Assembly (NCBI RefSeq): GCF_963675165.1
Contig: NC_087381.1
Location: 4,961,378 to 5,025,377, forward strand
DNA: 64,000 nt
Origin: Halichondria panicea
Taxonomy: Eukaryota; Porifera; Demospongiae; Suberitida; Halichondriidae
Direction of reading: 5' to 3'
A program made the translations under genes and the position numbers. Below the pieces are notes generated by a model that saw nothing but the letters and a program-made list of their open reading frames with translations, was not told the origin of the DNA and did no database searches. This document shows, piece after piece, positions 1-64,000 of the stretch (position 1 is its first letter; every line of letters begins with the position of its first letter).

Positions 1-309
1 AGCTATCAAAAAAGGGGACATATTAGTAGTCAAGTTCGTGTGGGTAAAATTCAAGCTTTGGAAGAAACAGCCTGGTTATTATGCTTGTATTGGAGTCACT
101 CGGAGAGGAGAATGGTCGATAAAGGTTAAAAGATGTTGTAGCACCTTTACTTGAACTGTAACTTTCAATAATTGTATGGTCATCATTTGTCACAGTTGTT
201 ATAATTCTGAACGTATGACATTGGATAATTAACGCATGCAAATGACGTATGATAATTAAAGAATACAAGGTAAAGAATACATATAATAGCAGTAATATGT
301 CCTCGAAAG

Positions 310-3300
310 TTAGACATACAAGTGTTTGGAAATGTAAGTGGGAATATTAGGTGGTGGCGGCAGCTCTTCTGGTGGATTGTGAAAAATCGCTCTTGTATGA
401 AGAGTTTTGTGTGATGGAAGGGAGGCCTTCCCACTTGAAAACATAGAAGTGGCCATCGACTCAGCTCTCGAGACTCTAGACATTTTTCTTGGTGATTGTG
501 TGGATGGAATGTCAAAATCAGGTCTGTCACCCTCATAGAAGCGGTCGTGGTTGGAGGTATAATAAAAATATGGCAGATCGGGGTCATTCCGTTTCTCATA
601 CTCATTACAGATTTTTCTCCAAGAAAACTTCACTTCTTTCGACGTAAAGTTTTTCCCGAGTAAATCCCTCACCACACTAAAAAAACACTCTACATCATCA
701 GTGGTAGATGCTCGTGGGTGTTCAGGTGGCAAACTCCGGTTAACTAGCTCAATTCGTCGAAACTCAGAGGTCTCAATGTGTAAGATAACTGCAATCAACA
801 CTTCACTAAACCCACGCACACTGGATATGTCCCTATCAAAAAAGCATACTGATTGTTTCATAGGGTTAGCGGTGAGCTTACTTGTTTACTTCCAATAAGC
901 TGAAGTCATATTCAGACTGGTGCCAGGGCATGAGATCGTCCAGAATATACTGCAGGAACTTGTAGTTCAGCCGGCATCTCTGAAGCTGAGATAATCCACG
1001 CTCATCAGCTGCACGTCTCCAACCGTTTACAGCATGAATGTAGTTGGCCTCAGCTGTGTATCCTTTCCTTTCCATGAAGTGTGCCAGAGGTAGAGAAAAC
1101 AATCTTTCAGCATCACTGACCGATTGCTTTCTCAAACCGACAAGAGCAGAGTGTGTCAATCTAGAGGTTTCGTCCTTGAGAGCTTCCATATAGTGCTCTA
1201 CTTCAATGTCATCTGGACCTCCATTACGGGTACACTTGGCCATCCTCTGTATAAATTAAAGAGTGCAGTGTGTAAATGTAAATGTACATTCATTATTATG
1301 TATAAAAGAGTGCAGTGTGTAAATGTAAATGTACCTTCAGTACATGGGCCGGGTCTTATCTCTCATAAAAGACGTTTCCAGTTTCTGGATGAACTTCTGG
1401 CACATGCAAATGTTGTCTGAAAGGTACACCATTTCGATCGTATTCTCTGACGGTGTGGTGAACTCAAGTTGAGCTAAAATAGACCTCAATTTGTCCACTT
1501 CTTCTTCTCTCTTTCCTACGGTAATTATTAATTATCATCTTCGAGCATTAATTTATGTGCAACTTGTGTTACCTGGAATCCACGAATGAAATTTGTAGCC
1601 ACTTGGAACCGTGCGAGGTCTAAATCGAGATATGATATCCTCCCATGTGAGGCCAAGAACTTCCTTCCAAATGTGTATCTCACATAGTAGCTGTGCTGAT
1701 ACGAAAGGACTTGGTTTCAGACATGTGATCAATGAGTTTGCCATCACTGAAATATAGAAAAAAATCTATGAGTGAAAAACGTACATGAACCTGACCTAAC
1801 AAATTACGTTTTGGAGTCAGCAGATACTTTCTTTTATAAGCGGGAGTACTTAGCCCTGATGGTAGAGCGAATTTGAAGCACAGACAGGGGTCTGGTATAC
1901 CCTTTGTTTCTCATCGAATTATACTCACCGTCGCTACTAAATCCTAAAAGATACACATAATTATGTACACATAATAATACACTATTTTGTATATAGGTCT
2001 CACCAACAACATTCATTCCACGAGCTTTCATCAATTTGAGAATATTGCAAACAATACGACGAATTGTTTGCTCATTGATAGAGTGGTAGGGAAGCAGTTG
2101 AAGTGGTAAAGCATAAGGTTTTCTTTCTCTTCTTTCACTGCTAATCATTAGCACAAACACGTGTGTTGCAACCTGTCGTTTTTGTCAGTATAAATTTCTA
2201 GAGAAATTGCATAAATTTTCTTTCATGCTGGAAATGGACTGACTGGTATGGCAACTGCACGAACATTGACAATAAGCTGCTGATTCTGCTTTCTAAGCTG
2301 CTGTATATCGTCGACTTTCCAACCACCTTCAAACAGTTGCTTTGTAGTTGTTCCCTTTTCGTGGCGTCTGCATGCTCTAAAGCTGCACGCAATTAAAACG
2401 ACACAACATGATATTTGCCTGCTAATGGAGGAAATACTTTATATATACCTGTCAGAATGAATATCTTTTCTTCAAGTAATATCTGGCAGCATTTCCCCAA
2501 GTCTTCCACGCAGTTACTGCCAATCCTTATTGCCTTGTAGAAATCAAGCAGGTCTCTGTAAACCTTAAACTCTTGCTGTAAGTCACCAGTGTCAAGATCA
2601 ACATCCCCACTCCACTCATGACGCATCGATTCTTTCAATCCAGAAACAAGATCACATCCATCCCCTTTCAACCACCAGCTTGTGTTCGGATTTCTCTTGT
2701 GAGCAGCATCAAGTATCTTTAGCTATATAATGGTACCCAACAGTTGATAAAATAATTTGGGCATGTCACTTATTATATACCTGAACCTCTGATCCCAAAG
2801 AAATTCCACTGCTAACAATGTCTCTTTCAAGAGTTCTTTCAGAGAGCCCAGGGACGTTGACTCTTGCCTGAAGCAACAATGAAAAACAGCTAGTATACAT
2901 GTTATAGCACCTTAATTCAATGAATAATACCTCAAGTGGGTCAAGGCCTCCATGGCGTGGCTCAGGGACTGACTGAGAAGTTGACATAATTTTCCACATT
3001 GGACCACAGAAGATTTTTACCCATTCGTTCCGAAGAGAGTAAACATGGACACTAGCCACTTTCTGTAGTCATCAGGGTAACGAACCTTAAAAACACCAGG
3101 AGTGCATGGCACTGTAATTATATTGAACATACTTGTTGTATATCAGACGAACAGAAGAAATTAGAGCAATACTCAATGAGTCCCATTGGCATTCTTGAGA
3201 CAGGTAGCCGTGATTCCTGACTGTTAGGTCTCTTCGTGCCTATTGCTTTCGCCAAGTTGTACATCACATTGGTTCTACCACCATGATCCAATTGCACCAT

Positions 3301-3792
3301 AGCCTCAAGAGAGAGAATTAGATAATCGGAAGGATAAACTCTTTCATAATAAAGAAGTGCATATTCCTGGAACAGCTTAGTCACCACACCGATCTGTTCT
3401 TCTCGACAGAGCTCTGATATTGTCTGACCAGTGCCTGATAAAACACATTGTTCATCATTGGGCAAGAAGAGTTTGTTTTATTGGTCAAATTGTATTCAGC
3501 CTTGGCATTGTCAGGAGAGGAGAAGCGGTTTTGCAGCTCCCTCTGAACAGTGTTTCGACAGGCATCAGCTACAGTAGATGAGATAGAAAAGTCACCATTA
3601 TTTTTATGATACGAACATCTAGTAGCAGTTTACCTATGCGTACTGCTTCCATGTTTACAAAGAGAAATTCAGAGGTATCTTTCCAAAACTGATGTTTTCT
3701 TCCAAATGCTGGCCACCTGTCTTTGAAGCCAGCACAACACACATAACTAGTTAGCTGCTCGAGCTCATCCAAACTCCATGCGATTGCGGCCT
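310..3792 (-). CDS. Multi-exon gene of unrecognised, transposase-like family; 5' end missing and one in-frame stop
   Basis: At least ten coding blocks read leftwards: about 3635-3792, 3475-3570, 3130-3445, 2930-3060, 2781-2870, 2465-2720, 2240-2392, 2000-2170, 1830-1945, 1573-1750, 1335-1515, 885-1246 and 310-848. Several junctions are in phase (for example 1573/1515 and 848 onward); others, near 3480 and 1830, stay unresolved. Striking peptides are TSWWLKGDGCDLVSGLKES, VGFSSDGEYNSMRNKGYTRP and, in the last exon, RASTTDDVECFFSVVRDLLG followed by DPDLPYFYYTS. Block order and the acidic and Trp-rich motifs look like a large transposase-derived protein, but I cannot name the family. In the 1335-1515 exon a TGA (1337-1339) lies just before a phase-consistent donor, so this copy may be decayed. 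No initiator exon was found above 3792. Function unknown. Confidence 0.5.
1258..1332. repeat. Short tandem duplication inside an intron
   Basis: A block of about 28 bp (gagtgcagtgtgtaaatgta...) occurs at about 1260 and again at about 1308. It fills most of the intron between the 1335-1515 and 885-1246 exons of the minus-strand gene, next to the donor that follows the in-frame TGA. Confidence 0.6.
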
Positions 3793-5052
3793 AGATACAT
3801 GCATCAAGACACATAATCAGTGAGCTATTGTTTTTACCCTTGATTGAGAATTTGTGAACTAGATGGTTACACTGATGTTGTGCTTTATTTAGAGTTGGAT
3901 TATTTTGCCAGTTTGAAAACTAAACTGAGAAACAAAGACTTTTTACTACAGAAAAACTACAATTTTACAAGGTTTGATCCCTTTTTAAGAAACAGTACTC
4001 ATCCATATTCAAGTTTTCCTGGTTGTATGTATGTACGTAGGTTGGTCTACTGAAAGGCAAAAATCGCCTATTCATACCATTTAGAATGTGTTGTAGTGTA
4101 GTATGGCTTATTTCATCTGACGTTTTATGCTCCCTTTTTAAGAAACACACATGCTTATTATAATTATACTGACTTCATGAGAGTGTTTATCAATGTCAGG
4201 TCCATCAACTGGTACAGGTTTTGTGCTTTAAATTTTAGTCAGTTGCAGAAAATATGACTGGAGGTGTAAGGCCTGATTATCGGCTTATATAGTAAGAAAC
4301 AGAACTGGGATAGAAAGCTCCAGGTCAGTGCCACAGTGTTTTACTAACTCATTCATATGCCCCCCCCCCCCCCCCACATACACAGTCATACTATTAGATC
4401 TTCATCGTACTATCAGTATGCTGGAAGAAATTTATGAAGCTTAATGAAGAAGGAAGAGTTGATTGACTATTTTGGGCTACATATAAAAAACGAAATGAAA
4501 GACTTTGTTACATGCAAAAGACCTGTACAGTTGTATAGCACCAGCTCTACCTCATGCAGTAGCAGCAGTAGCAGTTCATTATGCAGCTGCTTATTATGGC
4601 AGTTTATATGACTTGTGAAATGTTGATAATTTATTAAAAAATTTGGTATTAATAAAATGTCATACAGAACATGTTACAGAGAATATTGATAATGGCTACA
4701 GTACTATCAGTCTATCTATGTTATCTAGTTCTTGTGCATACAAGCTCTGGGTTTGTATCAAATGTGAGAATGGACATGAACACAAGCAGTATTGTCTAAG
4801 TATTAAAGTGTTGTTTCTGAGCTTCTCTCTTTCTTGTTGACTTTGAGAATCCCTCTCAGTATTTAACTTGAGGCAGATTCTTGGGATGTCAACTTGCATC
4901 TGTCATCAATGACTTCTTTCAGAGTTAATTAATAAGGACTTGTTCTCTCTGTTATTTTTATTGCCATAGTTTGGAGGCAACAAAAGTAGAGGCGAAGTGA
5001 TGCATTCCAATGACGTAAGCGTGTCACGGATAGCTTCAAATTTTCTACTGTA
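3793..5052. other. Non-coding stretch
   Basis: No credible coding exon was found on either strand. A poly-C tract lies near 4361-4376. The missing 5' exon of the leftmost gene could lie here but is not recognisable. Confidence 0.4.
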
Positions 5053-5190
5053 CCGGTGTAGAAGCGATTTGGGGCTCCCCCCCATTTCAGGGCCCCCGGG
5101 CCCTAAAACGCTAGCGATTTGGGGCCCCCCCACGGCCCTATTTCACTAGCGCTTTGAGGCCCCTCCAGCGATATGGGGCCCCCACTTATA
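5053..5190. repeat. G/C-rich palindromic array 1
   Basis: The array begins accggtgtagaagcgattt and consists of alternating runs such as ggggctccccccc, gggcccccgggcccta and cgctagcgatttggggcccc. Each unit is nearly self-complementary around a short AT or GCTAGC core. The same vocabulary recurs at 6410-6680 and, in reverse orientation, at 7785-7920, where the end reads gcttctacaccggtgtcat. Confidence 0.65.
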
Positions 5191-5250
5191 ACTTGCAGTG
5201 TAGATGGTATCTATATGCTTGTAGCCTCAGCCTCATGGTCTAAATAATAG

Positions 5251-5383
5251 TTAGACACTGTTTAGGAAGTTTCTACATGATTTAGAAGCCCAAAGGGCTG
5301 GTTGTAGTATCCCGAACGCAGTGAGGGTTCTACTAGCCCTGAGGACTTCTAAATCATGTGGAAACTTCCTAAACAGTGTCTAA
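5251..5383. mobile_element. 133-bp MITE-like element with 38-bp inverted ends
   Basis: The left arm (5251-5288, starting ttagacactgtttaggaagt) and right arm (5346-5383) are reverse complements with only one or two mismatches around a short core. No coding capacity. The arrangement is that of a foldback or miniature inverted-repeat element. Confidence 0.75.
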
Positions 5384-6409
5384 GCATTTTAGATCATAGC
5401 AACCATGAGTATTTAGCCAATCAGATTTGAATGTTCTTATCTAATCTTTGCTACATGATTTTCTAAGTGAAATACATGATTTTCTATTGAAGTACATGAT
5501 TTTCTAAATTGGATAGAACATTTCCTCTAACCAATCAGATTGCAGTATTTATGGCAAACATGATCTAAGTAAATCTAGATGTCCCTTGCTGACTAGATCT
5601 TGCACAGTACTTACTCATAATTAGCTCTCTTGCTGACTAAGTGCAGAGTTTAATAACACCATGACTTGCAGGTGCTATTGGCTAATGTTAGGCTAGCTAT
5701 ACCAGAGCAGGAAGATGTAGATCTATCCTCAATACTTTAACTGAACTCGAGAAAGTTGTTATTTTATGCCCCTGTTATCAGTTACGGAATAAATTACTGT
5801 TCCTTTAACTGGCTCTGTTCGTTAAATACTAAGAGATCATGGAGAGAAACACATGCATGCACACACAGAACATGCAATAACCATGCAGAGTGAGACATAC
5901 ATTACTGTCATAGGAACAAAGACGAGCAGGGCCTCTTCACAACACAAGTAAACCATAGAGCCTTGCTCTACGTACATAAGGCTGGGATAGAGGTAATAAA
6001 ATACACATGGAAAAAAGAACAAGTGTATCCACAGGTGGCTGACTACCATGCATCCTCCACAATTTCTTGCTCTTTGATTTGCAGTTTATTCTCAACTTCG
6101 CCAGGAAAAGTTCTTGATAACAAAGTGCATGGGCTGCTGCTTGTATTCTCAGTAGTATATGCTCAGCCTATATGAATGCATGCATGCATGTGCTGTGTAT
6201 ACAATGGCTATGTGCTGTCACACTGTAACGCAGGCCTTATTTTGCACATAATTATGGCTGCCTTATAGTGACCAAGCAGCACAGATTATAGGCTAGTAAT
6301 ATATTCTGTATTGGAGTTTAGATCTACATAAACATTATAGCCATTGATTCTCAACTCAACCTCCTATTACTGTTGTGCTGGCTTGACTCCACTGCTCAGA
6401 ATAGACTTC
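5384..6409. other. AT-rich non-coding stretch with short repeats
   Basis: Contains three tandem copies of a tacatgattttcta word near 5450-5515. No supported gene on either strand; open frames here are short and lack splice or homology support. Confidence 0.4.
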
Positions 6410-6680
6410 TCTAGGGGGGCCCTATAATCACTAAGGGGGGGGCGTATACCGCTAGTGCAATGGGGCCCCCCCTTACACCCCAAATCGCTAGCGTTTTAGG
6501 GCCGGTGTCATAAAATTTGGCCCCCCCCGGGCCTAGAATTTTAAAATTTTGGGACCCCCGGGCCTAGAATGTTAACAGTTTAGGCCCCCCAGGGGGTCCA
6601 AACTGTTAACATTAAGGGGGGCCTAAACTGTTAACATTCTAGGCCCCCCACTGTGAGATTAGGCCCCCCCTCTTCTGCTA
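6410..6680. repeat. G/C-rich palindromic array 2
   Basis: Several units of about 33 bp of the form ggggggcctaaactgttaac followed by attctaggcccccc. Each is a palindrome centred on GTTAAC or AAAATTTT. The sequence also contains ggccggtgtcataaaatttg, linking it to the other arrays through the shared ggtgtcat word. Confidence 0.7.
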
Positions 6681-7284
6681 TCCTTTTCTGCACGATAGAA
6701 CGAAGTCAAAGAGATATAATAATATGGTAAGGTTAGCTCTATTAGTTGACAAAGCATCAAAGAGACTGCATGCATGCAAAGACTCTGTATCAAAGTAGCA
6801 AAAATGTTTGCATTATTATTCTATCAAAGTGAAGGAAGATTTACCTTTCAAGTTACTCATGCTTTACCTATAAATGCTTTGATGCAGCTCTGCAATGTTG
6901 GATCTGCCTGTAAGACAATCGATGTTGTTGCATAGCTATCGCCATATTTGCAACTTCTTGCTTACTTTCTCAGCCAAATTTCAGGACAAAAAGTATAAAA
7001 CACACAATTTCAGTGCAAAGACAACAATTTATATCTTCCTCCATGTTTTCCTATACAGACTCCTCTTCAATTTCTTCTGGGATTATTTCAATACAAATTT
7101 TGACCCAGACAAACTGTGTACTTATCATGTCATTTGCCCTTGCTCCAATTGTATTATTTAAAAATCCTTATTTGTAGTATAGTACGTACTCCAGCTAGAC
7201 TTTTAAGAAGTCAAAGACTGGCAGTGTGCTCTATTCCTTACTTATACTCAGTTCTTTATTCATTTTTGTTCAGCACTACTGAAA

Positions 7285-7288
<4 letters not shown>

Positions 7289-7375
<87 letters not shown>

Positions 7376-7376
7376 G
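7289..7376. repeat. (TAA)n microsatellite
   Basis: An almost pure TAA trinucleotide run of about 85 bp. Open frames reading through it as poly-Ile are artefacts. Confidence 0.95.
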
Positions 7377-7784
7377 ATGTAAATTGTTGTGGGGATGCTC
7401 CAATAGCATTACTGGCTCAGCTCTCAAGTAATATGGAATCACAGATAGAAGTCAAGAGAGAAACTGTTGTATCATGGTGGAATCACAATAGCAGTTTCCT
7501 TTCGGGACAAGGGTAATCTTGGACAGTCCTGACCAATTCTGGACAGTTGGCACCTATGTGCTTCGTGCTGCATGAGGCCTGATTCATAGAATGACATGGT
7601 GCAGTGTGATGGCTGTGATACCAGTGGTATACTACTGTACATGCATGAAATGTGTGTGTGTGTGAGGAGAGCTGCATTCAGTAACCGGCACTGCATAGAC
7701 TGTGAAGACCATAGAAGACTGTATTGGTGTATTTTGAGAATGCACTGTCACATAATGTTACCGCTGTTGCGCTGTTAATGGGGG

Positions 7785-7920
7785 GGCCTAAAATTTTAAG
7801 AGGGGGCCTAAAATGTTAAAATTCTAGGCCCGGGGGGGCCCAATCTCATGGGGGGCCTAAAATTTTATGACACCGGGGGCCCCAAAATAAGGGGGGGGCC
7901 CATATCGCTTCTACACCGGT
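7785..7920. repeat. G/C-rich palindromic array 3, target of the adjoining element
   Basis: Units such as gggggcctaaaatgttaaaa and ggggcctaaaattttatgac lead to gcttctacaccggtgtcat at 7905-7923. The last part is the reverse complement of the start of array 1. The large palindromic element begins immediately after gtgtcat. Confidence 0.65.
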
Positions 7921-7922
7921 GT

Positions 7923-9073
7923 CATATGGGGTGTTATCTGTGTCAAAATGACTATGACAATGTACACACGCGTGCATTCATATGCACATTACAATATGCA
8001 TGTCAACATGCATATGCACATACAATATGCATGTCAACATCCATATATGCACGTTACAATGAACATTACAACATGCATGCATGTCAACATGCATTATGCA
8101 CGTTACAATAATTTTATGCCTGCAACATGCATATGCACATTACAACATGCATGTCAACATGCATATAATTATTATACACATTTACAGTATTATGCTGCAT
8201 GGGATGTCAATAATTATGACCTCCGGCAGCATAATTATACACTTACACCCAATAATATGCATATACATGTCCATATAATAATGATTGGTAGACTGGTTGG
8301 CACACACAACATTAATTGTGGATAACTCCTTCGCAAGACTCCAATTTGAGCTGGAAAAGACGCCGCAATAATTAGTTTGTTAGTAGGTGTGACATCTAGA
8401 TTGTGCATGCGCGATAAAAATATAAGCCCACTCCACATGTACCGACATGTGGAGAGTGGGCTTCTAAATATAATCTGCCCTCGTTGGCTACTCTCCAAAT
8501 CTGGAAGCGAGAAAAATAAGGAAGAAGAAGAAGTATATACCGACAGTGTATCAGACTCTAGCTAGCTAGTTAGCTGTGATATAAATGGCTGACAAGATTA
8601 CTCGCGCCAACGAGATAATATAAACGTATTGTGCTAGTCCATAATGAGTACTTGCACTTTGACCCAATGACCACATAATCTAGACTTCATCCTTTCCGTC
8701 TACAAAATTACAGTGTAATTACTCTCAATATCCGGATACATGCATAGTGTGTAATGTGTAAGTATACATGCACATACCATATAATTATTATTGACTTGAT
8801 AATTGTGTAACGTATATATGCATGTTGTAATGTGTATATATTATGTTGACATGCATGTTGCATCCATGCATATTATTGTAAGGTGCATATGCATGTTGCA
8901 TGCATGCATATTGTAAGTGCATATGCATTTTGACATGCATATTGTATGTGCATATGCATGTTGACATGCATATTGTAACGTGCATATGCATGTTGACATG
9001 CATATTGTAATGTGCATATGAATGCACGCGTGTGTACATTGTCATAGTCATTTTGACACAGATAACACCCCAT
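7923..9073. mobile_element. 1.15-kb palindromic element with about 250-bp inverted arms
   Basis: The left arm starts atggggtgttatctgtgtca and the right arm ends with its reverse complement (tgacacagataacaccccat). Both arms continue inwards for about 240-260 bp through degenerate 30-35 bp subrepeats built from gcatatgcac and atgcatgtcaacat. The core (about 8190-8780) has no recognisable transposase. Flanking copies of gtgtcat on both sides look like a target-site duplication. Open frames rich in Met-His-Val in the arms come from the subrepeats and are not genes. Confidence 0.75.
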
Positions 9074-9074
9074 A

Positions 9075-9240
9075 GTGTCATAGGAATGAATGATTCCCCT
9101 AAATAATGACTCCCGGTCATTCCTACCTAGTCACCAGTGACTCCCGGTCACTCACGCCTAGGTATAAATGACTCCCCCGATCACTGACTCCTAGTCACAA
9201 ATAACTCCCCCCTGGAAAAAATGACTCCCCCGAAATTTAT
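9075..9240. repeat. Array of actccc/gggagt words
   Basis: Repeated words of the form atgactcccggtcattcct and gtgactcccggtcactc. The start (gtgtcataggaatgaatgat) matches, in reverse complement, the sequence near 11419-11447. This is the right-hand flank of the palindromic element and the other half of its former target. Confidence 0.6.
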
Positions 9241-9848
9241 ATAGACTACGAACATCCATAGAGCTAAAGAGACTTCAGGGCTATACTAAGTACATCCTCA
9301 AAACCTGTCACATGCATGCAGTGTGACTATACAATCAAGCTCAAGACTGTTATCAGGACTGCATGCAGAGAGAGAGGCCTGTTTAATTAATGTTATAAGT
9401 ATTGACTATAATTACAGCTGTTCTTTACTGTAAACTGGTTCAGTCTAGCTATGCTATCATATCAGTTAGTACCTATAGTACTTATACTACATTGTACACT
9501 CTGTTCACATTTTCACATGTCTCACGGTCGTCACTGTAAAGCAAAACTTATAATACAACAACATCCATCACAATAACTAGATCTATACAGTGCATGAAAA
9601 ACAAACAAAACAACAGTGCAAATTAATAATTATTACAGTGTACAAACAAAAACAGCTAGTGGAAGATAACGAAATGCTAAAAAATTCTATTTAGATCTAC
9701 AACTATATAGGACAAAACCAATCTCCAAGTGGAGATACTTTAATCAATACGAACACATTTATAATGATACCACACATTACACGTATCGCACTGGACCATT
9801 TCATCATAACAGTCAGGGCGGAGACAAGGGCAGTATATATCGTAATTA
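9241..9848. other. Non-coding stretch
   Basis: AT-rich. I see no gene, no clear inverted repeat and no tandem array. Confidence 0.4.
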
Positions 9849-11010
9849 CTATGCTGGAAAATCTTTCTGGTCTCTTGCGGCCACTAACATCTTTTGACTT
9901 TGGAAATCTTCTGAGTTTCTGAGTTTCTTATTTTCAAAGCAACGCACAAGGTGTGGCCTCATTTTGTCTTCATTTAGGGTGATGGTATCCAGATTGTCTC
10001 CTTGCAATGCGTGGTATGCAGCGGCAATTGCAAACAAACCACAGTTGTTACTGCCACTGCTCTGCTGTTGAATGGAGGCCACAGACAGTAACAGCCCATT
10101 GTGCGGGCTATTAAAGGCTTATACATTTGTGCGATTTGCAGCTCAGCACCTGGCTCCAGTTCTTTCCCATATTGGAAGCAGCTATCAAAGAGGAAAAGTA
10201 TATACCCCCTTGATGAGTGCTGTCGCAATCCAGTGATGCCTCTCTGTTACAAAGAATATCTGCACGAGTATGATATAATTATAATAATATTATAATTATA
10301 CGGCCATGCAAGGATGAGGTATAATTATGTATACCAATACTATAATAATACTACTATTAAATTAAGTTCTAAGTAGAAATTATACCTGTGGCTTCACTAC
10401 TAGTGACTGCATGAAAGGACATCTTCTGAGCCAGAAGAGTAGAGTAGCAGCCTTCAATATTTGGAAATTGCATTCTCATCAGTTTGTGGGCAGCATACAT
10501 ATATATGACGGTCAGAAAGCATCCCGCTCTCAGCAAGAATTACATCCTTGTCTCCCGTCCTCAGGTCCAAATCCTTCACCCAGTAGCTTGAATTCTGTCG
10601 AATGTGCACACAATAATTATAATGAACGGTATAGTGTGCACATAATAATAATTGTAATTAACGATAGCTCCTGTTAACAAGTATATATAACTATATACCT
10701 TTCTTGTTACAGACTGAGTAGTCCTTTGCTTCTTCAAAGGTGGCTCCATAGAGGATGCAGCTTAACGAGAGAAGGGGGCGTCTCGCTTGCGAGAGGAGGG
10801 AGCATCTGGCTTGTGAGAGGAGAGGGCGTCTGGCTTGTGAGAGGAGGGGGCATCTGGCTTGTGAGAAGAGGGGACGTGAGAGGAGGAAGCGTCTGGCATG
10901 GCAATCTTCGAGGATTCTTGATTTCTCCTCATCGCTGCGCACACGTATCCTCCAGTCAGCTGCATCAGCAGCTTTGGTGTGCTTCTTGTTATATAGAGGC
11001 TACCATTTTC
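9849..11010 (-). pseudogene. Ulp1/C48-type cysteine protease remnant of a transposon-borne gene
   Basis: Three exon-like blocks read leftwards: about 10700-11010, 10388-10598 and 9849-10260, joined by plausible GT-AG introns. The middle block encodes YWVKDLDLRTGDKDVIL, then MLSDRHIY and, after a frame change, MQFPNIEGC. The last block encodes RHHWIATALI, then FDSCFQYGKELEPGAELQIA in another frame, then NNCGLFAIAAAYHALQGDN in a third. HHW, the Asp of FDS and the Cys of NCGLFA sit where the His-Asp-Cys triad of Ulp1-like proteases lies. At least three frameshifts make it inactive as read. The first block begins with WRIRVRSDEEKSRILEDCH, reminiscent of the segment before integrase zinc fingers, then runs into a 24-bp tandem repeat. 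Such protease-integrase combinations occur in eukaryotic DNA transposons; that assignment is inference. Confidence 0.7.
10765..10900. repeat. 24-bp minisatellite
   Basis: About five to six copies of a unit like gcgtctggcttgtgagagga. It is open in several frames on both strands, giving artefactual repetitive peptides. It interrupts the first block of the protease remnant. Confidence 0.85.
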
Positions 11011-11165
11011 AACCAACCCTTAGGCCCTTAGTAGCACCCTCGCTACGCTCGAGATGCTACAGCCTCGGGCCTTCGGGTCTCAAAACCCCATAGAGACCTT
11101 GGACTCAACCTATAACTATTATGTATAGGTCTACATTCCAGCTGTCACTTGCTGTCTACTACAGG

Positions 11166-11345
11166 ATGAACACTTGCTTCATTGCTACCTTGCTACTACT
11201 AACCTTGCTCTTCTTCATCTTGCATGGCTCTTCACTCTCTACTATGAGGAGTGCATGCATTGGAGTGCATGAATGCATGTACTCCTGCTACTATATACCG
11301 AAGTTACATCGATGGAAACAGGTCACATTGGCGGGAACAAACATG
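11166..11345 (+). CDS. Possible first exon of a small secreted protein
   Basis: An ATG just after an acceptor-like ctactacag opens a frame with a strong signal-peptide profile (MNTCFIATLLLLTLLFFIL), followed by a short stretch with three Cys (SACIGVHECMYSC). The frame then runs into a G-rich repeat array at about 11345, so the end is not credible. No downstream exon and no family were recognised. It may be chance hydrophobic coding. Confidence 0.2.
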
Positions 11346-11450
11346 CGCATAGGGGAGTCATCCACTCCTGGGGGAGTCACCCACACCTTAGGCAGGAATG
11401 ACCGGGGGGTCACTCCCACCGGGGAGTCATTCATTCCTCTGACACCGTTG
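11345..11450. repeat. Array of ggggagtca words (reverse copy of the 9075-9240 family)
   Basis: Contains ggggagtcatccactcctgg, accggggggtcactcccacc and ggggagtcattcattcctct, then gacaccg. Read in reverse complement it gives cggtgtcagaggaatgaatg, an uninterrupted version of the sequence split by the palindromic element at 7923-9073. Confidence 0.65.
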
Positions 11451-12086
11451 CCAATCCTTCCCTTCCTATATATATCTTTGGGTGGATCCAGGACTTTTGA
11501 AAAGGGAAAAAAAATGTTTACTAAAAAAAAGCCAATCAGCATAGATAATTATATCTAGGTGCCAAGTGTCCTAGACTAGGACAGTGCCGGATTTGGAGGC
11601 TCTGTCCTGTGTCCACTGAGTCGGATTTACCTGAAATGTCCTGCTCCTGAGCAGGGATAATACAGTCCAAGAAACTCAAAAGTTCTGAAGCTATTGCTTG
11701 CAAATCATGAACAGAATTCAGTTTCTTGTACTACTATGGCTCTCATGTTGAGCTGTCTGTCCCAATGTTTTGTAGTGTTGTAGGTGGGGCTCTCCAGCAG
11801 AAACTCCAGCATGATCATACCATAGGCATAGATAGTAAATCACAGGGTTTTGCTGTAAGTAATGTCTCATTTCTGGGCGAGTAGTACTTGTTTCCTGCGC
11901 TGCGAGCTGAGATACTATAGTATCTGTTCCCTGCACACTGATGTTTGGTTTTGCCGCGGCTTTTGAGGCATAAAATATCAGCCACGCCCCTTGCCCTGTA
12001 CACCACCACGTGATATAATTATTGCATCTTAATTAAAGTTTTTTTCAGTTTTTAGCCTACTTTATGTTTTTAAATAATTATACACA

Positions 12087-15000
12087 ATGGCTACAAGTTC
12101 TGCTCTGCTGGTGATCTTTGTTGTCTGTATCTGTATAGTATCTGCGCAGATTCCAGTGCCCTCGTCCATAGGTCCTGCAGTTACCCTACCAACTACCACC
12201 TCCTCTGTGGAAAGTAAGTATAGTATTCCTACATTTATAATTATAATTATTACAATACATGCTGCACAACTTCGTATAAACTACACTTGCACATGTACCT
12301 TTCACCTAACTAGTAGGGTGCACCATTCCATGGTACATTTACCTGCTTAGTCTCCTAGTAGTGCATTTGCTTATTTTTTAATGGTCCATCAATTTCCATG
12401 TTATTTGAGCTCGTTGCTCGTGGTAATGTTCTGGTTGATAGGTAAACAGAACCAAACTAAACTTACGATGCACTGGAGCAACATAATGCCCATACAATTT
12501 GTAGCCTTGAAAGGTTATAATTACTGTGTGTCCGTAATGTAATTATGTACACGTAAGTGTGCAAATAACGTTTTTATGTTCATGAGTTTTGTTATCCTTT
12601 GCCAAGTCTGGAGCACTGGAAGTCATGGTTTTGGTTTTGGTGGTTTCACGTGTTATGATTGCATTTTTAAGCCACAGCGTTTTAGTGGCTCTGTTCAAAC
12701 TTGTGGTTTAAATATTCTATGGCCGTGTACGATGCTGTTGCTTGATGATAATGAATTGATTATGAAGTGTGCCATGTTTTGAAACAGTTGTTGTGTTTGG
12801 GGACCCTAAATGTAATACGATCGCTAAATGCGATTGTGTTTGCAGTGATAATTATGGTGTCATTCTCGTTTGCTCATTGGAGATCAGTATGCATAGAGCT
12901 TGCAACAATTGACATAGAAAGTACTAAGATATCGTTAATGTCATAATGTAATCACCACTCTCTTCAATAATAACAATCGAAGCATCCCGTTTAATCACAC
13001 CTAAAATGTCAAATTAGTTTACTGATGGATGGATTCTGTTTATATGAAACTATGTTTGAATATTCTATGGCCGTATATGATAATATTCTTGTGTTTGTCA
13101 CTTGATAAGTTTGTCACTTGATAATCAAGAAGCGTGTATCGAAGCACCCCATACACGGCATGTTGTATCTGTATCGATAAGTCAGCCAGTCATGTTACTC
13201 ATGTACATGTAGATTGATGGTATGAGATAATTATGTGCTAGCGAATAATATCTGACTTTGTAGATAGTCATGTGTTAATGGTTATTTGTTAGTGACCTTA
13301 CTGATAGTATTCACAGTGGTACCCTCTATGGCTAGTGTTCATTCTCACACAACTAACTCTAATTGCACGATCTGTTGGTATGAATGTTGACAGCCAGAGA
13401 TGAGCCTCGAGTCCAGGCCGATTTTTGTTTATTGTAACGCTACCTCTGAACGTATTCACAGCTATGTATCACTCCATGACTATTGTCATGTTATTCCCAT
13501 ACTAACTAATGATTGCACAATCTGTCGGTATGAATGTTGACAGCGATGTGCTCACACTGTGCATGGCGGTGGTATTGACCACCTTTAGACAAAAAGAACC
13601 ACTTCTTAGGCCTTGTTTACTAGATTGAAATAGCCACTATTTTGAAAATGCTGGCCACATCACAAGACAGTGTAGAAGATGGTCAACAAAATTCCCAGCT
13701 ATATACGTGTATGTACATGTACTAGACACTACACTATGCCTTGCTTCTAGGCTGCACAGTAATTGGAATGCATCAGCTCTGTACTTACGTTTATATTTAC
13801 CCTGAGCTATGCAGCATGAAATATTAGATGTGCGATGAAGGAGCCTCAGGTTGTAGATCTGGAGGTACAGAGCATATACATATACATGTACATGTACATG
13901 TAATAATATGCACTGCCAGAATGCGTTCGTTAATTTCTGTCCGGCAATGATAATCATAGTTATGATTGTTGAAATAATTATTTCACAATGGCTATTATAG
14001 GCACACCTACATGTATGCATCTATATAAGCATGCATGCACACACAGTACAATCATACATGCTTATTATTCATAGTCTAACAATCACTAACTGACGTACCC
14101 CCCCCCCCTCCACTTCCAGGCTATGGTGATGTGTTAATGTTCCCACAAGACCCCACCCCAACGAAGTACTTCAGTAACAAACTAGACTTTGTCAGCATCA
14201 ATGGAAGCCTCCTCGTCGGAGCTGCGTAAGTTTCTATGTTGCAGGCCGCTGTGATAGACTGATAGACTAGCAACAGCCTATATTCTAAGGGCCTATATTG
14301 TAAGGACGGAAGTGTCTATCGGTTGAGAACTCTTATGAGCATTTTAATAATTGAGAGAACTGACAAAAAACACATGTATGGCTCAGACTTATCTGAGATC
14401 CACAGTCTAAAAATAGAGTCTATAAATACACATACATTAGATCTGTACATTCCATTACATCTGTACACAATTAAAAAATCAGTTTTTTTCTCATTAGTCC
14501 ATCACAAGCGGCACTGAATGGTTGGTGGTGGTTGAGACAATAATAGCCATCACTTCACTTAAATGTACATAAACATACATGCAAGTCAATTGATTTCAAT
14601 ATAAGCTTGCGTTACTTTCTCCCTCTAGGGACACACTTTATCTGCTGGATAATGATCTGAATGTATTGGACACTCTCACTTGGATTAACCCCTCTCAGCC
14701 TGGCACCTGTGACTTTGACAACGCGGTGAGCTCAACTGTGTATTGTAGTAGCTACAGTGTAGCAGTAATACATGTACAATGTACATGTATCTCCTAGCAA
14801 CAGCCTCTATTGGGCTGTGCCCCATTTTGTTGCTGATAAAATTTTTGTGGCTAACCAGTACAGTGTACACTAGATTTTTATTTTCACTTGTTTTGTAGCA
14901 ACTAATTCATCATTATATATATTATATACATGTACATGGTTTTTATTAGTACTCAGTAATTTATGTACTTAAAACCATGCCTCCTAACACATTGAAGTGG

Positions 15001-18000
15001 CTGCTCCCAAAGGGTTCTATAACTGATTTAGAATAGTGCTAAGCAAGCTAGGCTATATTAACACAAAGAAGACCCTGCAACCAAGAGTTTCTACAAGCTT
15101 CAAGCAACGTTGAAACTTCGCTCTGGCTAGTCTACGTAAAAAACTCACATTGAAGGCCGTTTCCGTCTCTTGAGAATCATGCATAGCAAAAACTGCTAAT
15201 AGAAACTTGCTATTCTACTATGGTTAGCTCTACACTAGAGCACTAGCTATTGGTAGCTGCAAGAGTAAGACAAAAGCTGCAAAGCTGCACTGCAGAACAC
15301 AAAAATACTAAATTAATTTTTAATGATGCACTGCATCATCATTACTATGACTTCAACATAAATTTCCATAGGCAAGTACATACCTTAAAGTTACATATTT
15401 TCGCGTGTATTATGCTATTTCTGCAAATGAGAGTAAAATCGCAAAAATTAGTACTCGCAAATAATTGGCCTTGTTTAATGTATCCAGATCGACATTTTTG
15501 CAAAAATTATAACAGCATAAATGTACAAAACTGTAAAAACGCAAACAAATCTACAACCTGTGAAAATATGTCACCTTAAGGTATAATGGACCTCTGTAGA
15601 AGACCTCTACTGAGGTCTCTAAGTGAAATAAGGGGGACCCTCTCAGTAACCAATCAGATTGCACCATTTGTGACAAGCATTTTCTATATTCAGAGAGCCC
15701 CACTTTATACATCAGTAAATAACCTTTTCTTCAGGAGTATATTTGTCGGAACCACATTCGTGTGTATGAGAGTATTCCAGGTGGTGTGGGCGGTGTGCCC
15801 GCTCTGCTCGTGTGTGGGACCATACCCAGCTCCAACTCGTTCCTCACCCGGTCCATCTCCGCCCAGTGTCGGACCGTGACCATTGTGAGTGGTGTGGGTG
15901 TGTGAATGGTGTGTGTGTGTTTGTGAGTGGTGTGGGTGTGTGAGTGGTGTGTGTGTGTTTGTGAGTGGTGTGGGTGTGTGAGTGGTGTGTGTGTGTTTGT
16001 GAGTGGTGTGGGTGTGTGAGTGGTTAAATTGCTCCACATGTGTGAATATGTTACTATTGAAGGGCATGTAAAGTTATTTTTAAATATCGTGTACACAAAT
16101 TGATACTGTGTGCGGTACAATATGCACTCAATGTCATGTTTTCATTCTATGTTTTGATTTCAGGTTAACTCCCGGTTTGGTAAAGTTAGCAATGTGTCTG
16201 ATGATGTTGAAGGTCTCATTACTGTTCATCCAGATTTGCCAGGGTTTGGAGAATTCAGAAGAAGTAAGTTTGAGGAGTGTGAGTGAGAGTGGGAGTGAGT
16301 GTGAGTGTGAGTGGAGTGTGAGAAGTGGAGGGTTGGTTGTGGGGATTACAGTTTGTGTACAACAATGTCCCTCAACAAAGTCAAGCATGCGTTTCTAACT
16401 ATTGTGAAATGTTATGTACATGTTCTCTCAGGGACTGTAAAAATTAGCAATCAAAATTAGCAATCAAGAGAGTCTTACTTACGAAACCTGATATACAGTG
16501 TCAAGGTTTCATCTAGTGGGGGGGGGGGGGGAGCAGGGGTGAATCTTCCCCCCAAATGGTGTAGAATATTGACATCATCACATTAGTTAATCAAACATTT
16601 TGCAGTGTGCTTATGTGCGCCCAAATCTCCCCCCCCCCAACTTTTTATCCTAGATGAAACCCTGCCGTGTATACAACCTTTTCACCTCACTTGAAATACA
16701 CATTTTAAAAACAAAAAGAAATGTACCACTAATTGACCTCAGGTATGTACATGTACATATAGTAATAGTCAGAGCTGGGCATGTTCACAGTTTCAAATTG
16801 TTAATGAATGATAGATTGTGCAAGACCTAGATCTAAGCCTTCTTTAGAGTGATGTGCAAGACCTAGATCTAAGCCTTCTTTAGAGTGATGTGCAAGACCT
16901 AGATCTAAGCCTTCTTTAGAGTGAATCCTATAGACGTTTAAGTGCACGGCATAATGTGGCATCACTTGTAGATCTACCAGTAATCTGAATTTCAGGTAGT
17001 CGGCTTTTCAAATCATCTCAATGACGATCAGTTTATCGTGAGATCATCTAGACAGTGCTCCCTTGGGCTGGCTTTATTAGCAGACACATCTCCAGCGTGT
17101 TGAAATCTATCAACAACCCTCCAAACAGTAGCTTCAGCAACAAACAATCTATCTACTGCTTCCTTAATGGTACAGCAATTGACAAGCCTTTGCCATATAC
17201 CATTCTCCACCTCAGATCCTCATGATAGGATTTTGTACGGCCAGGTTCCCCCATTATTACTTGGTCTTGCACAATCAATCATTCATGAAACTGTGAACAT
17301 GCCCAGCTCTGACCATTACTATATGTACATACCTGAGGTCAATTAGTGGTACATTTCTTTTTTTGTTTTTAAAATGTATATTTCAAGTGAGGTGAAAAAG
17401 GTTGTACGTACTCTCTATCAAACGTGTTTACAAGCACTATCACAACTTGAATCTGCCACTACATGTTCTCTCATGCATGCACTCTCTCCCCACAGGTTCT
17501 GAAAATGACACTACTTATTTATCGGCCAGCTTCACAACCCCAAACATTCGCGACTATGATCTTGCTTATCTAGACGTCACGGTGAACTCTAGCACTGCCG
17601 TGCCGTCTGCAGTGAGGGACTATGGGTACTTAACATTCCGCAACTTTTGGCTATATTGTGAGTAGGTCTCTATAGGCGATGTACATGTCGGCGTGTACAG
17701 TGTCTACTAATATACTAGTTGAACAATGGTGGTACAGTTTGTATCAAAAAATGTGTTAAAAAGTGTTTGTTTTCTTGTTGGGGTATTTGTTATTGCTGTT
17801 ACCACATACATTGTACATGTACATGTACTGACAGTATCTCAGGGTTCTTCCCAGGATGAGTTGAGTGGTGGCTAATTTTGAGTGTTTATTTACACTACAT
17901 TCAATTTCAGCAATTCTAGAGACAAATTGCACCAGAACATTAATTTTATTGATGTTTATTAAAGACATGCAAGTGTTATATAAAAAATAAAATTAACATT

Positions 18001-21000
18001 GAATCACTAAAAATAGATGGTTAGTTTCTTCTCTTCTTTTTTGAAGCCCAAAGCCAGTCATTTGCAAATCTTGTGGCCTACTTTCCTCCTTTCCCACTTG
18101 CTGTGGAGTGGCTTGACTCATAAGTATCAGCAAAATATGCAACTCCTGGTTTAACTGCATCATCATCACTATATATACAGTAGCTGCTAGCACTGGCACT
18201 GGAATCAGTTTCTTGGCATCTCCTCTTAGAAGTATAGGACTATATACTGTCTATCTCTAAGTCTTTGGATGTAGCACTAGTCACTGTCTAAAATAGTTTA
18301 GAATAGTTTACTAACTTGGTATTCTTTTTGTGGTACTGATTATTGCTGAGTAATAATGCGCATGCTCAGAACAGCTGCAGCTGCTTAGCTGTAGAGTTAC
18401 TAGTGGTCGCAGAGAGGTAAGTGGTGGTCGTTTATAGAGCTGCAGTGGTCGGTGCCGACCACTGTGGGCAGAACCCTGGTATCTCCACCACATCCCCACA
18501 CACACCATTGACCCATCCCACACATACACCCCCACAGTCCCAGTGGTATTTGTAGACTACAAACGTGAGAACTACCCTCGTCCCCCGGGCAGTACAAATG
18601 ATGCTGCCTTTCAGTTTTACTATGTGTTTCTACGAGAAAACTTCCAGATTGACAACAGGGAAGTGCTCTATAGCAGAGTCATCAGAATATGCCGGGTGAG
18701 TAATAGTGAGGGTGCCGGGCAGGACTCAAAGGAAACTCCTACCGAAACTGAACTAGTCTATTTGTTTCTGTAGCAGGTGGTGGGTAAGCAGCGCCAATAG
18801 TTGAACTTTCAATACCTGTATTCAAAGTGATCATAACACGTTACTTTAGAAGATACATTTACATGTACATATATGTACAGTTGTATTCTCTAAAAATTCA
18901 AAATACATCTGCTCTCTTTGATTGTTGCACTGTACATGTATACTGTAATATAGAAATTTAAGTCTTCCTTTCTTCTTTCTACAGAATGATCCCGGAGTGA
19001 CGTCTACCTCTCAAAATCGAGAGCAGATATTTAGTACCTACCTTAAGTCTCGTATATACTGTCTTAGAGAGATGCCCACCGGCACTGAGTTTATAGGTGC
19101 TCAAGATTTCCAGTACAACGAAATGTGTGAGTATGAGTTACTACATGTATGTGTACATGTAGGTACATTGTACAATCATGCATGCAGTATAGCTATTAAT
19201 TTAGCTTGCTCACGATAATTATTTTACCCCACGGAAATTACCCGCTATACGGTACATGTATACTTTTGGCAATCTGTTGACAAAGTCCTCCCACCTACCT
19301 AGCAATACGGTATGGAGACTTACATCATGTAGGGGCCCATTAATTAACCTGCTGTATTATAGAGCTGCTTAAGGGTGACCACAATAGATATGTGTCACAT
19401 TGCATGTACCACGTACCTCACCCCACCACTCTACAGGGAGCCTCAGCTTCAACAAGGACGAGGGCGGCCGTTACTACTCAGATGGACAGTACAACAAGTA
19501 CCTATACGCCGCTTTCTCCGGACCACTGTGAGTTGATGACTAGGGGATGGGCCCTTTATAAGGTTGCTGTATATAATAATGAACCTTACGAGTGCATGAG
19601 GGCCTCTTTCAGGGCATATAAATTCGTTTTAAAGGCTGTGTTTGTGTGATTTATCAAGCATACAGTGTCCTTATAAAATTATGTATATGTATTTATATAC
19701 TCCTGGTGTACTGTACATGTGTACATGTAGTTGTTTATAGTGTAATTAATACACACACTGTTATTGTACTTGCCTCAAGTGTCACAGGTCAGCTCACATG
19801 ATTCATCCACCCAATACAACACACACACACACCACATGCACAGTGTTGGCCCCACTGGCACAGCCGTGTGTGTGTACCCCGCCTTCCCAGCCCATCCCAC
19901 CGGACAGAACACCCTCAACGATGGGATATTCGATATCTTCCAGGGGGACCTTGTCATCACAACCCCCTCACAAGGTGAAAATGCAGAGGCTACCTCTTGA
20001 TCTTGTACATGTATGATCTGTGTTTTCACTTCATACTCACCCACCCAGGCGGCAACACTGAACGCCAGAACACACTGGTGGAGTGTTTTCCCCAGGGCCG
20101 CAACGTTTCAGGGGACGCAGAGGATATACTGCTCGTCAAGGACATTGAACAACTGGGGGATGACCCTTTAATTGTCCTGGATGGACTTCAGTGAGTGCAC
20201 ATGTAGCTTCAATCACTTGTGCAGCTATACAGTCATGTATTTATAATCAAGTGTTTGTATTCTTTATTATGCCTCGAGGTGTGTGTGTGTATTCCAGCTG
20301 TAACTGCTCAACGGTTGCAACGCGACAAAAACTAAGCTTTTATAGACTCCACGTTCTCTTGGATTTTAATTATTGGATTTTCAGTTTTGTTCTCCAATTA
20401 TGGCAGTTGGCTAATTTTACTTACAGTGAAAGCTGTTGCAGTCTAGCATCATCTGTTTCCATTAAGCGCCTCTCCTATAATAACTGTGTGGAATATTTAA
20501 TTCATTCGTTGTCATAATAATAGTGTTATGTTAATAAAACGTAACATTATTATAACACTCTTAGACTAATAGTTTTTGAGCGAAAGCAAAACATGGCGAG
20601 AGGCATTAGCACAGCGCAGCTTGCAGCAGTCGTTATAATAGTTTTCGTTTCTACATGCATGTACACTGTATATATACGTAGTTATTATATAGGTACATGT
20701 ACACACTGTACATGTACCTATATATACTGTATATATAGTTATTATATACACATGCTTTGCTACGTTGCTGCACTGTTTGAATAAGCAAATTGTTACGATA
20801 ACTACATGACATGTCATCCAACATGCCTGTTCATTGTTTCCTCCCCTTGGGTAGACTAACAGTGGCTGTATTATAGTGGGTGGCCTGCTAACACAGGTTG
20901 TAACACGGAGAATGTATTATAGTGGGTGGCCTGCTAACACAGGTTATAACACGGAGAATGTATTATAGTGGGTGGCCTGCTAACACAGGTTATAACACGG

Positions 21001-24000
21001 AGAATGTATTATAGTGGGTGGCCTGCTAACACAGGTTGTAACACGGAGAATGTATTGTATTGTAGAGCTATACAATGTATGTATCTAGATAGGGTGACCT
21101 GCTTACAGGGCAGTAGCCCGAAATCTTGACAAGTAGGATTTATATAACGAGTGTTTCTGTTATTTTCTGTGTAGCGTGACTCAGCTGTTGGTTGATGAAG
21201 TGTGTGTGGTGACAAAGACTGACCCCACCTCCTGTCGTAACCAAGATGTCCTATTCCTCGGAACTGGTACGTACGTGTACTCTAGATATTGAATATAGCT
21301 GTACATTGATATACATGTAGCTGAATGTTGGAGGGTGAGGTGGTTTACTTTGCCATAAATCCTTAACAACCATAGTATGAGTGTTATACAATGTATATCC
21401 TACATGTATAATTTAATAATATCGATATCCTAATAAACAGGACTCTAGGTTCCATACATGATACATGTACATAATTATTACTGTACATCTGTTTTGTATG
21501 CTGATATAAACTTTTGCGGAAATATCGTTAAAAATGACTTCCCGGGTGGTAGATTGCATGCATTGTTCATAGGTGGGTTTATACCCTTGCAGTAGAACCT
21601 ATTGTACATTATATCATAATTATGTTACATGTACATGTATAGTGTCTGATTTGGTACCTGAGTTCAATTGACATTGTTTTTGCAGACAATGGAATGGTTT
21701 ATAAGGTGATTATGGCCACGGTAACCTCGGGGCTGACTGGAAAAGTGGAACCAGTTATTGTGGATAAAATACAGGTACTTAGAAAACTTGCTATGTAGTC
21801 TTCTACTGATCACTTTGAGAAAATTCCTTCCTTAAATGAGTACATGTATTTTTCGTAGACAGGGGGTGAGGAAAGGGGGGATATCCCTCTCCCCCCCTAA
21901 AATTTGCATTCAAGTACATGTAATTGAATTTTCTAGTTACTTTTCTTATTTCCCCCCTCTACTTCAAAATCCTGTATGTCCTAGTGCATATTTGTGCTAC
22001 ATGTAAGCACAAGTACATGTATACTTGGTGTCAATGTGTGTTCTCACTTTACAGCTTGGTGACTCCTTGAGTGTTGATGAGATGCAGTTAAAGGTCAGGC
22101 CTCAACGTGTTCTGCATGTGTATTAATGGTATTCATAGCCTACTTACCGTACATGCATGTATATGTGAAGGTGAAAGGACGGTTCTTTGAATATAGAGTG
22201 CATGCTGAGATATTTTAAATCAGTGTGTGTCTTTTCATTATCAGTGCATGCAATGTACGTATTTTTCCTACCTCACAGCGTGTTGATAATGGAGACAAGC
22301 AGTTGTTTGTGACCACCGCTAGTCGAGTGTACCGTCTACCACTAGAGAACTGCAACAGACACGGAGCCAATTTCAGGTGATTGCTTATCACGTGCAGTAC
22401 TGTGTTCAGTGTAGCTATAGGTACATGTATATCGGAAACCTCTCATTTTGGGAAAAGTACAAGCCTAGTATAATTATTATAACCTTTGTTTCGGTCAGAA
22501 TTTGGCCTAGTTCCAGTTGGCTAAAGTTATGATCACCCAAAAGGAGATGCACTGCTGATATTATGTGTCAATGTACATGTATCCAGGGAGGCCACACTGG
22601 TCGGTAATGGTGGTTGGTACTAACTACCTGTAAACATAAATAACCATCTAGGAGATTGAGGATTGAAAATAGCCACTGCTTTGAAAATTCTGTGCACATC
22701 CCTGTGTATATCTTACACTGGAAGCCATAGAGATCAAACGAAAAGTATGCCTATGCAGCTGGCAACCACAGTGCTACCCATTTATGTGCAAGCAACCACT
22801 GGCAACCACAGTGCTACATTGTACACGTATCTATGCCTACAAGTGTACATGTACTAATTAAGTGCTCTCCCTTGATCCTGTAGCGCTTGCATTGGTTCCC
22901 GTGATCCTTACTGTGTGTGGGACAGTGTGACTGTGAGTTGTGTGAAGAGTACTCTAACGGCAGTCGACAATGCAGTTGGATCAGTGCCATCAGCGTAAGT
23001 GGGTGTGACAAGTGTAGAAGTATGGGCCGAGTTTAGATGTAATTATTTGCATGTATAGTGTAGGTACAATCATGTACATGTACCTTAGAAACAGTGGTGC
23101 CCAATTATAACCCGAGGCGCGCCACGGGTAAGGCCACTCCAAATGAGACTGTAGTTTCCCGTCAGAGACTCCAGTAAATTATAAGCGGATGTGAGCAGTA
23201 TTATCATTATTCATTATTATAAATGAATTTAATTAATTAGCCACACAAATTCAGCCAACCATGTGCTTGGAGGCAACAAAGAACAAGAAAAAAGTAATCT
23301 AAAAAGAAAACTACTGATAAAGATACTGCACCAATGTGAATTTCGACCCATACTTTTCTTTTAGATTAAAAAAAAGTCAATATTTCATTGATAATTAGAG
23401 AAATAATGGCCATAATGACTATTAATGAGGTAGCTAAAGCAGGAAGCGCGAGTTGGACGGGAAACTACAGTCTCATTTGGAGTGGCCTTATAGTAGTCGG
23501 CCTGTCTGTCGTTCTGTGTATTCTGAGTCTGCTCATTTACATGTAGACGCGATAGCGCTGTGTTTGTACCATGGATAGCCTCAACACAACAAAGTAGTAG
23601 TTTTAAATTTACAAGATTTTGATGTTAAATCTTCGTTGTTGAATAAACCGAGCAAAAAAGCTAAAACGCTAAAAAGCTCAAACCCGCACGTTGGCCTACA
23701 TGTAGATGTACATGCAATCGCTGCTTTAACTGAGTCTGTAGACTCACTAAACCTCAAATTAACGTGGATGGAGAGTTTACAGTTCAGTGCTAACCACCAT
23801 GACCACCGTGACCTCATGTGTATTGTGTATATAGGTGGTCCCTAATCTAGTTAACTGGTATCAGTGGTGGTTGGTTGCCAAGGCATATGGTATTGTTACA
23901 TGTAGGTGCAATTATAGTGATCTGTGTTTCCAAATCTCATTGACAGGTGGAGACAAAACATCCACACTGGCCAGGACACTGGTGAGTTGACCTACAGTGT

Positions 24001-27000
24001 GTTTTGTTAGTAGCTGGTGTACTCAGTACTCAAATATGATGATGCGTGTACATGTACGTTGCATTGAAGTACTAGCAGAAGTGTATTCATGCGCTCCTGG
24101 TACTACATTTGTAGCTATAGCTATAGCCAATGCAACAATAATTTGTAAACTTGTCAATAAAATAACCAGCAGTACATTGAAATCTGTTTATAGTTGCTGC
24201 AATAAGGAGGTGACCTGCTAATGCATGAACTTCTATGGAGACTTTGTGCCCCATTAACCTGGCTGTATTATAGAGGGTACTGTACATGTACCTGTTTATA
24301 GAGTGACCATGCACAATAGACAAGTTTCACTCTACATGTACAGTACATGTAGAGGTAGCAAGAGTGTTCTTTAGAGCACCATTGTATAAATATGCTCTTG
24401 CCTATAATTATTATTAACCCTTCCTTCCCTCAATTTCACCCACTCCTTGTACAGTTCCTGTGGTGTGGTTCGCTCAAACCCAGCTAGTGGTGGGAGAGGG
24501 TGATGGGCCTCTGTCTGTGGTCATCATGTCAGACATTAGGGTCTCGGACAATGTACTGGAGCTCATCATTGAAGACGGAACAGCTACAGGTACTGTATGA
24601 CTGCAGTGTTTTGTGTGGTGTGTACTGTATATACTGTTACAGTAGTGGATCCAACCTCTAAACGACTTGTTTGTACCTCTTACATGTATAATTATTGAGA
24701 CCGGCGACATTTATGGAGAAGTAGAACACCCTACCTGAAGTGTAATTGTTGTTCCTAATGACTACACAATTGGTGGTGGTGTCTTAATACTTACATGTAC
24801 GTGTATTAGACACTGGTACTGTGGAACCTTTAAATGACTATAATGGTTCAATAAATTATATTATTTGCCTCTTTCATGTAGTACTTAATTGAAATGAAAG
24901 CACCGCAGGTGCTGATGCCTCGGTGGAGATGCCAAAGCTACATAACATAAAGCTACTAATAGCTTAATTTTTTACACATGATGAACCTTTTTTAATTTGC
25001 ATGCTGCATGCAAACTCAAAGAGTGGGTAATGATCGACCATGATTGTTGTTAAAAGCGATCAATGCCAAAGTTCAAGTCTAAATTAATGGCTGCCAGCAG
25101 CAGAGCCTTGCAGCTCTCTCCTCACTCCTGCAGCTACCAATAGCTAGCGTTCTAGTGCAGAGTTAACTACTAAGTAGAGTAGCAACACTCGGTAAACAAG
25201 TTTGGCTACGTGCTCTTCCGAAAAGGCTGCAATGGCATTCCAAGTAAGCAAAACTAGGCATAACTCGAGAACGAAGCATTATTTTGCAAATCCACTAGAA
25301 GCCTATAGAAAGTCTTACTTGCACTTCATTGATCCTTGAGCAGCTGTAGCAGTCTACACACACACAAACACACTATCGTATACCTCGCTTGCGCATGCGC
25401 ACCGAGGCATAACTAGGCCTACATGTAAGTGGTAGTTATTATTTGGTCTATAGATACACTGTATGTGGTTAGTACAAACCAGTACAAACCAGTGTGGGCA
25501 CATCCCTGAATTATCAGCACCCCCATTTCTCCCTTGCAGCTGGACTGGACTTTGTTGTACCCTCAACTATCGTCAACTTTCCATCCAACCAGAATCTGAC
25601 CACCGTAACCATAACGATCATCCCACGTGCCATGTCTACTGGTAACCTTCAGTTTAGTCTTCGAATGCGTAGCAGTGGATCCGGAGCCTTGGAGTTTAGG
25701 AACCGTTCTGTCATAATAACTATTGTGGATGAGCAGGGTGAGATTATTACTTATGAGTGTGATGATCCTTTGCCTAATTACTAACTTTTGTTGTATTATT
25801 ATGTGCATACATACATGTACAGTAGTTACATGTACGATGGGTGTGTGCGTGTGTGTGTGTGTGTAAGCACTTGTACATGTATGTACGCAATTCCTGTTTT
25901 ATGTAGTCATTTACAATTTGACCCCCCCCCCCCCCCCCCCTCCTCCAGCCGTCCTGTTCCAGTTGACCATTGGAGGACTGGGCACTCGGACCTGTCAGCA
26001 ATGGATTGTGAGTGCTCTGTGATGTACATACAGTTCATGTACATGTGTGTAGTGGGTTGTTGGAGGCACACATCCACTAAAAACGACACTGTGCAAAAAT
26101 TAGCATTGCTGAGATAAGTTGGTTGCAGTTTTCACTCGACCAGAAGCCCAACTGTCTAATGCAATCATTCATGTACATGTACATGTACCAGAGTCAGTGT
26201 AATTTACTTTGAAGCTCATTCACTGCATTACCTACATGTATGTCTGCTATAAACATTATTACATGTATTTCTGTCTCCAATTATATTTTATCACCCACCC
26301 ACCCACTGCAGCAATTTGAGCCGTCCAATAAAATTGCAGCAATCACAGCGGACCTACTGGACGCCTTCATCCCATCGGCAAAACCGGAGGATTACGAAGA
26401 CACTTTCGTGCAATCTTCTTTCACTTGTGCCGACAAACTCTCAACAGATTACAAAGAATTTGCAATTTTCAGATCATTGATTGACGTTTCTAAACTTAAC
26501 ACCAATAGAACTGAGGTATTGAGCTCTCTCGATAACTGGGTTAGAAAGCAACCAACCGTAACTTACGGAGAATCTACACTCACTGTTCTAACTGATTCGA
26601 ATTGTGACACTGTATTGAACTCACTTGACCAGCCACTATGTGCTTACGATGGGATTACAGTCGGGGACCCTGCAGGTGTGTTGTCACCCAACACTGGAGC
26701 CGAGACTACTACTGTACTGGGAGGGGTATTGGGTGTTGCTTTTGCAGTGATGATTGGGTTGGGTTTGGTTATAGCCGTGCTGGTCGGTGTGATGCTTGTG
26801 AGTAGGAGAGCAAGGCAACGCAAGTCCAATGACGTTACTGATGGGTAAGCCATGTGACTGCATGTGATATTCTTTTACTAGCGCTACGGTAGAAATCACT
26901 TGTATATTAGTGAACCTAACCATCATGCATACATGTATTTTTGTATCTCCATTGGCTTTGAACCTTACATCCACACTTGAATTTATTTTATGCTCTCGAA

Positions 27001-27086
27001 GAAAGGTCAGGCACTCGGGTCCCAAATGAACAGTTACACATTAGTGATGTGCGTTGAGGTGGTGGCTATTTTCAATCCTTAATCTC

Positions 27087-27141
<55 letters not shown>

Positions 27142-27464
27142 TTGCCTCTGTTTAATACGTAGTAAACTAGACGTAAAAAATAAGTTGCTGCTTTAGTCTA
27201 GACATGCATTATCATAAATTAATGTGAACTCAAGCCTGTTGTGTTTTCTGCTATGCTATCTATTACTGGTATTGATCATTCGCATACTAACCGTTACACC
27301 ATCTATTCCATTGCAGTCCCTCTCCTAAAAAGCAGAACAATGCTTCTAATCCCAATGGACCACCGTCAGCTCTGCCGCTTATCCCCGAAGAGAACCCATT
27401 CAACTTTAATATACCTAATCAATCCAATGGGGACACGGATCATGAAGTAGTAGCAAAGCTGTGA
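12087..27464 (+). CDS. Sema-PSI-Calx-beta single-pass membrane protein (semaphorin-like), 980 aa
   Basis: Twenty-two exons, all in phase: 12087-12213, 14120-14225, 14629-14725, 15735-15884, 16164-16263, 17496-17657, 18538-18695, 18985-19126, 19437-19527, 19844-19974, 20049-20190, 21175-21266, 21686-21774, 22055-22093, 22279-22376, 22884-22994, 23947-23981, 24455-24589, 25540-25737, 25949-26007, 26312-26844, 27317-27464. Signal peptide 1-20. Sema propeller about 43-574: YICRNHIRVYE, ALLVCGT, YLSASF, FYYVFLREN, YSRVIRICR, LKSRIYC, AVCVY, LFLGTDNGMVYKV. PSI 575-611 with CIGSRDPYCVWD. Calx-beta about 626-735 (VGEGDGPLSV, DGTATAGLDFVVP, VDEQ). An unrecognised Cys-containing stretch of about 130 residues follows, then a transmembrane helix about 888-911 (stop-transfer RRARQRK) and a tail of about 69 residues. 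No plexin GAP or kinase domain, so it resembles a transmembrane semaphorin more than a plexin. Sema proteins act in cell-cell guidance; ligand or receptor role here is unknown. Confidence 0.85.
12214..14119. other. Intron 1 of the sema gene
   Basis: About 1.9 kb with no nested gene. It holds diverged internal duplications (gatctgttggtatgaatgtt near 13370 and a similar block near 13517) and a run of tacatgtac words at about 13885-13902. Confidence 0.5.
15000..15580. repeat. Diverged copy of the 0.5-kb dispersed repeat family (intron 3 of sema gene)
   Basis: Around 15200-15270 the words ttagctctacactagagcac and gctattggtagctgcaagag match the interior of the copies at 24893-25410, 29810-30369, 30370-30901 and 46098-46678. 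The rest is strongly diverged and the ends are not clear. Confidence 0.45.
15885..16022. repeat. 38-bp minisatellite made of splice-donor-like units
   Basis: Starts exactly at the donor of sema exon 4. Units of the form gtgagtggtgtgggtgtgtg repeat about four times, each beginning with GTGAGT, the same hexamer as the exon 4 donor. His/Thr-rich open frames on the opposite strand are artefacts of this repeat. Confidence 0.8.
16493..16668. mobile_element. Short element with poly-G/poly-C arms (intron 5 of sema gene)
   Basis: The left end aaggtttcatctagtggggg and the right end cctagatgaaaccctgcc are imperfect inverted repeats flanking a unique core. Similar ends recur near 31740-31770 (gagatgaaaccctgg). 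No coding capacity. Confidence 0.55.
16672..17408. mobile_element. 737-bp transposon derivative with about 145-155-bp inverted arms (intron 5 of sema gene)
   Basis: The left arm (16672-16826) and right arm (17265-17408) are reverse complements with a few mismatches, for example cagagctgggcatgttcaca on the left and its complement at 17290-17310. The interior has three tandem 36-bp copies of gtgcaagacctagatctaag... (16818-16924) and a transposase remnant on the minus strand. Confidence 0.8.
17028..17260 (-). pseudogene. Tc1/IS630-like transposase N-terminal fragment (helix-turn-helix)
   Basis: Begins with an ATG at about 17255 giving GRTKSYHEDLRWRMVY, then needs a frame change to continue as LVNCCTIKEAVDRLFVAEAT and VWRVVDRFQHAGDV. 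This looks like the helix-turn-helix N-terminus of Tc1/IS630-type transposases. The catalytic DDE/D part is absent. It lies between the inverted arms of the surrounding element. Confidence 0.6.
20870..21053. repeat. 46-bp tandem repeat, four units (intron 11 of sema gene)
   Basis: The unit attatagtgggtggcctgct continues with aacacaggttgtaacacgga. Units start at 20870, 20916, 20962 and 21008 and are nearly identical. There are no unique spacers, so this is a minisatellite. Confidence 0.95.
21856..21985. repeat. Copy of the cagggtgtcatacag element family (diverged)
   Basis: Shares aaaggggggatatccctctc, ctaaaatttgcattca and cttatttcccccctctactt with copies at 40657-40815 and 44660-44859. The left end is degraded. 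Confidence 0.55.
23129..23490. mobile_element. 362-bp MITE with about 34-bp perfect inverted ends (intron 16 of sema gene)
   Basis: The left end taaggccactccaaatgaga continues to gggaaactac-type sequence; the right end (23457-23490) is its exact reverse complement. It is bounded by TA. The interior is non-coding and AT-rich. Confidence 0.85.
24893..25410 (-). mobile_element. 0.5-kb dispersed repeat family, copy A (intron 18 of sema gene)
   Basis: In reverse orientation relative to the other copies. Ends are aatgaaagcaccgcaggtgc (a small hairpin) and gcgcatgcgcaccgaggcat. The interior word gagtagcaacactcggtaaa is shared with copies B, C and D. No coding capacity. Confidence 0.8.
27088..27140. 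repeat. (CA)n microsatellite
   Basis: A pure CA run in intron 21 of the sema gene. Confidence 0.95.
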
Positions 27465-28927
27465 TGTTATAATAATAGTTATGTAGCTTTTATTTTTATA
27501 AAAGTTTTAACTGTCACCACAGCTACGTACATGTAGCTTGTCTCACATTTTGCACTTATAACCCCCCTGTATGTTGATTAGTGTATAATGGGTATAGGTC
27601 GTTCCCAGTCGAGTTGTCTCTAAAATAACGCTAGGTATTTTCAACATCCTTCTATTAAAGAAAAATTGGCCTGAGAGGAGGCAGGGTATGGGTCGATGCA
27701 CGAGTTTGTTGAATATGATGTTGATGCCATGTGCTATTATTATCCACAAGTATGCCTTCCCTGTCCGTACGCGTCCGTCCCTGTGCACACACCAACCTGT
27801 AGCTGAGCTTGCATATAGTTTGTGTGATAGGTGAGCCGAATTATTATCTCTGCACAATTATGCTGTAAAGACGTAGTGATTATAAGTTTATAAGCAGCCG
27901 TAAAAAATGTACACGATGAGATTATCCCTATACCCTATTATAATTATAGTGGGCGGCTGTTGATCTGCTCCATGCGGTCCTTTAACTTTATAGACTTGAC
28001 TGTTTCTTGACTGTTTCATCAATTGTACGTGTACGTGTGAAGGGGTACATTTTGATTATCTTTGCTGCAGTTATCACGTTGTCAAGGTTACAAGGGTGTA
28101 ATAAAAAATCATGCATGGTTTGGTAAGGGGTCGCTGACACACAATTATAGCATGAGAGTCCTTGTATTTATGCAATAATTATACGATAACTTGCCCTCGG
28201 GGAACACTCGGTCTAATGCTATATCACCCTGGCCAGACGAACGAATTAGAAAGGCACAATGAAAAAGGAGAGCCTGCCTTGCTAAATCACGTGACGTGAC
28301 GGTAGACAAGTGGTTGACGAGTAAAAATGAACATGGGCAGTTACTATAGCTGGACGGAGCCTGGCAGGGCAAGAAGTGCCTGCAGACTTTCACCTAAAAG
28401 CTGTAGCATCATCGATAGTACGCCAGAATCAAGCCTGGAGACATATCGTAGGCGAGGGCTTACCTAGTAAAGGCTCTACATGTAGATCTATAGATCTAAC
28501 AGATGAGTTCAGAACTTGTACATGTAGATATTGCAGTATATCTGTCATTATAGATTTACAGACTAAAGTTAGGTCTCACAAGTCTATACTTCACTTAAAA
28601 ATGTTAATGTTCATTGTACACTGCTATAGCTAATGTATGTGTTCCTGTAAATGCGCACCAAGTACTAGCTGTGTGGGAGGAGATTTATTGCGAAGTACTC
28701 TCATTAAAATTGTCTACGTCAGTAGGGGATCACGCGACTTAGCAAGGCAGGCTCTTTGTCGCTTCCTTCTTTCTTTTGTTCTTCCAATTCCTCTCGTATT
28801 TTTTCTTATTGTGACAAAGAGCAGAAAAAGGAGGGTCTATACGAATTAAGGAGGCTATGTAATTTCCTGGAATTAAATACACCTCGATTGCCAATAATCA
28901 CTATTAGTATACATTTATACAGTAACC
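27465..28927. other. Intergenic region between the sema gene and TBC1D32
   Basis: About 1.46 kb. It contains two pieces of one dispersed repeat in opposite orientation: aaaggagagcctgccttgct at about 28264 and gacttagcaaggcaggctct at about 28736. No supported gene. The TBC1D32 promoter should lie in the last few hundred bases, but no TATA box stands out. Confidence 0.45.
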
Positions 28928-31900
28928 ATGGACACCAAGACTCCCTCCAGTAGTGGCCGCTCGGACATGATAAATGCAGTGAGCCAACTGGTGTTCAACG
29001 TGAGCTCAGGCACGACGAGTCAGGTGGATCTGGGGGCCATCGCTATACAGGACGTGCTTGCACAGTTAGAGACCACCGATGAAAACTTTCACAGGTGAAG
29101 GGATGTACAGTAAAACCCAAAAGCCAACGTACATGTAAAGGCCATGCATGCATGCACCCAGGCCCCGTACGTTAGCTAGCGAAATTGAAGGGTCGTATGT
29201 TCATATTGTAGCCTCTGCATGGTGTATGACTATAAACCATGTACACCTCACCCTCAGGTTCAGTTGGTTTGTAACCATATGAGTCCTTATAATGTTACGT
29301 TACCCCTCCCCTCTCTTGTTTAGCTACGAGTTGGTGCGTACACTTCGTGCTCGAGTGGAGAAGGCGGTCGGCACGATGGTTGACGCCAGACTAGAGGCAG
29401 CTGGGGACGACCACAATGCCGTAGCCAGTATCACCAATGAGGTGCTCAACTCAACAGAGTAAGTGGTATACCGTTACCGTATATCCTCCAATGTTTTACG
29501 AATATCCGCGAACTTTGCGAGTTGCTTATGGCATCTATATATGCCTTGTATGACCACAATTCTTGCCTGAGAGCAAAGTGTCAACATTTTCTGCTGATTT
29601 GGCTTGCAACAAATTATAGTATGTAACATAATTATTATGGCCTCGATTCCAGCCGCCCTCGAAACTCGGAGAAGCGGCCATGCATGCGCATGCTTCATTC
29701 GCATACATTATCCTAAAAAGGGGGTAATCTGTATAGTTGTGGTACAAAAAACACTTGTACTATTTTGTATTCTGAAGTTGTAGTACCATGTCAACACCAT
29801 TACATTTTAATGCCTCGGTGCGCATGCGCAAGCGAGGCATACGGTAGTGTGTCTGTGTATCTGTCTGTCTGTCTGTCTGTCTGCGTGTAGACTGCTACAG
29901 CTGCTGAAGGATCAATGAATTGCAAGTAAGAGTTTCTGTAGGCTTCTAGCCATGTTTTCTTGGATATTAATTCGTGGATTTGCAAAATAATGCTTGGTTC
30001 TCGAGTTATGCCTAGTTTTGCTTACTTGGAATGCCATTGCAGCCTTTTCAGAAGAGTGCGTAGAAAAACTTATTCATGGAGTGTTGCTACTCTACTAGTT
30101 AGCTCTGCACTAAAACGCTAGCTATTAGTAGCTGCAAGAGTGAGAAGAGAGCTGCAAGGCCTTGCTGATGCAGCCATTCAGACTTGAACTTTTGGCATTG
30201 ATCGTTTTTAACAATAATCGCGTGGTCGATCATTACCAACTCTTTGAGTTTCCCTGTGATTCTGGATTCTGCCTAATGCATCATGATATAGATTAATTAG
30301 TGTGTAACTTTATGTTATAATGTAAATTATGTAGCCGGCATCTCCATCAGCACCCGCGGTGCTTTCATTATGCTTCGGTGCGCATGCGCATGCATGTGTG
30401 TGTGTGTGTGTAGACTGCTACAGCTGCTCAAGGATGAATCAAGTGCAAGTAAGAGTTTCTATATAGGCTTCTAGTCATGTTTTCTTGGATTTCAATTCGT
30501 GGATTTGCAAAATAATGCTTTGTTCTCGAGTTATGCCTAGTTTTGCTTACTTGGAATGCCATAAGCCTTTTCAGAACAGCACGTAGCCAAACTTGTTTAC
30601 CGAGTGTTGCTACTCTACTTAGTAGTTAGCTCTGCACTAGAACGCTAGCTATTGGTAGCTGCAAGAGTGAGAAGAGAGCTGCAAGGCTCTGCTGATGGCA
30701 GCCATTAATTTTAGACTTGAACTTTTGGCATCAATTGTTTTTAACAACAACCATGGTCGATCATTACCCACTCTTTGAGTTTTGCATGCAGCAAATTAAT
30801 TAAATGTTCATCATGACTAGTCTGTGTATAAAAGCTATTAGTAGCTTTATGTAGCTTTGGCATCTCCACTGAATGCATCAGCACCCGCGGTGCTTTCATT
30901 ATAAAGTTTTGTGCAAAAAATATGATTGTGCAAAGATGACTGAGTCCTGCTTTAGCTTACGCCTTTTCTTGTGTCAGGTGTCAAGCAAAGTTGTATAATA
31001 AGAAAATATACGTACGAGAGGAATTGGAGGAACAAAAAAGAAAGAAGGAAGCGACAAAGAAAAAGGAGAGCCTGCCTTGCTAAGTCGCGTGATCCCTACT
31101 CTGATTACCTGCCAAATACGTTTACAGCATGGATAAGCCTCCACAACAAGTCCTTATAGTTTAGATAGTGGTAGGTTTCGCTTCGTTGTATAAAATTGAG
31201 TAAAAGCTAAATAGCTCTACACGCGCGACTTATTCAAGGTATAGAGCTACACATTTACAGCTGAATTGATCCTTTACCGGTCTCTATTATAAATGTACTT
31301 CTTTATTATATTAATTGCGTAAACATACTCCTCTCATGGTTTTAAGTTTGGGGGGGAAGTTTGAAAGGAACCACGCGCGAAAAAGTTGAAACCACGCCCA
31401 TTTCAGATCGCCACACCCCCTATATTGTTTGTTGTTGGTGCCTATTAGCGATGTATTCCTGGCTGAATGTGCATTGACAGGCAACTCCATGTAACTTAAT
31501 TGGTATGCTGAATTTGTGGACCTTATCTATAAACCACGTCATGTACTACAAAAGCAATGGATAGATTTGTGGTAAGACTAGGTGATGACTAATCATCCTA
31601 GCTCTAGCAAAGCTACATGTAGCAAAAGACCGTGTCTAGATAATGTTGGGTATAGTACCCCTCTCTCACTCTCTGTCCCTCTCCCTCTCTCCTATTTTTC
31701 CCTCTTTTTTGGGGGGGAAGCTTCCCCCCCGCCCCCCCACTACTGAGATGAAACCCTGGTGGCATATATATACAGCTAGGGGCTCAGGGTGCTCAAGCAC
31801 CCCCCTAAGCTTAACTGTAAACTGTAATTTACTGGATAGCTGGTAGAGCTAGCTAGAGCTATAGCAGAATAGCTTTTATACTGATTGGAGACCACACACT

Positions 31901-34900
31901 TAAGATATCCAAGTTTCCTGGGCATGCGTACTGTGACTTATTTGCGTACAAGTTCAAGAGTCTGCATCAGAAGGTTGTTTCTTGTCACTGTCAGTGTCTA
32001 TATATCCAGAAAGCACCAGCATGCATGCAGAGGACTAGAAAAACCTGATCACACTAGTCTACCAATTAAGTAGAGGACAGAATCTTAATCAATAATTAAA
32101 CAATGAGTTTGATACTTGGTGATAGTAATTATTGTGCACTCTACCTTGTCACTAGCTGCTCAGTAGAGAGGTCTTTCAGTGGTCTGAGGAGAATAAAGAC
32201 AGCAGAACGATTGGCTAACTGGACTATTCTTCTATACACATACACTATAACATATACCTGTAGATTATTGGCAGTGGGTTTGCCTGTGTTTAGCACTATT
32301 TCACATGCATATTTTGACTCATGTTCAAACTGTTCTATCTCTGTTATCAACATGGTCATTATGTCACAAAAATATCCTCCAAAATGTATGTAATAGCTAA
32401 ACATTTTGTACATGTGAATGACGTTGTAGCGGATTGGAGTTATATATGCACTCGCCGAATTTCTTGTTTCTACGCTTTTTCGTGCTTTTCCTGGCAATCT
32501 TAGCAACATTTCATGTTTTTTTACAATGGCACGTAGTGTCTATATAGTGTTAGTTATTGCTGACACACATCTTATCATTACAGATGCAAACTATAGCTAA
32601 TTATAGTACATGTATATATTAGGCAGTTGGTAAATCTATCAGTTATATATACAGTTCCAGGGCATTAGCCATAATGCAGCTACTCAGTTAAACTATATAT
32701 AGCATCTCAGAGAAAATCTTTTCCACTGAGCCTCCCCTGACAAGTGGTCAGCTACGACATGCCCATTGGGGCATTCTGCAATAACAAGGAAATCCTTTTT
32801 ACAGCCAACATAAGGATCCGTGAGAGTGGAAGTGTGTACAGTTCCAGAGCAGCTGTTCCGCCCATCACACAGCCCCTTGGCCCAGTTGGTGGTAATGTGT
32901 CGAACGTTGGAGCTGAGATGGCTGGTACAGGTTAAACCATAATAGGCGAAGAGGACCGTCATGCCTACACCAGATAAAGAGGAGGAAATATAACATGTAT
33001 GCAGTTAATTCATAATCGCTAGTATACTCTGGATGAAATTCATACCATTATTATAATGGCTGTTTTCTTCAGCATCTTCATTGACATGAGCAGCTTGCAT
33101 GAACACCTTCTCTAGAGCCACTATATCTTCCGATTCAAGTTCAGCTGAAACATTAGCGCTGCTTATGATCAGTTTAAGAACAATTAGAGTGGCAAAAATG
33201 ACTGCTTTCATTGTCCCAGACTGCAATATTATATATATATAGTGTAATTTTTCACTCTCTTAGAAAATATAAAACGGCAATTAAATTCAACCCTTTTATA
33301 GTCCTGAGGGCATGCATGCATTCCCAGGAATGTGTATAGCCTCACATGCACACCTGCACAGTTAAAAAACCTGTATACCTATATCTATAGTGTCGTAGTA
33401 TACATGCATGTCTAGTAACGTGTAATACATGTCTATATATAGTGTCGTGTAGTATACATGTCTAGTAACGTGTAATACATGTCTAGTAACTTGTAGTACA
33501 TGTCTAGTGTAGTACATGTCTAGTGTCGTGTAGTACATGTCTAGTGTCGTGTAGTACATGTCTAGTGTCGTGTAGTGTACATGTCTAAAGTCTATTTGCG
33601 TTGAGTTCGACCACGGAAATTATGTGGTCAATTATGGCTTCATTTATGCTGTATGTGGTGGACAAGTATATAAGTATGCCTGGGACTTCTGCATGGAAAA
33701 TTCTAACTTTTAGCTGCATGGTTGGAGCTTATTAGCTCTATACAGCATAATTATAGATAGAAGCGCTTTTTAACAAGGAATCCAATATGGTATATGACAC
33801 AGAATATGACACAGAATTTCAGTAAAGTATGACAAAGTTATGACAACTTTATGAAGGTCAAACTCAACACAAAATTAATAGACTTTAGTGACGTGTATAG
33901 ACTAGTACATGTCTATTATAGTGACAGACATGCATGTTGGTCAGACTGATCGTGTGATGCTTCCACAATTAAATACAGACACTCTATGTAGGGTTAGTGT
34001 AAAAGCTGGAATGCGGAATGGAATGGAATATGGAATGACAAAATTAGGAGAGCTGCTGTTGGTGCTCTGACTTAAAAAGTGTTACAGAAGCCTTTATAGC
34101 TAGATCTAGCTGCGACCTTTATTCGAGGCGTGTATTACAACTGAAGTTATCCCGTACCAAGAACATGCAGTGGAAAAGAGTCGCTTAAGTAGAAGACTTT
34201 GTTGCTTCTTTTCTTATCCTATACAGGACCCTTCAGGCTTTTAACTTTGCTGTGATTCGGTCCACCTACATGTCTCATGCACAAAAGAAACTCTGTTATA
34301 AGTGTCAGTATGCCTCTAGTCAGCTTTCATGCGCTCTACTGCATAAATTCCTCTGGTTTCTATATATCTTATACTTGTAAACAGCCGAGGGTTAGCATTT
34401 CAGTGCTCTATAATTACATGCATGCATGATCAAGAATAATCATTGTATATAGTCTACCACAAACAAAATGTTTAGCGCTAGAGTCCTACGAATCTGTTCC
34501 ATTCTTAGTAATAAACGGCTACTTTTGCTATAATACTGTCTACATTTAGTCCAAACGGTTGTCAGTTATTTATCTATATACTATGGGGACAATCGATAGA
34601 GGTGGGTACCACACTCGTTCCTGCACAAGCAGTGAGTCCACCACAACAGAGCAGGTTGACATTGTGTGTGTTGGTGATACTCAAGCCTTGACAGGACAGT
34701 GGGTCAGTGCAGCGTATGTTGCAGCTGTAGTCTCCAGTGGGACACGTCACTCGAGCCTCGTTACAGGAATACTGGCCATCACAAATTATAGTGCAATTCT
34801 TGTTAGCGGGGCATGTGACGGCAGCATAACGGCAAGAATATCGACCAGTGCAGTTCATGGTTCCTTGTAATGCAATAGTCATTTCTTGACATGACCCTTC

Positions 34901-37900
34901 CCCATTGCAGGTCAAGCAGTTACTTTTTGGTCCACTTGTAAAGCGAGAACGCTGACAGGATCTGTAGCCACTGCATTCGACAGTACAGTCCCCAATACTG
35001 GGACAAATGATATCAATATAACGACATTGAGAATGAGCACTGTTACTCAGTCCAGTGCACCTGATGTTGCAGGTACTGTTCTCTTCACATATGATATCTG
35101 CAAAGTTCCCAATATAATCACCATAGTACCCGCCATCGAAGTTAAAGATACAGTTACTGCCTTGCTCACACACAAGGTTGGACCGTTGGCATGCTTGGTT
35201 TCCATTGAGGCAATTCACATCACACAAAGTATTCGGTGAGCACCTCACAGTCGCATATAAACAAGCAAAATAATCGGTGCAGTGTAGGTTGCAGTTTCCA
35301 TTAGAGCAGCCGAAGGTTGAGCGTGAGCATGAACTGTCACCGTAACAATTCATGTGACAACTTTTACCCAAGCATTCAGAGTTAAAATTAGAGCATGAAT
35401 CTTGTCCTTTGCAGTTGAGTAGGTAGCTTTTCCCTGGGGATTCAACAGTTGAATACGAGCACGATCGTTGGCCCTCACAAGAGAGGAGACAGTTGTCACC
35501 CGAGCACTGCATGACCGATGTCTGACATGCGTAATCACTCGAACAGTTCACATTACAGTTCCCCTGAGAGCATGTGGTGTTAGCTTGTTTGCAGGCATAC
35601 GTGTCATCACAATTGAGATTGCAATCTCCTAGTACACTCGGACATATAACACCAGTCCTGAAACAAGCATACGATTCCATGTCATTACAGTTTATTGTAC
35701 AGTTGTCTCGATTGGGACACACCAGCTGTTCGTGCCGACAGGTTGTATCCTCACAATTCACGATAGCGCTGTTCGGTATAGTACCTAAATATGATTATGT
35801 AACCAGAAAAGGTAACGATAATTATAGTAACTGTGGCGGTAATTGGGGATTCCACTAGGAGTCTACCCCTCCCACGGAGGACACCAAAAATGTTCAAGTG
35901 AACTATTATACACTGTGATTATAAATATGCCCTTGGATTCTGGTAAAAAAAACTTACACAAAGGGTCCACTTCCGAGCCACTCCAACTTCCCACTGCACA
36001 TGATCCAGTGCTCGAATCCTCACAAGTCCTAGTGACATCACCAACCAAAACATAGCCAGGGTCACACGAGTAGGTGGCAGTGGTGCCCACACCAAGGGGT
36101 TGGGCTGATGAGGGCATGGAAATGACAAGGGTACCATTAACAGGGGCCGCCATGACCTCAGGACAAACAATCACTGGGAATATGAACATTGCAACAATGG
36201 ATAATCAAATTTAAAACCATGAACGAGCAAACTGCTATACACTAAAAAGTATATCTACTTCACCTTGACATTCTGGCATTGTTCCAGCCCATGTTCCCAC
36301 TGAGTCCCTCTCTGGGTCCTCACAAGTCCTAGTGGGGGTTCCCAGTAGGGCATAGCCTAGGTCACATGAGTAGGTAGCCACTGACCCTACACTGAGGGGG
36401 TTGACCCCAGAGCTAATAGTCATACCACCGTTGTCTGGAGCCGTTAATGATGGACAGTAGACTGCCTCTACATAATAGACATGCAGTCTTTTAACAAGCT
36501 ACATTTCATTACACTGCACATGTAACCTTTACCATTAGATCTATATCTGCATAGTTGTAGGAACTATTATATATGGTACAAAGATTACCTTCACATATTG
36601 GGACATTTCCACTCCAAGATCCTCCAATTGCAGTTAGACACATTCTTGTACTTTGACCCACCAGCACATAGCCGAGGTTACAGGAGTAGATGGCCACTGA
36701 ACCAAGTCCAATGTTGCTGTTTTCAGCATCAGGAGTGAATGTGAGGACTCCATTGACAGGAGGTGTTAGTGGTGGACATGTTGTCACCTCTGCGAATAGT
36801 TGTGCAAGAAACAGTAAACGTTTACACATTTCAGTTATCTTTCTTGAATTCCGTACGGTGATACTTGAATACAAAGAGGGGATTAATGTTGGACCTAGCT
36901 GGCGTACCGTATTACTAGAATGTTTTGCGAGAATCAAACATTTGCGAATTTTGCGAGGGTTGATCAATTTACAAAAATAAAATCCGCAAAACCTACTAGT
37001 AAATATACACACGATCCTTGCCAGAACGCAATAGTTAGATCGCAAAGGGTCAATTTTCTGCTGATTTGGCTCATTCGCAAAGGTTTTTCACCCGCAAAAT
37101 ATTCTAGTAATACGGTATTAGGTGTGTGGCTTATCTATTTTTAGGATAGCCATATTTTTTTTATCAGATGCCGCATTACAGCATGCATGCATATACACAA
37201 ACCTGCACACGTTGGTTCACTTCCACTCCATATTCCTGTACTCCCTCCATCACTGACACAAGTCCTGGTAGCTTGTCCCACTAGTCCATAGCCATTGCTG
37301 CAGGAGTAAGTAGCTACAGCTCCCACGCCAAGGTTCACTCCGTGTGTGCCAGTGGAAACACTGACTTCTCCGTTAGTGGGTTCAGTCAACAACTGACATC
37401 TAATAAGTTCTGCAATGAGAAAAAGTACTCTAACATAAAGTCAATAGTTATGTGTGTGCAATCAAAATAATAGTAGCCCACGCATTGTTACAACAGTGGT
37501 ATATGTTTCACTTCTTTACAACACAGTATAGTATCACCTTCTGTTTTGTTTATTGTTTGTATACCTTCACATATCGGCGTAGTTCCACTCCAAGTTCCAA
37601 TTATCTCTCCTCTAGCATCATCACAAGCCCTGGTTGTCTGGCCAACAAGAATGTAACCAGAATCACAAGTATAGGTAGCAGTAGTGTCCACACTGATCAC
37701 CTGACTGCTCAATATCACATCTCCGTTCTCTGGTGTGGGAGGCTCCAAACAAATTATTGCTAGAATTATAAACAAATTTAACAGTTGAATCTTTTGTACA
37801 CCATGCATGCACACTTTCATTGGCACCAATAATTTCAGCTATAAAGCATAGACAAATTATGCAGTTCTGGGCAATTATTACTAATTATGATCTAGCGGGT

Positions 37901-40900
37901 TGCATTGCTCTAATTAATTAGAGGATCCTAATTAACAGTCATCAGTCATGCATGGTTGAAACATGCATGGTAGGCAACTATAATGTCGAATTTGCTGCAC
38001 CTTGACAAGATGGTCTTGCTCCACTCCATGTTCCCGTGGTGACTGTCCCTCCATTAGTGTCCTCACAAGTCCTGGACCTCTGTCCCACTAGAGCATGGCC
38101 TGGGTAGCAGGTGTAGATATAGCCACTGATCCCAGTCCACCATTCAGTGAGTTTTGCCCTGCCTCTATTCTGACTTCTCCATTGGTTGGTGAGGAAAGTC
38201 CTTTGCAAGTTAGTGCTCCATCTGTATGTATACATTAATTAGTCGCGGTGCTGCTCACTGTGCTGCACAGTGACATATAGATCTAACACTTCTATAGATA
38301 TACATACCAATTATCTCACTACATGTTTATGCATGCTATTATAGCTAATTTTAAAAGTCTATGTCTTATACCTTGTGAGCCAGTGGTGTTCAGGATATTA
38401 CTAACTTGAAGTCTGGTGGCGAATTCTTTCAAGCTTTCCAGCTGTGATGTGAAATTTGTCTTTTTCTTCAAATTTTCCACGTCTTGTTTTAGTGAATCAA
38501 GCTGGTCTGCGTTAGACTCAGCCTGTGGTCTCACGATAACTGTGGCCACCACTACAGCAAGAGCTAGTAGTGCAAGCACTGTCACTACTGCAAAGATTGC
38601 AGTCACGTATGTCTGACTAGAAATCTTCCGTCTCGTGGCTTGCTTAGACCTTTCCATGCTGACAGGTTGTAGGATATTGGTTCTGCTGTCAGGAGTTGAG
38701 TCCTTGACAGTGATGAACTCATACGCTGGGTTCTTCTCCATTGTATCAATTGTCAATAATTATGCAGGTAACTGGCATTGATTTTCGCATCTGAGTCCTT
38801 TATTGTGTACACATTCTCATGGTGGTCATTATGTAAAATTATGTTTTCTATAAGCTTGTTTTATTTTATGATTCCACAAATTGTTGTCTTGCTCCTTTTG
38901 TTTGTTGCTTACGATTTCACAAGCTGTTGATTTCAATTCCAACGGAAAAGTGAGACTATGCAACCAAAAACAAACAGCATGAAATCATCATACCCTAAAG
39001 TCGATTAATTATGGGAACCTGGGATAGTGACAATAAGTCTCAGGCTCACCTGACTAATTAGTTTGTACACTACAGGTGTGATTGGTTTTAAGTTACTTTT
39101 CTGTCTATGGTTTAGGTGTGAAACACATCAAATATCAATTTTGCATGGAGGACCTTTTTACGCCATATCGTATGTATACAAAGATGTAGCTACTGTAAAT
39201 TGTGATCACAATGATGCGTTCACAAGGTAATTGATTGTGTCCAAGTGGCCATTGACACGCGAAAGAGTGGGGAACATGGTACCAGCCTGTTAACTTGGCC
39301 TATGTACACATGTAACACTAAAATTTAGCTAAAGGGATATTCATTGTTGAGCGCCAACCATCAATCGAAATGATTGATTGTGAGTCACTGCATATTCAAC
39401 GACAAACACAAAAAGTAGTGTGGGCTCAGACTAACAAGTCACTTACACCAGTGACTAGCACGCAAAACGAAAGTACAGTGGAACCTCATAAAACAGACAC
39501 CATTGGGGAGGCAATCTTTTGGCCGTTATAGAGAGGTGGTTTTCGTTGAACCACATGTAAGGTCTACAGTAGACTCTCGTTAATTCAGCCACCCTTGGGA
39601 CAGTGCAGCTTGGCCAAGGTGGCTGCATTGCAGAAAATAGCCGCGGCTAAACCTCTTTGCTTGCTGTTGCATGATATGAACTGATTCATTTTGTGTGCTG
39701 TGCACTCCCTTTATAGCCCATGATAAGCTTTATTTGTTGTGTGGTGTTACTATAGCTTAGTAATCAGACAAAATATTAATTCCCATAGCCTCTACATTAA
39801 GAGTGTGTTGTGTCAAGCGTGAGCAATTAATCCGCACACTCTTGTTAATGAGCAATGCTAATTTACTTTTCTCGTTGTCTATACTTCGTACGTTTGTGTG
39901 GGGAACTTTTCGCATGCCTTGTAGTGGCATTGGGTGTGTCTGTCTTACTGAAGGTGCTTAATCTATCATGATGGGGGGGGTTACATGCAGCGTAGCTTGG
40001 TCTGGCATGATGGGGGTGGGCGGGCGGGGGTTGTATGAGGGAGGTTACATGCGGCGTAGCTTGATCTAGCATGATGGGGGTGGGCGGGAGTTGTATGAGG
40101 GAGGTTATATGCGGTGTAGCTTGCTTGATCTAGCATGATGGGGGTGGGCGGGGGTTGTATGATGTATGAGGGAGGTTACATGCGGCGTAGCTTGCTTGAT
40201 CTAGCATGATGGGGGCAGGCGGGCGGGGGTTGTATGAGGGAGGTTACATGCAGCGTAGCTTGGTCTGGCATGATGGAGGTGGGCGGGGGTTGTATGCGGC
40301 ATAGGTAGTGTGGGATGTTGTTGAGACGTGTGGCCCCCTGTTTACCTTTCAATTTATACATAAAATCATATACGCGTTCTATTTTATATACTCCATGCAG
40401 GTATGGCCAGATGTACCAAACCTTTGTCTCTGACTTACGGACAGCAGTGGACGAAATGGTACGTAATCTCTATAGTACTAACATTTCAAACCCCATGCAC
40501 TAGATTGTCAAAGCTAGTGGCTCTTTAGATTATTATTATTGCCTTGTCCCAGTTTTAATATAGCTTCAACTATGACTATATAGTTGAGACTCGGCCTATA
40601 AGAGAGGCATATAAATATACATGTAGAACCAATGCAGGCTTCTGTGTCTATATAGGCAGGGTGTCATACAGGGGGGAAAGGGGGGATACCCCCCCCCCCC
40701 TAAAATTTGCATTCAGGCATACTAACAGGCTACTAAAATAATAGTTGACCTTTTTTTTTAGCAAAATTTTGTAGTTACTTTTCTTATTTCCCCCCTCTGC
40801 TTCAAAATCCTGAATAAGGTACATACACTGTATGTACAATAACATGTAAATAGACTTCATACATGTACATGCAGTTAAATATGTTACCTAACGCATTCAG

Positions 40901-43900
40901 ACGCTTACAATAATTGACCATGCATCCCTCTCTGAAAATGCTCCCAGTCTTTTACCTGTTCTGTTTGCTTCTACTCAGCTAGCGGACGATAGCCTCCTGT
41001 CTCAGCCCCCCTCTGATCAGGGGGATGGTTTGAACACGTCCACGTGCTCATCAGCCACACAATACTTCAACCTTGACGACTCAGCTTGCACCTCTGAGTT
41101 ACTATCAGTTCATCAGACGGGACTCATGTTCATGTCCCCGGAACAGCTGCAGTCTATAGCTGACGCACTGCACGCATCACAATCACTACAGGTGAGGGGA
41201 AGAGTTTTATATGGGGATCGAATGATGGACTACGTGTATACTGTAACACTTTACACTAGCTCTCTTCGAGTAACCAATATATAACCACCAACCGTACAGA
41301 TCCTGTAGCTCGTGTATAGATGCACTACTTTATCCTAGAATGTTTGTAATGAATTGAACGGTAAAAAAATGCATATTGAATACAGAACAGGCTAAGCCGT
41401 TTATAGACAGGTTTCTCATCATTCTCTATAGCTATATCGTTATGTTTGTTGTATATTTCCCTCATAACAGGTTCGTATTGACGGCATGAGACACCTGCTG
41501 CAGTTCCCCAGCGGTGATCTGGTTGGCTGTGATAACTGGACGCCCCTCAACACTGCCGTGCGGAAGTGTCTCATGGACGACAGTAAACAGCTGTCTGTAA
41601 GTGCACTGTGGGCATACATACATACAGATGCTTTCCTGAGGCAAACTCACTGTACGCCTGCATGCAACATACAGGAGCGCACATAATTATACCACCTGCA
41701 CTAACGCACGACTAATAATTCACAGCTTATGTTTTTAGCAGGTGATTAAATAAAATCATAATTATTGTACACAGTGCACTTGCTATTCTTTGCAGGATAT
41801 GTGCCTTGTGTTCTACAACAGGATGTATGCCGCCCACCTATCTACCACCACCAGATGTGTGTACCTCAGTCTGGCCGAGGAGCTGATGACTCATTTCCAT
41901 GGCAATCCTGTCACGGCTGGACCAGGGATTGATGTAGCGAATACCACTAATGCAAAACTGCTAGAGATGGTAAGATGATCAGTCAGAAGTTAATGTATCC
42001 TGCTTTTCAATTAGTTCAGCCCAAGTTTTCATACTGATGATTCGAATCTCTCAATTGCTTTGTGTACAATACACATTGATAGTGAAATCCCTATTCATAT
42101 CCCCCCTGAGTAGAGAGGTCAGCTGGAATGTTAGGTCAGGCACCCAGCAGGTTCCAAATGGACATGCACCCATCAACAATGCCCCCTCTGTATATAATGT
42201 CCTCAACCTCTAAGTGGTATCTTTAAAAAATGAGTGCCGTATAGCGAGTAATTTTCGTTATACAGTAGTGACGTTGAACCTATTGCGGTAGAAAAGGTAG
42301 TTTTAATTTTCGTACAATACGAAAAATACGCACCATACGAAAATAACCCGCTATACGGTATGATTGGTTTTTGCAATTACTACGTCATGTTCACTCGATC
42401 TTTATTCTCCCTCTTTGCTCAGTTTCGACTGCTCAATCACATTCAACACAATCTTCCTTCGTTTTGGCTTCGATACAACGACACAGTTGTCAAGGCCGTC
42501 ATCAGTGTAACCTTTGACCTCCTGACATTAAACCATGCACCTGGGTCTGCTGGTCCGATCTACTTCTTGTCTCTACTTGATCCCCGGGCAATCTGGTTCA
42601 GGAAATGGATGGTGAGAGAAGTGTCGTTAAGTCTGTCTATCTCATTAAAAATAATTATATCTGTGCGTTTTTATCATTATATTTTATGTTGTACATACAC
42701 ACGTAGCTGATTATTGTGTGTGTTTGCAGGTGCATGTATTATTATATGTAGTGCTAACACACATGCATTAATTTAGAGCCTGTATGCGTCAAATATATGA
42801 TACAAGTAGTAGAAGTAAGTAAAAGTACTAAGGAGACTGAAATTGACTTTTATCTTCATGCCCCGCCCCATCCTTACAGCATGGCCAGTACAGCAGGACA
42901 TTTGTTATGGAGGCAATGAGAGAGAATCCGACCATGGTACGTACTTAGTGTAATATGTGATAGTGATTCAACCAGAAAGAATTATTTCATCTGGCTTTTT
43001 AAAGATCTACACTCTTTTACACTTTTTTAATAATGAAAATCCTAACTCAAGTTATGAGCATTTAAATTGAAATTAGCTATTGAAACTGAGTAGTTCATGC
43101 ACTTATGCTATATTTGGCAATGCGTTTCTTCTTTTATCAGAATTTACCTTTGACTTATTGTTGTCCACACGTTGCTCTCGATCGCTGTAGATTCAAGACG
43201 TGGTGTGTCGTTTGATGGGGGCCAAAGCAGTGAGCTCGTCCAAGCCCTCCAAGCAACGCAGTGCTCGGCTCCGGGGGTTAGGTGATGAACAGGTGTACAC
43301 TGACAAGACGCTCGAGTTTGCCAAGTTCACTCACCACCTCAGCTTGTTGGAGAAGCTGCTACTGTACAAAGAGGGGAGGAGAATGTTCCCTGTCACAATC
43401 AAGAAGACCAATGGTGAGGTACTACTTGCAAGTACATAACGCATAATTATTTTAGGGAGCAAAGTTTTGGCTCTTAAACACACAGAGGTGGCCCTTTTTG
43501 GAGAGGTTGTTTTGTAACCATGCAAGCTGTTCATTTGGGACCTGGCCTTGGTAATTATTATCTCGCTGGTCTTCCTTCAGGGGTAGCCGTTATGAGGGAG
43601 TCAGCTAAACCACACCCAAAACGTCATTAATTATCCGGCCGTAATAAACATTTTTTTGCATATAAAACTAGCTTGGGGAAGCCAGTACTGGCCAGTAATG
43701 TATCATTCACGTGGTGTGATTATATATTACATGTACGTAGATCATATAAAACTAGCTTGGGGAAGCCAGTACTGGCCAGTAATGTATCATTCACGTGGTG
43801 TGATTATATATTACATGTACGTAGATCAATATCATTCTCTGCCTCTCCCCTCTCGCTCTCTCTACATTCAGTCTCAGTATCTATCGCTGATGTGCTCTCC

Positions 43901-46178
43901 CACTTGCTGACCCTGCTCTATTCAGTCAACCATAGTAGTAATGATATTCACGACCCTCTCGAAAGCCTCCGCCCTCGTTACGTCATCTCCCACCTCTTTG
44001 AAGAGTTGGCTTCTGGAAACACGGACTGCAGAGAGATGCTATGCGATGTAAGTGTCATCATTTAGTTCGTGTATGCATGTGTACGGTGTATGTTAATTTC
44101 CAAAGAAACATTGCAAAGCTTCAGCACAATTCACAAAACTGCGTGAAGCTAAGTTATTAACTTTTGTAAACATTTGAAAAAAGTACAAAATTTTTTTGCA
44201 ACCTTCTATTATCTCTTTACATTGTGCTACACGGTTACATAAATGATGTGCGTAGGCAGTCACCTAGGAAAGCTTACTATGCATGTTGGCTTGCTAGCTA
44301 CTTTAGTTCGATGCATGCACATGCCATTGCAATGCGCACTATATATACAGTCATGTGGAGCCCATATACATACATGTAACTAAGGTTACGGCACCGTTTG
44401 CTCATTAGTTATTCATGAGCTAGATGTACATGTAGTGATCATGAGCAGCTAGAATGAGGTAAACTTAATGTATGTATAATTAAATCTATAGCTTGCTCAA
44501 GTTCCCGCGAACCAATTTTGTCAGTAAAGCCCCGCTCCGCTTGATTTGTGACGCCCATCGAAGATGAGAGGAGTGTATTTCAGCTGCGGAGTGCTCAGAG
44601 TCAGAAGCACAGAGTGCTGAAGACAACCTGCTTGATGTGGTCTATGTAATGAAGGCAGGCAGGGTGCCATACATGATTTTGAAGTAGAGGGGGGAAATAA
44701 GTAGAACATTTTGCTAAAAAAAGGTCAACTGTTATTTCAATACCCTGTTAGTATGTAAAATTGCCACCTATGGACCCCAACTAGTACCTGAATGCAAATT
44801 TTAGGGGGAGAACTGGAGCCAGGGGGGATATCCCCCTTTCCCCCTGTATGACACCCTGACAGGTCAGAGGAGGTAGGACACGCATCACATGTACTTCAAT
44901 AATTAACAATCCAGGTTTAACCGCAAAGATTTAGACAAGGATTTGTGCATGAAAAGTGATGATCTTTAAGCAGCCAAAACAGCAGCGATCCCACAGTAAT
45001 TTTCTCTAAAATATATGTAGGGTAGTGAAAGGATAGTACCGTATATCTTCTAATTTATCGGACAGCAAAAATAATTATTTTGGAAATTGTCCGGGTATAA
45101 TTGGAACAGATTTTTATAGAGCATGCGAAGTGTCCGGAATAATTAAAACAAGCAAGCAGTTGCATGCGAGCTAGCTAAGTTTAATAGAACAGGGTACGAC
45201 TGAATAGTTGCACTAGCTATCTAAAACTAGCTAATCAAAGCTATCTAACTGCAATACTGTAAGTCTTACTTGCCGTCTATGAATGATAACTCAACTTTTC
45301 AAGGTATTGTCCGAACAAATGTAATATTAAAGTACTGGAGTGTCCGTTGTATTAGAACAACGAAAATTGCCCAAAAGAGTGTCCGGGGTAATTAGAAGTG
45401 TCCGATAAATTAGAAGATATACAGTACTAACTTGTGGATCAGCGATCCCAGTGGGATCCCGAGCTCAATAGCTTGAAATTCACCATCAAACCTAGTGGTT
45501 TTTACTGTACATAATTAATTAAGCTACGGAGAGCTGTCTATATAGGGAGGTTAACTCAGGTTGGTTACCGTCTTCCATAACAGTTTACAATATTCGAGAT
45601 TACTAGAAGGTGATATGAGCTTGCTTGAGAGCACAACATTAGATCTACCACAGGCACCATAGCTACACTGAAATTTGAAAGGTTAGGTCAAGAGCCTAAC
45701 GTAAACATTGTATGCCACACATTCCATTGCCATGTGACTGATGACACATGTCCCGCCTCCTCTGCTGGCAGGTATTCAGTGGAAACAAGTGCAGACAAGA
45801 TGCATTCACTAGTTTACTTTATAAATGGACATCAGTTCAGGGCGGGGGGGGGGATTTTGCCGAGGCAGGACTATGAGTGTGGTTGATTGTAAAGTAGCCA
45901 TTAGTCTGCCCCTCAAACCAGACACCCTCGGAATATTCTTGGCAGGGAGATGTTGAATATATAGAACTGTACCTTTCTCTCCCACGTGATGTTGTTGATA
46001 TCTCACTTTTTTGTAACAAGACACCTTTCTGCTCCGCAAATTGGTCTGTTGACATCATCATGTGTATTTATAGTGATGAATGAGAACATTAATTATTATG
46101 CCTCGGTGCGCATGCGCAAGCATAGGTATACGGTAGTGTGTGTGTGGTGTGTGGTGTGTGTGTGTGTGGTGTGGGGTG

Positions 46179-46209
<31 letters not shown>

Positions 46210-49200
46210 TCAAGAATCAATGAAGTGGCAAGTAAGAGTTTCTATAGGCTTCTAGTCATGTTCTCTTGGATTTTAATGGATTTGCAAAATAATGCTTCGT
46301 TCCTCGAGTTATGCCTAGTTTTGCTTACTTGGAATACCATTGCAGCCTTTTCAGAAGAGCACGTAGCCAAACTTGTTTACCGAGTATTGCTACTCTACTT
46401 AGTAGTTAGCTCTGCACTAGAACGCTAGCTATTGGTAGCCGCAAGAGTGAGAAGAGAGCTGCAAGGCTCTGCTGATGGTAGCCATTAATTTTACACTTGA
46501 ACTTTTGGCATCGATCGTTTTTAACAACAATCATGGTCGATCATTACCCACTCTTTGAATTTGCATGCAGCAAAATTGATCAATGCAAAAATGTTCATCA
46601 TGTGTATATAGTAGCTTTATGTTATGTAGTTTTGGCATCTCCACCGAGGCATCAGTACCTGCATGCGGTGCTTTCATTTTCTTAATTAGCAATTTGTGTT
46701 TGTTGTGGACTACATGGATATATAATAATTATTATACATGTCAAGCATAATTCATTTTTATTTTAGTGATGCTTAGCTGTTTACCTTGCATCATGATACT
46801 GTATACCCTCGCGAAAATACATGCACCCCCGGGCCCCTTTTTCTGCAAGAGCTTTAGGTTTGAGAGGGACAACGAGGTTGATAGTAGTTCATAATAGCAA
46901 ACGTATTTCTTAATGTATACAGGTCCACTGTCAGTCGTATAGAAGGGCCCTCGTGAAGAAGATGTACATGTGTACCGTATGTATCGACACATGTCTGAAG
47001 CCATAACTATTTAATAGAGGGGGACTCTTAGTAAGGTGTGAGTTGCACTCTTAGTAAGGTGTGAGTTGCATATCCTGCCCTGCTATCAATGTGGTTGGTG
47101 TAATGAAAGTAGTCATTAGTCTACCTCATAGCAGGCAGCTTTCTAGCTCTATACGAATCCAATATGAGGTACTGCACCTGGGCATACAAGTGAATCCGAG
47201 GCCATGCTGCATGCATGCCTGGCCACCTAGAACATGATGTTGCAGCTGTAAGAATGCAATATCGAGGTAGTAGTACTGCACCTGAGTGAGACATGCAGGC
47301 AGCCCACAAGTGAAGCCAAGGCCAACCATTATGTCAGAGGAGGTGTGAAGCACTTAACATAATTGTATAGGTATCTGCATCAGCCATGATTAGTGCTGTC
47401 TTTGTTGCATAGTCACATGACCATCTCTATACGTGGATCCATCGATTAATTACACTCTTGATAATAATTATTCAACGGTGCCAGCTGGCTATAATATATA
47501 GATATAGTAATAGAGCAAACGATTGATTTCTATAGCGAACTGAACTAGAGCCGCAAAAGTAAATCTAGCTGCAAGTTGGCATCCATGTCCAGTAATGCAA
47601 GTTGGAACGATTCCTTGGCGTATATGCATGCACTGGTGTTCCAGTTGGAGTTCTATTTCCCTTTCCAGACATACCAATTGGCATTACCGATCTGGTCTCT
47701 CTGTTCATGTGTATCTAGTTGCGTGGGCAACATCCACATCCATTATAGCTATAATTTTTGTTTTAGTGTTTTCTGTTCATCTTGTTTGTTCCTGTGTCTA
47801 TATGGTTATTGATTTAGTATATGATTGTGATTATTATGCAACAGAGACCTATAATTAGGTGCTTCGCACCTCCTCTGACAGTTTCACATATCTGCATGTC
47901 AGACTGAATTAATTTCCCTGCATGGGAATCTTCTCATCATTCTACCCACATGCTTGTATACATGTATAAGGAAACAGTAATTAAAGCACTGAGCAAGTAC
48001 TGTACGTCATAGAACTGTCTTTCATTCTATATATAGCCACGATTCTTATGTACATATCATCATGACGTAAGGGGGTGGTGGTTAATAATTGTGGTCACAT
48101 TAGAGAGTATGTATAGTGCATGGAGGGTCGTAATTTCAATGCACTGCTGCGTAGGGACTTCAATGTGGTGTATAGGTATAAGCAGTCATTAGTCTACTCC
48201 ATAGCAGGCAACTTTCTGGCTCTATATAGGAATACAATAATTATAAGGTACTGCACCTGAGAAACCCAACAGTACATGTGAAGCCAAGGCAAGGGATGTT
48301 GCGGGCACTTTTACTCTGTGGGTGATGAGCCATCCAGGCAACCCACAATACTGTCATATTATTTTTACACATGTATAATTTATAAGGAAACAGTAATTAC
48401 TTCCTGTATGCAATAGTGTAGTATGCATAGAACTGACTTTCATTTTTCAGCTTACTATAGCCATGATTCTGATGTAATATTATTATCATTACGTAAGGGG
48501 TATTATACAGGGGGGGGGGGGGGTGGGGGTCAATAGATCGTGGTCACGTTTGAGACTATTTAGTGGAGCGTCGTGATTTCAGACCAGCAAAATTGCCAAG
48601 TGCAAAAATAATATCACAAATCTCTCTGTGCCTGGGTTTGATTGGCATTGCTTTAGCTGCACCTGCAGTTGTACCGCTAACAAGCAAAGATGCTGCCCTC
48701 CCTAACATAACCGACTGGATGAAAAATGGATTATTTGAACGTGATTTGAAACTCTCAAAAGAATTTATCTTGGACCACTACAACTTCAGCAGTATTCCTG
48801 GTGGAGAGAAGCTTCGGGACTTGCTTATTGAAAAGGATGATCGATCCAATTCCTCAAAACGTATCGAGCGACGTGGGGCCGTAAAAAAAGGAGCGATTAA
48901 TCTATGGACTGACGGTATTGTACGATATCGAATTTCAAGCGGCATCTCGCAGTCAACTGCAGCATTGATCAGAAGAGCCATGGATCATTTTGAAGATCAT
49001 ACCTGCTTGAGTTTTGTTACCGCTAACTCGGGAGATTACATCGACTTTGTCAACACTGACAGTAGATGCTACTCATGGATTGGAAGACGTGGCGGAAGGC
49101 AAGTGATTAACTTAGAGTCCACAGGATGCGAACATTTTGGAGTTGTTGTTCATGAGATTGGTCATGCGATTGGTTTTTGGCACGAACAGAGTCGACCGGA

Positions 49201-52200
49201 TAGAGATCAATATGTGAACATCCTCTTCGGTAATATTGTGAGCGACGAAGCTCAATTCATGAGAAAGAATGACAATGCAGTTGACTCATTAAACTCCATT
49301 TACGATTATGGATCAATCATGCATTATGGTCGAACATACTTTAAAAAACCAGGCTGCTCGGGATCTGGCTGTACAACCATTTCAGTTAACAACCAAGTTG
49401 AGTACAATCGACAAGGCAGGCCCTCTTTGGGACAGAGAAATGCACTAAGTGTTAACGATATTAGGCAAACGAATCTGCTTTATGGCTGCCCTGTGATGAA
49501 TCTTGAAGTGTATATTCGGCACGCTCGAAATCTTAGAGACACAGACCCATGGCTAAACGACCCAGATCCCTATGTGAGAGTTCAAGCAAGACGGGCCAGC
49601 GATTCCGTGGTGACTAAATCTACCCGAGACATAGGAGGAACAACAAGTCCAACTTGGAATGAAAGGCTTAACTTTGGCTGTCAGATATGGAAAAATTTCG
49701 AATTACAAGTTTGGGACGAGGATAACTTTTTGACATTTGGAGACGATGAGATGTCGAATAAAGAGTTGGTCTCAGTGAGTCCTGGGAATCATATCAGCCA
49801 AAGGCATAATGCGCATGGTAACGGATATCTTATTTATGACTACAAATTGATTAAAGACACTAATGATTGCCGTCCCAATCGCTGCCAAAATGGTGGTACT
49901 TGTATTGACGAGTGTACAAGCTATCGATGCTTATGCCCACAAGGATATTCCGGAACCAATTGTGAATATCTGTCTGGGAATCTTGTAGTGTATGCTCGTT
50001 ACGGTCGAAATCTTCCCGACAAAGATGGGTGGTGGAACAAAAGTGACCCATACATGGAGTTTATTGCAGTAGATAGATTCGGTAATTCGCGCAAACTAAC
50101 CACAAGTGTTAAGTCGGGAAACCATAATCCAAACTGGAACCAGTCACTGAACTTTGGCCGTCGAGCTTGGAGCTACTTTCGAGTAAGGGTGTATGATTCT
50201 GATAATAATGCTGATGATGCAATGTCCAGTAGTGAGACCTTCTGGTTGCCCAGTCCAAATTATTCACGATCTTACGTTTCTCACAACTGCTACAGTGGTA
50301 ATGCCGTGTTTGACTATTCTTACACTAAATGAAAACTCGATATACTAACTAAAGACTACATGTATAGCTACATTATAACTGAGATTTTCCAGTTACTTGT
50401 GTTGTGATAATTATGTTGCTGATTGATTTTCCAATAGTATAGGTTTGAAGCTACGTTATAGTGTATATTTGCTACATAATTATCTGTTTAAAATTATTAT
50501 CTCAATACATCACAATGAAGTGTTTTTGCTGTAATTCAGAAATTCGAGAAAGTTTATTTGATTATACGTGCATGCGCATGTATATACGCGAAGCATTAAT
50601 CTTCCACTTCCCCCACACAATTTGTTTCGTTTTCTCTGGTGTTTTAATAATCTTGAACCATTACAACTTCAGCAGTATAGGTAGAGAGAACAGTGGTGGA
50701 TCCAGGGTCAACCAGCCTTCCAGTTAATCTACAGTGGAACCCTCTATAACGGACACCTTTGGGGAAAATGTTTTGGCCTTTATACAGAGGTGACGTTTGT
50801 TGAGAGGTTGTTTTGTACACAAACTGTTCATTTGGGACCTGGGTGCCTGGCCGTTATTCGGAGGTGGTTGTTAACAGAGGTTCCACTGTATTTCTGTATA
50901 TTAAACTTACTGATTCCAGTAGCTATACACAATGTACTGTCATGAAAACCCACTACAGAGTTCTCTCAGCATGATAAGAGGGTGGGTGGGGGCTGCCTAC
51001 TGTCTGGGTCAGCTAGTCTGGGGCATTGGGGGCTTGAGCACCTCCCTGGTCTCTTAGACTATGTCTATCGCTCAGTACTGGTCCAGCTAGCAGGTATTAA
51101 GTAAAACCTCAGTGAAACCCTCCTTTCACAATTCCTGGATCCGCCCCTGGAGAAGCTTTGGGACATGTTTATTGAAGAGGATAATGGATCAAATTCCTTA
51201 AAACGTATTGAGCGACGTGGGGCTGGAAAAGAAGGAGTGATTAATCTATGGATTAACGTTATTCAATAATTATGTGAGAGTTCAAGCAACACGGGCCAGC
51301 GATTCCGGGGGACTATATACGTCGACCTTACAGTGGATTTTCTCATTGGAAAACATGGTGGAATAAAAGTGATTAACTTGCGGTCTCTGCTCTGCGAAAC
51401 GTATTATTGTTGGTTTTTGGCATGAGTAGAGCTGACCGGATAGAGCGATATAATTATGCATGTATATTACTTTTACAAACCATCTCAGTTCATGAGAAAT
51501 GATGATTACTGAAATTCACTCATTTGGCAGGCACCCCATGCAGTGCTATAGATATTAATATCTCAACATGCTCATTATGAGGTGACCTCGTTGCTTCCCT
51601 GCAGATACAGCTTATCTCCCTCATGATTGAACCACTAACAATGGCTGCCAGCACAACTCAGGTAAAGTATGTCAATGTATAGTTAAACGTGTTGCTTGTA
51701 AACATTTACAGTATAGCCAATGTAATTGTTACCTTAGTAACACCTACGTATACAGTATCTATACCATAGTCAATTCAAACATACGAGTCTCTATAATTAT
51801 TAGAATAGTTGTAGTCTTACAATTGAACGACATGAAATATTTTTATTCCTGAAGGCTGGTATTTCATCGTCCAATGAGGTGATGACGTTACTGGGGGAGG
51901 TGGTCTCCATGCTCGCCGTCACTGACAACGGACGACATTGCTTGCTCTATGGGAGATGCAATAAGTAAGGACAACGACGATATAATATTACACTACAGAC
52001 TCTACAGTAACTGTGAAAACTTCAAAAAAGGAATGCTTTGGGAAAATTATATATGTGTTGTTCTCGTAGATGCAGCGGTTCTCCATTTATTAGGAGCCAC
52101 TGTGTTTGTTGTAGGGACTTAAATGCGTATCTATAGTAACTCCTTGTTGTACCGCCCCCACACAGATTATCGGAGGCCCCAGTCCATGTCATAGTGAAGT

Positions 52201-55200
52201 TTGTGATAGACGCTCTAACCACCTTCACCCGACAGCATCAGTCGACTAACCTCAGATCTAGAGAGGCCATTGCGTGGTTATCCGTTTGTAGGCATCTTTA
52301 CAACACTAGCCATGGGCTGTTAGTGATTGAGCGTTACCAGCTGCACAGGCACATAGCAACCGCTTGGAAGAAGGTGTGTGGGTGTGGGTGTGTGTGTGTG
52401 TGGTACGTGGGTGTAATGATATGGACTAGATAAACACATGCAGCGTCTGGTATTGTCTCAGGAAATACAATAGTAGCAATATACACTACCTTACGGTCAT
52501 GAACATAAATTAAGTAACGGATGTCACCCACTCTTAGATACGTATATATATATATATATATACATGTAATAAAATAAAAAGACCACTTTAGTTCCCTGTT
52601 CCCAGGAAACCAGATCCTTATATTTGTATTGTTAAATCTCTATTCATTTGTAGTTCTTCAATTCATATTTATTTTTGCGTGCAACCTACGTACATGACAT
52701 TGTACATGCTGTATACATAATCCCTAACATTAAGTGTAGTATAAAGTACGTGTGTAACTTTTCTCTATAATTATAACACATCTTACAGGTTAAAGGTTCC
52801 ACGGATCAATCTATGGTTGAAGACAGCTATTCACTAGAGGAATCATTGATCGACAATCTCCTCAACTTTGCTGTAACGCCCAAAGTAAGTCTCCCCGGCT
52901 ATACTGTTTGGATTGGGTTTGTGTACCCGAGTGCCACATGTTCATATGTTAATTTAATCTAATCTACGAGCTCCTTTTTTTAAAAGCCCTGTGGCCACAA
53001 TACATGACGTTACATGTATTCCTCTCCCTTAGCAACCATATTAGACAGGCGTGTACGCTAATTTTGTGCATTTGTATGTACTTTGCTGGGGCAGATAATA
53101 ATTGGGGAGTATAATTATGATGCACATAATTATGTTTGCAGGGGATGCTCCTGCTGTACCAGAGTGGGTTGATGTCCACCTGCACTGTGTATATGTGTGA
53201 GCGTTACAAGCTGAAGTTACAAGTGAGTATTGCAATAGTCCAGGCCAGAAAATGTCATGTACATGAGTTCACTAACTATAGTGCAGTCTAAGATTGGCCT
53301 GTTAGATTTCAAATGCATGTGCCTCTTTTATGTTGTAAACTATACATGCATGTACATGTATGTAGGCCATAATTATTAGAGGTGGTTATTTTTTGTCGAT
53401 TTTGGTCTAAAAGTGGTTAGTTGGTTATAGTACCAGCAACACCGACCAGTGCATGAAGGCATACATGCACTTCCCTGAGATTGTTCAGAGTGTTGCAATT
53501 TATAGCCAGTACGTATCAGTATGGATAAATAATGCTATTACTGTATGTAGGTCAGTAAACACGAGAAGTTTGGCTATGGTTGCATGGTGACACAGCTGGC
53601 ATCAACAACGGCTGGGATCAGCGAGCTCAACAAATGTGGTCAGCACTTCTTGTAGCAGGGACTACAATAATAGTCCATGAATGTCTGTGATACAACTAAT
53701 AATGATGTTATAGGCTGTCATAACGTATATAGAACAGTATAATTATAATGTCTCATTTGCAACAAGTGCGAGCCTAATAATAGACGTTATTTATTTTGTA
53801 TTGATCTAAGCATACAACTGTACGTACCATATGGGATAGACCTTCCTATAAGCTATGAATGCACCTTTTAATTAGCTTGAAATTGGTTGAACTAGTTAAG
53901 AACTATATTCGTACTCGTGTTTGGACTGGTCCTCCATGTATGTATAATTATCATCACACTCAGGTTTCATCTCCATGCTTGTGCAAGAGCTGTGGACACT
54001 TCTAGACGAAGGGGACGATGACTACAGACTGACCGCACCCAGGGCACACCCCCTGGACCCAATGGATAGGGCCTCACACAAGGTGACTAATTATAGAACC
54101 AATTAAGGCACATATGTACATGTACGTTGATGATGAAACATATTTAGTAACATCATCCATGGAGATAAGTTATTGTATACAAATTGATTGTACAAATGTG
54201 CATGTGTACTCTGTATATGGCACATGCCTGAGGCTATTTACTATGCACCTCCCCCTACCCTCTCATAATGTAACGTATAGGCCATCATCAACCTGCTGAA
54301 TGTGCTATCATCCTATCCTGCACTATATGAGGTCCTACAAAAACCATCAACCCAACCATCGACCAGTCCATCCAACTCTCCGTCTACTGTATTTGTAAGT
54401 TAAATTGTGCTCTAATAATTATTGTATCACCACATGCAGAAGCATAATTAAATCAAATACCTGAGAAGTATATCACAGTCATGTACCCTAGGGTATATGA
54501 ATGTATACCCTGGAGGGTATACATGGGATTTGTACCCTGGAGTATCCTGAGAGTTTCAATGGATATTCCTTAGTATCAGAGCACATCATGGTACAATTAC
54601 AACTGTATCAACTGCATGTATTATCATTCACTGGTGTATCTGTATTATAGTACTCTCATTACCTCATCATCGTACTTACTTCAGGACCTCTTGGACACCT
54701 TGGTGATGGTCGATTCTGAGGAAAAAAAGAAACGCTTACTGAACTATCAAGAAGCTCACTTGTTTGGATTGAGGTACGTATACAGAAATCGAAACATTGC
54801 TTGCCTTTTGAATTTTTGCCTGTACGTTTTTCAACACCTTGAATTATTGAGAGCACTTTTACTATTCAGCCTTCGTACTGGTTGTCTTTTATTTATAATT
54901 ACGTGTAATAACCAATCCAATCCAATCCCATGCATGCACGCAGGATAGTGAGCACCCTTGTGACGTGTCTAGACTCCCTACTCTATCTGGAGAATCAGTA
55001 CCATCTGACCGAGGCCCTCTTCTCGTTACAGAAAGACGGCAGACTTGAGAATGGATCATCAGATATCGACAGGTGGGGGTGGGGTGGTTCTGAAATCAGA
55101 GCTTGTTATCTTAATTTAGAGGCATCCAGTTTTCAAACAAACAACAGCATAAGATTATATGATGCTTCAAACTACGTACAGTACGTGCATGCATGTAGCC

Positions 55201-58200
55201 TAAGATCAAAGTTTGTGTGACGTAATTACATGTATGGCAAAATGTCTGTAATATACTCACACACCCATGCAGTGACTTGATAGTGGTTGACGAGTGTTCT
55301 ATCGAGCGTAACCGTCTGCTGGTGGCCTGTCACTTTGTGGGGGGTCCCACGGAGAGAGCCCTCCCACCGCACTATCTCACCAAAGTGAGCTCATTACACA
55401 TACTGTACTCTAGCTATATACACACGATTATACTTGAAATGCTCATGCTTCTACGGTTAGAACGAAGCTTTGGAAACAGGCTATTATATAGGGTGCACTT
55501 GTCATGTGGCTCAATCTTATTGCTTCCATGGTGATTTAGACATTCAGGCTACGTACGTGCGTATAAATATTTGAATACAGATGTGTGCCACTGTTTCCAT
55601 GAACAAGCTTTTACTCTTATACTGTCGTAGGTGAGTGATGAGTACTGTTGGCCATTGTTCAGTAGCTACCCTCCTCCCTCTGTGTATCAGGCGGCACTAG
55701 CCCTGAGGCAGTCAGACGGCAGGTCTAAGTCAGGTGAGTCATAAATGGCTTGACTGCATGTGTGCCATTCGAAGCTGTGATAGTAGTACTATATACAGAA
55801 TGTGTAGTATTATCATTAGTTGTCATGTACCTAGTGAAATGAGGTATCGTATTAAATAGTAGGTATTTTTTGTGTAGTAAAATATTCGGAAAATGTCTGC
55901 ACGAAAACCTTTAAAATCAGCAAACAATTTGCTTACGAAAATATGTGTTCAAGATAAACGAACTTTTTACCTCACGAAAATTACTCGTTACGGTATACGG
56001 TATACGTATAAATTGTCAATTTGTTATTCTTAAAATTATGTGGTAGAGTACGTAGCATTCCTAAGGAGTATATTGTCCTCTTCTCCACTTACAGCAGCTC
56101 TACTGAGACAACTGAAGACTGTCCCGCCCTCTGACAAGTGTGAGGAGTGGTTGAGCAAGACCAGGACCTTGTTTCAGGCTGAAATCAGGGATTTATCACA
56201 AGAAGGTGGTTCAGTACGATTGTGCAGATCATGATTTATATGGATATTATGCAATAGGTGATAATCTATTGCACATAAAGTCGTTTGAGAGTTTTGCCAT
56301 TAATTGTTATTGTTAGCTCCCGTACTTTCTACGTATACGAGTGTTATTTTTCGTATTGGGTTTCGAATGCAAAATGTGAGTTTTCGCATAATTTTATATC
56401 ACATACAAGGTCTTGGCAAATGATTAACCATTCCATAGACTACATGTGTGTACTGTATACTTCCCTAATCCATGCAGTGATGTCAACTATGTTGCTGAGA
56501 GTTGTGGCCGTCCTTTCCAAAAGCCAGCTGTACGCTGTCTTCCCGGCCAAGGCTAAATCTCTTAGTGGCGAGTCGACTGGTGACACTTCACTGACAACTG
56601 TCGAGGAACTGGGCGTGGAAATGGTGTTACGGTAGGTGGGTAGTTTTCATAGGTAAGAGCAGCTACACAGCTATAATATCCGGATAATCGAATAGATAAA
56701 CCACACCTTGATCCACCCACTTTATTGATAAACAGCAGTGCCACATGGTTTTCTGCGCATGCGCAGAAGATATGAAGACCTGTCTCCATAGTAACAGCTG
56801 CAATGCGCATGCGCATTTCAGGGACACGCCCATTTTCTGATAATGGAGGGCCGGATAATCGAGGTTCTACTGTATTGTAATTTGATTCAATGATCGTACC
56901 TGTTGTGTATCAACTGCTAAAGTAGTGTTCAGGTTAGCCTATAGGCTAGCTAGTTGACTGTTCGTGGCAGCTAGCTAAAGCTAGCTATAATTATACGCAA
57001 GTTTATTATGGGTCTTCCCTGGCTAAGTATGGGATTTTCCCTAGTCACGTGTGACCAGAAGTGGGTGTAATCCCAAAAAATTTCGCACTGCGCGTTCGTT
57101 AATTTTGAACCCCCCTTTCATTTTTCCTGGGTCCACCACTGTTCTGTCTACGTCAGTCTATACATGTATATAGCGATAAATTGCAACTTAATCGCTGCTA
57201 CTAAATTCTGTCTATAGTGTGTATAGAGAACAGACCAACAATAAATTGTATTGTAACTGTATACGGAATCCCTAATAAAAGTAATGTAATCAAGACACTG
57301 ATTGTATGATACATACATTGGTTCCATTCCATTGTGTACATTGTATGTATGATTATGTAAACTGCATGTAAGCCTCAAATTAATGCTCGACTTACGACTT
57401 ACGTTATTAATTAGTCGGTTTTAGCTTAATCGATTGTTACATGTACGTATCTCAGTGTGAAAGTGTTTGATTGTCCTCGTTCTCTTGTTCAGGTATGGAC
57501 AGATGTTGGGATTGCTCCAGCCCTCACATCACGATAAGCCGTTGACTCAGAGAAAGGATATTAGGACACTACTCAAGCGAGTCAAAAACTTTCTACGAAA
57601 ACAACAACACACATGTGCAGGAGGTAAATCGTATATAGTGTTGTAAAATTGAGAGCCAATTAACATTGCATGGTAGTAGGAAACACATTATTTTAAGAGA
57701 TCGCCTTTGTTTAAAGTTTTTCCTACACAAATGTTTGGTACGGTGGGTACCTGGCTTTTATCATGGAGTTGATGGGATTTCTTCAGGGGTGGCCGTTATG
57801 AAACACTACACACTCTATGCACAATTTGATTCAGACACAGCTGATGGAATGAGGTGTGGTTTCGATTGGTTCACATCCTCCATCTTTCTACTCACAACGG
57901 GGTCTCTTAAGTCATCTACCGAGTGTCTGGAACAGCTGTCAACGTTGATACAGTCCGTGTACATGTGGACGTCTAGAGCTTATTACAGTGTGAGTGCTCA
58001 TTGACTTTATCGTTATGACTATGCAGTCATTTCTAGTTTACTGTATAATGAAAAAAGATCTTTAATTAAGGGTGCATTTTGTCTCAGATTATAGTTGTGC
58101 ACTTATATATCATAATTATAAGCCAAAATGTTTTTACTAATTAATTACTAGTTAAAGCTACGTGCACATATACCTGTATATAGGTTTGAAAAGCTAGGTG

Positions 58201-59472
58201 TCTACCTAAGTATATGTACGCATGCATGCTTCGTGTATTCTATTTTTTTCCCTTTAAGTCACTATGACCGTCTCTTGATTTTATAGGTTCATTTACCAGT
58301 TGATGTTGCCTCTAGTGGCATAAGCCCAACCACATACGTCACCTCTCACTTTGTGGACTATATTCTGCAGGTACGTTAACCATTAACTAAAGTATCCTAT
58401 AAGAATTATACTCTTGCAACCAATAATATTATTCCTTCTCCAGTCTGAAGTTCCGTTGGTGTCCTCAGCTATCAGAATGTGTGGCTATGCAGTGTCTCAG
58501 GTTAGCATGTGTATACTGCACCACTTTGTCTTTTATAGAGATCGAGGCTGTATTTTGGTGGGAGGTTAAATTAATACCGTACGTAAAGAGAGTAATAAAT
58601 ATTTAATTGGTGCAAATGTTTGTATGAACTGCTTTAGAATTCTAAATAATTATTTGTACATTATGGGAGTATGCATGCATGTACGTGCATGTGTGTACCA
58701 ATGATCATGCAGTTTTCGTTTCAACTGCTTAGATTTGTCAGCACTGGTTGAGGCAGTGCTTCTGGAACTTTTTTGACTGGCCTGAGATTTCGCGATACTT
58801 GACTGTCTGTATTCTCTATGGAGTCGATTACCAGGTGAGCAGTTTTAACCCACTGTGTGTGAGTAAGAGTAAAGAGTATGTACAGTAATAGCCACTCAAT
58901 TTTGATGGGCATTTCAATTTTATAGGAAGATTATTTTCTCTATCCTCTTTATTAAGTTTGGTGGCTTCATTGTAGTCCACTTTGCACACATCTCTATACA
59001 CAGGTCTACTACTGTGTGTCCGTGTTGAAGTATTTAGAGTTCAAAATCTTACAACATACTCAAGAGCAAGATCTTATCGTGTTTCTAAAGGTATAATTTG
59101 TGGTGTGCTTAACATGTACGTACCATGCACAATTTGTGGTTTGTTACGGCTCATTACACAATCATGCTTACATGTACTTTTAAGAATACTTCCAGTTATG
59201 GTACAAAGTTGTGCAGTTTCATCCCTACTCCAACCAGTTCTTACGTGTGTTTCCACACATTTGATTAATTAATTAATATTGAACAAAATAACATGCATGT
59301 ACGTATTGTAAACGTGGGCTGTTCTGATTCACACAAGGTTAATTGTGAAATGCCCCCTATACAGGAAGAGAGCCTCGATGGCTACCGCTGTGCTGACTGG
59401 ATGGAGTTCATGGGCGACCTAGAAAAGAAGTTCAGAGACACTGTTTTGAAAGAAATGCGAAAACTGTTGTGA
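28928..59472 (+). CDS. TBC1D32: TBC1D32 / broad-minded (BROMI) orthologue, 1286 aa, complete
   Basis: Thirty-one exons in phase: 28928-29094, 29324-29458, 40401-40458, 40979-41191, 41471-41596, 41796-41969, 42423-42611, 42880-42936, 43191-43413, 43872-44047, 51605-51661, 51855-51964, 52166-52373, 52789-52884, 53142-53222, 53551-53638, 53964-54082, 54281-54394, 54685-54773, 54944-55072, 55273-55384, 55631-55733, 56095-56205, 56478-56631, 57493-57623, 57787-57989, 58287-58370, 58444-58500, 58733-58834, 59004-59090, 59365-59472. Length is close to the vertebrate protein (about 1260 aa). Recognisable stretches are LETTDENFHRYELVRTLRAR near the N-terminus, FYNRMYAAHLSTTTRCVYLS, and GSLKSSTECLEQL then SVYMWTSRAYYS in the C-terminal TBC-like region. 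The TBC Arg and Gln finger motifs are not visible. In vertebrates BROMI works with the kinase CDK20 in controlling cilium assembly and Hedgehog output; in sponges a ciliary role is inferred. Introns 2 (10.9 kb) and 10 (7.6 kb) host other genes. Confidence 0.85.
29810..30369 (+). mobile_element. 0.5-kb dispersed repeat family, copy B
   Basis: Starts aatgcctcggtgcgcatgcg with a foldable end (atgcctcg...cgaggcat) and finishes gcacccgcggtgctttcatt, another small hairpin. Near the 3' end, caccgaggcat or a variant is the inverted counterpart of the 5' end in the better copies. It lies in TBC1D32 intron 2, directly followed by copy C. Confidence 0.8.
30370..30901 (+). mobile_element. 0.5-kb dispersed repeat family, copy C (tandem with B)
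   Basis: Begins atgcttcggtgcgcatgcgc right where copy B ends and finishes gcacccgcggtgctttcatt. Copies B and C share long stretches such as gcaaaataatgctttgttct (one base different) and gctattggtagctgcaagag (one base different), so they are head-to-tail members of one family. Confidence 0.8.
30902..32692. other. Non-coding part of TBC1D32 intron 2
   Basis: Holds a dispersed repeat at about 31005-31100 (aaaggagagcctgccttgct), the partner of the pieces at 28264 and 28736, and a pyrimidine-rich tract at 31665-31740. A short basic frame in 31005-31160 is part of the repeat. No supported gene. Confidence 0.4.
32693..33211 (-). CDS. Secreted SUEL-type (galactose/rhamnose-binding) lectin, 145 aa, two exons
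   Basis: Exons 33046-33211 and 32693-32964 join in phase 1 across an 81-bp GT-AG intron. The ATG at 33211 gives a signal peptide (MKAVIFATLIVLKLIISSAN). After a short acidic linker, a single domain carries the SUEL/Gal_lectin pattern: LTCTSHLSSN, GLCDGRNSCSGTV, DPYVGCKKDFLVIAECP. The spacing of C-D-G-x2-x-C and the DPxxGxxK...LxVxxxC ending fits the family, although the usual DPC is DPY. It should be an extracellular sugar-binding protein. It is antisense to TBC1D32 inside its intron 2, about 1.4 kb downstream of the sushi-domain gene on the same strand, which is read first. Confidence 0.7.
33212..34573. other. Spacer between the two antisense genes
   Basis: Includes the tandem repeat at 33396-33585. 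The rest is AT-rich, without coding signal. The lectin promoter should lie just right of 33211; atatatatat at 33228-33240 is a TATA-like tract upstream of its ATG. Confidence 0.4.
33396..33585. repeat. About 21-bp minisatellite (acatgtctagtgtcgtgtag units)
   Basis: About eight variable copies of tgtctagtgtcgtgtagtac. Repetitive Tyr/Leu/Asp/Met open frames here are artefacts of the repeat. Confidence 0.85.
34574..38741 (-). CDS. Type II membrane protein: coiled coil, six sushi domains, cysteine solenoid-like repeat (about 940 aa)
   Basis: Eight exons: 38372-38741, 38001-38221, 37565-37759, 37203-37409, 36589-36789, 36264-36467, 35958-36173, 34574-35784. The ATG at 38741 starts MEKNPAYEF, with an NPxY-type motif. 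A transmembrane helix (about 46-70) and a heptad-rich stalk (75-112) follow. Each middle exon encodes one sushi/CCP domain (for example PTNGEV, GAVATYSCSNGYGLVGQATR, CVSDGG, GIWSGSEPTC). All are phase 1-1, typical of domain shuffling. The last exon encodes about 17 units of some 24 residues patterned C-x(5)-C-x(6)-C-x(4-6)-C-x(2-3)-C, such as CDDTYACKQANTTCSQGNC. I do not recognise this repeat. The first sushi exon has two extra bases (near 38105-38120) that shift the frame, so this copy may be non-functional, polymorphic or misassembled. Sushi proteins bind other surface proteins; the partner here is unknown. Confidence 0.75.
36905..37118. mobile_element. 214-bp MITE with about 25-bp inverted ends (intron of the sushi gene)
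   Basis: The left end taccgtattactagaatgtt and right end aatattctagtaatacggta are reverse complements with one mismatch. The outer TA is consistent with Tc1/mariner-type insertion. A relative without a clear right end lies at about 29470-29600. Confidence 0.8.
38742..40400. other. Upstream region of the sushi gene and rest of TBC1D32 intron 2
   Basis: Contains part of a tacagtggaacct-type repeat (39476-39560) and the large minisatellite at 39967-40300. No gene seen. Confidence 0.4.
39967..40300. repeat. Minisatellite, about 62-71-bp units
   Basis: Five copies built on tctagcatgatgggggtggg and ttgtatgagggaggttacat. They lie just before exon 3 of TBC1D32. Pro/His-rich open frames on the minus strand come from it. 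Confidence 0.85.
40657..40815. mobile_element. cagggtgtcatacag element family, copy in TBC1D32 intron 3
   Basis: Starts cagggtgtcatacagggggg and ends near ttcaaaatcctg. The interior ctaaaatttgcattca is shared with the copies at 21856 and 44660. Confidence 0.6.
42236..42360. mobile_element. 125-bp MITE with about 23-bp inverted ends (TBC1D32 intron 6)
   Basis: The left end gccgtatagcgagtaatttt and right end aaaataacccgctatacggt are inverted with one or two mismatches. Partial relatives are at 19237-19310 (ttacccgctatacggtacat) and 55850-56010. Confidence 0.75.
43659..43826. repeat. 84-bp tandem duplication before TBC1D32 exon 10
   Basis: catataaaactagcttgggg and the following 64 bases occur twice, at 43659 and 43743, with no visible difference. 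The second copy ends about 45 bp before the exon 10 acceptor, so the duplication looks recent. Confidence 0.95.
44660..44859. mobile_element. 200-bp element with cagggtg(t/c)cataca ends
   Basis: The left end cagggtgccataca and right end tgtatgacaccctg are inverted repeats. G- and C-rich subterminal tracts resemble the copies at 21856 and 40657. Confidence 0.75.
45036..45427. mobile_element. 392-bp MITE with 29-bp inverted ends
   Basis: The left end gtaccgtatatcttctaatt continues tatcggaca; the right end tgtccgataaattagaagat continues to atacagtac. They differ at one position. The interior repeats the word gtgtccgg(g/a)ataatt. Non-coding. Confidence 0.9.
46098..46678 (+). mobile_element. 0.5-kb dispersed repeat family, copy D
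   Basis: Starts atgcctcggtgcgcatgcgc, contains a GT-rich expansion at 46136-46200, and ends with ccaccgaggcat followed by the degraded hairpin end ctgcatgcggtgctttcatt. The internal caccgaggcat is the inverted repeat of the 5' end. Confidence 0.8.
48028..48040 (+). promoter_or_regulatory. Candidate TATA box of the astacin gene
   Basis: tctatatatagcc lies about 85-90 bp upstream of the proposed ATG at 48120. A diverged copy of this whole block (48370-48580) precedes the second exon but lacks a clean TATA. Confidence 0.3.
48120..50332 (+). CDS. Secreted astacin metalloprotease with C2-EGF-C2 tail (about 601 aa)
   Basis: The main exon runs 48583-50332. No ATG precedes the hydrophobic leader (SQISLCLGLIGIALAAPAVV); a GTG at 48563 is the only in-frame near-start. 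A small exon 48120-48175 with an ATG joins the acceptor at 48582 in the right phase, and I use it; this start is an inference. After the leader and a propeptide ending in basic KRIERRG comes the astacin domain with the zinc motif [20 protein letters not shown] and Met-turn SIMHYG. Then follow a C2-like domain (NLRDTDPWLNDPDPYVRV, LQVWDEDN), an EGF domain (RCQNGGTC, GYSGTNCEY) and a second C2-like domain (NLPDKDGWWNKSDPYMEF, VRVYDSDNN). Astacins cleave matrix proteins or growth-factor precursors; the C2 acidic loops suggest calcium-dependent binding outside the cell. It lies sense within TBC1D32 intron 10; a decayed copy follows. Confidence 0.8.
48370..48580. repeat. Direct duplication of the astacin upstream region
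   Basis: 47960-48160 and 48370-48580 align along their length: ataaggaaacagtaatta, catagaactg, gacgtaagggg/tacgtaagggg, gtggtcac, and atggagggtcgtaatttc against gtggagcgtcgtgatttc. The second copy ends at the acceptor of the astacin main exon. Where the first copy has ATG the second has GTG. Confidence 0.65.
50691..51150. mobile_element. cagtggyggatccagg-ended MITE inserted in the astacin pseudogene
   Basis: The left end cagtggtggatccaggg and right end cctggatccgcccctg are inverted repeats. The flanks read gagagaa and gagaagc, suggesting a duplicated target of about 5 bp. Single ends of the same family appear near 57118-57136 (cctgggtccaccactg) and 11483. Confidence 0.75.
50730..50890. mobile_element. 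161-bp MITE with tacagtggaacc ends, nested in the previous element
   Basis: The left end tacagtggaaccctctataa and right end aacagaggttccactgta are inverted, bounded by TA. The interior (ttcatttgggacctgg, ggccgttatt) also occurs in fragments at 39476-39560 and 43480-43600. Tc1/mariner-type by end structure. Confidence 0.8.
52541..52566. repeat. (TA)n microsatellite
   Basis: cgtatatatatatatatata in TBC1D32 intron 13. Confidence 0.8.
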
Positions 59473-59987
59473 TCTCCCGATGGTAGTGCTATTTGAGCAG
59501 TAATAATAATACTAATTCAATCTCTTGACTGTTTATAACACAGTAGGCGTTATTGGCCCAGCAGGTTTTCCCAATAAGTTTCACTATAAGTTATGTAAAC
59601 ACAGTCACTGTGTGATAGACGCCATGCAGTAATAATTAAGTCACTTGGTAATAATTATCATAATCGCATGTTGTCCTATTATTGACTGTGATTCGAGCCC
59701 TACTATTAATTATACTAATCACTGAAAATTGTACTTTAAGATGAGAAAAGACGGTTAGGTAAGTGATAACAGATTTAAATAAGTTAGTCCCTCTATTTAA
59801 AATACTGATGTTCAATGCAAAATATATATTAATTATTTAGGACATGTATAGCCGAGGCTTAATCTCAGTGTTGTATGTATGCAATTGAAATTGTTGCTGT
59901 ACAATAATTTGTAATTACACTAGCTGTCAACGTGTCCAATTTTATGAGATCCTTTTACTTACCATTATAATAGAATTAACGAAAGTG
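59473..59987. other. Intergenic region between TBC1D32 and the membrane protein gene
   Basis: 515 bp, AT-rich, with no repeat or gene seen. It must contain the TBC1D32 3' end and the promoter of the next gene, both on the plus strand. No clear TATA box or AATAAA was identified. Confidence 0.4.
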
Positions 59988-62900
59988 ATGGGAATACTAG
60001 GCAAAGTTCTGTTTGTGGGTAGTCTGTTTCTCTTCGTCTGTCTCTACTCAACAGAAGGGGCCGTGTACACCATTTCTCCAAACGGTTGCAACAATTGTAT
60101 CAGCTTCACATACTTCCTGGAGAACACAAGTATCCTTTCAAATTCTACCATCTACTTTTACCCTGGTGTATATAGAGTGCATGAAGGTAAAGCGTACAGC
60201 ATTGTAAATGCAGGTTTACAAAATGTTACAATCAAGACACTCGAACAATTAAATGATGGCCAAGATGATGGGATTGCTACTAAAGCTCAAATGTATTGTA
60301 CTAACCAGTTTAAATTAGCGTGGCTGTTCATTGATTGTAAAGACATTCATGTTGAAAACCTAGAGATGATAAACTGCGGTGTTCCACTAGATTCCTTTGT
60401 TAGTTTCATTGGTGGCTCCTTTTTAGCGACTATCGAGTCACTGGTTTCCACAGATACACTAGTAACTTTGGTACTTGCACGAGGTTCGAATTTTACGCTA
60501 TCAAATGTACGTTTGAGTGATACACAAGGCCTCATTCTTTTTGTTTTTGATGTCGGAATTAGTTTCCAAGTTAGTCGTAGCACACTTAATGGTGCAGTTT
60601 CAATTTACACTAGGCAGCAAGAGCTTGAGCTTGAAATGCATGAATCAGAATTTTTACCGCGATTATCCACTGGCTCAGAGGGAGATTTATACCTGGAGGG
60701 CGTAACCATCAATACACAGGCCGATATGAGCCTCACAATACGAAATTCCACTTTTCAAGGTTACGATGAAATTTATTGTAATTCACTTTCAATAATGTAT
60801 GGTATTTGCAGCTCATTGACTCTGAGAGTGATCAGTGTGTTGTTTAAATATGGCGGTGTGTCCGTTATTGAACCCATAGGAGACTCACAGTGGAGCTGTG
60901 TACGGCCAAAACAGATACTAATTCACAATTGTTCATTCATAAACATTTATTCCAGGACCGGTGTAGAGGTTAGTGGTATTGCTAGACGACAGATGGTTAA
61001 ATATGAGTATACAAATGTGGTTGATCTGGCCCTATCAAATTCAAAATTTATTGGTTGCAAGCAAGGCTTCAAGCTTAGGGAATTATCAGCAGAGTTAAGT
61101 GGAAACTTATTTGAAAACAACAGTGCTGCTCTAAATGTGAATAACTGTACGATCATATTTTATGATGCGAATAAATTCATACAAAATCGAGAACGGAGAT
61201 ATTCATTTGGTACAATTTTGTTTACTGAGTTATGTAGAGTTTATATTAAAGGTTATCTACTGATCACAAATAACTTGGGAAATAAATATTCTGCAGTTAT
61301 TGTCAAAAGATCTAGTTTGTTTATTAGCGGTAAAGTAAACTTCATAAATAATGTCGGATTTTACGGTGGTGCATTATCGTTGTACTCTGGATCCACCATA
61401 ACACTGTCTCCTCAGTCACGAGTGGTATTTATTGACAACCATGCTTTCAAAAGCGGTGGTGCGATTTATGTGGAAACTGAAAGCTATGTTGGTGACAATT
61501 TGGATATCACTTGCTTTTACGATTGCATGAGCCGCTCTTGTCCAAATCCAGTAATTTTTTTCTGTAACAATACTTCTATTCAAGGTGGAGATTCTGTCTA
61601 TGGTGGCTCTGTGGATGATTGTTCAAAGAGAAGTAAGGACCGAATTTCGATGTTTGATAGAATGGTAAACTTCTGTGATGAAGACGAAAGTACATCTCTT
61701 GTTTCATCAAAACCCATCCGATTATGTTTTTGCAACGATTCAGGATTAATCTGTGATGTCTTGTTGGTAAATGTAACGATCATACCTGGACAAACATTTG
61801 AGCTAACTGTCATGGCTGTGGGTCAACAATATGGTACAATTTCAGCGACAATACAAGCTAAACTGGAACTGAAAGAGGAGTTGCTGGCACACATTGAACA
61901 CTCTCAAAGGAGGCAGCTAGTATTTAGGACTTGCTCGGTTGTTAGGTACACAATTTATGGAATTTACGGCACACATGTACTTTATGTTTCCATCAGGGAG
62001 TTGTCAGATGTTGATATTTGGGATAATTTAGAATATGGTCGTTTTGGTACTTCCCAGGAGAAATTAGGGGAATATTCACCGGAGGTGCCACTTACAATTC
62101 AAATACATTTACAGCCTTGTCCTCTTGGTTTTAATTTTGAGCAAGAGTCATTAAGTTGTGTGTGCCTACCCTTTCTTGTTGAAGCCTCCATACATTGCAA
62201 CATCAACAGACAAACAGTCATTAAACCCACAGATCTTTGGATTAACGTTACCAACACTACTGCAATCATTCACCGACACTGTCCAATCGGATATTGTAAA
62301 ACAGCCGGCATAGAATTTTTGCTCAACGACCCCAGCACACAGTGTTTGCTCAACCGTGATGGAACACTTTGTGGGAAGTGTGAGGGAAATATGAGTCAAG
62401 TTCTGGGGAGCTTCAGTTGTAGAACGTGCTCTGATTTCTGGCTGCTGTTAATCGTACCTGTTGTAGTTTTGTGCGGTATTTTACTCGTCATTTTTCTCAT
62501 GGTTTCTAATCTTACGGTTGCCACGGGAACAATCAATGGATTGATCTTCTACGCAAATATTGTTCAGGCGAACAAAGCGATTTATTTCAGCTCCCAGACA
62601 AAGATTTCTACACAGATATGTAGCGTTTTTATCTCCTGGCTCAATCTGGATCTCGGATTCGAAGTGTGCTTGTACAACGGTCTAGACGCTTTTGTTAAGA
62701 CAATTCTTCAACTAGTTTTCCCACTCTACATATGTGCTCTGGTGATAGTCATTATCTTATCAAGTCACTACTCTATTAGAGCCGCTAGACTCAGCGGAAA
62801 CAATTCAGTTCAAGTCTTGGCAACTCTATTTCTCCTCTCATACTCAAAATCTATACGGCTTGTTATCACTGCACTATCTGTGACACGTCTTACTATTCAT

Positions 62901-63644
62901 GACTACGTTAATGGCTTCAACACCACCAAGTTTGTGTGGCTGTACGATGGAAATGTGAACTATTTGCAAGGCAAACATGTTATCATTTTTTTGATTGGTG
63001 TTTTCATACTGATTGTAGTGTCACTCCCATTCACAACGTTACTGTTCTTTGTGCAATGCCTACAAAAGATATCCCATCTCAAATACTGTACGTGGGTTTG
63101 GAAAATGCAGCCACTTTTCGATGCTTACACCGGGCCTTATAAGAGCAAGTTCAGATACTGGACTGGACTTTTACTCCTAATTCGTGTGGTTTTGTACACT
63201 GTATACACAATGAATATTGATGGGGATCCATCCATTAACCTACTCGCTACTGTTATCGCAATTCAGTTACTTTTAGTACACTTAATAACTGTCGGTAAAG
63301 TTTATAAATCAAAGCTGTTGGGAATTCTGGAGCTATCTTTCCTGCTGAATGTGATCGTTCTTTCTGTTAGTAGCTTGTTTGCTGTACACATCAACAAAGA
63401 CCAAGAAATTGTAACTAATATTTCAGTGTTTCTGGCCATTGTTACATTTGGAGGGATTATGGTTGGGCATGCAGTTGTGTCACTGAAGTCTTCCAAAAAA
63501 TTGACTAACACTTTCAATAATAAGAGAACGAGGAAAGATGTGATTGAAAATGTGTCGGATATGCAACAGAATCGAGAATTGAGACCCATAATACTGCAGG
63601 TTGTGTCCCTTGACGATCTTCAAGATCCTCTTTTAGAGAATTAG
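59988..63644 (+). CDS. Intronless multipass membrane protein with beta-helix-like ectodomain, 1218 aa
   Basis: The ATG at 59988 begins a signal peptide (GKVLFVGSLFLFVCLYS). Residues of about 25-560 form a long N-glycosylation-rich ectodomain with repeated short strands such as NSTIYFYPGVY, NLEMINCG, NSKFIGC, NLFENNSAALNVNNC and INNVGFYGGALSLYSGS, the look of a parallel beta-helix (polymorphic-outer-membrane-protein-like) fold. A Cys-rich stretch (CPLGFNFEQES near 709, GTLCGKCEGN near 790) leads into about seven to nine transmembrane helices from residue 818 (WLLLIVPVVVLCGILLVIFL), including the motif GTINGLIFYANIVQANKAI. A cytoplasmic tail of some 50 residues follows. I recognise the combination as an uncharacterised, repeatedly seen type in sponges and some protists; no function is known. 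Lack of introns contrasts with its neighbours and could mean retroposition or a single-exon family. Confidence 0.75.
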   Translation: MGILGKVLFVGSLFLFVCLYSTEGAVYTISPNGCNNCISFTYFLENTSILSNSTIYFYPGVYRVHEGKAYSIVNAGLQNVTIKTLEQLNDGQDDGIATKAQMYCTNQFKLAWLFIDCKDIHVENLEMINCGVPLDSFVSFIGGSFLATIESLVSTDTLVTLVLARGSNFTLSNVRLSDTQGLILFVFDVGISFQVSRSTLNGAVSIYTRQQELELEMHESEFLPRLSTGSEGDLYLEGVTINTQADMSLTIRNSTFQGYDEIYCNSLSIMYGICSSLTLRVISVLFKYGGVSVIEPIGDSQWSCVRPKQILIHNCSFINIYSRTGVEVSGIARRQMVKYEYTNVVDLALSNSKFIGCKQGFKLRELSAELSGNLFENNSAALNVNNCTIIFYDANKFIQNRERRYSFGTILFTELCRVYIKGYLLITNNLGNKYSAVIVKRSSLFISGKVNFINNVGFYGGALSLYSGSTITLSPQSRVVFIDNHAFKSGGAIYVETESYVGDNLDITCFYDCMSRSCPNPVIFFCNNTSIQGGDSVYGGSVDDCSKRSKDRISMFDRMVNFCDEDESTSLVSSKPIRLCFCNDSGLICDVLLVNVTIIPGQTFELTVMAVGQQYGTISATIQAKLELKEELLAHIEHSQRRQLVFRTCSVVRYTIYGIYGTHVLYVSIRELSDVDIWDNLEYGRFGTSQEKLGEYSPEVPLTIQIHLQPCPLGFNFEQESLSCVCLPFLVEASIHCNINRQTVIKPTDLWINVTNTTAIIHRHCPIGYCKTAGIEFLLNDPSTQCLLNRDGTLCGKCEGNMSQVLGSFSCRTCSDFWLLLIVPVVVLCGILLVIFLMVSNLTVATGTINGLIFYANIVQANKAIYFSSQTKISTQICSVFISWLNLDLGFEVCLYNGLDAFVKTILQLVFPLYICALVIVIILSSHYSIRAARLSGNNSVQVLATLFLLSYSKSIRLVITALSVTRLTIHDYVNGFNTTKFVWLYDGNVNYLQGKHVIIFLIGVFILIVVSLPFTTLLFFVQCLQKISHLKYCTWVWKMQPLFDAYTGPYKSKFRYWTGLLLLIRVVLYTVYTMNIDGDPSINLLATVIAIQLLLVHLITVGKVYKSKLLGILELSFLLNVIVLSVSSLFAVHINKDQEIVTNISVFLAIVTFGGIMVGHAVVSLKSSKKLTNTFNNKRTRKDVIENVSDMQQNRELRPIILQVVSLDDLQDPLLEN

Positions 63645-63739
63645 CATGCACTGGAACTATAATATATAATATCGGCTCTAGCACATAATAGAGTGCATGC
63701 ATGCAGTGACTCTTTGCAGTGTGTCTATATATTGACTTT

Positions 63740-63960
63740 TCTTCAGGAGTACCTAAATAATCCTTGTTTCATCACACTCTCTAGATTAACGCACAATTAA
63801 TGTTCATAACCTATGTTGCGTTCCAACAAGGCTGATGGAATAAGGTGTGGCCAATTTTGATTGGTTCCACATATCCTCCATTTTCTATCAGATGTGGCAT
63901 AAGCCCAACCACATGCATAATTATGTCACTCTTATTTTTCCAACATTCATGTTCGAAGCC
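63740..63960 (+). pseudogene. Fragment derived from TBC1D32 exons 26-27
   Basis: gctgatggaataaggtgtgg (63831) matches exon 26 at 57840, and gattggttccacatatcctc matches 57866. Then ggcataagcccaaccacat (63896) matches exon 27 at 58317. The end of exon 26, the intron and the start of exon 27 are missing. tttcttcagga at 63740 resembles the acceptor before exon 26. No open frame is kept. Confidence 0.75.
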
Positions 63961-64000
63961 TTAATTGTCAGGCAACCGTCTGCAAATGCATAGTGCATGA

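Follow-up and report, generated by a model that had tools for sequence, protein, structure and literature searches.

A predicted membrane-anchored semaphorin of the sponge Halichondria panicea with a Calx-beta domain and a four-cysteine module between its Sema-PSI head and its transmembrane segment

We report here a gene of the sponge Halichondria panicea that probably encodes a single-pass, membrane-anchored semaphorin, in which a head akin to that of the Sema-FN class is carried on a stalk and anchor made of exon modules common elsewhere in the same genome. Replacement of a semaphorin stalk through exon shuffling is the most likely origin of this gene, and its domain order looks like the result of lineage-specific recombination, not like an ancestral blueprint.

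Results and discussion

Gene model

The window, that is, the whole 64-kb stretch of DNA that was analyzed, contains the gene at positions 12087-27464. Its 22 exons, rebuilt from the raw sequence in a model that has genome sequence as its only basis, total 2943 nt and encode 980 amino acids followed by one terminal stop. GT-AG borders are found in all 21 introns, and G+C is 0.487 in exons versus 0.387 in introns. The open frame thus bears out the first-pass annotation, which had proposed 22 exons spliced in phase into a 980-residue product. The features, all on the + strand, are as follows.

12087..12213, +, exon 1: residues 1-43, with the start codon and a hydrophobic stretch resembling a signal peptide (hydropathy)
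14120..22376, +, exons 2-15: Sema (residues about 44-565) and start of PSI (Pfam, PDB and exon matches to locus L030)
14120-14225, 14629-14725, 15735-15884, 16164-16263, 17496-17657, +, exons 2-6
18538-18695, 18985-19126, 19437-19527, 19844-19974, 20049-20190, +, exons 7-11
21175-21266, 21686-21774, 22055-22093, 22279-22376, +, exons 12-15
22884..22994, +, exon 16: bulk of PSI, closing with a phase-2 donor
22995..23946, +, intron 16: immediate stop on read-through; AATAAA/ATTAAA at 23365 and 23642
23947..23981, +, exon 17: 35-nt linker, phase 2 in and phase 1 out
24455..24589, +, exon 18: N-terminal half of Calx-beta, residues 624-668, phase-1 entry
25540..25737, +, exon 19: C-terminal half of Calx-beta, residues 669-734, phase-1 donor
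25949..26007, +, exon 20: first part of the four-cysteine juxtamembrane module, residues 735-754, phase-1 entry
26312..26844, +, exon 21: remainder of the module (755-about 885), the membrane-spanning segment and the first part of the tail
26717..26803, +, transmembrane segment, about residues 890-918 (hydropathy; predicted helix)
27317..27464, +, exon 22: remaining cytoplasmic tail, C-terminus ...VVAKL, stop

No Pfam match over cut-off was found in the exon 22 tail, and an Rfam scan of the whole window gave 0 matches, rRNA included. Outside the window, the starts (4-6 kb) of the small contigs C39, C31 and C24 contained no tRNA and, on inspection by eye, no gene of mitochondrial type.

Domains of the protein

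The Sema and PSI signatures that had been recognized from the letters both exceed their Pfam gathering cut-offs: Sema at residues 367-541 (E=9.7e-9, 35.9 bits versus 23.7) and PSI, directly after it, at residues 566-614 (E=1.1e-5, 26 bits versus 23.1). Calx-beta follows at residues 622-717 of the whole protein (E=6.9e-9, 36.2 bits versus a cut-off of 27); residues 624-734 taken alone give E=4.6e-10 and 40 bits over profile positions 6-117 of 119. An Ig or IPT identity for residues 626-735 was rejected, as neither profile matched at a limit of E=10. No Ig or IPT/TIG match was found in the whole protein or in residues 624-734 at this limit, which is nominal since the filters of the scan drop most matches above about 0.1. 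Calx-beta stands where Ig or IPT domains had been said to be replaced. Hydropathy above 1.6 in 19-residue windows occurs in two stretches only, at the N-terminus (window starts 1-12) and near residues 884-922, so that Pfam and hydropathy together support the proposed order of Sema, PSI, Calx-beta, module and transmembrane segment.

Plexins and MET/RON share Sema and PSI with this protein, but the latter has no match to IPT/TIG, plexin cytoplasmic or kinase profiles; fn3 and RasGAP matches were likewise not found by Pfam in the 980 residues. The best PDB sequence match is Drosophila Semaphorin-1A (E=4e-18), versus 2e-5 for the best plexin, and by such sequence comparison the protein is nearer semaphorins than plexins or MET.

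Kinship of the head

Judged by sequence identity, the Sema-PSI head is closest to the genome's own Sema-PSI-FN3 gene, L030 (C11:300000-309999), a member of the Sema-FN class: seven matched exon pieces are 36-63% identical, whereas identity to a Sema-PSI gene on C15 (L001) is 23% or 28% in two comparisons. The Sema-FN1 class, including L030, shares with our gene the Sema and PSI head; in L030 the candidate donor that closes PSI, located by eye, falls at the same residue and in the same phase 2 as that of exon 16. The two genes differ downstream: L030 continues after PSI with FN3 repeats (E=3.4e-14, 7.3e-11 and 1.4e-5, in three frames) and a transmembrane-like stretch, while the Calx-beta cassette and the four-cysteine module occupy that place here. 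As the 980-residue protein has no fn3 match, we do not file the gene as Sema-FN. Semaphorins of the Sema-PSI-TM type (L001 and L028 on C15, and L002-L004 on C11, the latter three assigned by eye) have in common with it Sema, PSI and a transmembrane-like stretch, but the L001 frame lacks a Pfam Calx-beta match. Amphimedon Sema-1A to 1C are of this type (PMC6374515).

One might ask whether a Calx-beta stalk defines an ancestral semaphorin class of sponges or animals, a reading that the kinship of the head makes conceivable, as the Sema-FN class is known from choanoflagellates, Amphimedon and Trichoplax and has been proposed as perhaps the earliest semaphorin form (PMC6374515). In the portion of that source available to us, however, none of the four semaphorins described in Amphimedon has Calx-beta (the string 'calx' is absent from this text) and those of choanoflagellates carry FN3 and SEA (PMC6374515). 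Moreover, one such gene was found in the genome, and its cassette and module match families that are numerous there. We consider an ancestral class very improbable. The preferred reading is a late swap of the tail, given a head that is kin to Sema-FN and the abundance of the Calx-beta and module families in the genome. The first-pass annotation had linked the gene, if its host was a sponge, to the assembly of sema signalling before nerves, a suggestion that this comparison does not support.

The Calx-beta cassette

Exons 18 and 19 correspond, in intron site and phases, to split Calx-beta exons of the same genome. We examined 24 second-half exons from five loci, leaving aside the full-length single-exon domain at C5:7197510 and the first-half exons at C5:7198154 and 7199443. 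The acceptor is in phase 1 in 22/22 resolved cases, and in 19 of these 22 it precedes the D[YF] codon by 8 nt, as it does in exon 19; the donor is in phase 1 in 22 of the 24. Not every Calx-beta domain of the genome is split, as exemplified by the repeats at C2:272-278 kb, which run in one frame.

The family PF03160 (Na/Ca exchangers, integrin beta-4, FREM/FRAS) shares with this domain a profile match of near full length, but here a Sema head is attached and the acidic D...E..E positions are gone. These positions, together with a terminal acidic triplet, are presumably those that bind Ca2+ in exchangers. Our gene has R, T and L there, whereas the 25 rows compared with it have D (24 rows), E (24 rows) and E (all 25); these rows include C5:7197510 and are partly near-duplicates; the row missing from the two counts of 24 is a gap caused by trimming. 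The triplet reads DEQ and keeps two of its three acidic residues. It could be imagined that Calx-beta stiffens the stalk upon Ca2+ binding, as in Na/Ca exchangers, making this a Ca2+-gated semaphorin; the extent of the profile match and a weak likeness to Na/Ca exchanger chains (E=0.029) are compatible with such a role. The exchanger match, however, is itself acidic at the R, T and L positions. Since three acidic residues retained by neighboring Calx-beta domains are lost, Ca2+ binding by residues 624-734 appears doubtful from the sequence, and Ca2+ gating is the least probable of the readings that we weighed.

The juxtamembrane module

The Cys-containing module between Calx-beta and the membrane had been described as unknown. 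Our scans indeed found no relative in Pfam or PDB, but it is not a lone sequence: a large family, present at about 115 places, exists in the same genome. Identity to four such places on C4 is 27-30%, and a search started from one of these modules finds our gene at E=3.9e-4; pairwise kinship is weak, with E between 1e-4 and 2e-3. The four cysteines form invariant columns in a six-row alignment. In the Sushi/Ig transmembrane genes (L074-L077 on C4, L079 on C5), as in ours, the module is followed by a transmembrane segment; in L076 and L079, the two loci scanned for domains, it comes after Sushi and Ig domains. A phase-1 junction, identified by eye, starts the module in 4/4 of the C4 relatives. 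The module is unsplit by an intron in the Sushi/Ig genes, whereas in our gene it is divided over exons 20 and 21.

Residues 735-885 show, by eye only, a beta-alpha-beta-beta-alpha-beta pattern. When a possible SEA identity was considered for them, no Pfam match was obtained, nor was any PDB match with the six-row profile; the single-sequence structure model of exon 21 is too poor for use (mean pLDDT 48.7; blocks of the transmembrane helix at 80 and 88). No paper on SEA-domain proteins of sponges that also carry sushi was found in the open-access literature.

One fused product or two

Intron 16 separates the head from the stalk, and the locus could be read as yielding two products, or as two genes, with a Sema-PSI protein that ends just after exon 16 and is secreted, and with exons 17-22 forming a separate Calx-beta/transmembrane gene. 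A stop lies immediately past exon 16, the intron contains two poly(A)-like signals, and Calx-beta and juxtamembrane modules are found at many other genomic places. Yet exons 17-22 start mid-codon, and neither a start codon nor a signal peptide is obvious within them; the frames join unbroken, and there is a single N-terminal hydrophobic stretch. We therefore regard separation into two units as unlikely and retain the fused, membrane-anchored protein. The stop and the AATAAA/ATTAAA signals nevertheless make a secreted Sema-PSI product possible by intron retention, and such a form could accompany the fused protein.

Search for relatives

No second Sema-Calx-beta gene was found in the genome, although one could have been missed, as the exon-by-exon Sema and Calx-beta searches did not recover the exons of our gene itself. 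Comparison of residues 1-734 with genome contigs of other species gave 35 pattern matches, 0 of which were confirmed as an orthologue. No protein combining Sema and Calx-beta was found in the open-access literature, where, in the passages available, co-occurring terms stand apart. What is non-standard in this architecture is hence the union of Sema with Calx-beta, which has no published match in these sources; odd stalks in themselves are usual, published ones including FN3, SEA, Ig and TSP1 in the accessible part of PMC6374515.

Proposed origin and function

We propose that an FN3 stalk was replaced by exon shuffling downstream of the PSI exon, a direction (FN3 lost, Calx-beta gained) that we infer rather than polarize on a tree. 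The replacement would consist of one phase-1-bordered Calx-beta cassette, then the four-cysteine module with its transmembrane segment. The Sema head would be displayed on the cell surface and engage plexin-type ectodomains, Calx-beta and the module may act as spacers and not as a Ca2+ sensor, and the tail of roughly 60 residues may serve trafficking.

In the same genome, about 28 genes that combine a plexin-type PSI with a MET-like kinase form an array. Plexin cytoplasmic exons are present at two places and represent candidate receptors; these genes and the array are possible partners of the Sema head.

Conclusions

The introns and their phases suggest that exon shuffling can exchange the stalk and anchor of a semaphorin and leave its recognition head in place, and the membrane-proximal module now has a family. 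A note of caution follows: when an early-branching animal shows an unusual order of domains, this should not be taken as ancestral. More tentatively, the gene may represent a new class of semaphorin, the head of a guidance ligand grafted onto the tail of a shuffling receptor superfamily, with the plexin-type PSI/MET-like kinase genes expanded alongside; this could link self/neighbor recognition or immune receptors to semaphorin signaling, as receptor and ligand. With this gene, one can ask directly if the semaphorin stalk matters for signaling in an animal without nerves.

Gene model and domain architecture

The gene under study was rebuilt from the genome sequence of an assembly of 131.5 Mb in 39 contigs, in which the window corresponds to C5:4961378-5025377, and is listed here with the other Sema genes discussed below.

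window 12087..27464, + strand: 22-exon Sema-PSI-Calx-beta-TM gene
C11:300000-309999 (L030): Sema-PSI-FN3 gene of the Sema-FN class
C4:4090000-4099999 (L031): second copy of a Sema-FN head
C15:2836500-2843000 (L001/L028): Sema-PSI gene

As the first-pass annotation had proposed, the 22 exons splice in frame into a protein of 980 residues; all 21 introns have GT-AG borders and range from 74 to 1906 bases. In the spliced protein, Sema (residues 367-541), PSI (566-614) and Calx-beta (622-717) each exceed the curated Pfam cut-off and no Pfam match to Ig or IPT was found, which bears out the claim that Calx-beta takes the place of these domains. Scanned alone, the Calx-beta stretch matches profile positions 6-117 of 119 (E = 4.6e-10), while residues 735-980 have no Pfam match over a cut-off. 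Hydropathy places hydrophobic stretches at the N-terminus and at one other site, near residues 884-922. The best solved structure in a sequence search of PDB is Drosophila Semaphorin-1A (E = 4e-18), the best plexin scoring 2e-5; judged by sequence, the protein is a semaphorin rather than a plexin. A secreted Sema-PSI form is possible through retention of intron 16.

Long open frames also occur in the window at 48554-50332 and 59889-63644. One long frame of the window encodes a protease in which Pfam finds Astacin (E = 1.3e-52), C2 and EGF domains; for a frame of 1251 residues, Pfam gave nothing with an E-value of 0.01 or less. Gene content is animal-like, the Astacin-C2-EGF gene being an example. 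The host is probably a sponge, as the genome holds a gene of the Sema-FN class with several FN3 matches. Two contigs of about 20 kb, C24 (L066) and C31 (L065), carry phage-like frames by eye and are probably not host DNA.

Relatives of the Sema-PSI head

When the genome was searched with the 980-residue protein (38 matches with E up to 10; 47 of 68 first-look candidates scored), the window was the sole locus, among the matches listed, to combine Sema and Calx-beta parts. Exon-by-exon family searches gave four matches for Sema and at least 152 for Calx-beta (150 of 645 candidates scored), but can miss such a gene, because the window's own exons are not among their matches. No Calx-beta was found within 1 Mb of Sema or PSI at 16 places outside C12 and C5, in a comparison with selected Calx-beta places (same contigs only, clusters reduced to some members).

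Among the matches listed, the nearest other Sema exons are at C11:306-309 kb (L030) and C4:4.09 Mb (L031), with seven exon pieces 36-63% identical and eight pieces 33-63% identical to the gene's head, respectively. Identity of the head to the Sema-PSI gene on C15 is 23% or 28%, in two separate comparisons. In L030, the head is followed by FN3 and a TM-like stretch, and the donor of its exon 16 homologue lies, by eye, at the same residue in phase 2. From identity and gene structure, including this shared donor, the head is thus assigned to the Sema-FN lineage. PMC6374515 describes the Sema-FN class from choanoflagellates, Amphimedon and Trichoplax, the last with one FN3. Whereas L030 has several FN3 matches after the head, the gene under study has a Calx-beta cassette there.

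L031 is very like L030, shows no FN3 repeats by eye in its 10 kb, and is perhaps a partial duplicate. In L001/L028, a single open frame of 804 residues holds Sema and PSI, both above the Pfam cut-off, together with a TM-like stretch, whereas the other Sema genes seen are split into exons; L001/L028 is possibly a retrocopy.

The Calx-beta cassette

Exon 16 encodes most of PSI, exon 17 a linker, and exons 18 and 19 the two halves of Calx-beta. Many of the genome's Calx-beta matches are divided close to profile position 51 and others are unsplit; the tandem repeats at C2:272025-277757, unlike the split kind, each hold nearly the whole domain in one frame. We sampled 24 second-half exons from five loci: the acceptor was resolved in 22 and is in phase 1 in all 22, 19 lying exactly 8 bases upstream of the D[YF] codon, and the donor is in phase 1 in 22 of the 24, two being read as phase 2. 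Exon 19 of the window agrees with the sampled exons in acceptor place and phase and has a phase-1 donor; exon 18 is likewise entered in phase 1. A unit bordered in this way can fit into a phase-1 intron with the frame intact, and exon 17 (35 nt) bridges phase 2 from the PSI exon to phase 1.

Three positions that read D, E and E in 24, 24 and 25, respectively, of 25 sampled rows (one gapped by trimming, some near-duplicates) are R, T and L in the window's Calx-beta. The domain ends in DEQ, where the rows mostly have acidic triplets (D in third place in 18 of 25). The first positions are also acidic in the Na/Ca exchanger match, and in exchanger Calx-beta domains these acidic positions bind Ca2+. 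Since they are replaced here, the domain would be expected to serve as a structural spacer.

The juxtamembrane module

The 980-residue query matched residues 739-936 in part at C4:623587, 602270, 1409965 and 1416664 (27-30% identity, E 1e-4 to 2e-3), loci with Sushi- and Ig-like frames whose last large frame holds a 4-Cys module and TM. Among such Sushi/Ig transmembrane genes, L076 on C4 has both domains above the Pfam cut-off and L079 on C5 has Sushi above and Ig just below it; the domain content of L074, L075 and L077 was read by eye.

A search with module and TM of L076, in which 150 of the 164 candidates were scored, gave at least 155 matches with an E-value of 10 or less; at least 132 of them, counted by eye, have E up to 1e-3. 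With 12 pieces of one copy merged and five TM-end-only matches set aside by eye, the module occurs at no fewer than about 115 places, counting the L076 query and the window (E = 3.9e-4). These lie mainly on C4 and C5, and also on C1, C3, C6, C8, C10, C11 and C15; at the loci checked, the module adjoins Sushi/Ig domains. In a six-row alignment, where four of the five rows besides the window are closely related, the window's four module cysteines fall in invariant columns and a tryptophan is shared. The module is entered in phase 1 in all four C4 relatives, by eye, as at exon 20. The 'unknown Cys-containing module' of the first-pass annotation is therefore not alone in the genome, yet remains without a relative in Pfam (over cut-off) or PDB. 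It may be an undescribed domain family; its apparent strand/helix order allows a guess at a SEA-like fold.

Roughly the final 31 tail residues recur 1.6 Mb away (L078, C5:6616852-6616935), with 86% or 77% identity in two comparisons; this copy looks like a stray duplication of a portion of exon 22.

Candidate receptors in the same genome

Plexin cytoplasmic exons occur at two places, C12:6.482-6.486 and 6.726 Mb. An array of receptor kinase genes occupies about 4.55-5.58 Mb of C12 (L033, L034, L017, L021-L024), in the order long N-terminal frame, PSI, TIG, TM-like stretch and tyrosine kinase exons. The N-terminal frame has no Pfam match, and Sema would be expected there by position only. The best PDB matches are Plexin-B1 for the PSI (E = 5.5e-11) and c-MET for the kinase (E = 1.3e-26); the E-values of EGFR and Mer differ from that of c-MET by no more than about 15-fold. 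Such a kinase exon follows in the same orientation, at most 12 kb downstream, for 28 of 31 C12 PSI matches, these being taken from 35 with E under 1e-5 (left out: 6491361, 6503817, 6501608, 6218127). As PMC6374515 dates the earliest Met receptors to the lineage leading to Bilateria, a non-bilaterian array of PSI/MET-like kinases would matter.

Proposed origin and significance

Most likely, exon shuffling after the PSI exon would have put the Calx-beta cassette, together with a juxtamembrane module of receptor type, TM and tail, in place of an FN3 stalk. The Sema head would then be displayed on the cell surface, where family membership suggests ligand activity; candidate partners would be the two places with plexin cytoplasmic exons and the PSI/TIG/MET-like kinase array. 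We favour a late, lineage-specific swap, and the suggested bearing on the early assembly of sema signalling finds no support in these data. PMC8242945 reports one Sema-domain gene and one plexin-group gene of Halichondria panicea up 6 h after LPS, which may or may not be relatives of the present gene.

Semaphorin stalks are already known to vary, with FN3 with SEA, Ig and TSP1 described in PMC6374515. We found no Sema and Calx-beta protein in searches of an open-access library, which is not proof of absence, and rate this domain order as a new stalk variation in a family already known for varied stalks.
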